NCBI GenBank assembly: GCA_946699065.1
Contig: CAMPDV010002443.1
Span: forward strand, 1 to 64,000
Length of the DNA: 64,000 bases
Source: Loxodes magnus
Lineage: Eukaryota > Ciliophora > Karyorelictea > Loxodida > Loxodidae
Direction: 5' to 3'
In this document: positions 1 to 64,000 of the stretch, one piece after another
Layout of the letters: each line of letters opens with the position of its first letter
How positions within the stretch are numbered: position 1 is the stretch's first letter
Notes under the pieces: generated by a model
The model's database searches: none
What the model was told of the DNA's origin: nothing
The model's input: only the letters and a program-made list of their open reading frames with translations
Program-made: the position numbers and the translations under genes

Positions 1-149
1 AAATCAGCTTTATCATTAAGGGTTAAACATACACTTACTAAAATTTTCCTTATTTTGCTACTTATAAAATGTTAAATTTAAGGGAAAATAAAGTTAAATT
101 GCATTTCCTGCATATCTCTTTATAGTGTTAAATGATATTTATCTAAGTT

Positions 150-762
150 CTTCATACTATGACTTTAGAAATTCAATTAAAGTTAGTATTAATCTTAATA
201 CACTCACTGTATATAAGTATTTTAAATTCCATCATTCATATTATCACATTACTATATAAATCCCATTTTGAGTATCTGGGTTTTAAAACTTCAAAACTAC
301 TAACTTGAAGGTTTTTGTGAAATGAGAATTTAATTGCGTCAAGAAATCTTATGCTACTTAAATGTTCGCTAGCTTTATGCCATAAATATTATTCTTCTTT
401 ATAAATCAAAAAAATAAGCAGTATCTTCAAGAACTTTATCTTTACTTTCATATTGTCTTAGATCAATAATAGTTTCATAATGCAACTCTGAATATTAGTT
501 CGTTTTAGAATTTTACCTACTTTCTAATTATCTATAAGGATTTTTATATGATATACAATAATTCCTTTTCCTTCTTCATTTCTATGTATAGAAAACCAGT
601 TATTAGAAAATACTACATTAGCATAGCAACTATTTCTAACTTGTGAACAGTTACACAAAATTAAGTTATTTTCTAACGTATTGTATTAAATTCTTCAAAG
701 AATGTTTCTTTATTAACTTCTATTTTTTACTCAAATTCATTATCAGCACTACTTGCAGCCAT
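150..762 (-). CDS. Hypothetical protein, start at 762, with a 17-nt intron
   Basis: I do not recognise the family. Reading down from the ATG at 762 with TAA/TAG as Gln gives MAASSADNEFEQKIEVNKET and then more acidic, charged sequence, unlike the surrounding AT noise. The frame is lost near 656 but is restored if the 17-nt GTGTAACTGTTCACAAG (656 down to 640) is removed. Coding-like sequence then continues (HRNEEGKGIIVYHIK). A further block (ETIIDLRQYESKDKVLEDTA) needs another frame change, which could be a second intron or an indel. The identical gene lies at 56,667 in the second repeat copy. The end is not certain. It may be a gene with several tiny introns or a recent pseudogene. Confidence 0.5.
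640..656 (-). other. Candidate 17-nt spliceosomal intron
   Basis: GTGTAACTGTTCACAAG on the minus strand begins GT and ends AG. Its removal joins two coding-like frames of the gene starting at 762. It has the same length as the candidate introns at 3,107 and 36,612. Confidence 0.5.
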
Positions 763-2094
763 TCATCAAAACTAAGCATCAAGATTTTCTTAGCTAAATA
801 ACTAAGAGTTATTTACTAGTTTTGAAAACATTCTATTTTTAGTCTCAATTTTAAAGTTTGACTTAATACAGCTGTGCTAATAATAGAATTGCAGTTAATA
901 TTTGATATTTAATTAAGCAATCTCTACTATCAACCTTCTTACTAATAAACCTGCTATTTAATTTATTCCTAGTTTATTGCTTAAGAAAATACTAAAAAGT
1001 CTCTATCATATTATTGCTTATTTACTTCTATAGCTTTACTAAATAAGTAGATATTATATTCTTCTACCCATTACTTTTATCTTCAAACATTTAGTATATC
1101 CTCTAACAATACCAACTACAAACTTATCTTTACAAATATAATCAACATTTAGATTACCTTTATTCCAACTTTACTAAATTATTATCATCAAATTATTACA
1201 CATCACTACATTATTACACCACTACATTATCATATTACTATACATCAAATCCCTAAATTTACCATACTATCAAACCTAATTATTACATAACCCTAACTAA
1301 CTACTATTCTTTATTTCTCTAAAATACACAAAATATACAAAATATACAAAATAGAGAACTTTAACTACTCCTACAATAAGTATTCCTTTCTAAATTACTC
1401 TGTTAGTTTGCATATGTAAAGGCTGCTAAATTTTTTATGTTTTAGTACTAATTATCATGCTACAATGCTATATTAGAAGTATTTAGAAAAATTATAGTAT
1501 CTTATTAATTAGGTGATACTACTAGGTATTACTGGCATTTTGATGCTTACTTATTGCAAATAAAATAGTAGACTTCAAATCTTTAAGTCCTAAATAGTTA
1601 ATGAGATAGACTGAGAAAGATTATACTTCTCAAATTAGATGAAAAAGTAAATGTTTATAGATCTTTAATTTAAGGTATCGTGAGGAAATGATTGTGCTTT
1701 TTAGTAATTTCCCTATACTTAGAACTTATTAAAATAACTACTTTCCTCTACTATCTTTCTAATATCCTGCAGAAAATTGTATAAATCAATTACTTTATTT
1801 ACACTAATCAAGAGTTCTAATAAGAAGTTCATATTTAACAACAGTTATAATTCAGACAACCATCACCATTCTCACTAAATTTCAAGGAGAATTTCACGTA
1901 TTTTAAGTTTTAAATTTTCTGAGTGATGAAGAAGAGGAAAGAATTATAGAGATAGTAGAAAGTATCTTTTATAAGTTATAGATTTGAAATAAATAGTACT
2001 TTAATATTGTAATTACAGTATATCTAGAATAAATCTAGTCTTATAACTAATCCTAGTATTTTATTTAAAATATATCAATTAGTATTATATCAAA
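763..2094. other. AT-rich intergenic stretch
   Basis: I see no convincing gene. It lies between the divergently oriented minus-strand gene (start 762) and the plus-strand gene (start about 2,095), so it should hold both promoters. A short tandem of the 9-mer acaaaatat lies near 1,325-1,352. It is repeated almost exactly at 56,668-57,990. Confidence 0.5.
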
Positions 2095-3790
2095 ATGCTA
2101 AACTAAGATACTATATAACTATCATATACAAACCTTAAATATTTCCACATATACTTATAATACCATAATATAATACCCACAGTGCCAGTTACTAGAGGTA
2201 AATAGCCAATATTTACTCACTATTTAATAACCATAGTAAGATAATCCAAATTATACAATTTAATTATAGTAATCCTTATATTTAAACTGTCACTTCCCCT
2301 CTATTATAATAAGTAACCAAATTTTTAAAAAATAACTACTGTGTGAGGTTTCAAAAGATATCTAATTAGCAATTCAATGTTAAGTTCATAATCTCTAGAT
2401 TGTATGTAATAATGGAGGAACGCGTTATTTATAAGATGTGTCTTAAGGTTTCAACTAGATTATCTAATAAAGTTAAAGATTAATGAGGATTAGCCTTACT
2501 TTAAATGTATTTATGAGGAAAATAAATTACTTTGAAACTCTTCTAAGGGTAATAAGTCTCTACTAAGATTTCTTATAATGAGCTAAAATATGGATTTTAT
2601 GAATGCTAAATTAGCAGGGAGTTGAAAATTAATATTGCTACAGTGTGTCAGCTATTACTAAATTTGGTAAGTGTGTTGTGAGCAGCTATGATTATAAGTT
2701 ATATCTAGAAGCCATGAAAGATGCTACTTATTAATACGATATGAACTTATACTGTAGTAACAAGCTAAATGATTTATCCTTAGAAACTTATAGTGTTAGC
2801 GATAATAAAAATACAAAGATATTTTTGAGCTGCAATTAATAGAATCTTTATCTCCTGCTTTAATAATTTTTTTATGATCCTCAGTTTCAGACAGCATAAT
2901 ATTTAAAGAGCGTTTGATAGTTTCTGAACTTTTATTGTCAGAAGAGTTCCTGAAGTAGAAGAATATAAATAGCTAAAGAATCATAAAAAGAGTTCTTATC
3001 AATAGGAGTGTCTCAAAGTATAGATTAAAGTAACTAATATTATACTAGCAGCGTTTTTAATGGAATTATCGTTCTTGTGATTACAGGAATATGAGCCACT
3101 TCTTATGTATACAACTTTTTTAGAATTCAAATAAATACAGAATTCCTTGAAAACTTCCATGAATCTAAAACCACGATATAATAAGAATGGATATATTGTA
3201 GATGAAGGTAAAAGCAAAAAAGAAAGTTCAATAGTTAATATTAGATAAAGTTTCATCTCATGAAGTATATAGAATGAATGAGTGTTAAGATCTAAAAGAA
3301 ATATCGAATGGTAATTAAAAACGATCTAGAGTTAATAAAAGTTTGGCTCAGATGAATGTAAATTATTCTTAGTATGAGTTAGGAAAAGAATAGGATATTA
3401 ATATTCTGTTGTTTACTTACTAGCAGAATTTTGCTTCAGAATAGTAGTTATTATAGTCAGCAAAAAAATAATTAGCTCTATTTTAATATGGATTTGATAT
3501 ATACAATTGATACGATAGAGGAGGTAAAATAAACTTAAGATACCAATAAAAAAAATAGTAGAGATTTATAAAACTTATTCGGAATATCCATTGAAATTCA
3601 AAAATGCAATTGACTCAGAGGAAATATCTCCTTTAGTGTAGCCTAAATTTAATATCTAGTGAGTATCTATTTATATAGAGAAGATATATTTTAGTTAACG
3701 AATAATAAAATGATAATTATTTTGATTATAGAGCATTAATCTCATTTAATTGAACTAAGCTTAATTGGTTTTGTATAATAGCTTAGTGAT
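2095..3790 (+). CDS. Hypothetical membrane protein with two tiny introns; frameshifted copy
   Basis: I do not recognise the family. With TAA/TAG as Gln and TGA as Trp, the frame from an ATG at 2,095 gives a hydrophobic segment (LYNLIIVILIFKLSLPLYY) and then a long mixed helical region (DFLQWAKIWILWMLNQQGVE; KFGKCVVSSYDYKLYLEAM). A second hydrophobic helix (GIIVLVITGIWATSY) ends at a 17-nt intron at 3,107-3,123. A further 16-nt intron at 3,524-3,539 restores frame into DTNKKNSRDLQNLFGISIEI. Relative to the copy at 58,000-59,690 this copy has one extra T near 2,534, which breaks the frame, and lacks 10 bp near 2,121. The stop is uncertain; a TGA near 3,790 is possible. The introns and the paired copy argue that it is a real gene. 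Confidence 0.55.
3107..3123 (+). other. Candidate 17-nt intron
   Basis: GTATACAACTTTTTTAG begins GT and ends AG. Removing it joins the coding frame ending ITGIWATSY to the next coding frame. The other repeat copy (59,021-59,037) has the same length and ends but one internal substitution. Confidence 0.65.
3524..3539 (+). other. Candidate 16-nt intron
   Basis: GTAAAATAAACTTAAG begins GT and ends AG. Removing it joins YDRG to a well-formed downstream frame (DTNKKNSRDLQNLFGIS). In the second copy (59,439-59,454) the donor reads GC. Confidence 0.6.
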
Positions 3791-3799
3791 TGAAATGAC

Positions 3800-4740
3800 T
3801 TAGTTAAACAATGAAATTAGTATTTATAGAGATAAAATGATTAGTGATAGAAAAGATAATAGAAATAGGAAATATTGATGTATATTAAATAATAATAGAG
3901 TTATAATAGAATTACTAAGATTAACTGTATATTAGTTAATAATTAGTATTTTTATAAGAATTTAGCTAAATTATCCTATATGATAGACTTAAAGCCTCTA
4001 AATTTAGGTAATTTGAGTATAAATATAAAATTGAATGTTTTTTGTGAATTTTAATCTGTTTGATTGGGAAAAGAGAATAAGAGAAATGGTTGAAGTAATA
4101 TATATAAAAGTTAAAAGCACTAAACTAGGTTGTTGATTTGAATCTTTTTTCTATTTAATTTGATTAATAAAATTTTCTTATTTAGATTTAATTTTTTATC
4201 TATTTACTAAAAATATCTCCAAAATGTTTATAATTCCAAATTAAATAGTAAATCACATTTAATAAGTTAAACATAATTCCAATATAAATATTCATTTTAT
4301 TAATAGCTCTCTTAAAGTAAGTATTATTTAAAATCATTCTATTTTATGCATACTCAAAATCATAAGTAAAAATAGATTATGCTTTAAAATCTTATATATA
4401 CCCAAAAAATTTTAGATACATATTATAAACAAAAAAATAATAAAATATAAGATACAAAAAACATTTCAAATTATTATAGAATACATTTAAATCATTAACA
4501 TTAACTATCATTCTCAAATTACTTTATATTCATCTTCCTCAAATATTTACACTCTATTACTAATACAAAACATACCAAAATACTATCAATACTATCAATA
4601 TCATTAACTACTTTTAACTATTCCAAATCTTATCTTCAAAAACATTATCCCATATAATTCAATTATTATTACTATTTAACTTACAACATTATGCCTTATA
4701 ACCTACACTCAACAAAACAAAAACATTCCTAATAATACAT
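3800..4740. other. AT-rich intergenic stretch before the LINE
   Basis: I see no convincing gene. The strand composition becomes rich in A and C and poor in G towards 4,740, just before retrotransposon coding begins. This could be the LINE 5' untranslated region. Confidence 0.4.
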
Positions 4741-7700
4741 TTAATCATCAACACTATAACATACAACAAAACCATAACCACAAAATTAACACTTATATTC
4801 AATCAAAAATAACTAGACATACATAAATATAGGGGTTAACCAGTTGTAATTAGAATAAGAAAAACTAAATCTACAAACATCAATATAAGAGGATTAAGAC
4901 CTTACAAAATATTATTACTTCAATTCATCCAAGAAAATAAGATACACATTATGTCCAAATAAGAGATTCATGTACCTCAAATTTAAGACATCCTATATCT
5001 TTACGGATTCAGAGCTACCATAAAAGTAGGCATTTATCTAGTAAAGTGTGGCATTTTACGTTAGAGATAAACGAATAAATAGAGTAAAAAAAAGAAGTGT
5101 ATGGACTTAACTAAGCAGAAATATATTAGAGTTGCAGATAATTAGTTTAAGCCTTAATAGTAGACTAGCAATAATTAACATCTACGCACCAGAACCTAAG
5201 ATCAAACAGAACTGGGTATTTTCTATGATGGCGTAAGATATTTTGTTCATATAGCAAACGATTTAGAGCTCTAAATACTAATATTGAGGGATTTTAATGC
5301 TTATATGCCATAATTTTTACAAAATAAGCAAAATGTAGTAGAATGATACCTATCGAATTTTATGCAAGAGTTTAATCTGACATGAAAAGACCCCAGCTTA
5401 AGATCCAACATGTATCACGGTAATAAGGGAGAGGTAGAATCAAGATTGATTACTGTCTAACAGACCAATTCATTACGCACAACATAATATAATCTAAATT
5501 CTATCAAAGCAGGACATTAGGAAATCATTAACCTGGCAGGCTAATATTATATATAGTAAAAAAATAATGATTAAGTAAAGTAAAAAAAAAGATCGGTTTT
5601 AAAAACTTCAATAAAAATTGGTATAAGAAAATTTCAATAAATGAGTTGAAGATATGGAAATAAGCAATTCTCTCATAGTTATGAAAAATTCTATGACAAA
5701 TTATAAGAATAAATTCAATAAGGCACAATTCTAATATGTGGACATACTACTTCTATGCCGAAAAAATACAATTATTCAAATGAGACGAAACAACTAAGAA
5801 AATAATTCAAAAATCATGCCATCAAAGTAAAACGATTAATAAGATAAGCCAGATATAATACGAGAGATCAAAATAAGATAGGCAAATAGACAAGATATGA
5901 AAAAGATTATAGAAATCAATTTCATATTCTCCTAGATGCAGTCAATAAAGGAAACCTAAGTGACATATGAAAGAATATGCAGAGATTATATAAAAGAGGA
6001 AAAATAGCAACGTGAATACTAATAAATTAAGAAGGCATCCAACTCTTCAAGACAAGTTGAGAAAATTTCTATAGGAATAGAAATAATAATCTACTAAATC
6101 AATTTGGAAATAAGCAACCAATAGAAACCAAAATGGTAGAAATTGATTAATGTATAATAAATTTATCACAATGAAAAGCAATAGGACAGATCAAATAAAA
6201 TCAGGTACAATAAATTTCGGAGGGGAAAAATTAATAAAGGTAACGACTCAGCTAATAGGGAAATATTAGAATCAGGAAATATTCCTAGAAGAACAAAAGA
6301 CCATATATTATAATTATTCATAAAAAAGATAAACACAGCTAACCCGATGAATTGAAGACCTATTTCCCTTATTAATCATATCCTAAAAATTATAAATCTA
6401 TGGATATTCGAATAACTAAATCTTATCTAATTAGACTTTACGATGAATTATAATACAGTTTCAACCCTAATAAATCTTACGCTCAACATATTTTTCAACC
6501 TCAGAACTATCTAGGAGCATCTTTATAAAAACAATAAAGATGTATTTTTAATTTTTATTGGTATAATGAAAGTTTTTAAATCAGTTATAAGGAATATATG
6601 ATAAAGCTTGAATGAAATAGGAGTACCAGAATAATTAATAAAACTTCTTGCTGAAATATACAGAGAAGAAGACATTAAATTGAGAATAAATTACATCTTT
6701 TCAGATAAGTTTATTACAGAAAAGGAATCCAAATAAGGTTGCATATGTTTTACCAGTTAGCCTATGCTGATGACATAGCTTACATAGTTTAGCCAGACTA
6801 AATACAAGAAAAGAATGAAGATTATACAAATGAGCTGAAAGTTACATCTTGTCAATGGCTGAAAAAACAAAATGACAATTATGAAATGGAAATAATATGA
6901 AATTCTAAACGACAATAAATTAACTGGTATGGAAATATAAAGTTTAAATACTTTTAAATTTCTAGGTCACTGAATATAAGAGGAAGTATCATACTAAAAA
7001 CATCTAGAGTTTAAGATTACTGAATGTTAAAAGACATAAGGATGAATCCTTTATTAAATCACATTATAAAAAGGTATTACATCATATAATACGCAAATGA
7101 TACTAAAAGCTTTGTTTAAATTTTCGGATACGGAAATAAATATTTTCCATTCAAAGACGAAACTATAGGTAATAACATACTAGAGAAACTGGAAATAATT
7201 TAACGTAGATTTATAAGAGTGATAATAGATAGTTCTTTCTGCAAATAAAACGAAAATACTAGAGTGCGTATTGCAGTTTACTAAAATTTAATTCTATTTA
7301 TGATAACAGATGTAATGTTCAGATACAAACTACTATTAAATTTCGAATCAACAGTAGAATGTTGAATGTATCTGCTAAAAAACAACATTCTATTTGAAAT
7401 TTAATCTTTAAAAGCTCTGATAAACTGCAATCAATGGGTGAATTATAGTTTAGGAAGAATGAAACGAAAAAAGATCAAATTAATATTAAATGAAGCTATA
7501 AAATTCCACATCAATGTAGAAACAATAAACCGCATATAGGATATTACGACAAGTTTCAAACAGAGAAGTTACTGTAATAATTTATTATGGATTCACCCAA
7601 TTATCTAAGATACAACAAACACAGAAAATAGGAAATTTGTTATTTGTTTAGATTTAGAGACAAAAGTAGTGGAGCTGATTAAATTTTAAAGGTAAGACAC

Positions 7701-8380
7701 CTGCTTGAAAATAATATATGAATATTATGCTCAAATGGCGTATTAGATGAAATTCACATAATTGAGATATGTTGAACAATACTAACAAGAAAGAGATATA
7801 TTAGTATAAAAACTAAAGACAATAGAACTTAGAAAAAACAAACAAATATAATGCTAATTAAATTAATCTCAATCAAAATAGTCTGGGGAAATTACGAGTT
7901 TGAAAGCTGAAATAAATCATTAAAGAAAGAACAAAAATCTTAATAGGTTCAAAGATTTTATCGAAAGTTTGCCAAAGAAAGTAAAATGGGATATCTAAAT
8001 AAAACCCTCACTTTCCATAGAAAAATAAGTTAGAATTAAAGAGTCAGTTCAAGTGAGCATATCTGAAATTACAAAGTACTTGTTAACAAGAAAAAACTAA
8101 AAGTAGAAAAAAGTAAATGAGACTAATTTGACACTAAGTTGGAATATGATCTAAGAAAGGTAAAAAAAAGTTCACGGATGAAATAAAAACAAGGAAGTTA
8201 AAAAAGACTACAATAGATAATAATAAATAAGCAATTGCTTCAGAAAGATTCATTAGTAGAAATAGATCCTTAATTCTCAAATTAACAAGCGCTAGATAGT
8301 TGGAAGAGGAGATAGAATAAGCATATGATCATCAAGAAGGCCAGGTAAAACTAAAAACATTTTTAGACTATTATTAACAG
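4740..8380 (+). mobile_element. Non-LTR retrotransposon (LINE), copy 1, defective
   Basis: The element encodes an APE-type endonuclease followed by a reverse transcriptase, read with TAA/TAG as Gln. The endonuclease start shows NINIRGLRPYK and later MSKQEIH. Its GDFNAH-type motif reads RDFNAY at about 5,290. The reverse transcriptase has NWRPISLIN-like sequence near 6,350 and the catalytic YADD at 6,763-6,774 in LAYADDIAYIV. About 110 bp between the GxxQG motif and YADD, present in the copy at 62,640-62,755, is deleted here, and other indels break the frame, so this copy cannot make an active enzyme. The 5' end is estimated from the start of coding sequence and the 3' end from loss of LINE-like sequence. 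No poly(A) tail or target-site duplication was identified. Confidence 0.85.
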
Positions 8381-8469
8381 TAAAATTTGGTTTCTTCTTC
8401 TGAATTTTGGTGTACATAATAATGGTGGAATCACGTTATTTATATTTATAGATTTAATTTTTTTTAATA

Positions 8470-9165
8470 ATAAAGTATAAATGAGGTATATCTTCCGGTT
8501 AGAAGTTTAAAAAGATCTTAAAGTTTATGGGAGTCTCTTTTTTCTAATAGAACTCAAGCTCCTATCTGATTTTTTCCTTCAGATCTTTCGATCCCTCGAT
8601 GGAAATAAAATTATTGCCTTATGTCAGATCGATCTTCAGATTGCTCTTATTTTTTCTCTTGCTGCGGAAATTTTAGTCATAGGTACCATCAATTTTTGCA
8701 AATACTGTATAATTTTCTTATTCCCTTTGGTTTTATTTATGTTTTTTCATTTATTTCTCTATTTACATTGAAATATAATTAATCTATTAGGATTTTGTAG
8801 GAATTATTGTAATTTTCTTTTAATATATTTACTTATTTAATCTTGCTTCACCCTGTTTTTTTCATCTTATTCTTGAAAAATTCAGATTTCATTTTCTATT
8901 ATTTGAAGACTATCTCTTAGTATTCTTTTTCCTGTGATGTTTATAATGTCCGCCATAGTAAGGCTCTTTATCTCCAATGAAATCTTCAAATTCTTCTTTT
9001 TATTTAGATCTTCTTACAATGTTTGGATTCTTATTATCAGTGTTTATAATAAGTCTTGCATATAAATTGGATCCATGAATTTTAATAGTTTTCTCGTTCA
9101 AGCTGTTCCAATTTGTTTTAACATTAAAGTGCTTTAATCCTTATTATTAAATTAGCTAAAATTTA
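8470..9165 (-). pseudogene. 5'-truncated gene fragment fused to 18S sequence
   Basis: I do not recognise the family. Read leftwards from the rDNA junction with TAA/TAG as Gln, one frame stays coding-like for more than 200 codons. It starts with WNSLNEKTIKIHGSNLYARL, followed by FEDFIGDKEPYYGGHYKHHR and a long basic stretch, and ends with FISIEGSKDLKEKIRQELEF and a Pro-containing tail. The richness in Gly, Asp, His and Pro is unlike random AT sequence. No start codon precedes the block before it runs into 18S at about 9,170-9,183, so the N-terminus appears to be cut off. The 3' end is not defined. Confidence 0.45.
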
Positions 9166-9182
9166 TTTAATTTCTTTGGCGG

Positions 9183-10186
9183 GCCCTTTACCTTGAGGAA
9201 ACTAGAGTGTTTAAGGCAGGCTCCTGTCTGAATACCGCAGCTGGAATAAAAATCGTGGTTATTTTTTGCGAGACTATCTACTATCTTTAATAGGGACAGT
9301 TGGAGGCATTGGTACTCAGTAGTCAGAGGTGAAATTCTTGGATTTACTGAAAACCAACTACTACGAAAGCATTTGACAAGGATGCTTTCATTAATCAAGA
9401 ACGAAAGTAAAGGGATCCTAGACGATCAGATACCGTCCTAGTCTTAACCATAAACTATGCCAACTAGGGATCGGGGAAGCCGTATAAATCTCCTCGGCAC
9501 CTTCCGAGAAATCAAAGTCTTTGGATTCTGAAGAGAGTATGGTCGCAAGACTGAAACTTAAAGGAATTTACGGAAGGGCACCACAAGGAGTGGAGCCTGC
9601 GGCTTAATTTGATTTAACGCGGGGAAACTTACCAGGTCCAGATATAGTAAGGATTGGCAGATTAAGAGCTCTTTCTTGACTCTATGGGTGGTGGTGCATG
9701 GCCGTTCTTAGTTGGTGGAGTGATCTGTCTGGTTAATTCTGATAACGAACGGGACCTCAATTTGCTAAATAGACTCTTTCTATCCAAGGAAGTTGTCTTT
9801 TTAGAGGAACTTCCAGCTTTTAGTTAGAGGAAGTGTGAGGCAATAACAGGTCTGTGATGCCCTTAGATTTCCTGGGCCGCACGCGCGCTACACTGACGCA
9901 GCCAATGAGTTTCTAAGTATAGCTACTCCGGTAACTTCGTAACTGCGTCGTAGTTGGGATTGACCTTGCAATTCTTGGTCATCAACTAGGAATTCCTAGT
10001 AAGCACACGTCATCAGCTTGCACTGATTAAGTCCCTCCCCTTTGTACACACCGCCCGTCGCTTCTACCGATTTCGAGTGATCAGGTGAACCTCTCGGACT
10101 AATGGGAAGTTAAGTGAACCTTATGACTTAGAGGAAGGAGAAGTTGTAACAAGATATTCGTAGGTGAACCTGCAGATGGATCATTA
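9183..10186 (+). pseudogene. 18S rRNA 3' portion, truncated and mutated
   Basis: This is the small-subunit rRNA from about mid-molecule (TTACCTTGAGGAAACTAGAG) to the 3' end (GGATCATTA). Roughly the first 800 nt are missing. Conserved landmarks include AGGTGAAATTCTTGGATTT and GTACACACCGCCCGTCGC. Near-universal positions are altered: AATTTACGGAAGG replaces AATTGACGGAAGG, and GATTTAACGCGG replaces GACTCAACxCGG. Truncation plus substitutions in core sites make this a pseudogene. It joins directly to a minus-strand protein-gene fragment on its left. Confidence 0.95.
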
Positions 10187-10276
10187 ACATTAATATCAAA
10201 CATTACAAAATCCAAATTTATTTACAGCTTTATGCTGGCTTTCATTTTATCAAATATATAAACCTAAACAAAACAG
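10187..10276 (+). other. ITS1 (copy 1)
   Basis: Spacer of about 90 nt between the 18S 3' end and the 5.8S start. It is nearly identical to 39,131-39,220. It is short, as is usual in ciliates. Confidence 0.85.
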
Positions 10277-10430
10277 AAGCCCCAACAATAGATGCCTAAG
10301 CTCTGGCGTCGATGAAGGACGCAGCGAAGCACGAAATTCAATGCGAATTGCAGGATTTCGTGAGTCATCAGATTTCCCAACACATCAGGCACCTTGGGGA
10401 AACTCAAGGTATGTTCCTTTCAGTATCATA
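10277..10430 (+). rRNA. 5.8S rRNA (copy 1)
   Basis: About 154 nt between the two spacers. It contains the 5.8S signatures CGATGAAGGACGCAGCGAAG and ATGCGAATTGCAGGATT. The usual GAAGAACGCAGC reads GAAGGACGCAGC here. It is full length but lies in a defective cassette, so it may not be expressed. Confidence 0.9.
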
Positions 10431-10494
10431 TAAAATACAAATGTAAGTGAATAAGAATTCTCTTACCAAGTGAAAAAACTGAGTATATGTATTT
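10431..10494 (+). other. ITS2 (copy 1)
   Basis: Short spacer of about 60 nt between the 5.8S end and the 28S start. Confidence 0.75.
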
Positions 10495-10527
10495 GTGATT
10501 TGAGGGGAGCAAAATAACCCGCTGAAC

Positions 10528-10560
<33 letters not shown>

Positions 10561-11150
10561 AACAAGGATGGCCTTAGTAACGGCGAATGGAGCGGTCAAA
10601 GCCCACTTGTAAATCTTCGGAATTATCAAAGTTAGGGAGGAATGGTTTGATTGACCAAATTGGTCAGGAATGACACATCATAGAGGGTGATAACCCCGTG
10701 AGGTTCAATTAGATTAAAAGCCAAACTATCTAAAAATCGGACAGCTTGGGATTGCTGTCCAAAGTGCGAGGTAAACTCTTCGTAAGGCTAAATACGTCCA
10801 GAGCCCAATAGTGCACAAGTACCGTGAGGGAAAAGTGAAAAGTACTTTGGAAAGAGAGTTAAAAGACCTGAAATAGTTGGAGAGGAAGCTGTGCGTCTAC
10901 AATAAATCTGAGTAAAGCTTTGAAAAGAAGTATTGCAAGGATATAGTGGACAGACATCCTGTCTTGAAACACAGTCCAAGGAGTCTAGCTATATCGCGAG
11001 TCTGTACATGAAAATGTGTAGGTGAAATGAAAGTGCTTGGGCAGGAGGAAGCCAGGGGAAATTCTGGTGGAGGTTCGTGTAGGTACTGATGTGCAAATCG
11101 CTCTGTAGACCTAAGTATAGGGGCGAAGACTCATCGAACCATCTACTAGT

Positions 11151-11185
<35 letters not shown>

Positions 11186-12233
11186 ACTTTTCGTGGTATC
11201 CGGTAAAGCCAATTAATAGAGGTTCGGGAGGAGTCACTCCTTCCTCCTATTATCAAACTTTAAATGGGTGCAATAACGTTTCATAAATGAACGTGACATG
11301 ACATAAATGTCCCTAGTGGGCCAATCCTGGTAAGCAGAACTGGCAATGAGGGCCCAACCTGAAGCGGAGTTAAGGCGACAGAACCCGTCCGCAAGAAAAG
11401 TCGTTAGTCCATTTAGACAGTAAGACGGTGGCCATGGAAGTCAGAACCCGCTAAGGAGTGTATAACAACTCACTTACAGAATGGACTAGCCCTGAAAATG
11501 GAAGTCGCGAAAGGCTGGTGCCCATACTCTGCCCTCTGGTGTAGGAGGGTGTAGTATCTACATGGAGGTAATTCTGTGAAGAGTTATGGAGCAGGTATTA
11601 GTGCAGATCTTGGTGGTAGTAGCAAGTATTCCAATGCCAACTTGGAAGACTGAAGTGGAGAAGGTTTTCATGAGAACCGCACTGTATTATGAGTAACCCG
11701 ATCCTAACTTTACGAGGGAAATGGAATATGGTTAATATTCCATAGGTACTTACTACATAGTGGTGACACAATATGCTGTAATATGTCGGGGGAGAGTTGT
11801 CTTTTCTGTCTAGCATACATGTGCGCCTGGATCATTACGGCGAGGGAGGCGTGATGTATGGAAGAGTAGTAAACTGTATGTGTTGTCTGGAGCACCAACT
11901 ACGATCCATGAAACTTGCGGCATGTAATATGTAGGAGTATTCGTACCTATACCGCAGCAGGTCTCCAAGGTTTAGCAGCCTCTAGTCAATAGAATAATGT
12001 AGGTAAGGGAAGTCGGCAAATTAGATCTGTAACTTCGGGAGAAAGATTGGCTCTGAGGGCCAGGTAGAAGTCTCCACTGGAGGGATTGTGTAACTTAATT
12101 TTCACGGAAGTGGGAGTTTTGTCGCCATGACCGAAGGTGGTCGGCCCTGCGGCGAATGGCTACCTCAGAACTGGAGCGGCAGGAGGAATCCGACTGTTTA
12201 ATTAAAGCAAAGCATTGTGAAGGTGATATGTTA

Positions 12234-12264
<31 letters not shown>

Positions 12265-12765
12265 AGTCAAGGTGATGAGATTCAACGAAGCGCGAGTAAA
12301 CGGCAGGAGTAACCATGACTCTCTTAAGGTAGCCAAATGCCTTCGTCATCTAATTAGTGATGTGCATGAATGGATTAACGAGATTCCTACTGTCATTCAG
12401 TAACTTTCTAGCAATGTAACTGAGTGAGAGAAACCGCCAGGTGGGGAGTTTGGCTGGGGCGGCACATCTGTTAAAAGATAACACAGGTGTCCTACGGCCA
12501 GCTCAGAGCAGATAGAAACCGCTCACAGACCAAAAGGGGAAAAGCTGGCATCATTTAACGTCTCATTGTCAGGATAAACTGGGAAATTATGGCCTATCGA
12601 TCCTTTTACGAATTTTAAGCAAGAGGTGTCAGAAAAAATACCACAGGGATAACTGGCTTGTGGCAGCCAAGTGTTCATAGTGACGTTGCTTTTTGATTCT
12701 TCGATGTCGGCTCTTCCTATCATTATGAAGCAGAATTCACAAGTGTCGGATCTTTCACCCGTCAA

Positions 12766-12821
<56 letters not shown>

Positions 12822-13170
12822 ATCACTGCGCCACCACAGTAATCCAACTCAGTACGAGAGGATTCGTTGGTCCAGATCTCTGGTATTGCCATTGGTTGAG
12901 CAGTCCGTGTGGCTACTCTACCATCTGCATAGATTATGACTGAACACCTCTAAGTCAGAATCTAATCTGGGAGCGACGCCTTCTATCTACTTATGAAAAC
13001 AATACTTTTTATATCCTCAAACCCTCCCCATGTCTGTTAACAGAATAAGAATGGCTCATTACATACAAGCAGATAGGATAGATCCTTTGTAGACCACTAA
13101 GTATTGACCTGGGGTTGTACGCATGAGAGTAAGCTTGCCTTACAATCTGATGAGATTATTACAAAGTCAC
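10495..13170 (+). pseudogene. 28S rRNA with an internal deletion (copy 1)
   Basis: Large-subunit rRNA beginning before CCCGCTGAACTTAAGCATAT and ending near 13,170, after GATAGATCCTTTGTAGAC. The sarcin-ricin loop (AGTACGAGAGGA, about 12,850) and the peptidyl-transferase segment (GACAGGTTAGTTTTACCCTA) are intact. At about 12,390 roughly 190 nt are missing: TTCCTACTGTC joins directly to ATTCAGTAACTTTC. The conserved block around TGCCAAGGGAACGG and GAATAAGTGGGA, present in copy 2 at about 41,355-41,540, is absent. That deletion removes conserved rRNA core, so the copy is almost certainly nonfunctional. Confidence 0.95.
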
Positions 13171-13961
13171 TTGATTTATCTCTTCTTTATCTCTCTGCTG
13201 GGACTTTACTCATTTAAATACCTAGTAATACCTAAAAGTAAGACCTAATAGTACCTAGTTATAATGAGAAGTAGCACCTAAAAGTAAAACCTAGTCGTAC
13301 CTAGTTGTACCGAGTAGTTGTAGCTATTAATGCCTATTTATACGAGAAGTTTTATCTAATAGTATCACTTAATACCTTGTATTACCTTATCATACCTATT
13401 AGTACCTAGTAGTACCTTTAGTTACTTATCTTTGTATCATCTATCTAGGGTTTTACATCGAGATTCTTATTACTATCTCTGCTGGGGTTTTACTTACTTT
13501 AACTTACATTGATTATTAAAGTACAAAATTTCAAATTTCTGAAAATTCGAAAAAAGAGAAAGCAAAAGAAAAAGTTTTGATAGATGAAGAATGAAACGAA
13601 GATGATGATACTTAAGTATTAAGCACTTTAAGTGCTTCCGTTTGAGAAAAGAAGATTCAATATAAGTAGATAAAAATTAGAAAAGAGACTTGTAAGCTTA
13701 AAATGATGTGCTTAATGAATGAGTTATGTGTGACAAAGGCGTAAATCTAAAAATTGAGAAATGCATATATAAGAAATGAAGGAGGGCTAAGAAAGTAAAA
13801 AGATCTTGATGCCTATAGTGGTGGTTTAGCGTATATTTTTTAAGACAAGTAGGAGTAAAAGGTGGGCTGTAGTATGGATATTTGAAGGGTAGTGTTATGA
13901 AACATAAATGAAGGGGGAGGAAAGGAGTATATAGAAAAAGGGGATGGAAATAGAAAAGTAT
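13171..13961 (+). other. rDNA intergenic spacer (copy 1)
   Basis: Spacer between the 28S 3' end and the next 18S start. It holds a degenerate minisatellite at about 13,214-13,435 and one copy of an A/T palindromic block at about 13,525-13,555. A purine-rich stretch precedes the 18S start and could contain the RNA polymerase I promoter. Confidence 0.8.
13214..13435 (+). repeat. IGS minisatellite, TACCTAGTAGTACC-type
   Basis: Degenerate tandem units built on TACCTAGTAGTACCTAG and TACCGAGTAG. The same array is shorter at about 41,675-41,790 in the second spacer. Confidence 0.8.
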
Positions 13962-14395
13962 AAATCTGGTTGATCCTGCCATAGTCATATGTTTGTCTCA
14001 AAGACTAAGCCATGCATGTTTAAGCATTTACTCGTGGAACTGTGAATGGCTCATTAAACAGTGATAGTTTATTTGATGGTGTGTTAGATAACCGTAGTAA
14101 TTCTAGAATGCATGCAAGTTGTTTATTAGATATTTAGTTTGTGTGGGAATTATAATACACGAGGACCATGAAGCATGGCAGGTCATTCAAGTTTCTGCCC
14201 TATCAGTTTTCGATGGTATTGGACTAACATGGCAGTGATGGGTAACGAAGAATTAGGGTTTAATTCCGGAGCCTGAGAGACCACATCTAAGGAAGGCAGC
14301 AGGCGTGCAAATTACCCAATCCTGAATGAGAAAAGAAATAACGACACTTGGCTTCGTCTCGGTGATTGTAGATTCAGTATCTTTTGCCTTAAGTT
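13962..14395 (+). pseudogene. 18S rRNA 5' fragment (copy 1)
   Basis: Starts at AATCTGGTTGATCCTGCC, the canonical 18S 5' end, and continues through CATGCATGTTTAAGC, TCTAGAATGCATGC and GGCAGCAGGCGTGCAAATTA. The 18S match fades at about 14,395, so only about 430 nt are present. It lies in tandem order after the spacer, as in an rDNA array, but is cut off before the WD40 gene. CTGCCATAGTCATATG also differs from the usual CTGCCAGTAGTCATATG. Confidence 0.9.
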
Positions 14396-14544
14396 ACTTT
14401 CTCTTTACGGATTTTTGATAAGAGAGTGCCTCATCTTTTATGATTTGGTCCCCTTTATTTTGGGTATAAATCATCTCCTTATTCCCTAAGAGAAATTAAT
14501 CTTTATTAGTTTGTATTTTATTAATAAATTAAATTTAATAATTA

Positions 14545-14617
14545 AATTTTAAATATTTTAATTTTTATTTCATTGTAATTAGTTTCTAAATACTAAAACT
14601 AATTTTATTTTTTATAA
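14545..14617 (+). promoter_or_regulatory. Conserved upstream block of the RING-WD40 gene
   Basis: The A/T-rich block including TTTATTTCATTGTAATTAG lies just before the ATG and is conserved in all three family copies, including the inverted decayed one at 29,499-29,570, whose further upstream DNA is unrelated. This points to a promoter or 5' leader. Confidence 0.4.
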
Positions 14618-17311
14618 ATGGATATATAACAGTGTCCTAACTGTAGAAATGCTTTCGATTAAGGTTAGTTTTAAGCCAAGCAACTTCCTTGCAACTGCGT
14701 TTAATGTTTCAACTGTCTAGGTACCATATATCAACTTACGGGAATGGTTTATTGTAGGAATCACCATCAAAGCTTTATTATAAGTCCTTAGGATCTACAA
14801 AACTACATGGTACAATAACCAATATAGCTTTAGTTACCTCAGCGCCATCAAACATTGAATTAATTATGGTTAAATCAATAACTCGATTGGTTATAGGAAT
14901 AATAGAATTAGAAATAAGAGCAGCTATAGTCCATAAGGAATACTATCAATGGTATTAGTTAGTAGTGGAATAATATCTGCTAGTAAGTAATTAAATGAAT
15001 ATTCAAGATCTTGATAGAATAATAAACTTAAAGAGTGAATAAGATTAAGAATTTATTGAATCGATTATCGGAACTCAGTATTTAATAATAATAGTAATAG
15101 CGCTAGCATATCCACCAGTAGGCAAATCAGTATTAGCTATAAGAATAATAGTAGTAATTTACGGATATCTTAGGAGAAATCAATGAGATGAATTAAGAAT
15201 AGAATATAAATTTAAGTGATTAAGGTTTGCGATATAATATTCAGTATTATCTCTTAAATGTCTTCAATTTTCTTAGAGATCATTCATAGGGTTAGATATT
15301 AACTTATTAAAAAGCTTGCTAGTTAATAGAATCTTATTTCAGCCAATAAAATGTAATAAGTGGTATATGTCAAGATCAATAATAATAATAGTAGTTTCAA
15401 TAAAAACAATTATAGGATCTTCAATAATAAGAAATATAACAAAATCAATAATTATAATACTTATATTAAGACTAAGCCTCCCTAAGACACTAAAATTAAG
15501 ACAAATAATAAGTTTAAGAGTAAGTAATGTAAAAAGACTAATCTCAGTTTAAAATATACCAAGAAGTTTCAAATTCTGCTTTAAGTAAGGATTAGCAGTT
15601 ACTTTAACATATTATTGAACTTTAGTTAGAGTAATAGAACTTATAAGTTCAATAGCTTTAAGAGCAGCCAAACTTGATAAAATAAGCCTTAGTGAATTTC
15701 AATACCTTAACGTTCGAATAGTTAATTCAAATCTTAGACCAACTAATACAATAACAAAGTATCGATATTTAATTTTTGAAGTAATCTCCTTTAAATCACT
15801 CAAGCTTAACCCTTTAGACCTCAGTCTTATTATAGTTATCTAGGGTATCTAACTTATAACTGGCTGATAAATTAAATTAGGTGTTAGAGTTATCTGGAAC
15901 ATCATAGGAAGTATCGTAGGTATCATCGAATGTGATAACGATACTTAACTACCTGAATGTTAAGTTTGCATCATAATAAAATTTCTCCGACATGAGATTA
16001 GTGCAAGCAGATCTATCGGACATGACATTTACTGAATGTGATTTCTCTAATTCAAGTTTCCATCAATGTAATTTAAGGAATACTAAGTTTATCGGTTGTG
16101 TATTGAGTAATGCTGATCTATCCGATATAGCAACTGAGTATCCTCATAAACTTAGAGGTCATTCCTACGGCATCAGCTCAATAGCTATCTCTCCTGACAA
16201 TCAATATATCATCACTGGTTCAGATGATAAAAAAATTAAGATCTGAGATTATTAAACATCTGCCTTAATCAATACTTTATCCGGACATACTCATTATGTT
16301 TTATCGGTAGTAATCTCCAATGACTCTAGATATATCATATCAGCATCTGGTGACAGAACCATAAAGATTTGGAATTTCCTTGATGGTACTCTCCTGAGAA
16401 CTTTAGAGGGACATACTGGTCCTATTAACTCGATAGTAATCTCCTCTGACTCTAGATATATAGTATCAGCATCATCTGACAAAACCATAAAGATCTGGAA
16501 TTTCCCTGATGGTACTCTCCTGAGAACTTTAAAGGGACATACTGATTCTATTTCTTCGGTAGTAATCTCCTATGACTCTAGATATATCATATCAGCCTCT
16601 ACTGACAAAACCATAAAGATCTGAAATTTCCCTGATGGTATTCTCCTGAGAACTTTATCCGGACATACTGATCGTATTACCTCGGTAGTAATCTCCAATG
16701 ACTCTAGATATATCATATCAGCCTCTACTGACAAAACCATAAAGATCTGAAATTTCCCTGATGGTACTCTCCTGAGAACTTTAGAGGGACATACTTCTGA
16801 TATTACCTCGGTAGTAATCTCCTATGACTCTAGATATATCATATCAGCCTCTACTGACAAAACCATAAAGATCTGAAATTTCCCTGATGGTACTCTCCTG
16901 AGAACTTTAAAGGGACATACTGATTCTATTTCTTCGGTAGTAATCTCCTATGACTCTAGATATATAATATCAGCATCTTATGACACAACCATAAAGATAT
17001 GGTCTTTTTCAGCTGGTTAGTGTGTATTAACTTTGAGTGATCACGAATATCCAATATGGTCGTTGGCATTATCAAAGGATTCAAGATGGATTTATTCTGG
17101 GGATGAATATGGCTACTTGAGAAGATGGAATTTATAGAGGTTGTTAAGTGTTGATGAATCTGTAGGATAGGTAGGTGTCAATTTAATTAATTTAATAATA
17201 AAGTAGTTGGATTGGAATAGTGTATATGCTCCCTATGGAATGAGATTGAGTGATTGTGAAGCAAGCAACATATAGATGAGTGAGTAGGACAGGAATAGAA
17301 TTATGAGTTGA
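14618..17311 (+). CDS. RING-like / Gln-rich / pentapeptide / 8-blade WD40 protein
   Basis: One uninterrupted frame of 897 codons with TAA/TAG as Gln and internal TGA as Trp. Residues 1-50 form a RING-like zinc finger (CPNC at 6-9, then C25, C27, C30, C33, C46, H49/H50). Residues about 60-450 are very Gln-rich and probably coiled coil. The pentapeptide repeat (ADLSDMTFTECDFSNSSF) starts at residue 459. From about 512 eight WD40 blades of about 42 residues follow, most ending TIKIWNFPDGTLLRTL, then a tail to about 897. Trp in the KIW motif is TGG in some blades and TGA in others. The stop is set at the TGA at 17,309 (IMS-TGA) because the inverted homologue diverges right after it. The order of a RING, a coil and WD40 resembles TRAF7 E3 ligases. 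Ligase activity is inferred. Confidence 0.93.
16276..17013 (+). repeat. 126-bp tandem repeats encoding near-identical WD40 blades
   Basis: In-frame tandem copies of a 126-bp unit that carries GACTCTAGATATAT, ATAAAGATCTGAAATTTCCC and CCTGAGAACTTTA. Differences are concentrated at the codons after GHT, before DSRY, between SAS and D, and before TIKIW. Confidence 0.95.
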
Positions 17312-17395
17312 GATGTTTTTATTAAATTAATGAACTTATTAAATTAATATATTTATTTAGATTAATGAATTTAAGTATTTGAATAAGCAGCACTC

Positions 17396-17592
17396 TATTA
17401 TACTACTATATAATAGTAATCTACTATACAGTTATACAGTTATATTGTTATAATACTAATCTATAATTTTATTATACAGTTATACAGTTATACAGTTATA
17501 TTGTTATAATACTAATCTATAATACAGTTATACAGTTATATTGTTATAATACTAATCTATAATACAGTTATACAGTTATACAGTTATACTCA
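17396..17592 (+). repeat. TATACAGT minisatellite downstream of the WD40 gene
   Basis: Tandem TATACAGT and related units, with a longer period containing TGTTATAATACTAATCTATA. Related arrays follow the other two family members at 45,495-45,692 and, inverted, at 27,135-27,260. Confidence 0.85.
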
Positions 17593-17599
17593 TATATAA

Positions 17600-18325
17600 A
17601 AATTACAATGATATTATACGTTTAAACAGCAATGATAATATATTAAATGTATACTAAAGTTGAGTTACGACTTTAAGCAATAAAGTAGGAAAATAACAAA
17701 GTGTCAATGTAGTTGAATAAATATATAATAATAATAAATTATAATGATATAAGTGTTTGTTTAAATTGTTGAGGTGTAAGACAAGAGTATGTAATTTGGA
17801 TTATGATTAAATTTGTGTAAAAGAGGGTGTAAGTATTTACTGAATAAAGGATTGAATGTGTTATTTTTTTAATCTAAAAGAGTAATTACGTTATTGTTTA
17901 AGTATTTTAAAAGGATAATTATTTTAAGAATAGTGGAATGTTTATTTGTTTATAATTGTTTATAAAGATTGGGAATAGTGTTTTGTGAGAAGAGAGAGTG
18001 CTGAATAATTATAAGAGTATAAAGATTAAAAAAAAGTTTTTTAAATTTTTTAATATTTTTTATTGAAAGAGGAAGAAAGCATATGGAAAATTATAAAAGT
18101 AATAATTTTTTAATTATAAAAGTTTCTGTTATAAAAGTTTTCTGTTATAATTTTTTTCTGTTGTAAAATTTTATTCAATAATATTTAATTTATGAGTTTT
18201 TTTAGGAGTTTACGGGTGAATTAAATAGAAGGTGTAGTTAAATTAAATTAAATTTTAATTTTTAATTTAAATTTGTAATTATTAGTGTGATAAGATTGAT
18301 ATTTAATGTAAATTTTTGCGAAAAT
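17600..18325. other. AT-rich stretch downstream of the WD40 gene
   Basis: No gene seen. It is collinear with 45,700-46,435 and so lies inside the large duplication. Confidence 0.5.
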
Positions 18326-19130
18326 AAAAATTTTGTTTTTTTGCTCAGCGTTTTGCACTGCAAGACATTTTTTAGGATGGACTAAATTTTTGCAAAATGG
18401 GACAAAGGGTGTGAAAGGGTATAAAAAGTTTAAAAGGTGTTAAAAGATAGAAGTAATAACATTTTTGAATTAAAGGAATTAAATTTTAAGAAAGGAATTT
18501 TAAAATTATTTTAGAAAAAAGTTTAAATTTTTTTTTTTTAATAAAAGGAATATTTTTTTACAGCATTTTGGTTATTTTTTTATTTTGAATTTAAAAAAAG
18601 TTTGAAAATTTAAAAGGATTTTTTTTGAGAGTTGAACATATTAGTGAAAGGAATAATTTTAATTCAAAAAAAATATTTTTAAGAAAAAATTTTAATTTTT
18701 GAATCTCAATAAAATATTTTTCGATATAAATAAGAACAGGGATATATTTTAAAATTTTATAAAAAAAATTTTTTTGAATTAATAAATGAATAATAAAATG
18801 TAAAAATTTAATTTTGTTTTTTTGCTCAGCGTTTTACACTGCAAGACATTTTTCGGACGGACTAAAATTTTTAAAAAATTTTGAAATAAGGTTGAATTTA
18901 TAAAAGTGTAAAAAAATCGGTTAAGTAAAAATTTTTTGATTTTTAAAGGATAAGCTGGTAAAGTTGTAGATGGACTTAAATTTGAATGCATTTATACAAA
19001 GTAAGGACTTAGATTTTAAAACTCCAAAAATATTGTGAATGTAAACATAGATAAATGTGTAAAAATTTTAATTTTGTTTTTTTGCTCAGCGTTTTAAACT
19101 ACAGGAAAATTCTCGGACGGAATAAATTTT
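18326..19130 (+). repeat. Three dispersed copies of a GCTCAGCGTTTT-containing element of about 65 bp
   Basis: Copies at about 18,326-18,395, 18,797-18,873 and 19,058-19,130 share TTTTTTTGCTCAGCGTTTT, then CACTGCAAGACATTTTT, then GGACGGACTAAA or close variants. The sequence between copies is unrelated AT-rich DNA. Two copies lie at 46,436 and 46,917 in the duplicated segment. The function is unknown. Confidence 0.8.
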
Positions 19131-20340
19131 TTATAAAAATTTCGAACTAATACTTTAATATCAATTATTTTTTTCAGCATGTTATTTTCGCAGTAATTTA
19201 ATAGATAAATTTATTAAGCGAAAATATTAAATAAACTTTTTCTATCTCAGAAGTTTTTAAAATGCAGAACAAATGTTTTTTAATAAAAGAAAAAGCAAAA
19301 TATCTTAAGGCAAATTAATGATTGATTATAATATTTAAATAGTATTTGAATAAAATAAGAAAGATACTGTATAAATTGAAGAGTCTAAATAGTTGAAGTA
19401 TGGAAAGTAGTAAAATTAGTTGATACTAAAGAATATGTTTTAAATAATAGTTTAACTAATATATTTAAAATAAGTAATATTTTTGATTAAATATAAATGA
19501 TAATGGTATAGGTTATTTTGAGAATAAATAAGATATTTAATACTTTATTTATGATTGAAGAGATATTAAAAAACATTGATTGATTAAAAAATGAAATAAT
19601 GATATGAGAAACAAAATGAAATGGTAAGTAAGTAATTAAAAAATGAGTATATTAAAGTATTAAATACTGATTCATAATAAAATTTTAAGAAATTAAGATT
19701 TTTATAATAAAAATAGTAGTTTTTTAAATGATTTATAGCATGAGAAATTTAAATAAGATATTCAATTAATTCTTAGAAATAAATATAAAATTTTAAGTTT
19801 AAATCTATTTTATAACTAGTTTATATATATCACTACTATTTATGTTTTATCAATATTTGAAGTTTAAAATAAAGCCTATGCAACTAATTAGTTAATTATA
19901 AACCTAAATTATTGATTGTTTATAATTAAATAATAATGAAATTAATTTTAAGTAAAATAAATTTGTAAGCTTTAAAATGTAACTAAAAGATTGCTCAATT
20001 AATTATATAAATCTAAATAAATATATTACTATTAACTATGAAATAAAACTAATAAATAAAAAGTATTTTTTAATAATGAAGGTAAAAGAATGTTTTAAAT
20101 GATTAATAATAAGCTATAAAATATCTTATCTAATAATTTAACTTTCTAGTTTAAAAATTAATTTCATTTTAAGGATAATAATTAGTATGCTTATTATTAA
20201 AAAAATAGTATACATTTTTATATTTTAGCATTTACAATATTTGAGTAACAAGTTAATAAAAAAGAATTAATTACATTTTTTAAAGAAATATTAATTATTA
20301 ATAAAGCTATTCTAAAAAGTACTACTTTTATTACATTTTA
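19130..20340. other. AT-rich stretch
   Basis: No gene or RNA supported. The left part belongs to the large duplication; the right part is unique in the window. Confidence 0.5.
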
Positions 20341-20344
20341 TTAT

Positions 20345-20895
20345 TACTAAACATAATTTTAGTCTTAATATCAGAAATATAGTCAGATTAGTAATAACCT
20401 AAACTTTTTCCTAAATACCTTTAAAATTAAATTCACTTCCACAAAGTCATAACTTTTATTTCAGTTCATATAATTAACAGATTTATGGGATACAAATTAT
20501 GACCAAATCATTATTTCTACCCAATTTCCTTTTGAGAACTATAAAACCAAAAAATTAAATAAACATTTTATTAAAAACCAAATTTACCTTATATAGACAT
20601 GCCACTGCACATATATTCAGATAACAACATCAAAGATTTTAGAAATTTCCAGAAAATAACTATATTAAACTTAGCAAATGTATAAGAAAGAAATAATATC
20701 AATCTTTTGCTTGAGAATTCATTCAAAAATTATATTTAAATTAACTTATCATATGAATCAGATACTTCATTTTTATTATCTCCTTAAAGTTATGTATCCT
20801 TCGTTTCATCTTCCAACTCTTACCCCTTGCTTCTTGTGCTTTCTTGTTGTTCTTTTGTATTCTAATTAATTATTCGTGTTTTTACCTACAAATTA
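20345..20895 (-). CDS. Hypothetical protein candidate, hydrophobic
   Basis: I do not recognise it. Read on the minus strand with TAA/TAG as Gln and TGA as Trp, a single frame gives a hydrophilic start (EQQESTRSKGQELEDETKDT), then hydrophobic segments (IVIFWKFLKSLMLLSEYMCS), then GKFGFQQNVYLIFWFYSSQK and GHNLYPINLLII. Composition and the run of charged then aromatic residues look coding. No clear ATG or stop is assigned; an intron ending in ATTAG may precede it at about 20,870. The standard-code frame on the opposite strand is its antisense shadow. Confidence 0.35.
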
Positions 20896-20949
20896 AATTC
20901 TTATTTAGTAGATTTCTACGAAAAATTTTTAGTATAAGTTCAAAAATTT

Positions 20950-21530
20950 TACTAAATATATAAGAGACAAAATGCAACATTATTTCTATAATACAGCTAC
21001 TAAAAAGTTTAAGAGAATGGCTAAAATATATGATAAGCTATTTAATAATATTTACCAATTTCCACTAATTATTTACACTAAGTTGAACAAATAATTTAGA
21101 CTATAAATTTTAGTATATATAAACTTAGAACACAATCCTATAATTTTCGAAAAGATTTCTAAGATTATCATTATCCTATTGATAATCCCTACTGTATGTG
21201 TGGAGAGTATTATACATTCAAGCATATTTTTAAATATAAATGTTATTCTAATATAAGAATTTATTATTTTAAAAGATTGGGAATTATAACTTAAGACGCT
21301 TATATTATATGATTAAGGACTTATAAACTCATTTCGAAGTCTTATTTGGGATATTTAGATTTATAAATAAAAATATTTAACAAGAAACTTAAATCAAGAA
21401 GACTAGAATCATTAGAAATGGAAAAAGCAAAAAGTAAGAAATAAAAGATGATACTATAGCATGAGTAATTAAAAATTGATGAGATCAAAATTATGTTTAC
21501 AAAGCATTAAAAAATGTTAAAAAGCTTTAC
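20950..21530 (+). mobile_element. LINE C-terminal remnant with zinc-binding motif
   Basis: One frame with TAA/TAG as Gln reads NPYCMCGEYYTFKHIFKYKC at about 21,180-21,250 and continues coding-like to about 21,500. The CxCG-x7-H-x5-C pattern is the zinc-binding motif often found downstream of LINE reverse-transcriptase domains. The upstream part (from about 20,970) is in a different frame. No reverse-transcriptase core is visible, so it is a 5'-truncated or decayed insertion. Confidence 0.5.
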
Positions 21531-22025
21531 AAATATTTACTAAAGTCTATAATTGAAGAAAGTAATTCTTACAGTTATAAATGTCAAAAAACTCCTTTAG
21601 TTTAAAAGTTTAAATTAAAACATTTGAATTTATTAAAATAATAAACTTTCTAAAAATATTTAAAATCAATCAAAGAACTTTTGACCACTATTTGGAAACA
21701 AAATTTAATTATTGGATATAATATACTTTTGAATATAATTATTCCCATCTAATAATTTTAGTTTTTTAATTAAAAAAAATAAAATTTATATACATTTATT
21801 TTCCTAAATTTCTTTGCAAATCTCAACTTTAGCCTTTAAACTAAACTTTAATGTTTATTTAACTAACTTCAATCTATTTTTTCAAATTTAGAATGTAAAA
21901 TATTTCTTTTTTAAGGTTTATTAAAGTCTTTTTATTACTGCTTTATAGATCTATTATAGACTGTTCTATAATTAAAAGTTTATTTTTGAAATTATAAGCT
22001 AAAAATTGTATTTAGACGATAAAAA

Positions 22026-22098
22026 CGCCGACTAAGGGACTTGAACCCTTGACCACCAGCTTAAAAGGGTGGCGCTCTACCGACTGAGCTAAAGCTTA
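22026..22098 (-). tRNA. tRNA-Lys(UUU), probably a pseudogene
   Basis: The minus strand folds as a tRNA with D-arm TAGCTCAGTCGGTAGAGC, anticodon loop CTTTTAA (anticodon TTT) and T-arm GGGTTCAAGTCCC. The 3' acceptor half AGTCGGC is canonical, but the 5' half is TAAGCTT instead of GCCGACT, so the acceptor stem does not pair. The anticodon stem also has a C:C mismatch at pair 30:40. Probably nonfunctional or 5'-truncated. Confidence 0.75.
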
Positions 22099-22171
22099 TT
22101 TATTATTATATGACTTATTTAAAAATAACTAATATCTTTATAGTTTATTTATCATTTTACTTTCATAAAAA

Positions 22172-22244
22172 TGGAGAACACGGGTATCGATCCCGTTGCC
22201 TCTCGTATGCGAAAGGAGCGCTCTAGCATTTGAGCTAGATCCCC
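22172..22244 (-). tRNA. tRNA-Ala(CGC)
   Basis: A 73-nt cloverleaf on the minus strand: acceptor GGGGATC/GTTCTCC with one T:T mismatch and one G:T pair, D-arm TAGCTCAAATGCTAGAGC, anticodon loop TTCGCAT (anticodon CGC, Ala) and T-arm ACGGGATCGATACCCGT. The anticodon stem CTCCT/ACGAG has a C:C mismatch at the fourth pair. It lies about 70 bp from tRNA-Lys in the same orientation. Possibly a working gene, possibly decaying. Confidence 0.8.
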
Positions 22245-22929
22245 TTTTAATTATAGCCTCACCGTTTTCTTAAATATTAAAAATTAGTTTCTAAGTTATC
22301 TAAGAATTCTTATAGTTTATATTTTAATGAACTCAAATACATTTCCATTTTTTATCCCTTATTTATATAAAATAATTTATATAGAACCAACAACTTTAAA
22401 GCAATACTAAAGTTATCCTAATAGACTAATTATAATCATTTATTTATGGAATTAATGTTTGTTTTAAAAAATGTAGATTTGAATTATTTTGTGATAATAC
22501 ATTAATAAAATTAAAAGAACTTTCCTGAAATATTTTAAGCTTTTTCATTTATCTTATATATTATATAGAAAATATTTTACTAGTTAAGTTACTATTCTGA
22601 AAAGCCTTCTCATATTATGATGTAAATTATCTTTGAAGTAATTATAAAATTTGATTAAAGTAATATTTAAGAAGCATTTAAAGTTTCTAATATTTAGCAT
22701 TTCTTAATTTATTCCTTTAATTAAAGTTGTATAAATAGAGACAATTAACATTATTATTATTTTCCTATTTTTACATTCAAAAAATATCAATTATTATATA
22801 TTCATATGCCTAAATTCCTTTATTACATTCTCATATCACCAGAGAAAACTACAACATCTTACCCTTTTACTAATCCATTTTTAATCCTATTTATTCTTAA
22901 CACAAACAAAACTTACCAAATTAAGAAAT

Positions 22930-23640
22930 TAATTCTGCAATAGACATATGAAATGGATTCTCAGCATATGCTTCTCTAAAATATATGTAATAGATAAACT
23001 AATAACTATCAGTACAGCTACACTCACTTAAAGAACAAATTTAATGCCTTAAAGCTAGCATTAATATGCTAAAACAAGAAAATTAAAACAGAAAATCTTA
23101 AATTAGTGACTATCTTCGGTTTAAGAACTCGATTTGAGAATACTGTAGACAGAGGAAAAATTAAACTAATTTGCTGAAAGCCTTTTTTTGAATAATCTAC
23201 CTCATAATTATTATATGATGTTAACTAGCAATACAGATAGTAAAAAAATAGAGGAAAGATAAATATTATATACTGGCTCTGTAAAATGCATGAATATTTC
23301 ATAAGAATTACTAGAAATTTTAAATGAGAAAAAGTTAAAAATAAGAAACTATAAAAGGAATGAGAAAAATTAAATAATCTGTAAATTATTCCAGAGGGTA
23401 AGATTTATAGACTTAAAATAATGTACAAATTCGATTATCAAATCAAATGTGTGAAGGTAAAAGACCCAAACTCTAAAAAAAATTTGGCAATAAATATGAT
23501 CTAAATCAAATATCTATGGAGAAAAGAATAATAGCTGATACGCTATCATGATGCATAAGACAGAGAAAGATTATGAAGGTTGCAATATACTGTAGTTAAA
23601 AATTAGAAAAGAGATTGATAGAAGTATAATTAATAATGAT
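22930..23640 (+). CDS. Hypothetical protein candidate (low confidence)
   Basis: I do not recognise it. With TAA/TAG as Gln, one frame gives YTHLKNKFNALKLALICQNK followed by LVTIFGLRTRFENTVDRGKI, which looks coding. Later blocks (KFDYQIKCVKVKDPNSKKNL; HDAQDRERL) fall in the same or neighbouring frames, so small introns or frameshifts would be needed. No start, stop or domain was identified. Confidence 0.25.
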
Positions 23641-23649
23641 TATAAGTTA

Positions 23650-25890
23650 TATAATAATTATATATATAAAAGTAAATAAAAGAATTAGTAAACTAAAAGT
23701 TAAATTGGTAATTAAAGATATTTGATTATATTGCATATTAAAAATAGTTAAAGCATTATAGTTATCTTAATCTTTAAAATAGGATTTAAAAATAAATAGG
23801 TTAAAGTAAAATATTGATCTAAAAGATATTAATTTAGATTTATAAAATAAACTGAAGAATCCTTTAGTAGAATTTGAAAGTTTGTATAGAATATTCCCTA
23901 AACTAAAATGCATATAACTTTAGGTATTTTGTTTGTTGATTATAAAATATTTTTGGTCTCCAGTTTGTATAATAAATTTGATGTTGGTAAAGAAGTAGTG
24001 AGTTAAAGGAGTTTTGATTGATATAAATATTGTTTTGATGTATTGTATAAGTTATTAAAAATGAATGTAAAAATAGGAAATATGAAATTGATAATATGGT
24101 AATAATGGGCTAATTTAATAATATGGTAGTATGGGAGACATAAGGGAGAATAATAAATTTTAGGTTAATGAAATATCTTATACTATTTCTTTATACTTAT
24201 GTTTTATTTATTTAGTTATTTTAATTACTGTGTAAGAATTAGTTAATTAATCTTAAATGCTTATATTTTCTTATTTATATTTAGAAGTGTTAAATGAGAA
24301 ACCTTACTAACTTACAACAAGTTTATATATACTAGAATAATTAAGCACTTTATAAATTAATATATAGATATTATATAAAGTACATTGCTAAAAAGGTAGA
24401 TTAAAGTAGTCTATTTGTGCTTTTAATAATTTACAAATTAAGTTAAATGCTAAAATTTAGATTCTTTGAAATAATTTAATTTAGATTAGAACTTTAAATA
24501 TAAACTAAAGAGTAAAGAGTAAATTTATTCTATTTATAAAGAAATTAATGTTACTCCTTTAAAACTAAAGCTTAATTATAATGTTATTTATAAACAAAAT
24601 TAATAACCTATTGCCATTCTAAATAGAAGTTTATTAAATAACTTAAGGAATAATTAGTGTGTTCTAATTACTTCAATTAATTAAAATGATTACTCAAGTA
24701 GCCTCAATTAAAAATAAGAATATCTATACTATTCTTTTAAATATTAAACATATAAACTATTATCTTTAGAACTAAAAAAGAAATTTCTTTTTTAACTAAA
24801 AAGTAAAAAAGATAATTAAAATGAGATATTTGATTATAAATAATATTAAATAATTAAACATACTTAAAGCTTTATTTTTACTTTTATTATTAAAATAATT
24901 AATTAATTTAATTCCTTTAAATCCAAATATTTATTAATCATATATTTATTTATACATAAGCTAGTTTATTATATAATCTATATTATCATATTTATTACCA
25001 ACTATTTATTTACTAATTAATCTTAACTTTATATAACCAACCTGGGAATATGCTTAATCATTTTATCTAATTTACTTTCAAATATCCTCTAACAACTTTC
25101 TATTTTTTCGAGTCTTAAGATTTTTTCTTTTTACATAAAAGATATTTGAATGTTTATTTTAGCTTGCCAATAGAAAGATTGCTTAGCTTCTATATGATTT
25201 TTACTTAGCAACCCCTATTTTTAGATATAGTTAGTGTTTATCTATTATGCATGGTAGCTAATATTTGAAGGTTGTTTTAATATTTGATTGAGACTAATGT
25301 TAGGTAGATTTGTAAATGAATTGCAAAATAATGAAAGGTTTGATTGAATTGATTATTTAAGCTATAAGACATTATCTAAATCCTAATTGATAATTAGCTG
25401 TTTAAAATTAGCAAAATATTAGTATACTTAAATTATCTTACTCTATTTGTTTTAGCAATACTTAATACTAAACTAATATAACTTTTTATATCATTATATA
25501 AGCTTCTGATTACTAACTCTAATATTTCCTTGCTTATTTCAAAAGTATGAAAAGATTATTAGATCTATTAATTAAACTATTTTATATATAGTATCTATAT
25601 CATATACTTAAGATATTAGATTGCTAATCTTTAGTTTAGTTATATTACTATTCAAACCTATACTATATATTCTTAAAATTAGTATACATATATGTATATT
25701 ATACCAAACTATAAACCTTTAAAAACTAACTTTCAATTACAAATATCTAAAAATTAGACTCTAAAAATTATGCTAATTAACTATTAAATTACGCTTATAC
25801 TTACTTAGATCAACCTTCATTATCAACTAATTACAACCAATCAATCTACCAACCAACCATTTATGCTTTATTCGTGAAAATTCCTTCTTT
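23650..25890. other. AT-rich stretch without a supported gene
   Basis: Very AT-rich DNA with many homopolymer runs and no recognisable coding, RNA or repeat signal on either strand. Confidence 0.5.
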
Positions 25891-25894
25891 TGCT

Positions 25895-26935
25895 AGTTTA
25901 TAAATATATCAAGAAGCGCTTTCATTTATTTCACGGAGCTACTCAACTAATTCCATTATGATTGGTGCTAAATATATTTATGGAACTTCTTTTGGTAGTC
26001 TGAAGAAGTATAAAGAAGCGTTTAATTGTTTTAATATAACCATCATATCAGGGTATGCTTTTGCTTATTTTAAAAATAAATTAACTAATCGAAGAAATCA
26101 TGAAGAAGCGATAGATTGCTATAATATTGTTATTTAACTTATCCAATATTAATGCTTATTTCAAGGGACTTCTCTTAATAATCTAGATAAATATGAACAA
26201 GGAAAAAACTGCTATGAAGAGCTATCCAAATAGAATTTAATTATGCTTCATCTTATATTCATAAAGCAAATTCTCTTTTGAACTAAGTAAATATAAACAA
26301 CCATAGTATCAGCAAAGCAACTCCATCCTAACCATTTTCCTACATATAATGGAAAAGGAAACGCTATTAGTTTAAATATATCCTAACAACTACTAAATTC
26401 TTATGACAAATCAACTAGATCCTAATTATTTTCCTGCTACAGTGCAAAAACAAACATATAGGTAAACAAGAACAAATTCATTCTTATGATCAAACTATTT
26501 CAAATTATCCAAAACTCCAGCTTAAAAGGGAAAACCTAACACTCCTATGTAAGCTAAAAAGGTCTTAGTTTTGCTTTCAAAAAACTATTTAACTCCATCC
26601 TAATTTTATTGATGTTTATAATAATAAAAGAAACGTCCTCAAAGCTTTGCCAATATGCAGAACAATATAATACTTTATCAAAGCTATTTAAATAGCTTCA
26701 AATTATATTAAAACTTATTAGAGCAAAAGTAAATTCTATAGTCTTCAGAAATATGAACAAACAAATCCTTACTATCAAACATTTATTTAACTAGATCCAA
26801 AATCAACTCGACCTTACAACGGAAAACTATTTTTTACACATTAGGAAAATACCAAGAAGCAAATTATTGCTTAGCTAAATAGAGATTATTATTCTATACC
26901 AATCTTATACTACTTTTCAATTACAAATCACTTAA
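25895..26935 (+). pseudogene. TPR-repeat protein, degraded
   Basis: Tetratricopeptide-like repeats recur about every 34 codons when TAA/TAG are Gln: IYQEALSF, LKKYKEAFNCFNITI, NHEEAIDCYNIVIQL, LDKYEQGKNCYEE and, in another frame at about 26,840, LGKYQEANYCLAKQ. Signature residues (KYxEAxxCY and the following xxIQL) are present, but several frame changes interrupt the repeats and there is no clear start or end. TPR proteins are scaffolds for protein-protein contacts and are abundant in ciliates. This locus looks decayed, although some frame changes could be unrecognised tiny introns. Confidence 0.6.
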
Positions 26936-27134
26936 TTACATAATTAATAGTCCTTTCGAAATTCCTAAATCATTAACCCATTTTTTTAATTTTTAATTTT
27001 CTAATTATTTACTACCTTTTCCTTAAATATAATTATCAAGCATCCCCACATATCAGTATTCAAACTTTCAAATATTGAAAAATATAAATACTATTATATA
27101 AACATAACTACATATTAACTTATTAATTTAGCAA

Positions 27135-27260
27135 TATAACAGTATAGTATAGTAATGAAATTGTATAGTAGTATAGTAGTATATCAGTATATTAGTATAG
27201 TAATACATTGTATAATATTAGTTTAAAATAGTAATATAATAACATAGTAGTATATGATTA
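27135..27260 (-). repeat. Degenerate TATAGTA/TATACAGT array
   Basis: Tandem ATAGTAGTAT-type units just 3' of the decayed minus-strand WD40 gene. It corresponds in position and sequence type to the arrays after the two intact copies. Confidence 0.55.
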
Positions 27261-27303
27261 TTTAAATTTTTAAGATTATTCATTTTATTAATTTATAATG
27301 AAC

Positions 27304-29498
27304 TCAACTCATAATTCTCTTCTTATTCAACTCACTCTTCTAAAAATTATCAGTTAGACAATCCCTCAATCTCAATCCATAATCAACATAAAAAGCATTT
27401 CAATCCAGCTACTTAATTATAAAAATAAAATTATTAATTATAAATTACCTATTAATCAGATAGATTAGAATACATTAAACTCTAGATATTTTATCTTCTC
27501 AATTCACCAATACCATCTTCAGAATAGATTCATCTTAAATCCTATGATATTGCTACCTATCATATTGAAAATCTTTTACCACTAAGAGCTAATACACACT
27601 GATCAGTTGAGAAAGACCAGATCTTTATAGTTTTGTCTTGAGATGGTTACAATATAGTTAGAGTTTAATGAGATAACTACAGATCTAACTGAAGATGAGT
27701 GACCTGCTAAAGTTTTAACACATGGAGTAGACAGGGAATTCCCAAAAGAACTTTAAAACTTTCATATCTTAATCGTTGAATCACCAGATGCTGATGCAAT
27801 ATAGTTAGAGTCTGGGCAGATAACTACCAAGGTAACAATAGAAATGTGATCTTGTAGAGTATTGATAAGGGAAGATGTTTAATAATTTCAAATCTTAATT
27901 GTTTTATCCATGAACCAGTGATGATGAATTGAATGTCAGGAGAAAATGTGATTGAGTTAATGATTAAGTATGACCATATATACTCAGTTGTGATATTAGA
28001 AAAATTAGCTTTGCTCAATATACAGCTGATGAACTTTGTATTTCTTAAATTACATTGATTGAAACTTGAATTGGTGAAGTCACAGTTAATGAATGTCATG
28101 TCCGATAAATCTGCTTGAACTAATCTCATGTTACCAAAATTTTATTAAGTAAACTACATATTCATGTAGTTAAGTATCGTTATCACATTTGATGATACCT
28201 ACGATACTTCTTATGATGTTCTAGATAACTCTAACACTTAATTTAATTTATAGGCTATTTATATGTCAGATAATTAAGATAATTAAGATAATTATAATAT
28301 TAGTGATGTCTACTCTGTTAAGCTTTTGTAGTTAAAAGGAGATAACTTCAAAGCTTAAATATCGACATTAGATTGTTATTGTAGTTGGTTTAAGATTTGA
28401 TTTAATTAATTGTACGTAAGGTTATTAAAGTTTACGAAAGTTTGCTTTTTCAAGCTAGGTTGTTCTTAAAGTTATTCAATTTATAAGATCTATTACTTAA
28501 TTTAAAGTTCTATAATATATTGAAGTAGCTTTTAATCTTTACTTTAAACAATACTAGAAACTTCTTTATTTAATTTAACTGAGATATCTCTTTTTAAATT
28601 TGTTACTATTGACTTTATTACTTGTCTAAGTTTTAGTGTCTTAAAAAACATTAACCTTAAAAGAAGAATTAATTCTATTAGTTTTCTTATATTTCTTATT
28701 ATTGAAGATCCAATAATTGGACAAATTTTATTATTGACCTTAACATAAACCTTTTATAACATTTTATTGGCTGAAATAAGATTCTATTAACTACTTAGTT
28801 TTTTATTAGATCAATAGCTAACCCTATGAATGATCTCTTAGAAAATTGAAGGCATTTAAGAGATATTACTGAATATTGTTTCGCAAACCTTAAACACTCA
28901 AATTCATATTCGATTCACTTTTTAACTCATTGATTTCTCTTAGTATATCCGTAAATTACTGCTATTATTCTTACAGATTTTGCTAATGCTGATTTGACTG
29001 CTGCTGTATATGCTAGCGCTATTACTATTATTAAATATTGAGTTCCGATAGAGGATTCAATAAACTCTTAATTCTATTAACTCTTTAGGAATATGTTTCT
29101 ACCAAGATCTTAAATATTCATTTAAATGCTTACTAGCAGATATTATTCCACAACTTACTAGTCCCATTGATAACATTTCTTATAAACTATATCTGCTCTT
29201 ATTTCTAATTCTATTAGTCCTATAACCAATCGATTTACTGATTTAGCCATACTAAATCCAATGCTTGATGGTGCTGAGGCAACTAAGGTTATATTGGTTA
29301 TTGTACCATATAATTTTGTAGATCCTAAGACTAATAATAAAGCTTTGATGATGATTCCTACATGTGATCATTCTCGTAAGCTGATATATGGCACTTAGAC
29401 AGTTGAAACATAAAAAAAAAGTTGCAAGGAAGTTATTTTGCTTAAAACTAACCTTAATCGAAAGCATTTCTACAGTTTGGACACTGTTACATGTCCAT
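27304..29498 (-). pseudogene. Inverted, decayed copy of the RING/WD40 family gene
   Basis: The minus strand from the ATG at 29,498 repeats the N-terminal zinc finger, the Gln-rich region, the pentapeptide start (MRLVQADLSDMTFINCDF, at 28,129) and about three WD40 blades, one reading SASGDSTIKIW. The span of 2,195 nt is not a multiple of three. A frameshift is visible within the zinc finger, where AACTTTTTTTTTATGT replaces the in-frame AACTGCGTTTAATGT, and others occur in the blade region. Similarity to the intact copies stops right after IMS-TGA at 27,304-27,306. Unlike the two intact copies it is not preceded by rDNA. Confidence 0.9.
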
Positions 29499-29639
29499 TT
29501 GAAAAAAACTTGCTTTATTATATTGAAACTAATTACAATGAAATAAAAATAAAAATATTAAAAATTAAATTATTAAATTTAAAATTTTTAATTATTTCAA
29601 ATTGATAATAGAGAATCTTCAAAAGGTTTGTTTATAATA

Positions 29640-32600
29640 ATAATGTTGAATTAACATGACTCTACCATAATTAGGTTTGCCATGCGTCTATTATTAAACT
29701 TTAGGTAAAGTTTGATATTGTCTCTTTTTTAAACTTACATTCTTGGTTTTCTTATTTTTAGAGTTATTCTTCCATTAATTCCATTATTGCTTATCCAGTT
29801 CAAATATAGCATTAAGCCTTTTGCAATAATATCATTCTTTGCTTGAGTTCCATTTTTTTGTTAATTTTTTATTGTCTTTCTACTTCTTTGCTGTTTGTAA
29901 ACCTTTATTTAACTTTCCTCAGATTTAATTCAATTTTTGTTTTGCTAAATATTCCAACTATTCTTAATGCATTTTTTTCTCTCTAGTTAGTTCCCTGAGT
30001 AACTATGTTTGTTCATTGGTACCTGCTTTTTAGTATTTTCCTATTATTTTGAGTTGAAGTAAAGTTTTGTCTAAATAACCTCTTCTTCTTATTTCTAAAA
30101 TTCCTTTTTGTATCATTTATTATTTGGTTTATTTGCTTTCTTAAAAGCTTTCCTAAAGATTCCGTATTAATTACTAAAATTTGTAGCTTCTTCACACGAT
30201 ATCGACTATGTCCAGATTTCATTAAAATTTTAATCCTTAACTATCTCTGAAGTAAATTTATTAAAGTAAGATTTTTCATAGACTTCTGTTATGATCTTCG
30301 TAAACATTATGTGTCTTATTTCCCTTACTAACCTAATCTGCAATTTGCATCTTCAATGGGATGCCTTTCTTTTAGAGTTTACGCTGCACCACTATATTCG
30401 TACGTAATTTAAAAATAAATAGCATATTTCTTATTTTCTATGCTTATTATATCTAAGATAATTTGGCAGTCCTATATGAAGCTTTCCAATCATTTGTTGC
30501 AATAATTGAAATAGACTCACGTGTTTCACTTTCGTTCTAAGACTTTTACCCAATTATGAAATTTAATTTACTCCTTTATTTTTACTACTATTTTCTTCAA
30601 CATCAGTTTTTTTTGAGTAATTATTTCGTCACTCAGTTATAAAGTTTTCAGTACTTTTTTAGAATAAATTTCAAATAAAAATTTTTACTTTTTACTAACC
30701 GACACATTCATCTATCTAATATGAGGCTTAGTTTAGGAGTAGCGATCTTCTTTAATAATATCATACGTTATCATAGGTAATGTTACAATTTTATGAATTG
30801 TTCTATCGATTCATTTTACACACAGAAAGGTAAGTCTATTTAAGCTCTCAATGATTTACATTAAGCAATTTCTAATTTATTAAATATGTCATTTCCTATT
30901 ATTTCTTCAATAAACTAAATTCACTTCCATGGTTAAATATTTAGTTAATGAAAGCCTTTAAAATCTGTAATGTATCATAAGGAATAATGCCTTTTGTATT
31001 GCTAGCTTGTCCAAATTTCATGCTTACGCTTTCTATATTTCATTAATCTTGACTGTAGATTTTTTTCAAAAGAAATGCTTTCTTGATCTCCGTTTCCTTA
31101 AAATTCCTTCACTTTTTCTATTGCCATTTCATATATTATTTGCTAAATTTTTATTATCTTTATTTTCATAACATTAAATACATCTTATCTTCAATTTTTA
31201 TATAATATTATTAAGATCACTGTTGTAGCATTATCTCTTGCAATTGGCCTGAATTTAACTTCATTACAATGTCACCTGCATACACTAGTGCTCCAATATC
31301 TTTCCTCTGTATATTATACATATTCTATGCTTATAATTATTCCTAATCTATTTTATCTTAGTTTGTTTAGAAGTTTATTGGAATATTGAATAACCTTGGA
31401 GAATAGGTGCTACCTAATTTAACTCCTTTCTCCGTTTAAAACAGTTCTGATATTAAATAAATTATTTTTAGCTTAATATCTTCATATCTGTTAAATTCAA
31501 AAGCTTGATTTCTTACTCTGTACTTCAATTTCATTTAGTACCTTTCATATATCTTCTCTTATTACTGAATTAATTGCTTTTTTAATATCAATAAATATAT
31601 ATAATATTTCTACTGTCTTTTGATTATTTGCTTAAATCATTGTAGTTCTTAGATTGAAGATTTTCTATGAGCATTATTTACTTTGCTTGAAGTCATATTA
31701 TAACTCATCGTCACACTCACTCAATTCTGAGTTTATTTTGTCCAAATAATCAGAGATCTATAATTTTTACTATACGATTTAAAAGTAAAATCGGTCTATA
31801 ATTAATAGGGTCTTCCGCTCTGCCTTTTTATGAAATAATATAATTAAAAAATTTTTAATTTTGCTTTGCATAATGCCAGATTTATTATTTTTATGTTAAT
31901 ATTGCGGTTAGGCTAACAATCTTATCCCCACCAGCTCTTATTTTTCATATTTATATTCTATCAGGACCTACAACTTTTCATTAGGAGAGCTTTTTAAGTA
32001 GTACACTAAATTTTCTTTTTGAACCTATATTGTTTATATATTCTTATATAAATCTGGTAATCTGTTGCTACCACTTTTATAGAGCTCCTCTTATCTTTCT
32101 TTAAATTCTACAGATCCATTTCGTTTATTAATATCCATGGTGCACGCTTGCTCTACTTTAATTATTTTTATATTCCCTTTCAAGTTTTTCTTAGGTTTCC
32201 TTAATTAATTTAATCAGGAAGATATTTAATTTATTTTTCCTATCTTTTATTTTATGCAGTCTAAAGTTTCTCCTTACTTCTTATCTCACTTTAATATTAT
32301 TATTAATTTCTTAGCATCTTTATCTAATTAGATATTTTACTTATTTAGCCTTCTATTAGAAGTATTTTCTTGGTTTCATTTTTTTTGCTGTATATTAGCA
32401 TTTTCTCATTTAATTGTTAAAAAGCCATCAATCGCTTTTAGTCGCTCTTGGATTTATTCTGATCATTTGTCATAATATGCTTCGCTATCTAAATTTTCGA
32501 ATTCGCTAAGATCTATTTTCTCGAATCATTCTTTGAATTTCTTGAACCTTTTATTGCTTTAATTTTTGAAAGTTTATCCTTTTAATTTATGGGCTTTTTC

Positions 32601-33480
32601 AATATTCTTCCTTTTCTTTTATCTTTTTTATCCTGGCTAATGACTCCTATTGGTATCTATAGATAAAGTTTTGTGCTGATAATGCTAGCGTGATATATTA
32701 ATCCGTTAAGAAGTAATCTAATTTGAAATTTCCTTTCCTTTATGTTTATGAAGATTGGATCTTTCATTCTAAATAATAATATCTCCCCAAGTTAAGTAAG
32801 TATTAGCCATCATTATTCTGCTCTTACTGTAAAAAATGATGTGAATATGCGCATTAAAATCCCCTAATATTAAAATTTTTTATTCTTTGCTGTTAGTTGC
32901 TATTGTATTATTATAGACTTTCATAAAAGGGTATTAGTTAATCTGAGTCGAATGTTATAGGCGCGTATACGTTTATTAATGTCAGTCAATCATCAAGCGT
33001 TAAATCTATTAATCTTTCCCCCCTAAAATAACTCTATTTGATTGATATACGCTATATCCAATACATTGGTTCTGCTGGTAATTTTATCTTTTCTATAAAA
33101 TGTTACTCTTTTGCTGTGTTTTGTGCCCAATTTTATTATTGCTCTGAAGCCGTATACGAAAGGCATTTCAGCAGTTTGATCCACAAATATTTCTTAGATC
33201 GCCATAATATCTATCTTCTTTTCACACATAAACTTGATTAATTCTTCCTTGTTAGATTTTATTACTCTGTCATTTGCTATGCCTATGCTTAATTCTGCTT
33301 ATATTATTATATTAGTATTTCCTTGTACTTCCTCTTTTTCTTAGTTCTCCAGCCTTGCATTTTTAGCTTCCTCATCTTTAAAAACGTGAAAGCAAAATCG
33401 TTCTAATGTTTATTATTTTTCCTATAATTATATCTTAAATTTTATTACACGATACTCTTTCTTGCCATTATATTTTATTT
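29640..33480 (-). mobile_element. Non-LTR retrotransposon (LINE), minus strand, degenerate
   Basis: Endonuclease blocks near the 5' end (about 33,300) read KFMCEKKIDIMAIQEIF and INVYAPITF. The GDFNAHIH motif lies at 32,847-32,864 but in a shifted frame. Reverse-transcriptase motifs follow: NYRPILLLNRIVKIID at about 31,790, GVKLGSTYSPRLFNI at about 31,400 (usual GVRQGCPLSP) and ALVYAGDIVMK at 31,271-31,282, where the catalytic YADD has become YAGD. Multiple frameshifts and this catalytic change make it inactive. It is related to, but clearly different from, the plus-strand LINE at 4,740 and 60,645. The boundaries are approximate; no terminal duplication was identified. Confidence 0.8.
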
Positions 33481-33489
33481 TCTATCTAT

Positions 33490-34265
33490 TTTTAGACAGC
33501 GTTGAATTTAGCTAGTGGTTTGAAAAATTAAATAATAAATATTTATAAACAAAATGTACAATCATACTTTTACAAATCTAAAAATTAAAAAATATCTAAA
33601 ATATATATCGTAAAAGGTAGAAAAATTTATAAATACAACCAATCTTAATGTTTAAGTAGTTATTATAAAGATCGATAGATCTTTGCTTTAAAAAAAATTT
33701 TTCTCATAAACTTAAACTGCCAAAGATTATTGACGATATAAATTTAATAAATATCTTAAAAAGGAAAAATTAACTTTTATAGAAATTATAATTTTCTAAA
33801 ATTTTATACATTATTCTTTTTAATTGAAAATGAGGGATAGATAACTCCATTTTAATTTACAAAAAAATATTAAATAAAACTATCACTTAGAAAAAAATTA
33901 AAAAAAAGTATTTATATATTAGTATCTTTCAATCTAAATAATTTAAAAAGGAATCTGAAAAGTTTTTTGAATAAAAAAGCTTAGATAATACAAAAAATTA
34001 TATAAAAGCTATTTTTAAATTGAATAATCTAGATAAAAAATGAAATAAAAAAACTAGTGCTAATAAAATTAAATCTAAGAATTAAATACTTTAATAGTTT
34101 CTAAATTGAAAATTGTATAAAGATACTTTTACATTAAAAGAAAATTTAAATTAAAAGCCTATCGATCGATTTTAATAAAAAACAAATTAATTATAAAACT
34201 CATACAACAAGGAAATAAAAAATCTTTATTAAAAATAAGTAAAGAATAATATCGAAATTAAGATA
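33490..34265. other. AT-rich stretch
   Basis: No gene, RNA or repeat supported between the two oppositely oriented retroelement pieces. Confidence 0.5.
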
Positions 34266-34269
34266 GAAA

Positions 34270-35850
34270 AATTTAAAATTAATTTTATAACGATATTGAT
34301 GCTAAGCTTATTATTGATGGATATCTTACTAGAGCAATAAAGATTAATAATGATGTTCTATAAGGAAGTAGTCATGGCCTGTACTTGCAATTCTATACTA
34401 TGACATTGTAATAATATATTTAGAAAATAATTAAAATAAACTAGGATTTATTATTTGTTCCTGATCTTTCGTTGTGCGTGGTTTTGCTTATATTTTAAAT
34501 GAATTTGCAGATTACAAAAAAAATGCTAAGAAACTATTAAAAGCCACAGCCAATATTTTTACTTGAGTAAGACTTAATATAAAGGCAAAGAAATATGAAA
34601 TGATTTAATTTCTGAGAAAAAAGAGAAAGAAACTGAAATTAACTTAAACATTAATAGAATTTCAATCACATAGAAAGACTCAATCACTTATCTAGGTTAC
34701 AAGTTGGGTAACAAGTAAAAATTATAAAAAGCATTGTGATGAAAAGGATTTTGTATATAGGAGAGCAATTTTGAAAACGACTGCTGTACTTTCCAAATAT
34801 GGCATTATATTTCCAATTAGTTATAAGAAACTTTGTAGAACTTTTATTTTACCTAAAGTAGAATATGGAAGCAATATAACTTCTTGAGCAGAATATCGGG
34901 AATTAAAGGAATGATAAGAAAAACTACTAGATCACAAAGACTTATATAAAGATTAGCTTTCAAATCTTCTTAATCTTCCTTTAATGAATCTTGCTTTATT
35001 GATCTAAATTTACTTCCATTTATCCACTCTTCGACATAAAAATTTAAGCTTTTTTACTGAAAATCAACTCGATTCAGCTAGGAAAATCATAATCCAGATA
35101 TGCCTTTTTACTTCAAAGTGTAATAAATTTAACCTTTCCTACAAGAAATATATAGATAAAAGCGTTTAAAAATATGATTTAGATATTTAAAGAACTTATG
35201 ATTTCAAAGAGTATAAAAAGCATCTCAATATTTAAATCTAAAAAAATTCTTCTAAGAATATCTTTAAAGGAATGCAGTAATGAAATAGAAAAAGATTTAT
35301 TGATTAAATAGAAAGTAATTATAATGTTTTCCCTTTAATAGCATACACTAAATACAATAGACATCTAATTCAAGAAACTATTTCATTCTATAAACTAAGG
35401 ACTTACATTTATAATATTTAAGATGGACTGAATCAGCGATATAACGAAACATAATTCGACTATATTTACTTAAACAGATAGGAATTTGATACATTTGAGT
35501 AAGTTTTCCAATGTAATCTTTATTCTGTCATTTTTAAGAATTTGAATAAACACAAAATAATTACTGGAAAAGATTAAGACGACTAATTTTATATGACTAA
35601 AACTATATTAATCAATAATTTACAAAAAGTAAGATGAATAAAGTAGATAAGTACATAAAAAATATTCAATAAATAATTATTTAGAAGAAGATTAAAAATT
35701 TTTAAAGACTTGAGTGAAGAAGAAATAGATCCTATTAAAAGAAACCAATAAATAGATTTAATGAGCTAATCAAGAAGAGAGTGAAAGAGAACCATAATTG
35801 AAAATGCAGAAACTTTTAAATTTAGCATAATATTCATGGTTATTTACCAA
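34270..35850 (+). mobile_element. Reverse-transcriptase remnant, plus strand
   Basis: With TAA/TAG as Gln the sequence reads NNDVLQGSSHGLYLQFYTMT at about 34,350, matching the LQGS motif of LINE reverse transcriptases. NIKAKKYEMIQF and TYLGYKLGNK (the L-x-N-x-x-K-x-E and YLG blocks) follow. A long C-terminal domain includes FILPKVEYGSNITSWAE, like the LPxxxYGxxxW segment of these enzymes. The YxDD catalytic box is not recognisable: its position reads FAYILNEFADY. At least two frame changes occur. It is a third, distinct and inactive retroelement lineage. Confidence 0.6.
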
Positions 35851-36428
35851 TATATATGCAATTATATCTCAATATCTGGATATTGTAATTCTTATAGTTT
35901 ATTATTATTAATATAAAAAATTTTAATTTCACTAAAATAAATTTATTTTTCAATTAGAATTTCTAATTTACATCAAAAAAATATTCTGTAGTGAAAACAT
36001 TGAGAATAAATGCTTAAAAAATGTTGACAGCTTTTATTTATACACTATGCTTAACTTAAAAAAATGTATTTTAATTTAAAAATAACGATAAGAACTTAAA
36101 ATTTGTAAATATTAACTCTACATATATATTAACTATTACTTGTTTTTACCTAGAAACGTAAAAAAATAAATCTTATACTTTATTACTAGCAAATGGCATT
36201 TTTAAATCATAAAATATTAAGATATAATTTTATCTTTCTTTAATATAAAAAACTTAAAGATAAATAAATTTTAGATTCTATTATAATTTTAACTTTTAAA
36301 AGATCTTCAACATTTAATAAACTAATATACTCTTAAGAATTTTATACACACTTACAATAAATAAAAAAACTATTACTTAATTTAAAATTAACTTCTCAAA
36401 ATAGAAATTAACAAAATAAATTACTCTT
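35850..36428. other. AT-rich stretch
   Basis: No gene or RNA signal supported. Confidence 0.45.
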
Positions 36429-36429
36429 G

Positions 36430-37880
36430 ACTCAAATCGCAATCTTATAACTTCTTACCAACCTGTCATCAGCACCTGATACTATCCATTTGCTAACTCT
36501 TCTTAGAGCTATAGAGTTTATTTAACCTATATGTCCTAAGAGAGTCAAAACACATTCATCCAAACTAAAATTCCATATCTTAATTGATTGGTAAGATTCA
36601 AAAATATAAATCTGTAATAATTACTTACCTAAGCATTTAATACAGATTATGAATGACCTTCGAGCATTCGAATGCATTATCCAGTCATAAATTCTCATAT
36701 CTTTACAGTTCCATCGTCACTTGCCGATACAATTCGTTTCTTGTCACCAGATATCGCCACAGATAAAACTCCATTCTAGTGTCCTATCAACGTTCTCTTA
36801 CAGGTTCCAGTAAGAAACTCTCATATTTTTAAGTTTATATCGTAACTAGCCGATACAATTAATTTCTAGTCACCAGATATCACTACAGATCAAAGTCTTC
36901 CCCAGTATTCCATCAAAGTTTAGTCTAAAAGATAAATATTTACCTTTACTTTATGTATGCAAGTTAATAATTAATAAAGGTTGAGTGAAAGCCTTGATTT
37001 CATTTAATGCAGGAATTCTCAATCTTTCCAATTTAGTTTAATTTTTCATTACTTAGGGATCTTATTTTGGGGCTTATTTTTTAATTTTTTCTAAGCTACT
37101 CAATTGTAAGCTTTATACAATTTCCAGACTTGCTCTCTTATTTGAATTTTAAGTTCAAAATTTTTCAAATAAAATCTTATAATCCTGAGGAAATTCCTCA
37201 GGAATTTTTTCACTATCTCCAGCTTTTATATCCTCTCTTATAGATAAGTTATCAGTTTCTTAATAGGACACTTAATTAGTTGCAATTTCCCAAAAAATGA
37301 CTCCAAAAGCAAAAATATCTGGTTATTTCTGTATTTAGGCTTTAAGCACATCAATTCAGGAACTATCTAACGAATGTTGCCTATCTAAGTTTTTGATTCG
37401 AAAGATTAAGTTTCCATTCTCACTTTCGACAAATTAAAACCTGTTATTTTAGCTCTTAAATTCTTGTCCAGTAATATGTTATTACTCTTAAGATCTCTGT
37501 GAATAATATTCTTCTCGATAATACACTCTAGACATATCCAAGCTTATGTTATATCTGATTTTCTATGATAGATATTGCTTATTTTATATAAGCTAGTATA
37601 AATTGTAAGGCAGATATTCCAATACCAAACACAGCAGCTAAGGACAGTACTCATATAAAGATACTATTAGGATGATGCATCTTTTAGGTATTGATAGCTG
37701 CTATTCCATCTCTTTCTTAGCTGCCTAAGATAAACTTTAATTGTAAAACTCTTTATCGCTATTAATGTTCTTCCTTCAGTAAAGCTTTTCAAAAAACTCT
37801 AAAGCCACCCTTAGCAATCTCATCTATTTTCTAAATGTTAGAAACTTAGATAATATAATCCTAGCTAATCTACGAAACAG
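36430..37880 (-). pseudogene. Protein kinase-WD40 fusion, probably a pseudogene
   Basis: Reading from 37,880 downwards: a glycine loop (IAKGGFRVFWKA), an ATP-lysine block (QLKFI), MHHPNSI, the catalytic loop [14 protein letters not shown] (HRDLK at 37,488-37,502) and DIFAFGVIFWEIATNQ. The DFG motif reads GFN ([11 protein letters not shown]), so the metal-binding Asp is gone. WD40 blades follow (VSASYDINLKIWEF, VSASDDGTVKIWEF, NFSLDECVLTLLGH) to KIAI-TGA at about 36,430. TGA serves as Trp in KIWEF. Frame changes occur before the catalytic loop and after the PEL motif. Two GT-AG candidate introns, of 17 and 19 nt, lie in the WD40 half. Kinase-WD40 fusions are known in ciliates. The kinase half at least looks dead. 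Confidence 0.65.
36612..36628 (-). other. Candidate 17-nt intron
   Basis: GTAAGTAATTATTACAG on the minus strand, with a textbook GTAAGT donor and CAG acceptor, lies between two WD40 coding blocks. A second candidate, GTAAATATTTATCTTTTAG (19 nt), lies at 36,925-36,943. Confidence 0.5.
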
Positions 37881-37889
37881 TTGATTATA

Positions 37890-38350
37890 GATAAAAAGAT
37901 GAAAACTCTTAAATAAGTAAATAAAATTGAATTTATCAAGTACTAAAAAAATGGCACTATTGAAATTATAAAATAAAGGTTCTACTATTAATTAAAAAAA
38001 CATATTATTAATTAATTAAAGAGAATAATATAAAAAGGATTATTTGGTATATTTTATGAGAAATTAAAATAGTTTTGAAAAGTGTAAAATTTAATTAAGT
38101 TTAACAAAATAGAAATAATCTAATTCTCAATTAGTTTTTAACTAAAAAACTGTAATCACATAATAAAATAGTAAAGAGATTATAAAATTTTAGAGAATTA
38201 ACTTATTTATTGCTAAATAACTAGATATCTTATTTATTACAATGTAAAAATCAGAACTATGTAAAAATTAACTATTTTTGCTTAACTGCTAAATTTAACT
38301 TATTCTCCAGTTTTATAAAAAAAAATAATATAAAAATTTAAGTTTTTGAG
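37890..38350. other. AT-rich stretch left of rDNA copy 2
   Basis: No gene seen. It abuts the truncated 18S at about 38,353. Confidence 0.5.
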
Positions 38351-38352
38351 TT

Positions 38353-38492
38353 AAGGGATCCAAGACGATCAAATACCGTCCTAGTCTTAACCATAAACTA
38401 TGCCGACTAGGGATCGGGGAAACCGTATAAATCTCCTCGGCACCTTCCGAGAAATCAAAATCTTTGGGCTCTGGGGAAATGTGGTCGCAAGA

Positions 38493-38526
<34 letters not shown>

Positions 38527-38564
38527 AAAGAGTGGAACTTGCGGTTTAATTTGACTCAACGCGG

Positions 38565-38603
<39 letters not shown>

Positions 38604-39130
38604 TTGAGAGCTCTTTCTTGATTCTATGGGTGGTGGTGCATGGCCGTTCTTAGTTGGTGGAGTGATCTGTCTGGTTAATTCTGATAACGAACGGGACCTC
38701 AACTTGCTAAATAGACTCTTTCTATTTGAGGAAGTTGTCTTCTTAGAGGGACTTCCAGCTTTTAGTTAGAGGAAGTGTGAGGCAATAACAGGTCTGTGAT
38801 GCCCTTAGATGTTCTGAGCCGCACGCGCGCTACACTGACTCAGCCAATGAGTTTCCAAGTATAGCTATTCCAGCAACCTCGCAACTGCATCATAGTTGGG
38901 ATTGATCCTTGCAATTCTTGGTCGTCAACTAGGAATTCCTAGTAAGCACAAGTCATCAGCTTGCACTGATTAAGTTCCTCCCCTTTGTACACACCGCCCG
39001 TCGCTTCTACCGATTTCGAGTGATCAGGTGAACCTCTCGGGACTAATGGGAAGTTAAGTGAACCTTATCACTTAGAGGAAGGAGAAGTCGTAACAAGATA
39101 TCCGTAGGTGAACCTGCAGATGGATCATTA
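38353..39130 (+). pseudogene. 18S rRNA 3' portion (copy 2), truncated
   Basis: Starts abruptly at GGGATCCAAGACGATCAAAT, about 230 nt further into 18S than copy 1 does, and ends at GGATCATTA. GAATTGACGGAAGG and GACTCAACGCGG are canonical here, but AAAGAGTGGAACTTGCGGTT departs from the near-universal AGGAGTGGAGCCTGCGGC. The 5' half or more is missing. Confidence 0.95.
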
Positions 39131-39220
39131 ACATTAATATCAAACATTACAAAAATCAAATCTATTTACAGCTTTATGCTGCTTTTCATTTTATCAAATA
39201 TATAAACTTAAACAAAACAA
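39131..39220 (+). other. ITS1 (copy 2)
   Basis: Spacer nearly identical to 10,187-10,276. Confidence 0.85.
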
Positions 39221-39374
39221 AAGCCCCAACAATAGATGCCTAGGCTCTGACGTCGATGAAAGACGCAGCGAAGCGCGAAATTTAATGCGAATTGCAGGAT
39301 TTCGTGATTCATCAGGTTTCCCAACCCAACAGGCACCTTGGGGAAGCTCAAGGTATGTTCCTTTCAGTATCATA
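39221..39374 (+). rRNA. 5.8S rRNA (copy 2)
   Basis: About 154 nt with CGATGAAAGACGCAGCGAAG and ATGCGAATTGCAGGATT. It is full length in a defective cassette and differs from copy 1 by a few substitutions. Confidence 0.9.
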
Positions 39375-39434
39375 TAAAATAAAAATGTAAGTGAATAAGA
39401 ATTCTTTTACCAAGTGAAAAAACTGAGTATATGT
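39375..39434 (+). other. ITS2 (copy 2)
   Basis: Short spacer between 5.8S and 28S, like copy 1. Confidence 0.75.
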
Positions 39435-40101
39435 ACTTGTGATCTGAGGGGAGCAAGATAATCTGCTGAACTTAAGCATATCAGTAAGCGAAGGAAAAGA
39501 AACTAACAAGGGTGGCCTTAGTAACGGCGAATGAAGCGGTCAAAGCCCACTTGTAAATCTTCGGAATTATCTAAGTTAGGGAGGAATGGTGTTGGATTGA
39601 TTGACCAAATTGGTCAGGAATGACACGTCATAGAGGGTGATAACCCCGTGAGGTTCAATTAGATTAAAAACCAAACTATCTAAGAGTCGGACAGCTTGGG
39701 ATTGCTGTCCAAAGTGCGAGGTAAACTCCTCGTAAGGTTAAATACGTCCAGAGGCCGATAGTGCACAAGTACCGTGAGGGAAAAGTGAAAAGTACTTTGG
39801 AAAGAGAGTTAAAAGACCTGAAATAGTTGGAGAGGAAGCTGTGCATCTACAATAAATCTGAGCAAAGTTTTGAAAAGAAGTATTGCAAGGATATAGTGGA
39901 CAAACCGACCCGTCTTGAAACAAAGTCCAAGGAATCTAGCTATATCGCGAGTCTGTGCATGAAAATGTGTAGGTGAAATGAAAGTGATTGGGCAGGACGA
40001 AGCCAGGGGAAATTCTGGTGGAGGTTCGTGTAGGTGCTGACGTGCAAATCGCTCTGTGGACCTGAGTATAGGGGCGAAGACTCATCGAACCATCTATTAA
40101 T

Positions 40102-40136
<35 letters not shown>

Positions 40137-41194
40137 ACTTTTCGTGGTATCCGGTAAAGCCAATGAATAGAGGTTCGAGAGAAGTCACTCCTTCCTCCTA
40201 TTATCAAACTTTAAATGGGTTCAGTAACGTTTCATAAATGAACGTGACATGACATAAATGTCCCTAGTGGGGCAATCCTGGTAAGCAGAACTGGCGATGA
40301 GGGCCCAACCTGAAACGGAGTTAAGACGACAGAACTTGTCTGCAAGAAAAGTCGTTAATCCATTTAGACAGTAGGAAGGAAGTCATGGAAGTCGGAACCT
40401 GCTAAGGAGTGTGTAACAACTCGCCTACCGAATGGACTAGCCCTGAAAATGGAAATTGCGAAAGGTGGGTGCCCATACTCTGCCCTCTGGTGTAGGAGGG
40501 CGTAGTATCTGCATGGAGGTAATTCTGTGAAGAGTTATGGAGCAGGTATTAGTGCAGATCTTGGTGGTAGTAGCAAGTATTCCAATGCCAACTTGGAAGA
40601 CTGAAGTGGAGAAGGTTTTCATAAGAACCGCACTGGATCATGAATCACCCGATCCTAACCTTATGAGGGAAAGGAAATATGGTTAATATTCCATAGGTAC
40701 TTACTACATAGTGGTGACACAGTATGTCGCAATATGTCAGGGTTGATCCTGGGAAGAGTTGTCTTTTCTGTCTAACATACATGTGCGCCTGGATCCATTA
40801 CGGCGAGGGAGGCGTGATTTATGGAAGAGTAGTAAACTGTATGTGTTGTCTGGAGCACCAACTACGATCCATGAAACTTGCGGCATGTAATATGTAGGAG
40901 TATTCGTTCCTATACCGCGGCAGGTCTCCAAGGTTAACAGCCTCTAGTCAATATGATAATGTAGGCAAGGGAAGTCGGCAAATTAGATGAGTAACTTCGG
41001 GAGAAAGATTGGTTCTGAGGGCCAGGCAGAAATCTCCACTGGAGGGATTGTGTAACTTAATTTTCACGGAAGTGGGAGTTTGTCGCCATGAACGAAGGTG
41101 GTCGGCCCTGCGGCGAATGGCTACCTCAGAACTGGAGCGGCAGGAGGAATCCGACTGTTTAATTAAAGCAAAACATTGTGAATGTGATATGTTA

Positions 41195-41225
<31 letters not shown>

Positions 41226-41265
41226 AGTCAAGGTGATGATATTCAACGAAGCACGAATAAATGGT

Positions 41266-41300
<35 letters not shown>

Positions 41301-41671
41301 ACTCATCATCTAATTAATGACGCGCATGGATGGATTAACGAGATTCCTACTGTCCCTATCTACTACCTAGCGATGCCACTGCCAAGGGAACGGACTTGGT
41401 ATAATCAGCAAGGAAAGAAGACTCTGTTGAGATTGACTCTAGTCTGGCGCGTAGAGTGGCATAGGAAGCGTAGAATAAGTGGGAAGCCGTGATCTTGAAA
41501 TACCACTACTTTTAATGTCGCTTTACTTATACTGTCATGCAGTAACTTTCTAGCAATGTAACTGGGTGGGAGAAACCGTTAGGTGGGGAGTTTGGCCCGG
41601 GCGGTACATCTGTTAAAAGATAACACAGGTGTCCTACGGCCAGCTCAGAACGGACAGAAACAGCTCGCAGT
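39435..41671 (+). pseudogene. 28S rRNA, 3'-truncated (copy 2)
   Basis: Follows copy 1 from the 28S start and keeps the roughly 190-nt conserved block that copy 1 lacks (TGCCAAGGGAACGG, GAATAAGTGGGAAG). It stops at about 41,671, after CAGCTCAGAACGGACAGAAA, and joins directly to the spacer minisatellite. More than 600 nt of the 28S 3' end, including the sarcin-ricin loop and part of the peptidyl-transferase centre, are missing. It also has changes such as CTGCTGAACTTAAGC for CCGCTGAACTTAAGC. It cannot encode a working rRNA. Confidence 0.95.
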
Positions 41672-42531
41672 CGTACCTAGTTGTACCGAGTACATGTACC
41701 TATTAATACCTAGTTAAAAAGAAGTTGTACCTAATGGTACCTAATCTTACCTAGTAGTACCTAGTTGTACCGAGTAGTACCTAGTCTTTCCTTTAGTTAC
41801 TTATCTTTGTATCATCTATCTAGGATTTTACATCGAGATTCTCATTACTATCTCTGCTGGGGTTTTACTTACTTTAACTTACTTTGATTATTAAGTACAA
41901 AATTTCAAATTTTTGAAAATTTGAAATAAAAGCTGCTAAAGACCCAAACTGAAAAGGTATTGACGCTTGACTATCTAATGATGATGAAGAAGAGATTAAT
42001 TTTTAAGTCCTAATCAACAGTAGAAGGATAGAGATAAAAGAATGAAAAGAGTAGTAAAAAGCATTAATAAGAAGATTTCTTGGACTCTAAAGGAAGTGAA
42101 AATTTCAAATTTATGAAAATTTGAAAAAAGAGAAAGCAAAAGAAAAAGTTTGGATAGATGAAGAATGAAACGAAGAAGATGATACTTAACTTTGAAGCAC
42201 TTTAAGTGCTACCGTTTGAGAAAAGAAGATTCAATATAAGTAGATAAAAAGTAGAAAAGAGACTTGTAAGCTTAAAATGATGGCTTTGATGAATGAGTTA
42301 TGTGTGGCAAAGGTGTGGATCTAAAATTGAGAAATGCATATATAAGAAATGAAGGATGGCTAAGAAGATAAAAAGATCTTGATGTCTATAGTGGTTTAGT
42401 GTATATTTTTTAAGACAAGTAGGGGTAAAAGGTGGGCTGTAGTATGGATATTTGAAGGGTAGTTTTATGAAACATAAATGACGGGGGAGGAAAGGAGTAT
42501 ATAGAAAAAGTGGATGGAAATAGAAAAGTAT
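41672..42531 (+). other. rDNA intergenic spacer (copy 2)
   Basis: Contains the TACCTAGTAGTACC minisatellite (about 41,675-41,790) and an extra segment of about 170 bp at about 41,935-42,105, bounded on both sides by the palindromic block AAATTTCAAATTT-TGAAAATTTGAAA. Copy 1 has a single block and no segment. Confidence 0.8.
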
Positions 42532-42625
42532 AAATCTGGTTGATCCTGTCTAAATGAGGCAATAAATAACGACACTGGGCTTTGTCTCGATGATTGGAGA
42601 TTCAGTGTCTCTTACCTAAGGTTAT
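42532..42625 (+). pseudogene. 18S rRNA 5' remnant with a large internal deletion
   Basis: AATCTGGTTGATCCTG, the 18S 5' end, joins directly to AATGAGGCAATAAATAACGA, which lies about 350 nt further along 18S. Less than 100 nt of 18S remain before the WD40 gene's upstream DNA. Confidence 0.85.
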
Positions 42626-42849
42626 TTTCTCTTTTCAGATTTTTGATAGGAGAGCCCATCTTTTATGATTTGGCCCCCTATATTTTGGGTATAAACCATC
42701 TCTTTTTCCTCATACTTTTAAGAGAAATTAATCTTTAATAGTTTGTATTTTATTAATAAATTAAATTTAATAATTAAATTTTAAATATTTTAATTTTTAT
42801 TTCATTGTAATTAGTTTCTAAATACTAAAACTAATTTTATTTTTTATAA

Positions 42850-45420
42850 ATGGATATGTAACAGTGTCCTAACTGTAGAAATGCTTTCGATTAAGGTTAG
42901 TTCTAAGCCAAGCAACTTCCTTGCAACTGTGTTTAATGTTTCAACTGTCTAGGTACCATATATCAGCTTACGGGAATGGTATATTGTAGATATCACCAGC
43001 AAACTTTTATTATAAGTCCTTAGGATCTACAAAACTATATGGTATAATAACCAATATAGCCTTAGTTGCCTCAACACCATCAAACATTGAATTAAGTATG
43101 GTTAAATCAATAAATCGATTGGTTATAGGAGTAAGAGAATTAGAAATAAGAGCAGCTATAGTTTATAAGGAATGTTATCAATGGTGTTAGTTAATAGTGG
43201 AATAATATCTGCTAGTAGGTAGTTAAATGAATATTTAAGATCTTGATAGAATAATATTCTTAAAGAGTGAATAAGATTAAGAGTTTACTGAATCGTCTAT
43301 CGGAACTCAGCATTTAATAATAGTAATAGCGCTAGCATATCCACCAGCAGGCAAATCAGTATTAGCTATAAGAATAATAGTAATAATTTACGGATATCTT
43401 AAGAGAAATTAATGTGATAAGGTAAGAGTCAAATTTAAATTTGAGTGATTAAGGTTTGCGATACAATATTCAGTATTATCTCTTAAATGTCTTCAATTTT
43501 CTGAGAGATCATTCATAGGGTTAGATATTGACTCAGTAAAAAGCCAGTTAGTTAATAGAATCTTATTTCAGTTAATAAGATGTAATAAGAGGTCTATGTC
43601 AAGGTCAATAATAATAATAGTAGTTTCAGCAAAAACAATTATAGGATCTTAAATAATAAGGTATATAACAAAGCCAATAATTATAATACTTATATTAAGA
43701 CTAAGCCTCCCTAAGACACTAAAGTTAAGACAAATAATAAGTTTAAGAGTAACTAATGTAAAAAGACTAATCTCAGTTTAAAATATGCCAAGAAGTTTCA
43801 AGTACTCTATAAAGTAATGATTAACAGTTACTTCAACATATTATTGAACTTTAGTTAGAGTAATAGAACTTTTAAGTTCAATAACTTTAAGAGCAGCCAA
43901 ACTTGATAAAATAAGCCTTAGTGAAATTCAATAACTTAACATTCGAATAGTTAATTTAAATCTTAAACCAACTAATACAACAACAAAGTATCGATATTTA
44001 ATATTTGAAGTAACATCCTTTAAATCACTCAAGCTTAACCTTTTAGACCTCAGTCTTATTATAATTATCTTAATTATCTAACTTATAACTGGCTGATAAA
44101 TTAAATTAGGTGTTAGAGTTATCTAGAACATTATAGGAAGTATCGTAGGTATCATCGAATGTGATAACGATACTTAACTACCTGAATGTTAAGTTTGCAT
44201 CATAATAAAATTTCTCCAACATGAGATTAGTGCAAGCAGATATATCTGACATGACATTTACTGAATGTGATTTCTCTAATTCAAGTTTCCATCAATGCAA
44301 TTTAAGGAATACCAAGTTTATTGACTGTACATTGAGTAATGCTAATCTTTCCGATATAGCAACTGAGTATCCCCATGAACTTAAAGGTCATTCCAACTGC
44401 ATCAACTCAATAGCTATCTCTCCTGACAATCAATATATCATCACTGGTTCATGGGATAAAACAATTAAGATCTGAGATTCTTAAACATCTGCCTTAATCA
44501 ATACTTTATCCGGACATACTGATATTGTTACATCGGTAGTAATCTCCTCTGACTCTAGATATATCATATCAGCATCATTTGACAAAACCATAAAGATCTG
44601 AAATTTCCCTGATGGTACTCTCCTGAGAACTTTAGTGGGACATACTGATTTTATTCTCTCGGTAGTAATCTCCTATGACTCTAGATATATAGTATCAGGT
44701 TCAGGATATTTTGACTCAACCATAAAGATCTGAAACTTCTCTGATGGTACTCTCCTGAGGACTTTAGAAGGACATACTCGTCCAGTTTCTTCGGTAGTAA
44801 TCTCCTTTGACTCTAGATATATCATATCAGCATCATCTGACAGAACCATAAAGATATGGAATTTCCCTGATGGTACTCTCCTGAGAACTTTAGAGGGACA
44901 TACTTCTTCTATTTCTTCGGTAGTAATCTCCTTTGACTCTAGATATATAATATCAACATCAAATGACTCAACCATAAAGATATGGAATTTCCCTGATGGT
45001 ACTCTCCTGAGAACTTTAGAGGGACATACTTCTGCTATTTACTCGGTAGTAATCTCTTTAGACTCTAGATATATCATATCAGCATCATCTGACAAAACCA
45101 TAAAGATATGGTCTTTTTCAGCTGGTTAGTGTGTATTAACTTTGAGTGGTCACAAATATTCAATATATTCCTTGGCATTATCAAAGGATTCAAGATGGAT
45201 CTATTCTGGGGATGAAGGTGGTAACTTGAGAAGATGGAATGTATAGAGGTTGTTAAGTGTTGATGAATCTGTAGGATAGGTAGGTGTCAATTTAGATAAT
45301 TTAATAATAAAGTAGTTGGATTGGAATAGTGTATATGCTCCCTATGGAATGAGATTGAGTAATTGTGAAGCAAGCAACATATAGATGAGTGAGTAGGACT
45401 TGAAGAGAATTATGAGATGA
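42850..45420 (+). CDS. RING-like / Gln-rich / pentapeptide / 7-blade WD40 protein
   Basis: An uninterrupted frame of 856 codons (TAA/TAG Gln, internal TGA Trp), close relative of the gene at 14,618. Zinc-finger cysteines and histidines are conserved (CPNC near residue 6, CFNC near 30, YCRYH). A Gln-rich middle leads to the pentapeptide start MRLVQADISDMTFTECDF at 44,221. Seven WD40 blades follow, the usual propeller number. One blade has a two-residue insertion (SGSGYFDSTIKIW). The conserved tail is WNSVYAPYGMRLSNCEASN. The stop is set at the TGA at 45,418 (IMR-TGA). The two intact paralogues keep the frame over 2.6 kb although both linked rDNA cassettes are broken, so selection on the protein is likely. 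Confidence 0.92.
44490..45113 (+). repeat. 126-bp WD40 blade tandem array (copy C)
   Basis: Same unit as in 16,276-17,013 with one blade fewer. Variable codons fall at the same positions within each unit. Confidence 0.93.
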
Positions 45421-45494
45421 GATGTTTTTATTAAATTAATGAACTTATTAAATTAATATATTTATTTAGATTAATTAATTTAATTATTTGAATA

Positions 45495-45692
45495 ATCAAT
45501 ATACTACTATATACTGTTATATTGTTATACAGTTATACTGTTATACTACTAATCTACAATACTTTTATACTGTTATACTATTATATTGTTATACTGTTAT
45601 ACAGTTATAATACTAATCTATAATTTTATTATATTGCTATACTGATATACAGTTATACAGTTATACAGTTATACAGTTATACTGTTATACTC
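45495..45692 (+). repeat. TATACAGT/TATACTGT minisatellite
   Basis: Tandem TATACAGT and TATACTGT units after the WD40 gene, homologous in position to 17,396-17,592. Confidence 0.85.
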
Positions 45693-46435
45693 ATATATAA
45701 AAATAACTATGATATTATGCAGTTAAACAGCAATGATAATGTATTTAATGTATACTAAAGCTGAGTTACAACTCTAAGCAATAATGTAGCAATGTAGTTG
45801 AATAAATATATAATAATAATAAATGATAATGATATAAGTTTTTGTTTAAATTGTTGAGGTGTAAGAGTATGTATCTAATATATAATTAAGTAAAAGAGGG
45901 TGTAAGTATGTACTAAATAAAGGATTGAATGTGTTAATGATTTTAAAAAATCAAAAAGAGTAATTACGTTATTGTTTAAGTATATTAAAAGGATAATTAT
46001 TTTAAGAATAGTGAAATGTTTATTTATTATTTGTTTATAATTGTTTATAACGAGAAATAGTGTTTTGTGAGAAGAGAGAGGGTTGAATAATTATAAGAGT
46101 ATAAAGATTAAAAAAAAGTCTTTTTAATTTTTTAATTTTTTAATGAAAGAGAAAGAAAGTATTTGGAAAATTTTAAAAGTAATAATTTTTTAATTATAAA
46201 AGTTTCTGTTATAATTTTTTTCTGTTATAAAAGTTTTATGGTATAAAAGTTTCTGTTATAAAATTTTTTAATATAAAAGTTTTTATATTGTAAAAATTTC
46301 TGTGCAATATTTAATTTATAAATTTTTTAGGAGTTTATGGGTGAATTAAATAGAAGGTGTAGTTAAATTTAAATTTAATTTAAATTTGTATTTAATTAGT
46401 GTGATAAGATTGATATTTGAGTGTAATTTTTGTGA

Positions 46436-46990
46436 AAATAAAAATTTGTTTTTTTGCTCAGCGTTTTGCACTATAAGACATTTTTTTGGATGGACTAAAT
46501 TTGTGCAAAGCGGGACAAAGAGTGTGAAAAGGGTATAAAAAATTTAAAAGGTGTTAAAAGATAGAAGTGATAAAATTTCTGAATTAAAGGAATTAAATTT
46601 TAAGAAAGGAATTTTATAATTATTTTAGAAAAAAGTTTAAAAATTTAAATTTTTTTTTTTTAATAAAAGGAATATTTTTTTACAGCATTTTGGTTATTTT
46701 TTTATTTTGAATTTAAAAAAAGTTTGAAAATTTAAAAAGGATTTTTTTTGAGAGTTGAACATATTAGTAAAAGGAATAATTTTAATTTATAAAAAATATT
46801 TTTAAGAAAAAATTTTAATTTTTTGAATCTGAATAAAATTATTTTTCGATATAAATAAGAACAGTGCTATATTTTAAAAGTTTAATTTTTTTTGTAAATT
46901 AATAAATGCATAATAAAATGCCAAAAATTTAATTTTGTTTTTTTGCTCAACGTTTTACACTATAGGAAAATTTTTGGACAGAATAAATTT
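46436..46990 (+). repeat. Two copies of the GCTCAGCGTTTT element
   Basis: Copies at about 46,436-46,505 and 46,917-46,990 share TTTTTTTGCTCAGCGTTTT (one reads GCTCAACG), CACTATA and the GGATGGACTAAA or GGACAGAATAAA end. The third copy seen in segment A is missing. Confidence 0.78.
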
Positions 46991-47849
46991 TTTTTTAAAA
47001 TTTCAGACTAATACTTTAATATCAATTATTTTTTCAGCATGTTATTTTCGCAGTAATTTAATAGAGAAATTTATTAAGTAAAAATATTAAATTAAAAATA
47101 AACTTTTACCATCTCAGAAGTTTTAAAGCGCCGAAAGAAATTTTTTAAATAAAAGAAAAACAAAATTTCTTAAGAAAAATTTATTAAAACTGATTAAAAT
47201 TTTTTAATTGTATTTGAAAAAAATAAGAAAGATATGGATTAACTGTAGAAGAAAATTTAAGGCCCTAAATAATTTTAGTATGGAAATTTGTAGAGTTTCT
47301 TGATACTATACAATATCTTTAAATTATTTTTTAACTAATATAATTAAAATAAGTTATGTTCCGTATTATAAACGTTACCTTAAATTTTAGAATAAATAAG
47401 ATATCTATTACTTTATTTATGATTGAAGAGATATTAAAAAAATATTAACAAATTTTAGCTATTAAAAGAATTAATAATTATATGACAAACAAAATTATAA
47501 ATGCTAAGTAAATAATTTAAAAATAACCGTATTAAAGTATTAAATTTTTATTCATCAGCAACTATAATTTTAGCAAACTAACATTTTTATAATAAAAATT
47601 GGATTTTTTAAATTATTTATAGAAAATATGGGAAATTTAAATGAGATATTCAATTAATTCTAGAAATAAATATTAGGTTTTAAGTCTAAATCTATTTTAT
47701 AACTAGTTTATATATATCACTACTATTTATGCTTTATCAATATTTTAAGTTTAAAATAAGGTATATATAACTAATTAGTTAATTATAAACCTAAATTATT
47801 GATTGTTTATAATTAAATAATTATTGAATTTAATTTGAAATAAAATAAA

Positions 47850-49090
47850 CTTTTTAATAAAGAAAATTAATGCTTTAAATTATCTATTTATTAGCATATC
47901 AGCAAATAAAATCAGATTATTTTGCTAATTTTTTATAATTAGAGATTCTGAATTATATTCTAATCTTTTTACATAAATTTTACTTTTAATATGATTTAAA
48001 AAAGCAAATAAGGTTAATAAAGAAGCTTATTTTTTAAATATCCAAATAATAAGATATAAAAGCAAGAAATTATTAAATAGCAAATTGGATAAACTCAAAA
48101 AGAAAAAGTAGAATAGATATGATTGTTTAATAAAATCTCATTAGTTTATTAACTCGTTTACATAATCTTTAAAATTCATTATTTATTTTAAATAAGCTTA
48201 GGGTAAGCGAATTTTAGATTTTGATAAAGTAGAACTTGTGTAGATGGGTTTAAAACCTATCATTTACCCAGCATCTAAATGTCTAATAAATGTTTAAATA
48301 GACTAAGAATTATTTTAGTTTAAAGTTTTTAATAAACATTTTTAAATTTTCAGCGAATAAATACAAATTAAAAAATTAGAAAAAATGTTTCCAATATGTA
48401 TGTTACTTTCAGTGAAATGTCCTAAACTTTTCCAATGGAAATTAGAAGTAGTTTATAAAAAAAATATTTTACAGCGAATTAGAAACAAAGTAATCTTTAT
48501 AAAATCCTTCTTCTACAGAAAAAAATAGTTAAAAATGCTATAATAATATATTTAGATTACTAACTATTCCAAATGCTACAAAAAGTTTAATAACCTACAA
48601 AGATTTTAAAATGGTATAGTAAATATTTACTTAATTATAGATATATAGCTTTATTAAATTTTATAATTAAAATTTAAATCTTGCTAATAGGTTTTATGGA
48701 TATATAAATGAGATAAACATTTTTCATTAGATTAAATAGAATTAATATGTAATTTATTAACTACTCAGTAAATTTGAACTATCTAGCAAATTAGTGATCT
48801 ACATAGAATGTTTTGCTGTAAAAATAACTAAAAACTATTTTATTATTTTAAATAATATTTGATAGTATTTACAGATAATTACCTTTTATCATCTTTTAAT
48901 CCTTAGAATTTCTCTAAGCATTATTTTTATTTTAATCATTATATTTTGATATAGATGCTAGATTTTTCATATTTAATCATATTACAAAAAATAGAATAAA
49001 GCAATAAAAATCCTACAAAGAAGTAATTATGAACTTATATAAGTTATACTGCATTATGAAATTGTAAACATTAATTCTAAATACTCATGA
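47850..49090. other. AT-rich stretch
   Basis: Past the end of the duplication. No supported gene, RNA or repeat. Confidence 0.45.
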
Positions 49091-49259
49091 AAATGGAAAT
49101 TAACAGAACATAAAAAATTAGCAAAGAAAGGAAGGAGATAAGCTTGATTAAAAGTGAAAAAGCAAAAATCAATAAAAAATTATCATAGAATCAAGGTAAA
49201 AACTACAAGGTAACTAGGTTATCATCTCAACAATCAAATAGGAAAATCATCCTGTGCTA

Positions 49260-49560
49260 AGTAATTTGACAAAATGAAGAAAACTCTTAGCAAGCAGGAT
49301 GAGGTAATTTCATTCTTTCAAATAAATTAAGAGAACTGATGATGCATCTTGAAAGACTTTTCTTAGAAACGACATTTTTATGGAAGTAATTTATCCAAAA
49401 TAAAATCTTAACAGAAGAATAACTTTGACGTTAATCCTAGGATAAATAAATAGAGAAATTTCAACAATCATTGAAGAAATTAAAATTAATATTGATACTT
49501 ATTAATTAAATTATTAGATAGAAATATAAAGAATTAAGATAACAAAAAGAATGTAAAAAT
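49260..49560 (+). CDS. Hypothetical coding fragment (low confidence)
   Basis: I do not recognise it. One frame with TAA/TAG as Gln and TGA as Trp reads NKLRELMMHLERLFLETTFL and continues KQFIQNKILTEEQLWRQSQD, an amphipathic helical pattern that looks coding. The adjacent upstream frame reads DKMKKTLSKQDEVISFFQ, so a small intron or frameshift may separate two exons. No domain, start or stop is assigned. Confidence 0.25.
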
Positions 49561-50209
49561 TATAGAATTTATTTCCAAAATAAAAACATAAATAGAAAAA
49601 AAAAAGAGCTGATAATGCAAATCTTCCTAGCATATAATAAAAACTGCTTTTGCTACTAATGACTTGACAAGAAGAATAAAGAGATTGAAGAGAATTAGTA
49701 AGACTTTTTATAACAATAGGATCTAAAAAAAGACTAGATAAGAAATAAACCATTGTCAAATGGAGGGAAGTTATAACTAAAAAGGTATAAAAAACTTGAA
49801 ATTGCTCTCCATTTATTGATGTATTTAATATTACAATTTAATATTATGTCTAAGCAGTAAAAATTCATTTTAGCAAATGTTCATGAGCAACGAGGGTTAC
49901 TCTTTACGACTTATAAGCAAAGTTGAGAAGTTATTGAATATTAAAATAAGCTTTAAAATTGTATATAAATAAACCTCAATTAAATTAAGAAAACATTATT
50001 TTTTTGATTAGAACTAATTTATTAAATTTCTTAAAGTTATAATAAAGTCTATGATAGTTAATCCATAAGTAAATCAATAATACTAAAGGATATAATTGGT
50101 TCTAAGTATATGAAGAAAAAAAATTATAATATAGCATAATAGATTAATGATGGGGTTTCATTTATTTTATTTGCCACAAATCAAAGAGTTTAATTTTATA
50201 TAAAAATAA

Positions 50210-50859
50210 ACTCTTAACTTGCTTGGATCTTTATGTCATAATTTGAGATTAATTTTCATGATTTTTTCCAATAAGTCAATTCACAATTATTTTCTATTAA
50301 ATTCATTGACTGTTTATTAGAAATAGGGAGCTTATTTGTTAAGTTTAAGTATTTTTTTCTATAAAGTAAGCCTACGTTTGATCAGTATTTTTTAAATATA
50401 TATTTCCATTATTTTTCTATTGCTCTCTTTTATTTTTATTAAAATTGGTAAAAACTTCTACTTTATTCTCTGACCGCTTACAATACCAGCATATCATTAT
50501 TTTCTGATGGAATCTCTTATGTTGGAGGCTATTGCTTTATATCCATTGGGTCGTTGAGTTATTAGGATTTTTCTGGCTTAGAGTTTCTGGAATTTTAAAT
50601 TCCTTTACGATCTATTCTTTTTATAAAATTCTTCCTTAAATTTGCTACAGAGACAGATTTAGAGATAATTCCTATCGTAATATTGAGTTTTCAGATTTAA
50701 AAAATTCCATAGTGTGGATTAGATCGTAAATTCACTGATAGAGCTTTAATATCCTTTGTTAAATTGTGATTCTTCATCTAAAGAAGGTAGAGATTGTTGT
50801 AATTTCCTGTAACGAGTTATTAGGTTTTTTTGGATAGGTCTGTTATTCTTAGGTGCCAT
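50210..50859 (-). CDS. Hypothetical protein candidate on the minus strand
   Basis: I do not recognise it. An ATG at 50,859 opens MAPKNNRPIQKNLITRYRKL. A second ATG at 50,777, in the neighbouring frame, begins a block that stays coding-like for about 190 codons: IKALSVNLRSNPHYGIFQIW, ISKSVSVANLRKNFIKRIDR, PMDIKQQPPTQEIPSENNDM and WKYIFKKYWSNVGLLYRKKY. Basic, Pro/Gln-rich and aromatic stretches argue against AT noise. Either translation begins at 50,777 or a small intron or indel joins the two frames. The end is not fixed. It is isolated in AT-rich DNA. Confidence 0.4.
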
Positions 50860-50869
50860 TTGCTATAAT

Positions 50870-53270
50870 ATAACAATAACAAATTGATTGATTTCTTGAT
50901 TTCTTGTAATTATGGTAATTATTGATTTTAATATTTGATAATGAAGTTGAAGTATTAAAATATCTTATAAATTTAATAATTAGGAAACTATTTTTTACAA
51001 ACTATTTAAAGGATATTTTCTTGCATTATTTCTATTATTCAAAATTAATTCTATGGAATATAATATATCCCTCAACTAATTCTCAAATTATAGAAATAAT
51101 TTTATTATATTGAAAGACATACAACTTATCTATATATGTTATATTTGGAGTTGAAATGCAATATGTGATATAGGGTTATAAATAAATGATTTATTAGTTT
51201 GTAATGATATGCTTATGATTAACAAATTAAATTTATTTTGATTGTCTTAATTAATTTTTATATAGATTAAATCTTTTTGCTTAAATGCTTCAAAACTAAT
51301 AATTAGTCGTTTATATAAATTATTGAGGATTATTATTTTATCATCGTAGCAATTAATTTTTTTTGAGAAAAGCGTCATTAGAAGCACTGCTTAATTAAAA
51401 AATAATACATAATTTATAATTTTCCTATAAAACATTCTAAAGAAAAAGTTATATACAGCAACAAAGTGAAATCTCCATATCTCCATCATAGCTTTAAATA
51501 TTTTTGTTTTTTCATAAATTTTACTAAAAAGTGTTTAATTTATTCATCTTAAAGTAAAATTTACCTCAGAGTCTTCTAATAATTATTAGTAGTTATTAAA
51601 ATATTATATTATAAGAGTATGCAAAAAAAGTAAACATTTATAACATAAAAAATTATAAAAATGATAACTAACTTTCTAAATAATTAATGAACAAAAAGTG
51701 CTAAAATTTAGCAAAGCGTTAAATCTTAGTTTGTATAATAATAACAATATTCTAAAATATTTAAATGATAAAATAAAAAAAACATTTTTTGCAGTATTTC
51801 CTAAACAAAAACTTAAATTTTTAGTAAAATATTTAACTGATAACACATAAATAACTTGCTATTTTATCAGTAAAATAAATTATGTAAGCTTTTTTACTGA
51901 GATCTCCGATTTTCTTTTAAAATGTCTTGAATTTGCTTGTTTAATAATATAACTTTGATATAGATTTTATATTTTTTCTGAATTATCTCTTATCCTTTTT
52001 CAGTTATATTTTTATGCAAACCTAACATAAATTTCCCATAAATTTTTGTAAATAAATTATTAAAAAATTATAATTTAAAAGGATTAAAATCTTAAAAATT
52101 TCTTTCAATCAATAATTTTTTAATTTATTTTTCTTATTTTTTAGTATTAAACTCTTACATTATTTTTTAGTATTTTCTTGTAACTTCATTAATTTATTAT
52201 CTTTCTAATTAGATGGAAAAATTTCAATTTATCTATTACAACGTCTCTAAAATTTTTTTAATCTTATTTATTTTATGAATTTGCTATTATTTAAATTATC
52301 ATCATTATTAAAATTCTATATTTTAATCATTTGAAAATATAATTTTTTTAATTGCATTTAAAATCACCATTTTAGTACATTATTTTAGAAAATGATTTTC
52401 TAAGAAGATTTAATTATTTTTTATCTACATATTTCTTCTTTTCTTTTGTTTATTTTTTTAATATTTTCTAAAAGATTATATAAAATATTTCTGTTAAATA
52501 AAACCTAAAAAAAGTTTTACTTTATATCTTAAATAAAACTTTTATTAATCTTAAATAATTTCTTAATAAATTTGATATAAATCTGATTAATTTTAAATTT
52601 TAAAATTGCTTAAGAAATTTTAATTCAAAATAATTTTAAGTTTATTTATTTTTCATAAAAGAGCATTATTTATTTCAATGGATTAAATAAAATTAAAATA
52701 AACAAATTGTGAAAGAAATAATTCAAATACTTTAAGTTTTTGGTGCTGAAATATCTGTTTGATACTATTTATTACTGATATCTAAACTTTCTAATAAATA
52801 TGGTCTAGAAAATCTTGGCAAAAATAAAATAATTCTATGGAATAAAAAAAATAGTAAATATAGCTAAATTTATGAATTATTTTATTATATCAGAAGTAAA
52901 TAAATAAAGTTTATATTTTTATTTAAATTTAAAACTAAAATAATTAATTATTTGTAGAACTTTGAATGAAAATAAAAAAAAAGTTTAAAATTAATAATAT
53001 TAATTTAAATGTTTGCTTTTATTTTAAAATTTAATGCAATATCAAATTTTATAAATTTTGTTTAATTAAAAAATATTTTAAACACTATTTATTTAAATTT
53101 CTAAAGTTAAGAGTCAATAAAGCATAAAAATTATTAAAAAAGATATGTTTTAATTACTATTTATTTTTTATATTTTTAACTTTTTTATTATTAATTTTAT
53201 CATTCATAAAAAATGCTAGAATGCTTCAAAATTTTTTTTAAACTACATCCTCAAAAAATGTGAATAGACA
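50870..53270. other. AT-rich stretch without a supported gene
   Basis: More than 2 kb of very AT-rich DNA with long A and T runs and no recognisable signal. Confidence 0.5.
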
Positions 53271-53278
53271 GTAGCATC

Positions 53279-53304
53279 TTTCTTTCTTTCTTTCTTTCTT
53301 TCTC
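53279..53304 (+). repeat. (TTTC)n microsatellite
   Basis: About six perfect TTTC units just upstream of the candidate gene at 53,416. Confidence 0.95.
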
Positions 53305-53415
53305 ATCTTCATTATATCGTAAATTTACTAGCTATGAAGAAAAATAGAAAATTAGAAAACGGCTAGCAATAATCCCTTACATAAACTCCTCTAAATTAAG
53401 CAAAAAAGCACCGAT

Positions 53416-54270
53416 ATGGCACAACAGTTGTGACTGGAAAAGCTTTATAAAATTAAATTAATGGTAGAAGAGATATGCATTAGAAAATTTACTACAAATT
53501 ATTTCATGATCTGCCTATAAAGAGCAAATCCTTGGAATTTACTAGTAATTAACGTCCAAAATATCTTTGGATCAATAAAAACTGAAGTTGATTTAGAATT
53601 ACAGTTGAAACATTTTTATTATGGTTATGAAATAATTGGTTTAACAAAGTGAAAAAGTGCTGTTAGTTGAGACTAAAAATAAAAATAAGAAGAAATTTCT
53701 CTTTTGTAATTCTGAAAGGTGTCTGGTGAGATATTACAACAAATTTATAGAATATAGGAAATTTTAAGACAATTTAAATTGGAAAGAGCTGATAAGATTT
53801 TAGCCGAGATTATCCAAATAATGTTTTACAGACATTAAAATCTTTAGAAAATACAAGACTCAAAGTAATGGCTAACACTTATATATTGGACTAGAGAAAT
53901 ATCCGGTAAATTCATGGTTGAGGAGAGCATTCAGATATTTAAGAAGCTTACTTAATTATTTAAAATTAAAATTCATTACTTATGATAAATTATTTTTGCA
54001 GAAATTAATTAGTATAAAATCCTCGATTACTCATTAAAAGTAAGTTCTAAAAAAAAAAGTGATAAGTGAGCAATCCTCTAATAAAAAATTAATAATTGCT
54101 ATTTTCAAAAACATTTTATTTATGTTGTAAAAGATTTGAATAAATAAAAAATAATTTCTTTATCTTCTAATAAAAGATTAGATTTGATTTCTCTTATAAA
54201 GAATTAAGATTGTTAAATATTAGTTCTAAATGATCAAACATTTATCAGTTCTATCATAATAAATTAAATT
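53416..54270 (+). CDS. Hypothetical protein of about 280 residues
   Basis: I do not recognise the family. From the ATG at 53,416 (MAQQLWLEKLYKIKLMVEEI) one frame remains coding-like to about 54,270, reading TAA/TAG as Gln and TGA as Trp. Blocks include NPWNLLVINVQNIFGSIKTE, EIIGLTKWKSAVSW, FKLERADKILAEIIQIM and REISGKFMVEESIQIFKKL, with alternating hydrophobic and charged residues typical of helical proteins. Coding-like sequence also extends upstream of the ATG, so an earlier start is possible. The stop is not clear. In the standard code this region shows no ORF at all. It is flanked by AT-rich DNA, and its A/T content makes the call only moderate. Confidence 0.45.
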
Positions 54271-54279
54271 AAATTAAAT

Positions 54280-55905
54280 TAAATTATTTCTATATAATAA
54301 CTTTTTATTTTTTAATAAATATTATAAGTAAAATACATATTTTTTTTAATTTTATCATTTTTTAAAGTTCTATATTAGTAAATGTAAATGAACGTAATTA
54401 CCTATAAGATCTTTTTGTATGAGATATATTTTAGTTTAAGAAAAAAAGTTTTTTGTATCTATTTTAAAATATCGTAAAATCTAAAATTTATCATTTGAAA
54501 ATATAAACTTTATCTATTATTTAATTTAGAAAATTATAATCGAAAAAATTTTATTATTAAAATGCTTCTTTATTTAAGCCATATAAATATAAATTTATAA
54601 TTTTAAATGTTTTTAATTAATTTTTACTTTATTATTTAATCCATCTGAAAAAAGTTTGATAGTATAAATAAAAAATAAAAATACTAAATTAAATAAAAAA
54701 AATTCTTCTAAAAATTTGATTTATATATAGAAGAATTATTTCTAATAGAATCTATCTATAGTAAAATTATTTTAGTTGTTAATTTCTATAATATTTTAAT
54801 ATTTTGTATTAAGTATTTAAATTATTTAATTTTAGCAATTTAGTTTTTATTATTTAGGTGTTTTCTACTACATTTTTATGTTAATCTTCTAAAATGCATT
54901 TAGATTTCAACAGTTTAAATGAGTAGAGGTAAAAATGTATATCTAAGTGTTTTTAAAATCGATAGATTAAATGATATTTTTAATTTTTTAAGTGTTTCAG
55001 TTTAAATTTAGAAGTGAATTAAACCGAATTAGTTGGTGAAGAAAACAGAGTGTACAATAAGAATAATAGTATGGCATAGTAATAAATTATGTAAATTAGT
55101 TGGAAAAACTGATTAATTGAGTATATAAAAAGGTTTCTAAGAATAATTATATGTTTATGATATTAATTTGTAAGATTGCTACTAAGGTTTAAAAAATATA
55201 TTGGCTAAATTAGAAGCATAAAATGAGTTTATAAGAGCAAAATAATAATTTTGAAATATTTAACTTTTATTTGATAAAATGAGTAGTTTAAAATGCTTTG
55301 ATTAGAGTTAAACTATATTAAATAGTAATTTACAAGATATGCTAATTAGGTAATTAACAATTTACACTTTAAAGATTTGATGGCTAATGAATATAAACTT
55401 TAGTATTTATGTCTATAATTAAATTCTTTGTATTTCTGGCATTGCTTAGACAAGAGATGAATGATAATTAGTTTAATTTAGTTTAGAATCCAATACTTAA
55501 ATAGCAATAAATAGGAGTTTCGGATTGAAAGTAGAAAAAGGAACTGGTAAAGTTCTTACGAAATGAAATAATTAGGTTTATGTTCTCCACTAAGAAACAT
55601 TTTTTAAGATAAATCTGGAAGAAAAAGTAGGTGAAATGATGAATTAGTATTTGTTGGGTTAGTTGAATTAAAATAGATACTTCTTACATTTAAAGAGATA
55701 AATTCTCTTGTTAATGTAATGATGATTAGAATAAATTAGATTATATAAACTTCCTTATATAAATTATCTAAATAATTATATAACTTATACCTCTTCAAAA
55801 ATATCTGAAACACTCTAATTTTATAATTTTCCAAATATTGATCCATAGTAGAGCTTTTTATTAGTTTCAGAATTCAGGTTATCAACTTATAAATTAATTT
55901 AGGGC
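54280..55905. other. AT-rich stretch before the second long-repeat copy
   Basis: No supported gene. A short TTAAA tandem lies near 54,262-54,285. The sequence just left of 55,906 may still belong to the long repeat, whose partner lies outside the window. Confidence 0.4.
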
Positions 55906-56054
55906 AAATCAGCTTTATCATTAAGGGTTAAACATACACTTACTAAAATTTTCCTTATTTTGCTACTTATAAAATCTTAAATTTAAGGGAAAATAAAGTT
56001 AAATTGCATTTCCTGCATATCTCTTTATAGTGTTAAATGATATTTATCTAAGTT

Positions 56055-56667
56055 CTTCATACTATGACTTTAGAAATTCAATTAAAGTTAGTATTAATCT
56101 TAATACACTCACTGTATATAAGTATTTTAAATTCCATCATTCATATTATCACATTACTATATAAATCCCATTTTGAGTATCTGGGTTTTAAAACTTCAAA
56201 ACTACTAACTTGAAGGTTTTTGTGAAATGAGAATTTAATTGCGTCAAGAAATCTTATGCTACTTAAATGTTCGCTAGCTTTATGCCATAAATATTATTCT
56301 TCTTTATAAATCAAAAAAATAAGCAGTATCTTCAAGAACTTTATCTTTACTTTCATATTGTCTTAGATCAATAATAGTTTCATAATGCAACTCTGAATAT
56401 TAGTTCGTTTTAGAATTTTACCTACTTTCTAATTATCTATAAGGATTTTTATATGATATACAATAATTCCTTTTCCTTCTTCATTTCTATGTATAGAAAA
56501 CCAGTTATTAGAAAATACTACATTAGCATAGCAACTATTTCTAACTTGTGAACAGTTACACAAAATTAAGTTATTTTCTAACGTATTGTATTAAATTCTT
56601 CAAAGAATGTTTCTTTATTAACTTCTATTTTTTACTCAAATTCATTATCAGCACTACTTGCAGCCAT
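56055..56667 (-). CDS. Hypothetical protein, second copy of the gene at 762
   Basis: Same ATG context and same MAASSADNEFEQ start as the copy at 762, with the 17-nt candidate intron at 56,545-56,561. The sequence is essentially identical, so the copy adds no independent evidence about the later frame changes. Confidence 0.5.
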
Positions 56668-57999
56668 TCATCAAAACTAAGCATCAAGATTTTCTTAGCT
56701 AAATAACTAAGAGTTATTTACTAGTTTTGAAAACATTCTATTTTTAGTCTCAATTTTAAAGTTTGACTTAATACAGCTGTGCTAATAATAGAATTGCAGT
56801 TAATATTTGATATTTAATTAAGCAATCTCTACTATCAACCTTCTTACTAATAAACCTGCTATTTAATTTATTCCTAGTTTATTGCTTAAGAAAATACTAA
56901 AAAGTCTCTATCATATTATTGCTTATTTACTTCTATAGCTTTACTAAATAAGTAGATATTATATTCTTCTACCCATTACTTTTATCTTCAAACATTTAGT
57001 ATATCCTCTAACAATACCAACTACAAACTTATCTTTACAAATATAATCAACATTTAGATTACCTTTATTCCAACTTTACTAAATTATTATCATCAAATTA
57101 TTACACATCACTACATTATTACACCACTACATTATCATATTACTATACATCAAATCCCTAAATTTACCATACTATCAAACCTAATTATTACATAACCCTA
57201 ACTAACTACTATTCTTTATTTCTCTAAAATACACAAAATATACAAAATATACAAAATAGAGAACTTTAACTACTCCTACAATAAGTATTCCTTTCTAAAT
57301 TACTCTGTTAGTTTGCATATGTAAAGGCTGCTAAATTTTTTATGTTTTAGTACTAATTATCATGCTACAATGCTATATTAGAAGTATTTAGAAAAATTAT
57401 AGTATCTTATTAATTAGGTGATACTACTAGGTATTACTGGCATTTTGATGCTTACTTATTGCAAATAAAATAGTAGACTTCAAATCTTTAAGTCCTAAAT
57501 AGTTAATGAGATAGACTGAGAAAGATTATACTTCTCAAATTAGATGAAAAAGTAAATGTTTATAGATCTTTAATTTAAGGTATCGTGAGGAAATGATTGT
57601 GCTTTTTAGTAATTTCCCTATACTTAGAACTTATTAAAATAACTACTTTCCTCTACTATCTTTCTAATATCCTGCAGAAAATTGTATAAATCAATTACTT
57701 TATTTACACTAATCAAGAGTTCTAATAAGAAGTTCATATTTAACAACAGTTATAATTCAGACAACCATCACCATTCTCACTAAATTTCAAGGAGAATTTC
57801 ACGTATTTTAAGTTTTAAATTTTCTGAGTGATGAAGAAGAGGAAAGAATTATAGAGATAGTAGAAAGTATCTTTTATAAGTTATAGATTTGAAATAAATA
57901 GTACTTTAATATTGTAATTACAGTATATCTAGAATAAATCTAGTCTTATAACTAATCCTAGTATTTTATTTAAAATATATCAATTAGTATTATATCAAA

Positions 58000-59690
58000 A
58001 TGCTAAACTAAGATACTATATAACTATCATTTTAAATCATATACAAACCTTAAATATTTCCACATATACTTATAATACCATAATATAATACCCACAGTGC
58101 CAGTTACTAGAGGTAAATAGCCAATATTTACTCACTATTTAATAACCATAGTAAGATAATCCAAATTATACAATTTAATTATAGTAATCCTTATATTTAA
58201 ACTGTCACTTCCCCTCTATTATAATAAGTAACCAAATTTTTAAAAAATAACTACTGTGTGAGGTTTCAAAAGATATCTAATTAGCAATTCAATGTTAAGT
58301 TCATAATCTCTAGATTGTATGTAATAATGGAGGAACGCGTTATTTATAAGATGTGTCTTAAGGTTTCAACTAGATTATCTAATAAAGTTAAAGATTAATG
58401 AGGATTAGCCTTACTTTAAATGTATTTATGAGGAAAATAAATTACTTGAAACTCTTCTAAGGGTAATAAGTCTCTACTAAGATTTCTTATAATGAGCTAA
58501 AATATGGATTTTATGAATGCTAAATTAGCAGGGAGTTGAAAATTAATATTGCTACAGTGTGTCAGCTATTACTAAATTTGGTAAGTGTGTTGTGAGCAGC
58601 TATGATTATAAGTTATATCTAGAAGCCATGAAAGATGCTACTTATTAATACGATATGAACTTATACTGTAGTAACAAGCTAAATGATTTATCCTTAGAAA
58701 CTTATAGTGTTAGCGATAATAAAAATACAAAGATATTTTTGAGCTGCAATTAATAGAATCTTTATCTCCTGCTTTAATAATTTTTTTATGATCCTCAGTT
58801 TCAGACAGCATAATATTTAAAGAGCGTTTGATAGTTTCTGAACTTTTATTGTCAGAAGAGTTCCTGAAGTAGAAGAATATAAATAGCTAAAGAATCATAA
58901 AAAGAGTTCTTATCAATAGGAGTGTCTCAAAGTATAGATTAAAGTAACTAATATTATACTAGCAGCGTTTTTAATGGAATTATCGTTCTTGTGATTACAG
59001 GAATATGAGCCACTTCTTATGTATACTACTTTTTTAGAATTCAAATAAATACAGAATTCCTTGAAAACTTCCATGAATCTAAAACCACGATATAATAAGA
59101 ATGGATATATTGTAGATGAAGGTAAAAGCAAAAAAGAAAGTTCAATAGTTAATATTAGATAAAGTTTCATCTCATGAAGTATATAGAATGAATGAGTGTT
59201 AAGATCTAAAAGAAATATCGAATGGTAATTAAAAACGATCTAGAGTTAATAAAAGTTTGGCTCAGATGAATGTAAATTATTCTTAGTATGAGTTAGGAAA
59301 AGAATAGGATATTAATATTCTGTTGTTTACTTACTAGCAGAATTTTGCTTCAGAATAGTAGTTATTATAGTCAGCAAAAAAAATAATTAGCTCTATTTTA
59401 ATATGGATTTGATATATACAATTGATACGATAGAGGAGGCAAAATAAACTTAAGATACCAATAAAAAAAATAGTAGAGATTTATAAAACTTATTCGGAAT
59501 ATCCATTGAAATTCAAAAATGCAATTGACTCAGAGGAAATATCTCCTTTAGTGTAGCCTAAATTTAATATCTAGTGAGTATCTATTTATATAGAGAAGAT
59601 ATATTTTAGTTAACGAATAATAAAATGATAATTATTTTGATTATAGAGCATTAATCTCATTTAATTGAACTAAGCTTAATTGGTTTTGTA
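58000..59690 (+). CDS. Hypothetical membrane protein, copy 2 (better preserved)
   Basis: Homologue of the gene at 2,095. Here TACTTGAAACTC replaces TACTTTGAAACTC, so the frame is continuous through KLLETLLRVISLYQDFLQW to the second membrane helix. The 17-nt intron is at 59,021-59,037 with one internal substitution. The second, 16-nt intron (59,439-59,454) has a GC donor. A 10-bp insertion between ATCAT repeats at about 58,029 shifts the frame relative to the ATG used in copy 1, so the start here is uncertain. The function is unknown. Confidence 0.55.
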
Positions 59691-59699
59691 TAAATAGCT

Positions 59700-60645
59700 T
59701 AGTGATTGAAATGACTTAGTTAAACAATGAAATTAGTAATTTATAGAGATAAAATGATTAGTGATAGAAAAGATAATAGAAATAGGAAATATTGATGTAT
59801 ATTAAATAATAATAGAGTTATAATAGAATTACTAAGATTAACTGTATATTAGTTAATAATTAGTATTTTTATAAGAATTTAGCTAAATTATCCTATATGA
59901 TAGACTTAAAGCCTCTAAATTTAGGTAATTTGAGTATAAATATAAATTGAATGTTTTTTGTGAATTTTAATCTGTTTGATTGGGAAAAGAGAATAAGAGA
60001 AATGGTTGAAGTAATATATATAAAAGTTAAAAGCACTAAACTAGGTTGTTGATTTGAATCTTTTTTCTATTTAATTTGATTAATAAAATTTTCTTATTTA
60101 GATTTAATTTTTTATCTATTTACTAAAAATATCTCCAAAATGTTTATAATTCCAAATTAAATAGTAAATCACATTTAATAAGTTAAACATAATTCCAATA
60201 TAAATATTCATTTTATTAATAGCTCTCTTAAAGTAAGTATTATTTAAAATCATTCTATTTTATGCATACTCAAAATCATAAGTAAAAATAGATTATGCTT
60301 TAAAATCTTATATATACCCAAAAAATTTTAGATACATATTATAAACAAAAAAATAATAAAATATAAGATACAAAAAACATTTCAAATTATTATAGAATAC
60401 ATTTAAATCATTAACATTAACTATCATTCTCAAATTACTTTATATTCATCTTCCTCAAATATTTACACTCTATTACTAATACAAAACATACCAAAATACT
60501 ATCAATACTATCAATATCATTAACTACTTTTAACTATTCCAAATCTTATCTTCAAAAACATTATCCCATATAATTCAATTATTATTACTATTTAACTTAC
60601 AACATTATGCCTTATAACCTACACTCAACAAAACAAAAACATTCC
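59700..60645. other. AT-rich stretch before LINE copy 2
   Basis: No supported gene. Counterpart of 3,800-4,740. Confidence 0.4.
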
Positions 60646-63600
60646 TAATAATACATTTAATCATCAACACTATAACATACAACAAAACCATAACCACAAA
60701 ATTAACACTTATATTCAATCAAAAATAACTAGACATACATAAATATAGGGGTTAACCAGTTGTAATTAGAATAAGAAAAACTAAATCTACAAACATCAAT
60801 ATAAGAGGATTAAGACCTTACAAAATATTATTACTTCAATTCATCCAAGAAAATAAGATACACATTATGTCCAAATAAGAGATTCATGTACCTCAAATTT
60901 AAGACATCCCTATATCTTTACGGATTCAGAGCTACCATAAAAGTAGGCATTTATCTAGTAAAGTGTGGCGTTTTACGTTAGAGATAAACGAATAAATAGA
61001 GTAAAAAAATGAAGTGTATGGACTTAACTAAGCAGAAATATATTAGGGTTGCAGATAATTAGTATAAGCCTTGATAGTAGACTAGCGATAATTAACATCT
61101 ACGCACCCACAACCTAAGATCAAACAGAACTGGGTATTTTCTATGATGGCGTAAGATAATTTATTCATATAGCAAACGATTTAGAGCTTTAAATACTAAT
61201 TATGGGGAATTTTAATGCTCATATGCCATAATCTTTACCAAATAAACAAAATGTAGTAGGACGATACCTATCGAATTTTATGCAAGAGTTTAATCTGACA
61301 TGAAAAGACCCAGATTAAGATCCAACATATATCACGGTAATAAGGGAGAGGTAGAATCAAGATTGATTACTGTCTAACAGACCAATTCATTACGCACAAC
61401 ATAATATAATCTAAATTCTATCAAAGCAGGAAATTAGGAAATCATTAACCTGGCAGACTAATATTATGTATAGTAAAAAAATAGTGATTAAGTAAAGTAA
61501 AAAAAGATCAGTTTTAAAAACTTCAATAAAAATTGGTATAAGAAAAATTCGATAAATGAGTTGAAGATATGGAAATAAGCAAATTCTCTCATCAAAATTG
61601 TGAAAAATTCTATGACAAATTATAAGAATAAATTCAATAAGGCACAGCTCTAATATGTGGACATACTACTTCTATGCCGAAACAACTAAGAAAATAATTC
61701 AAAAGTCATGCCATAAAAGTAAAACGATTAATAAGATAAGCCAGATATAATACAAGAGATCAAAATAAGACAGGAATATAGACAAGGTATGAAAAAGATT
61801 ATAGAAATCAATTTATTATTCTCCTAGATGCAGTCAATAAAGGAAACTTAAGTGACACATGAAAGAATATGCAGAGATTATATAAAAGAGGAAAAATAGC
61901 AACGTGAATACTAATAAATTAAGAAGATATCCAACTCTTCAAGGTAAGTTGAGAAAATTTCTATAGGAATGGAAATAAAAATCTACTAAATCAATTTAGA
62001 AATAAATAACCAATAGAAATCAAAATGGTAGAAATTAAATAATGTATAAGAAATCTATCACAATGAAAAGCAACAGGACCAGATCAAATAAAATCAAGTA
62101 CAATAAATTCTGGAGGGTAAAAATTAATAAAGGGGACAACTCAGCTAATAGGGAAATATTAAAATCAGGAAATATTCCTAGAAGAGCAAAAGAATCATAT
62201 ATTAAACTTATTCATAAAAAAGATAAACACAGTTAACCCGATGAATTGAAGACCTATTTCCCTTATTAATAATATCCTAAATATTATAGATCTATGGATA
62301 TTCGAATAACTAAAATCATATCTTATTAGACTTGACGATGAATTATAATACAGTTTTAAGCCTAATAAATCTTAAGCTCAACATATTTTTCACCCTCAGA
62401 ATTATCTAGGAGTATCTTTATAAAAACAATAAAGAAGCATTTTTAATTTTTATTGATATAATGAAAGTTTTTAAATCAGTTATAAGGAAGATATATGACA
62501 AAGCTTGAAATAGGAGTACCAGAATAATTAATAAAACTTCTTGCTGAAATATACAGAGAAGAAGACATTAAATTGAGAATAAATTACCTCTTTTCGGATA
62601 AGTTTATTACAGAAAAAGGAGTCAAATAAGGCTGTACATGTTTCCCCAATATCTTCAATATTATAATAAATATACTTCTAAACAAACTAAAAGAAAATCA
62701 TATTGGAGTAGCAATAGAACTAAAAACAGAATATTATACAATGCAAAGATACTGTGGTGCACTAGCCTATGCTGATGACATAGCATACATAGTTTAGCCA
62801 GACTAAGTAAAAAAAGATTGAAGATTAGACACAAGAGCTGAAAGTTACATCTTGTCAATAGCTGACAAAAAAATGACTGTTATGAAATGGAAATAATATG
62901 ACACTCTAAACGACAATAAATTAATTGATATGGAAATATAAAGTTTAAATATTTTTAAGTATCTAGGTCACGGAATATAAGAGGAAATATTACACTAAAA
63001 ACATCTAGAGTTTAGGATTACTGAATGTTAAAAGACATAAGGATGAATCCTTTACTAAATCACATTATAAGAAGGCTTTACACCATATAATGCGCAAATG
63101 ATACTAAAAGCTTTATCTAAATTTTCGGATATGGAAGTTAATGTATTCCATTCATTGAAGAAACTATAGGTAAAAAATAATAGAAAATAGAAAAAATTTG
63201 AAGTAGATCCCTTAGAGTTATAATAAATGGATCTTTCTGCAAATAAAACGAAAATATTAAGATGCGAATTACAGTTTACTAAAATTTAATTCTATTTATG
63301 ATAACAGATGTAATGTTCAGATAAAAACTACTATTAAATTTCGAATCAGCAGTAGAATGTTGAATGTATCTGCTAAAAAACAACATCCTATTTGAAATTT
63401 AATTTTTAAAAGTTCTGATAAACTGCAATCAATGGGTGAATTATAGTTTAGGAAGAATGAAATTAAAAAAGATCAAATTAATATTAAATGAAGCTATAAA
63501 ATTTCACATCAATGTAGAAGTAATAAACCGCATACAGGATATTACGACGAGTTTCATGTATAGAAGTTAATGAATGGAATCATTTATTATAGGCCCACCC

Positions 63601-64000
63601 AATTTAAGATACAACAAACACAGAAAATAGGAAATTTGTTATTTGTTTAGACTTAGAGCCAAATGCAGTAGGCCGCATAGACTTTAAAGTTAAGAACTTT
63701 TTAGAAAATGATATATTTAGACTATGCTCAAATGGCGTAGAAAATTAATTTCACATAATTGAGATATGTGGACAATACTAACAGGAAAGAGATATATTAG
63801 CATAAAAACTAAAGACAATAGAACTTAGAAAAAACAAACAAATATAATGCTAATTTAATTAATCTTAATCAAAATAGTCTGGGGAAATTACGAGTTTGAA
63901 AGCTGAAGTAAATCATTATAGAAAGAACAAAAATCTTAATAGGTTCAAAGATTTTATCGAAAGTTTGCTAAAGAAAGTAAAATGGGATATATAAATAAAA
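60645..64000 (+). mobile_element. Non-LTR retrotransposon (LINE), copy 2, runs off the window
   Basis: More complete than copy 1. The endonuclease shows NINIRGLRPYK, KQEIH, INIYAPTTQ and MGNFNAHMPQ (about 61,205-61,228). The reverse transcriptase shows KATGPDQI, IPRRAKESYIKLIHKK, NWRPISLINNILNIID and, in one continuous frame, GVKQGCT (TAA Gln codon at 62,627-62,629) through to ALAYADDIAYIVQPDQ (YADD at 62,768-62,779). The TAA sits exactly where this enzyme family has the invariant Gln of xGxxQG, direct evidence for TAA = Gln. Single-base differences and frame changes elsewhere suggest this copy too is not fully intact. The 3' end lies beyond 64,000. Confidence 0.88.

Follow-up and report, generated by a model that had tools for sequence, protein, structure and literature searches.

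A diversified RING-like/WD40 gene family of Loxodes magnus as a candidate intracellular recognition repertoire

The WD40 unit of fungal HNWD proteins, which set off cell death when they recognise non-self, is 42 residues long, and the known RING - coiled coil - propeller E3 ligases include TRIM-NHL proteins such as TRIM32, as well as COP1, RFWD3 and TRAF7. In the HNWD/NWD genes of Podospora anserina (het-d, het-e, het-r), the WD40 units are described as homogenised within and between genes, with new combinations produced by exchange (PMC1805685, PMC2873952), and four codons of the unit, 7, 9, 25 and 27 of Paoletti 2007, are reported to be under selection. Highly-Repetitive WD40 proteins, with high internal identity and diversity at hotspot sites, have been surveyed in prokaryotes, fungi and protists (Hu 2017, PMC5587647), and a remark in that survey on their hotspot variation is the closest earlier statement found (PMC5587647). 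The interaction hotspots of the WD40 top face have been named R1-2, R1 and D-1 (PMC3419727). The ciliate Loxodes magnus, for which a macronuclear assembly of 706 Mbp with rDNA in tandem arrays is described, uses translation table 27, where UGA is either stop or W (PMC11441545). Among open-licence papers, preprints not included, the matches listed contained no such WD40 family in ciliates, and we found no work joining Loxodes and WD40 and none on ciliate allorecognition with diversifying selection.

In this study, we analysed a window of 64,000 nucleotides (contig CAMPDV010002443.1, positions 1 to 64,000) of L. magnus. A first-pass annotation of this window had proposed that the WD40 blades of its two intact genes combine a homogenised framework with hypervariable exposed positions, as in fungal HNWD genes.

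Genes, propeller and N-terminal part

Gene A (14618..17311, + strand) is one frame of 897 codons, from ATG to TGA, unbroken under code 27. Gene B (42850..45420, +), also one unbroken frame (856 codons), is a full-length relative, and gene C (27756..29592, -) is a decayed relative with about 80% DNA identity, a broken frame and diverged blades. The segment 16276-17013, to which the proposal referred, lies inside the single open frame of gene A (code 27: TAA/TAG = Q, TGA = W). The W at position 30 of internal blades is encoded by TGA in 111 of 200 cases and by TGG in 89; the standard bacterial code and code 6 were ruled out, because TGA would break the blades at this conserved W.

The N-terminus of the protein carries a RING-spaced cysteine motif, after which come, in order, a Q-rich region, pentapeptide repeats and the WD40 propeller. 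The propeller of gene A (16157..17131, +) has eight blades, with the first at 16157, the homogenised ones at 16283-16912, the penultimate at 16913 and the last at 17039, and that of gene B (44386-45240, +) has seven, one of which carries a 2-residue insertion in the b-c loop. The blade repeat is 126 bp, and the PF00400 stretches likewise number eight in gene A and seven in gene B. AlphaFold2 modelled the propeller of gene B (residues ~510-799) at high confidence, and Foldseek matched it to 7-bladed WD40 structures, the best being a designed WD40 (TM 0.97 on target). From these models we are confident in predicting that the repeats fold as a propeller.

The eleven homogenised GHT blades reported at first pass are indeed present in A and B with the variants given (HYVL, GPIN, DSIS, DRIT, SDIT, DSIS; DIVT, DFIL, RPVS, SSIS, SAIY), but the total had been set too low, because first and last blades with frameworks of their own flank the homogenised ones and bring A to eight and B to seven. 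These flanking blades vary in the same loops as the homogenised blades. Ungapped internal blades within one gene differ on average at 4.5 of 6 hypervariable residues and at 7.8 of 108 framework nucleotides; for these internal blades the within-gene identity is at least about 0.7, where Highly-Repetitive WD40 proteins are defined by an internal repeat identity above 0.7. The 69 distinct genes sampled from the genome yielded 482 sorted blade matches. Of these, 387 could be read without gaps as 42 codons and fell into four slots (65 first, 200 internal, 65 penultimate and 57 last blades). Excluded from codon counts were 94 odd matches, which among those listed mostly had the 2-residue b-c loop insertion, the 'WKLQSS' form or a truncated match, and one match from the first-blade list. 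Detected blades per gene range from 5 to 11, partial matches counted, and the b-c loop is two residues longer in 41 of 415 scored blades.

The RING-like motif of gene A (14633..14764, +) reads C-x2-C-x15-C-x-C-x2-C-x2-C-x12-C-x2-H. It fits the RING consensus spacing for eight Cys/His residues and departs from the commonest form at ligand 4, a C, and ligand 8, an H. In all 27 genes aligned, the eight putative ligands are invariant; these 27 are the ones of 37 whole one-frame genes that passed motif filters, the other ten being missed by the filters. The RING profile was not matched by a Pfam scan of gene A's N-terminal part. The RING of TRIM32 was a weak sequence match (E 0.22 and 0.079), outranked by a chance viral spike match in the search giving E 0.079, and the RING-like region was modelled at low confidence (pLDDT 51), the N-terminal part at pLDDT under 50. 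The spacing hints at a RING identity of the cysteine motif, and the N-terminal part is probably a RING E3 module. The cysteine motif is followed by the Q-rich region (14800..15970, limits approximate, +), which is helical in the low-confidence model of gene B, and by the pentapeptide repeat stretch (15980..16132, limits approximate, +; Pfam PF00805, E 5.4e-11). Nearly all of gene B outside the propeller was modelled by AlphaFold2 at low confidence.

No NACHT, HET domain, B-box or TRAF zinc finger came up when residues 1-512 and 835-897 of gene A were scanned piecewise with Pfam. NACHT was also absent from the best 25 of 45 Pfam families for the whole gene A protein, as was a Walker A / P-loop (GxxxxGK[ST]) from its whole sequence. 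Gene A has neither a strongly hydrophobic N-terminus nor a transmembrane-like window (top 19-residue mean hydropathy 1.15), and the RING-like start together with the pentapeptide/WD40 make-up suggests that the protein would be cytosolic.

Diversifying selection at top-face codons and exchange of blades

Per-position entropy in internal blades is 2.1-3.4 bits at positions 4, 5, 7, 13, 23 and 25, 1.5 at position 33, and below 1 at 6, 34, 42, 16 and 19, and 157 distinct combinations of the six hypervariable residues occur in 200 internal blades. dN/dS was counted from pairwise synonymous and non-synonymous differences (code 27, Jukes-Cantor correction), without a tree because recombination forbids one. 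The six hypervariable positions were taken from A and B and tested on the other 67 genes against circularity; positions 3, 24 and 26 were also excluded from the framework. In these 67 genes, the ratio of dN at the six positions to framework dS is 4.74 in internal, 10.15 in penultimate, 4.87 in first and 2.64 in last blades, and framework dN/dS is 0.28, 0.41, 0.52 and 0.19, respectively. A bootstrap over 69 genes placed the internal-blade ratio at 4.5-5.4. Measured against the hypervariable codons' own dS (quotients of dN and dS at these codons in all 69 genes, with the sets adapted for first and last blades), the values are about 4.3, 4.9, 1.9 and 8.0, above 1 in all four slots. The N-terminal 515 columns of the 27 aligned genes have a dN/dS of 0.34, and the C-terminal tail about 1. 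The top-face codons are thus under strong diversifying selection and the framework and N-terminal region under purifying selection, and both the entropy and the dN/dS comparison largely bear out what had been proposed from two genes.

Judging from the spacing around conserved residues, the fungal codons 7, 9, 25 and 27 would correspond to blade positions 5, 7, 23 and 25. At these four positions, dN relative to framework dS in the 67 genes is 5.37 (internal), 11.70 (penultimate), 4.75 (first) and 3.41 (last), and random four-position sets reached their mean pN in 0, 0, 0.29% and 0.14% of 20,000 draws in the same order.

The faces were assigned from strand order in the gene B model and from the published hotspots. 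In the model, the strands of blade 2 comprise residues 6-11, 17-22, 26-31 and 37-42, an order which puts the loops 1-5 and 23-25 at one end and the loops 12-16 and 32-36 at the other. Positions 5, 7 and 23 coincide with the hotspots R1-2, R1 and D-1, as expected if variability lies on one face, but it is not confined there, since the opposite end is variable too, at positions 13 and 33. Position 13 (a-b loop; Y, F, L, S, N) has a ratio of 3.1 in internal and 6.2 in penultimate blades, and position 33 (c-d loop) one of 2.9, in internal blades only; both take fewer residues than the top-face sites and vary more weakly. In first blades, position 42, at the end of strand d, has a high ratio of 7.9.

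Exchange between copies involves both whole blades and short tracts. Among the 27 genes aligned in their N-terminal part, r2 is 0.19 for sites less than 25 bp apart and drops to 0.04 at distances above 100 bp, a decay that 0 of 1000 permutations equalled, and within a blade positions 4-5 and 23-25 are linked and 4 and 23 hardly so (z 1.3). There are thirteen 126-bp internal blades that two or more genes share without a single difference. The nearest neighbours of the 200 internal blades lie in the same slot of another gene for 90.1 (45.7 expected by chance), in another slot of another gene for 98.9 (152.0 expected) and in the same gene for 11.0 (2.2 expected). The excess in the same slot indicates that duplication in register also contributes; whole-gene duplication as the sole source of similarity was ruled out on this distribution. 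Twelve gene pairs, chosen for blade sharing, were compared. L002 and L003 are near-identical but for two replaced blades: they differ at 2 of 1200 nt upstream and at none in six slots, but slot 6 differs at 10 nt and slot 7 at 11. The difference is mainly one blade in L006/L015 (4 of 1200 nt differ upstream) and in L074/L075 (199 of 1200 ungapped places differ upstream), and the remaining pairs either have some blades in common and others not, or fall out of register. Linkage decay and pair comparisons thus back the concerted evolution first suggested by A and B, and the trading of blades and tracts keeps the framework uniform and reassorts the residues of the top face.

Family size and genomic setting

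Two single-site markers, with up to 3 mismatches allowed, gave 176 and 185 matches in the 705,730,643-base genome, that is ~180 copies, counts which may include both haplotypes or alleles and broken copies; a reversed-pattern control gave 0 matches. A DNA search of the genome found at least 44 family matches from the best 40 of 2039 first-look candidates. The gene sample came from 80 loci, which gave 68 distinct genes after removal of repeats, and 69 with gene B. Identical WD40 cores occur at different places (L047/L051 on C234; L056/L060/L079 on C283, C315 and C561), and these represent very recent duplication or, near contig ends, assembly overlap. Motif positions place the pentapeptide, WD40 and C-terminal parts in a single frame in 59 of the 69 genes and show this stretch to be broken in 10. 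The N-terminal start motif is in the same frame in 37 of the 59; in 17 of the remaining 22 the locus begins downstream of the start, L041 and L059 lack the start motif yet match gene A in one frame from residue 1, L076 has its N-terminal start out of frame, and in L074 and L075 the start motif was not found. Most of the sampled copies are therefore intact.

The spacing sample comprised 63 places among 100 marker matches listed, namely those on contigs, up to C576, for which LSU matches were listed as well. Neighbouring pairs were on the same strand in 41 cases and on opposite strands in 7. Same-strand spacings run from 22 to 109 kb, most commonly 27.8-28.4 kb (10 of 41), in a list without mismatched copies, so that long gaps may hide members. 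An LSU marker occurs 628 times in the genome. Among 100 exact matches listed, 45 were on contigs of the spacing sample and 55 on seven others; 35 of these 45 are followed on the same strand, 2.9-3.8 kb downstream, by a listed family marker, and 10 are not. Many family genes thus have an LSU relic upstream of them at a nearly fixed distance.

In the window, rDNA relics lie upstream of gene A (9045..14374, +; 3' part of SSU, 5.8S, an LSU carrying deletions and, as a separate block, a 5' piece of SSU) and of gene B (38103..41591, +; LSU truncated). These relics are scrambled, an SSU 5' piece standing downstream of the LSU; compared with an array copy, about 70 and 178 nt are missing from the LSU near gene A. 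At L082 (C415:30400-37300) and L081 (C316:18000-26500), LSU units of about 6.5-8 kb are repeated in tandem, and Rfam matched no SSU there, but LSU rRNA alone in L082 and just its 3' half in L081; the comparison with functional rDNA is thus limited to two array units that have LSU matches and no SSU match. A frame-broken kinase-WD40 relic (36450-37600, -; Pfam PK_Tyr_Ser-Thr and WD40) recurs on many family contigs in the best 40 of 873 first-look candidates scored, and 29 of these 40 matches stop at query base 689 or 692. It is possible that a kinase-WD40 gene formerly served here as another type of receptor, beside the present family. A direct repeat of 6.7 kb (window 1-6750 and 55906-62643; 97.7% identity, 55.9 kb apart) suggests a higher-order unit of two 28-kb units. 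Rfam also matched tRNAs at 22026-22095 and 22172-22244 (-), neither of which was reported by ARAGORN.

Proposed role in recognition, alternative explanations and related systems

We consider it likely that the ~180-copy RING-like/Q-rich/pentapeptide/WD40 family is a diversified intracellular recognition repertoire that works in the manner of HNWD proteins and evolved independently. In this scheme, the top face of the propeller, usually of seven blades, would be the recognition surface, and each gene would offer a different binding face for many or fast-changing protein ligands. Most likely these would be foreign proteins, from bacterial endosymbionts or parasites, from viruses or from mobile elements, or else polymorphic self; the N-terminal part may mark or sequester what the propeller binds. 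The output module would differ from that of fungal HNWD, with no NACHT switch. It is the weakest link of this reading, with RING spacing present and profile and fold support below significance. The family is a concrete candidate for the recognition of invaders or non-self by a free-living protist. More tentatively, it is possible that a unicellular eukaryote here maintains a combinatorial, fast-reassorting repertoire of ~180 RING-like WD40 receptors, in which arrays grown beside rDNA act as a gene-conversion engine that yields a uniform scaffold and new faces, perhaps also somatically between macronuclear copies. This would amount to an independent ciliate system of intracellular immunity or allorecognition, which uses the same residues as fungal NLRs and a ubiquitin-type output.

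Alternatively, the genes may encode diversified substrate adaptors for the cell's own proteins, that is E3-like paralogues with one endogenous target each and no role in defence or allorecognition. RING + WD40 proteins such as COP1 or TRAF7 serve endogenous substrates and resemble the present architecture, and the foreign character of the ligands is something we infer. However, stable endogenous targets predict conserved faces, as opposed to 157 combinations in 200 blades, and also at odds with such adaptors are the near-identical genes that differ by swapped blades and the near loss of linkage between positions 4 and 23 of one blade. We therefore regard this explanation as rather improbable.

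Neutral hitchhiking of a functionless array family, with mutational hotspots in its blades, is strongly disfavoured. It could accommodate the many copies in arrays adjoining rDNA relics, the broken kinase-WD40 relic on many family contigs, and a codon-usage scan trained on A and B that found no further coding stretch but rDNA and gene C, a scan which also missed the kinase-WD40 relic. The third bases offer evidence on both sides. At codons 4, 5 and 25 of internal blades, bases 1-2 have a mean diversity of 0.57 and base 3 one of 0.045, which is below the 0.13 of framework base 3; taken over all six hypervariable codons, base 3 reaches 0.23 and exceeds the framework value, owing to codons 7, 23 and 13, and in first blades base 3 of codons 4, 7, 23 and 25 is varied as well. 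The sparing of third bases at codons 4, 5 and 25 disfavours a blind mutation hotspot, although over all hypervariable codons this control is mixed. Hitchhiking also fits poorly with the 59 of 69 genes unbroken over the compared part and with the dN/dS of framework (0.28) and N-terminal part (0.34). On intactness, dN/dS and the mixed third-base result, a pseudogene or neutral repeat was rejected, and a pure homogenisation artefact is unlikely, since first and last blades have their own frameworks yet the same variable loops.

Very unlikely, too, is a dedicated mutator or cassette mechanism that writes residues into codons 4, 5, 7, 23 and 25. In internal blades, almost every codon 4 or 5 has the form NNT and almost every codon 25 the form NNA, bases 1-2 being free, as such a mechanism might leave them. 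However, the same would be seen under selection if the ancestral codon was NNT or NNA and synonymous diversity is low, and codon 7 is varied at all three bases; the near-fixed third bases at 4, 5 and 25 probably reflect selection. Surface antigen variation, or a secreted or conjugation signal, has hardly any likelihood, because, although large diversified families in ciliates and parasites are often surface proteins, gene A lacks a transmembrane-like window and a strongly hydrophobic N-terminus and its RING-like start and pentapeptide/WD40 make-up point to the cytosol.

Taken as a recognition repertoire, the family resembles HNWD/NWD in its homogenised units, diversifying selection at four top-face codons, repeat exchange and variable unit number. 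The likeness proposed at first pass holds for the selected positions and the exchange, but not for membership in the HNWD or NLR class, as HET, NACHT and Walker A were not found in the scans of gene A. HNWD/NWD are HET-NACHT-WD proteins in a family of 10, whereas the Loxodes family, in a ciliate, has ~180 copies, many in arrays, and carries a RING-like motif and pentapeptide repeats in place of HET and NACHT. Like RING - coiled coil - propeller E3 ligases, its members have a start with a putative Zn motif, a middle predicted to be helical (low-confidence model) and a C-terminal propeller; unlike them, they have a pentapeptide stretch and homogenised blades, and no B-box or TRAF zinc finger was found in the Pfam scans of gene A. 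The Highly-Repetitive WD40 proteins of Hu 2017 are a survey class, whereas here selection and exchange were measured in one family of ~180 paralogues. These comparisons suggest that fungi and ciliates, with output domains unrelated to each other, arrived separately at a uniform scaffold with swapped blades and selected top-face residues, and ~180 copies, against the 10 members of the fungal family, provide many more natural variants from which the specificity of a propeller face may be learned.
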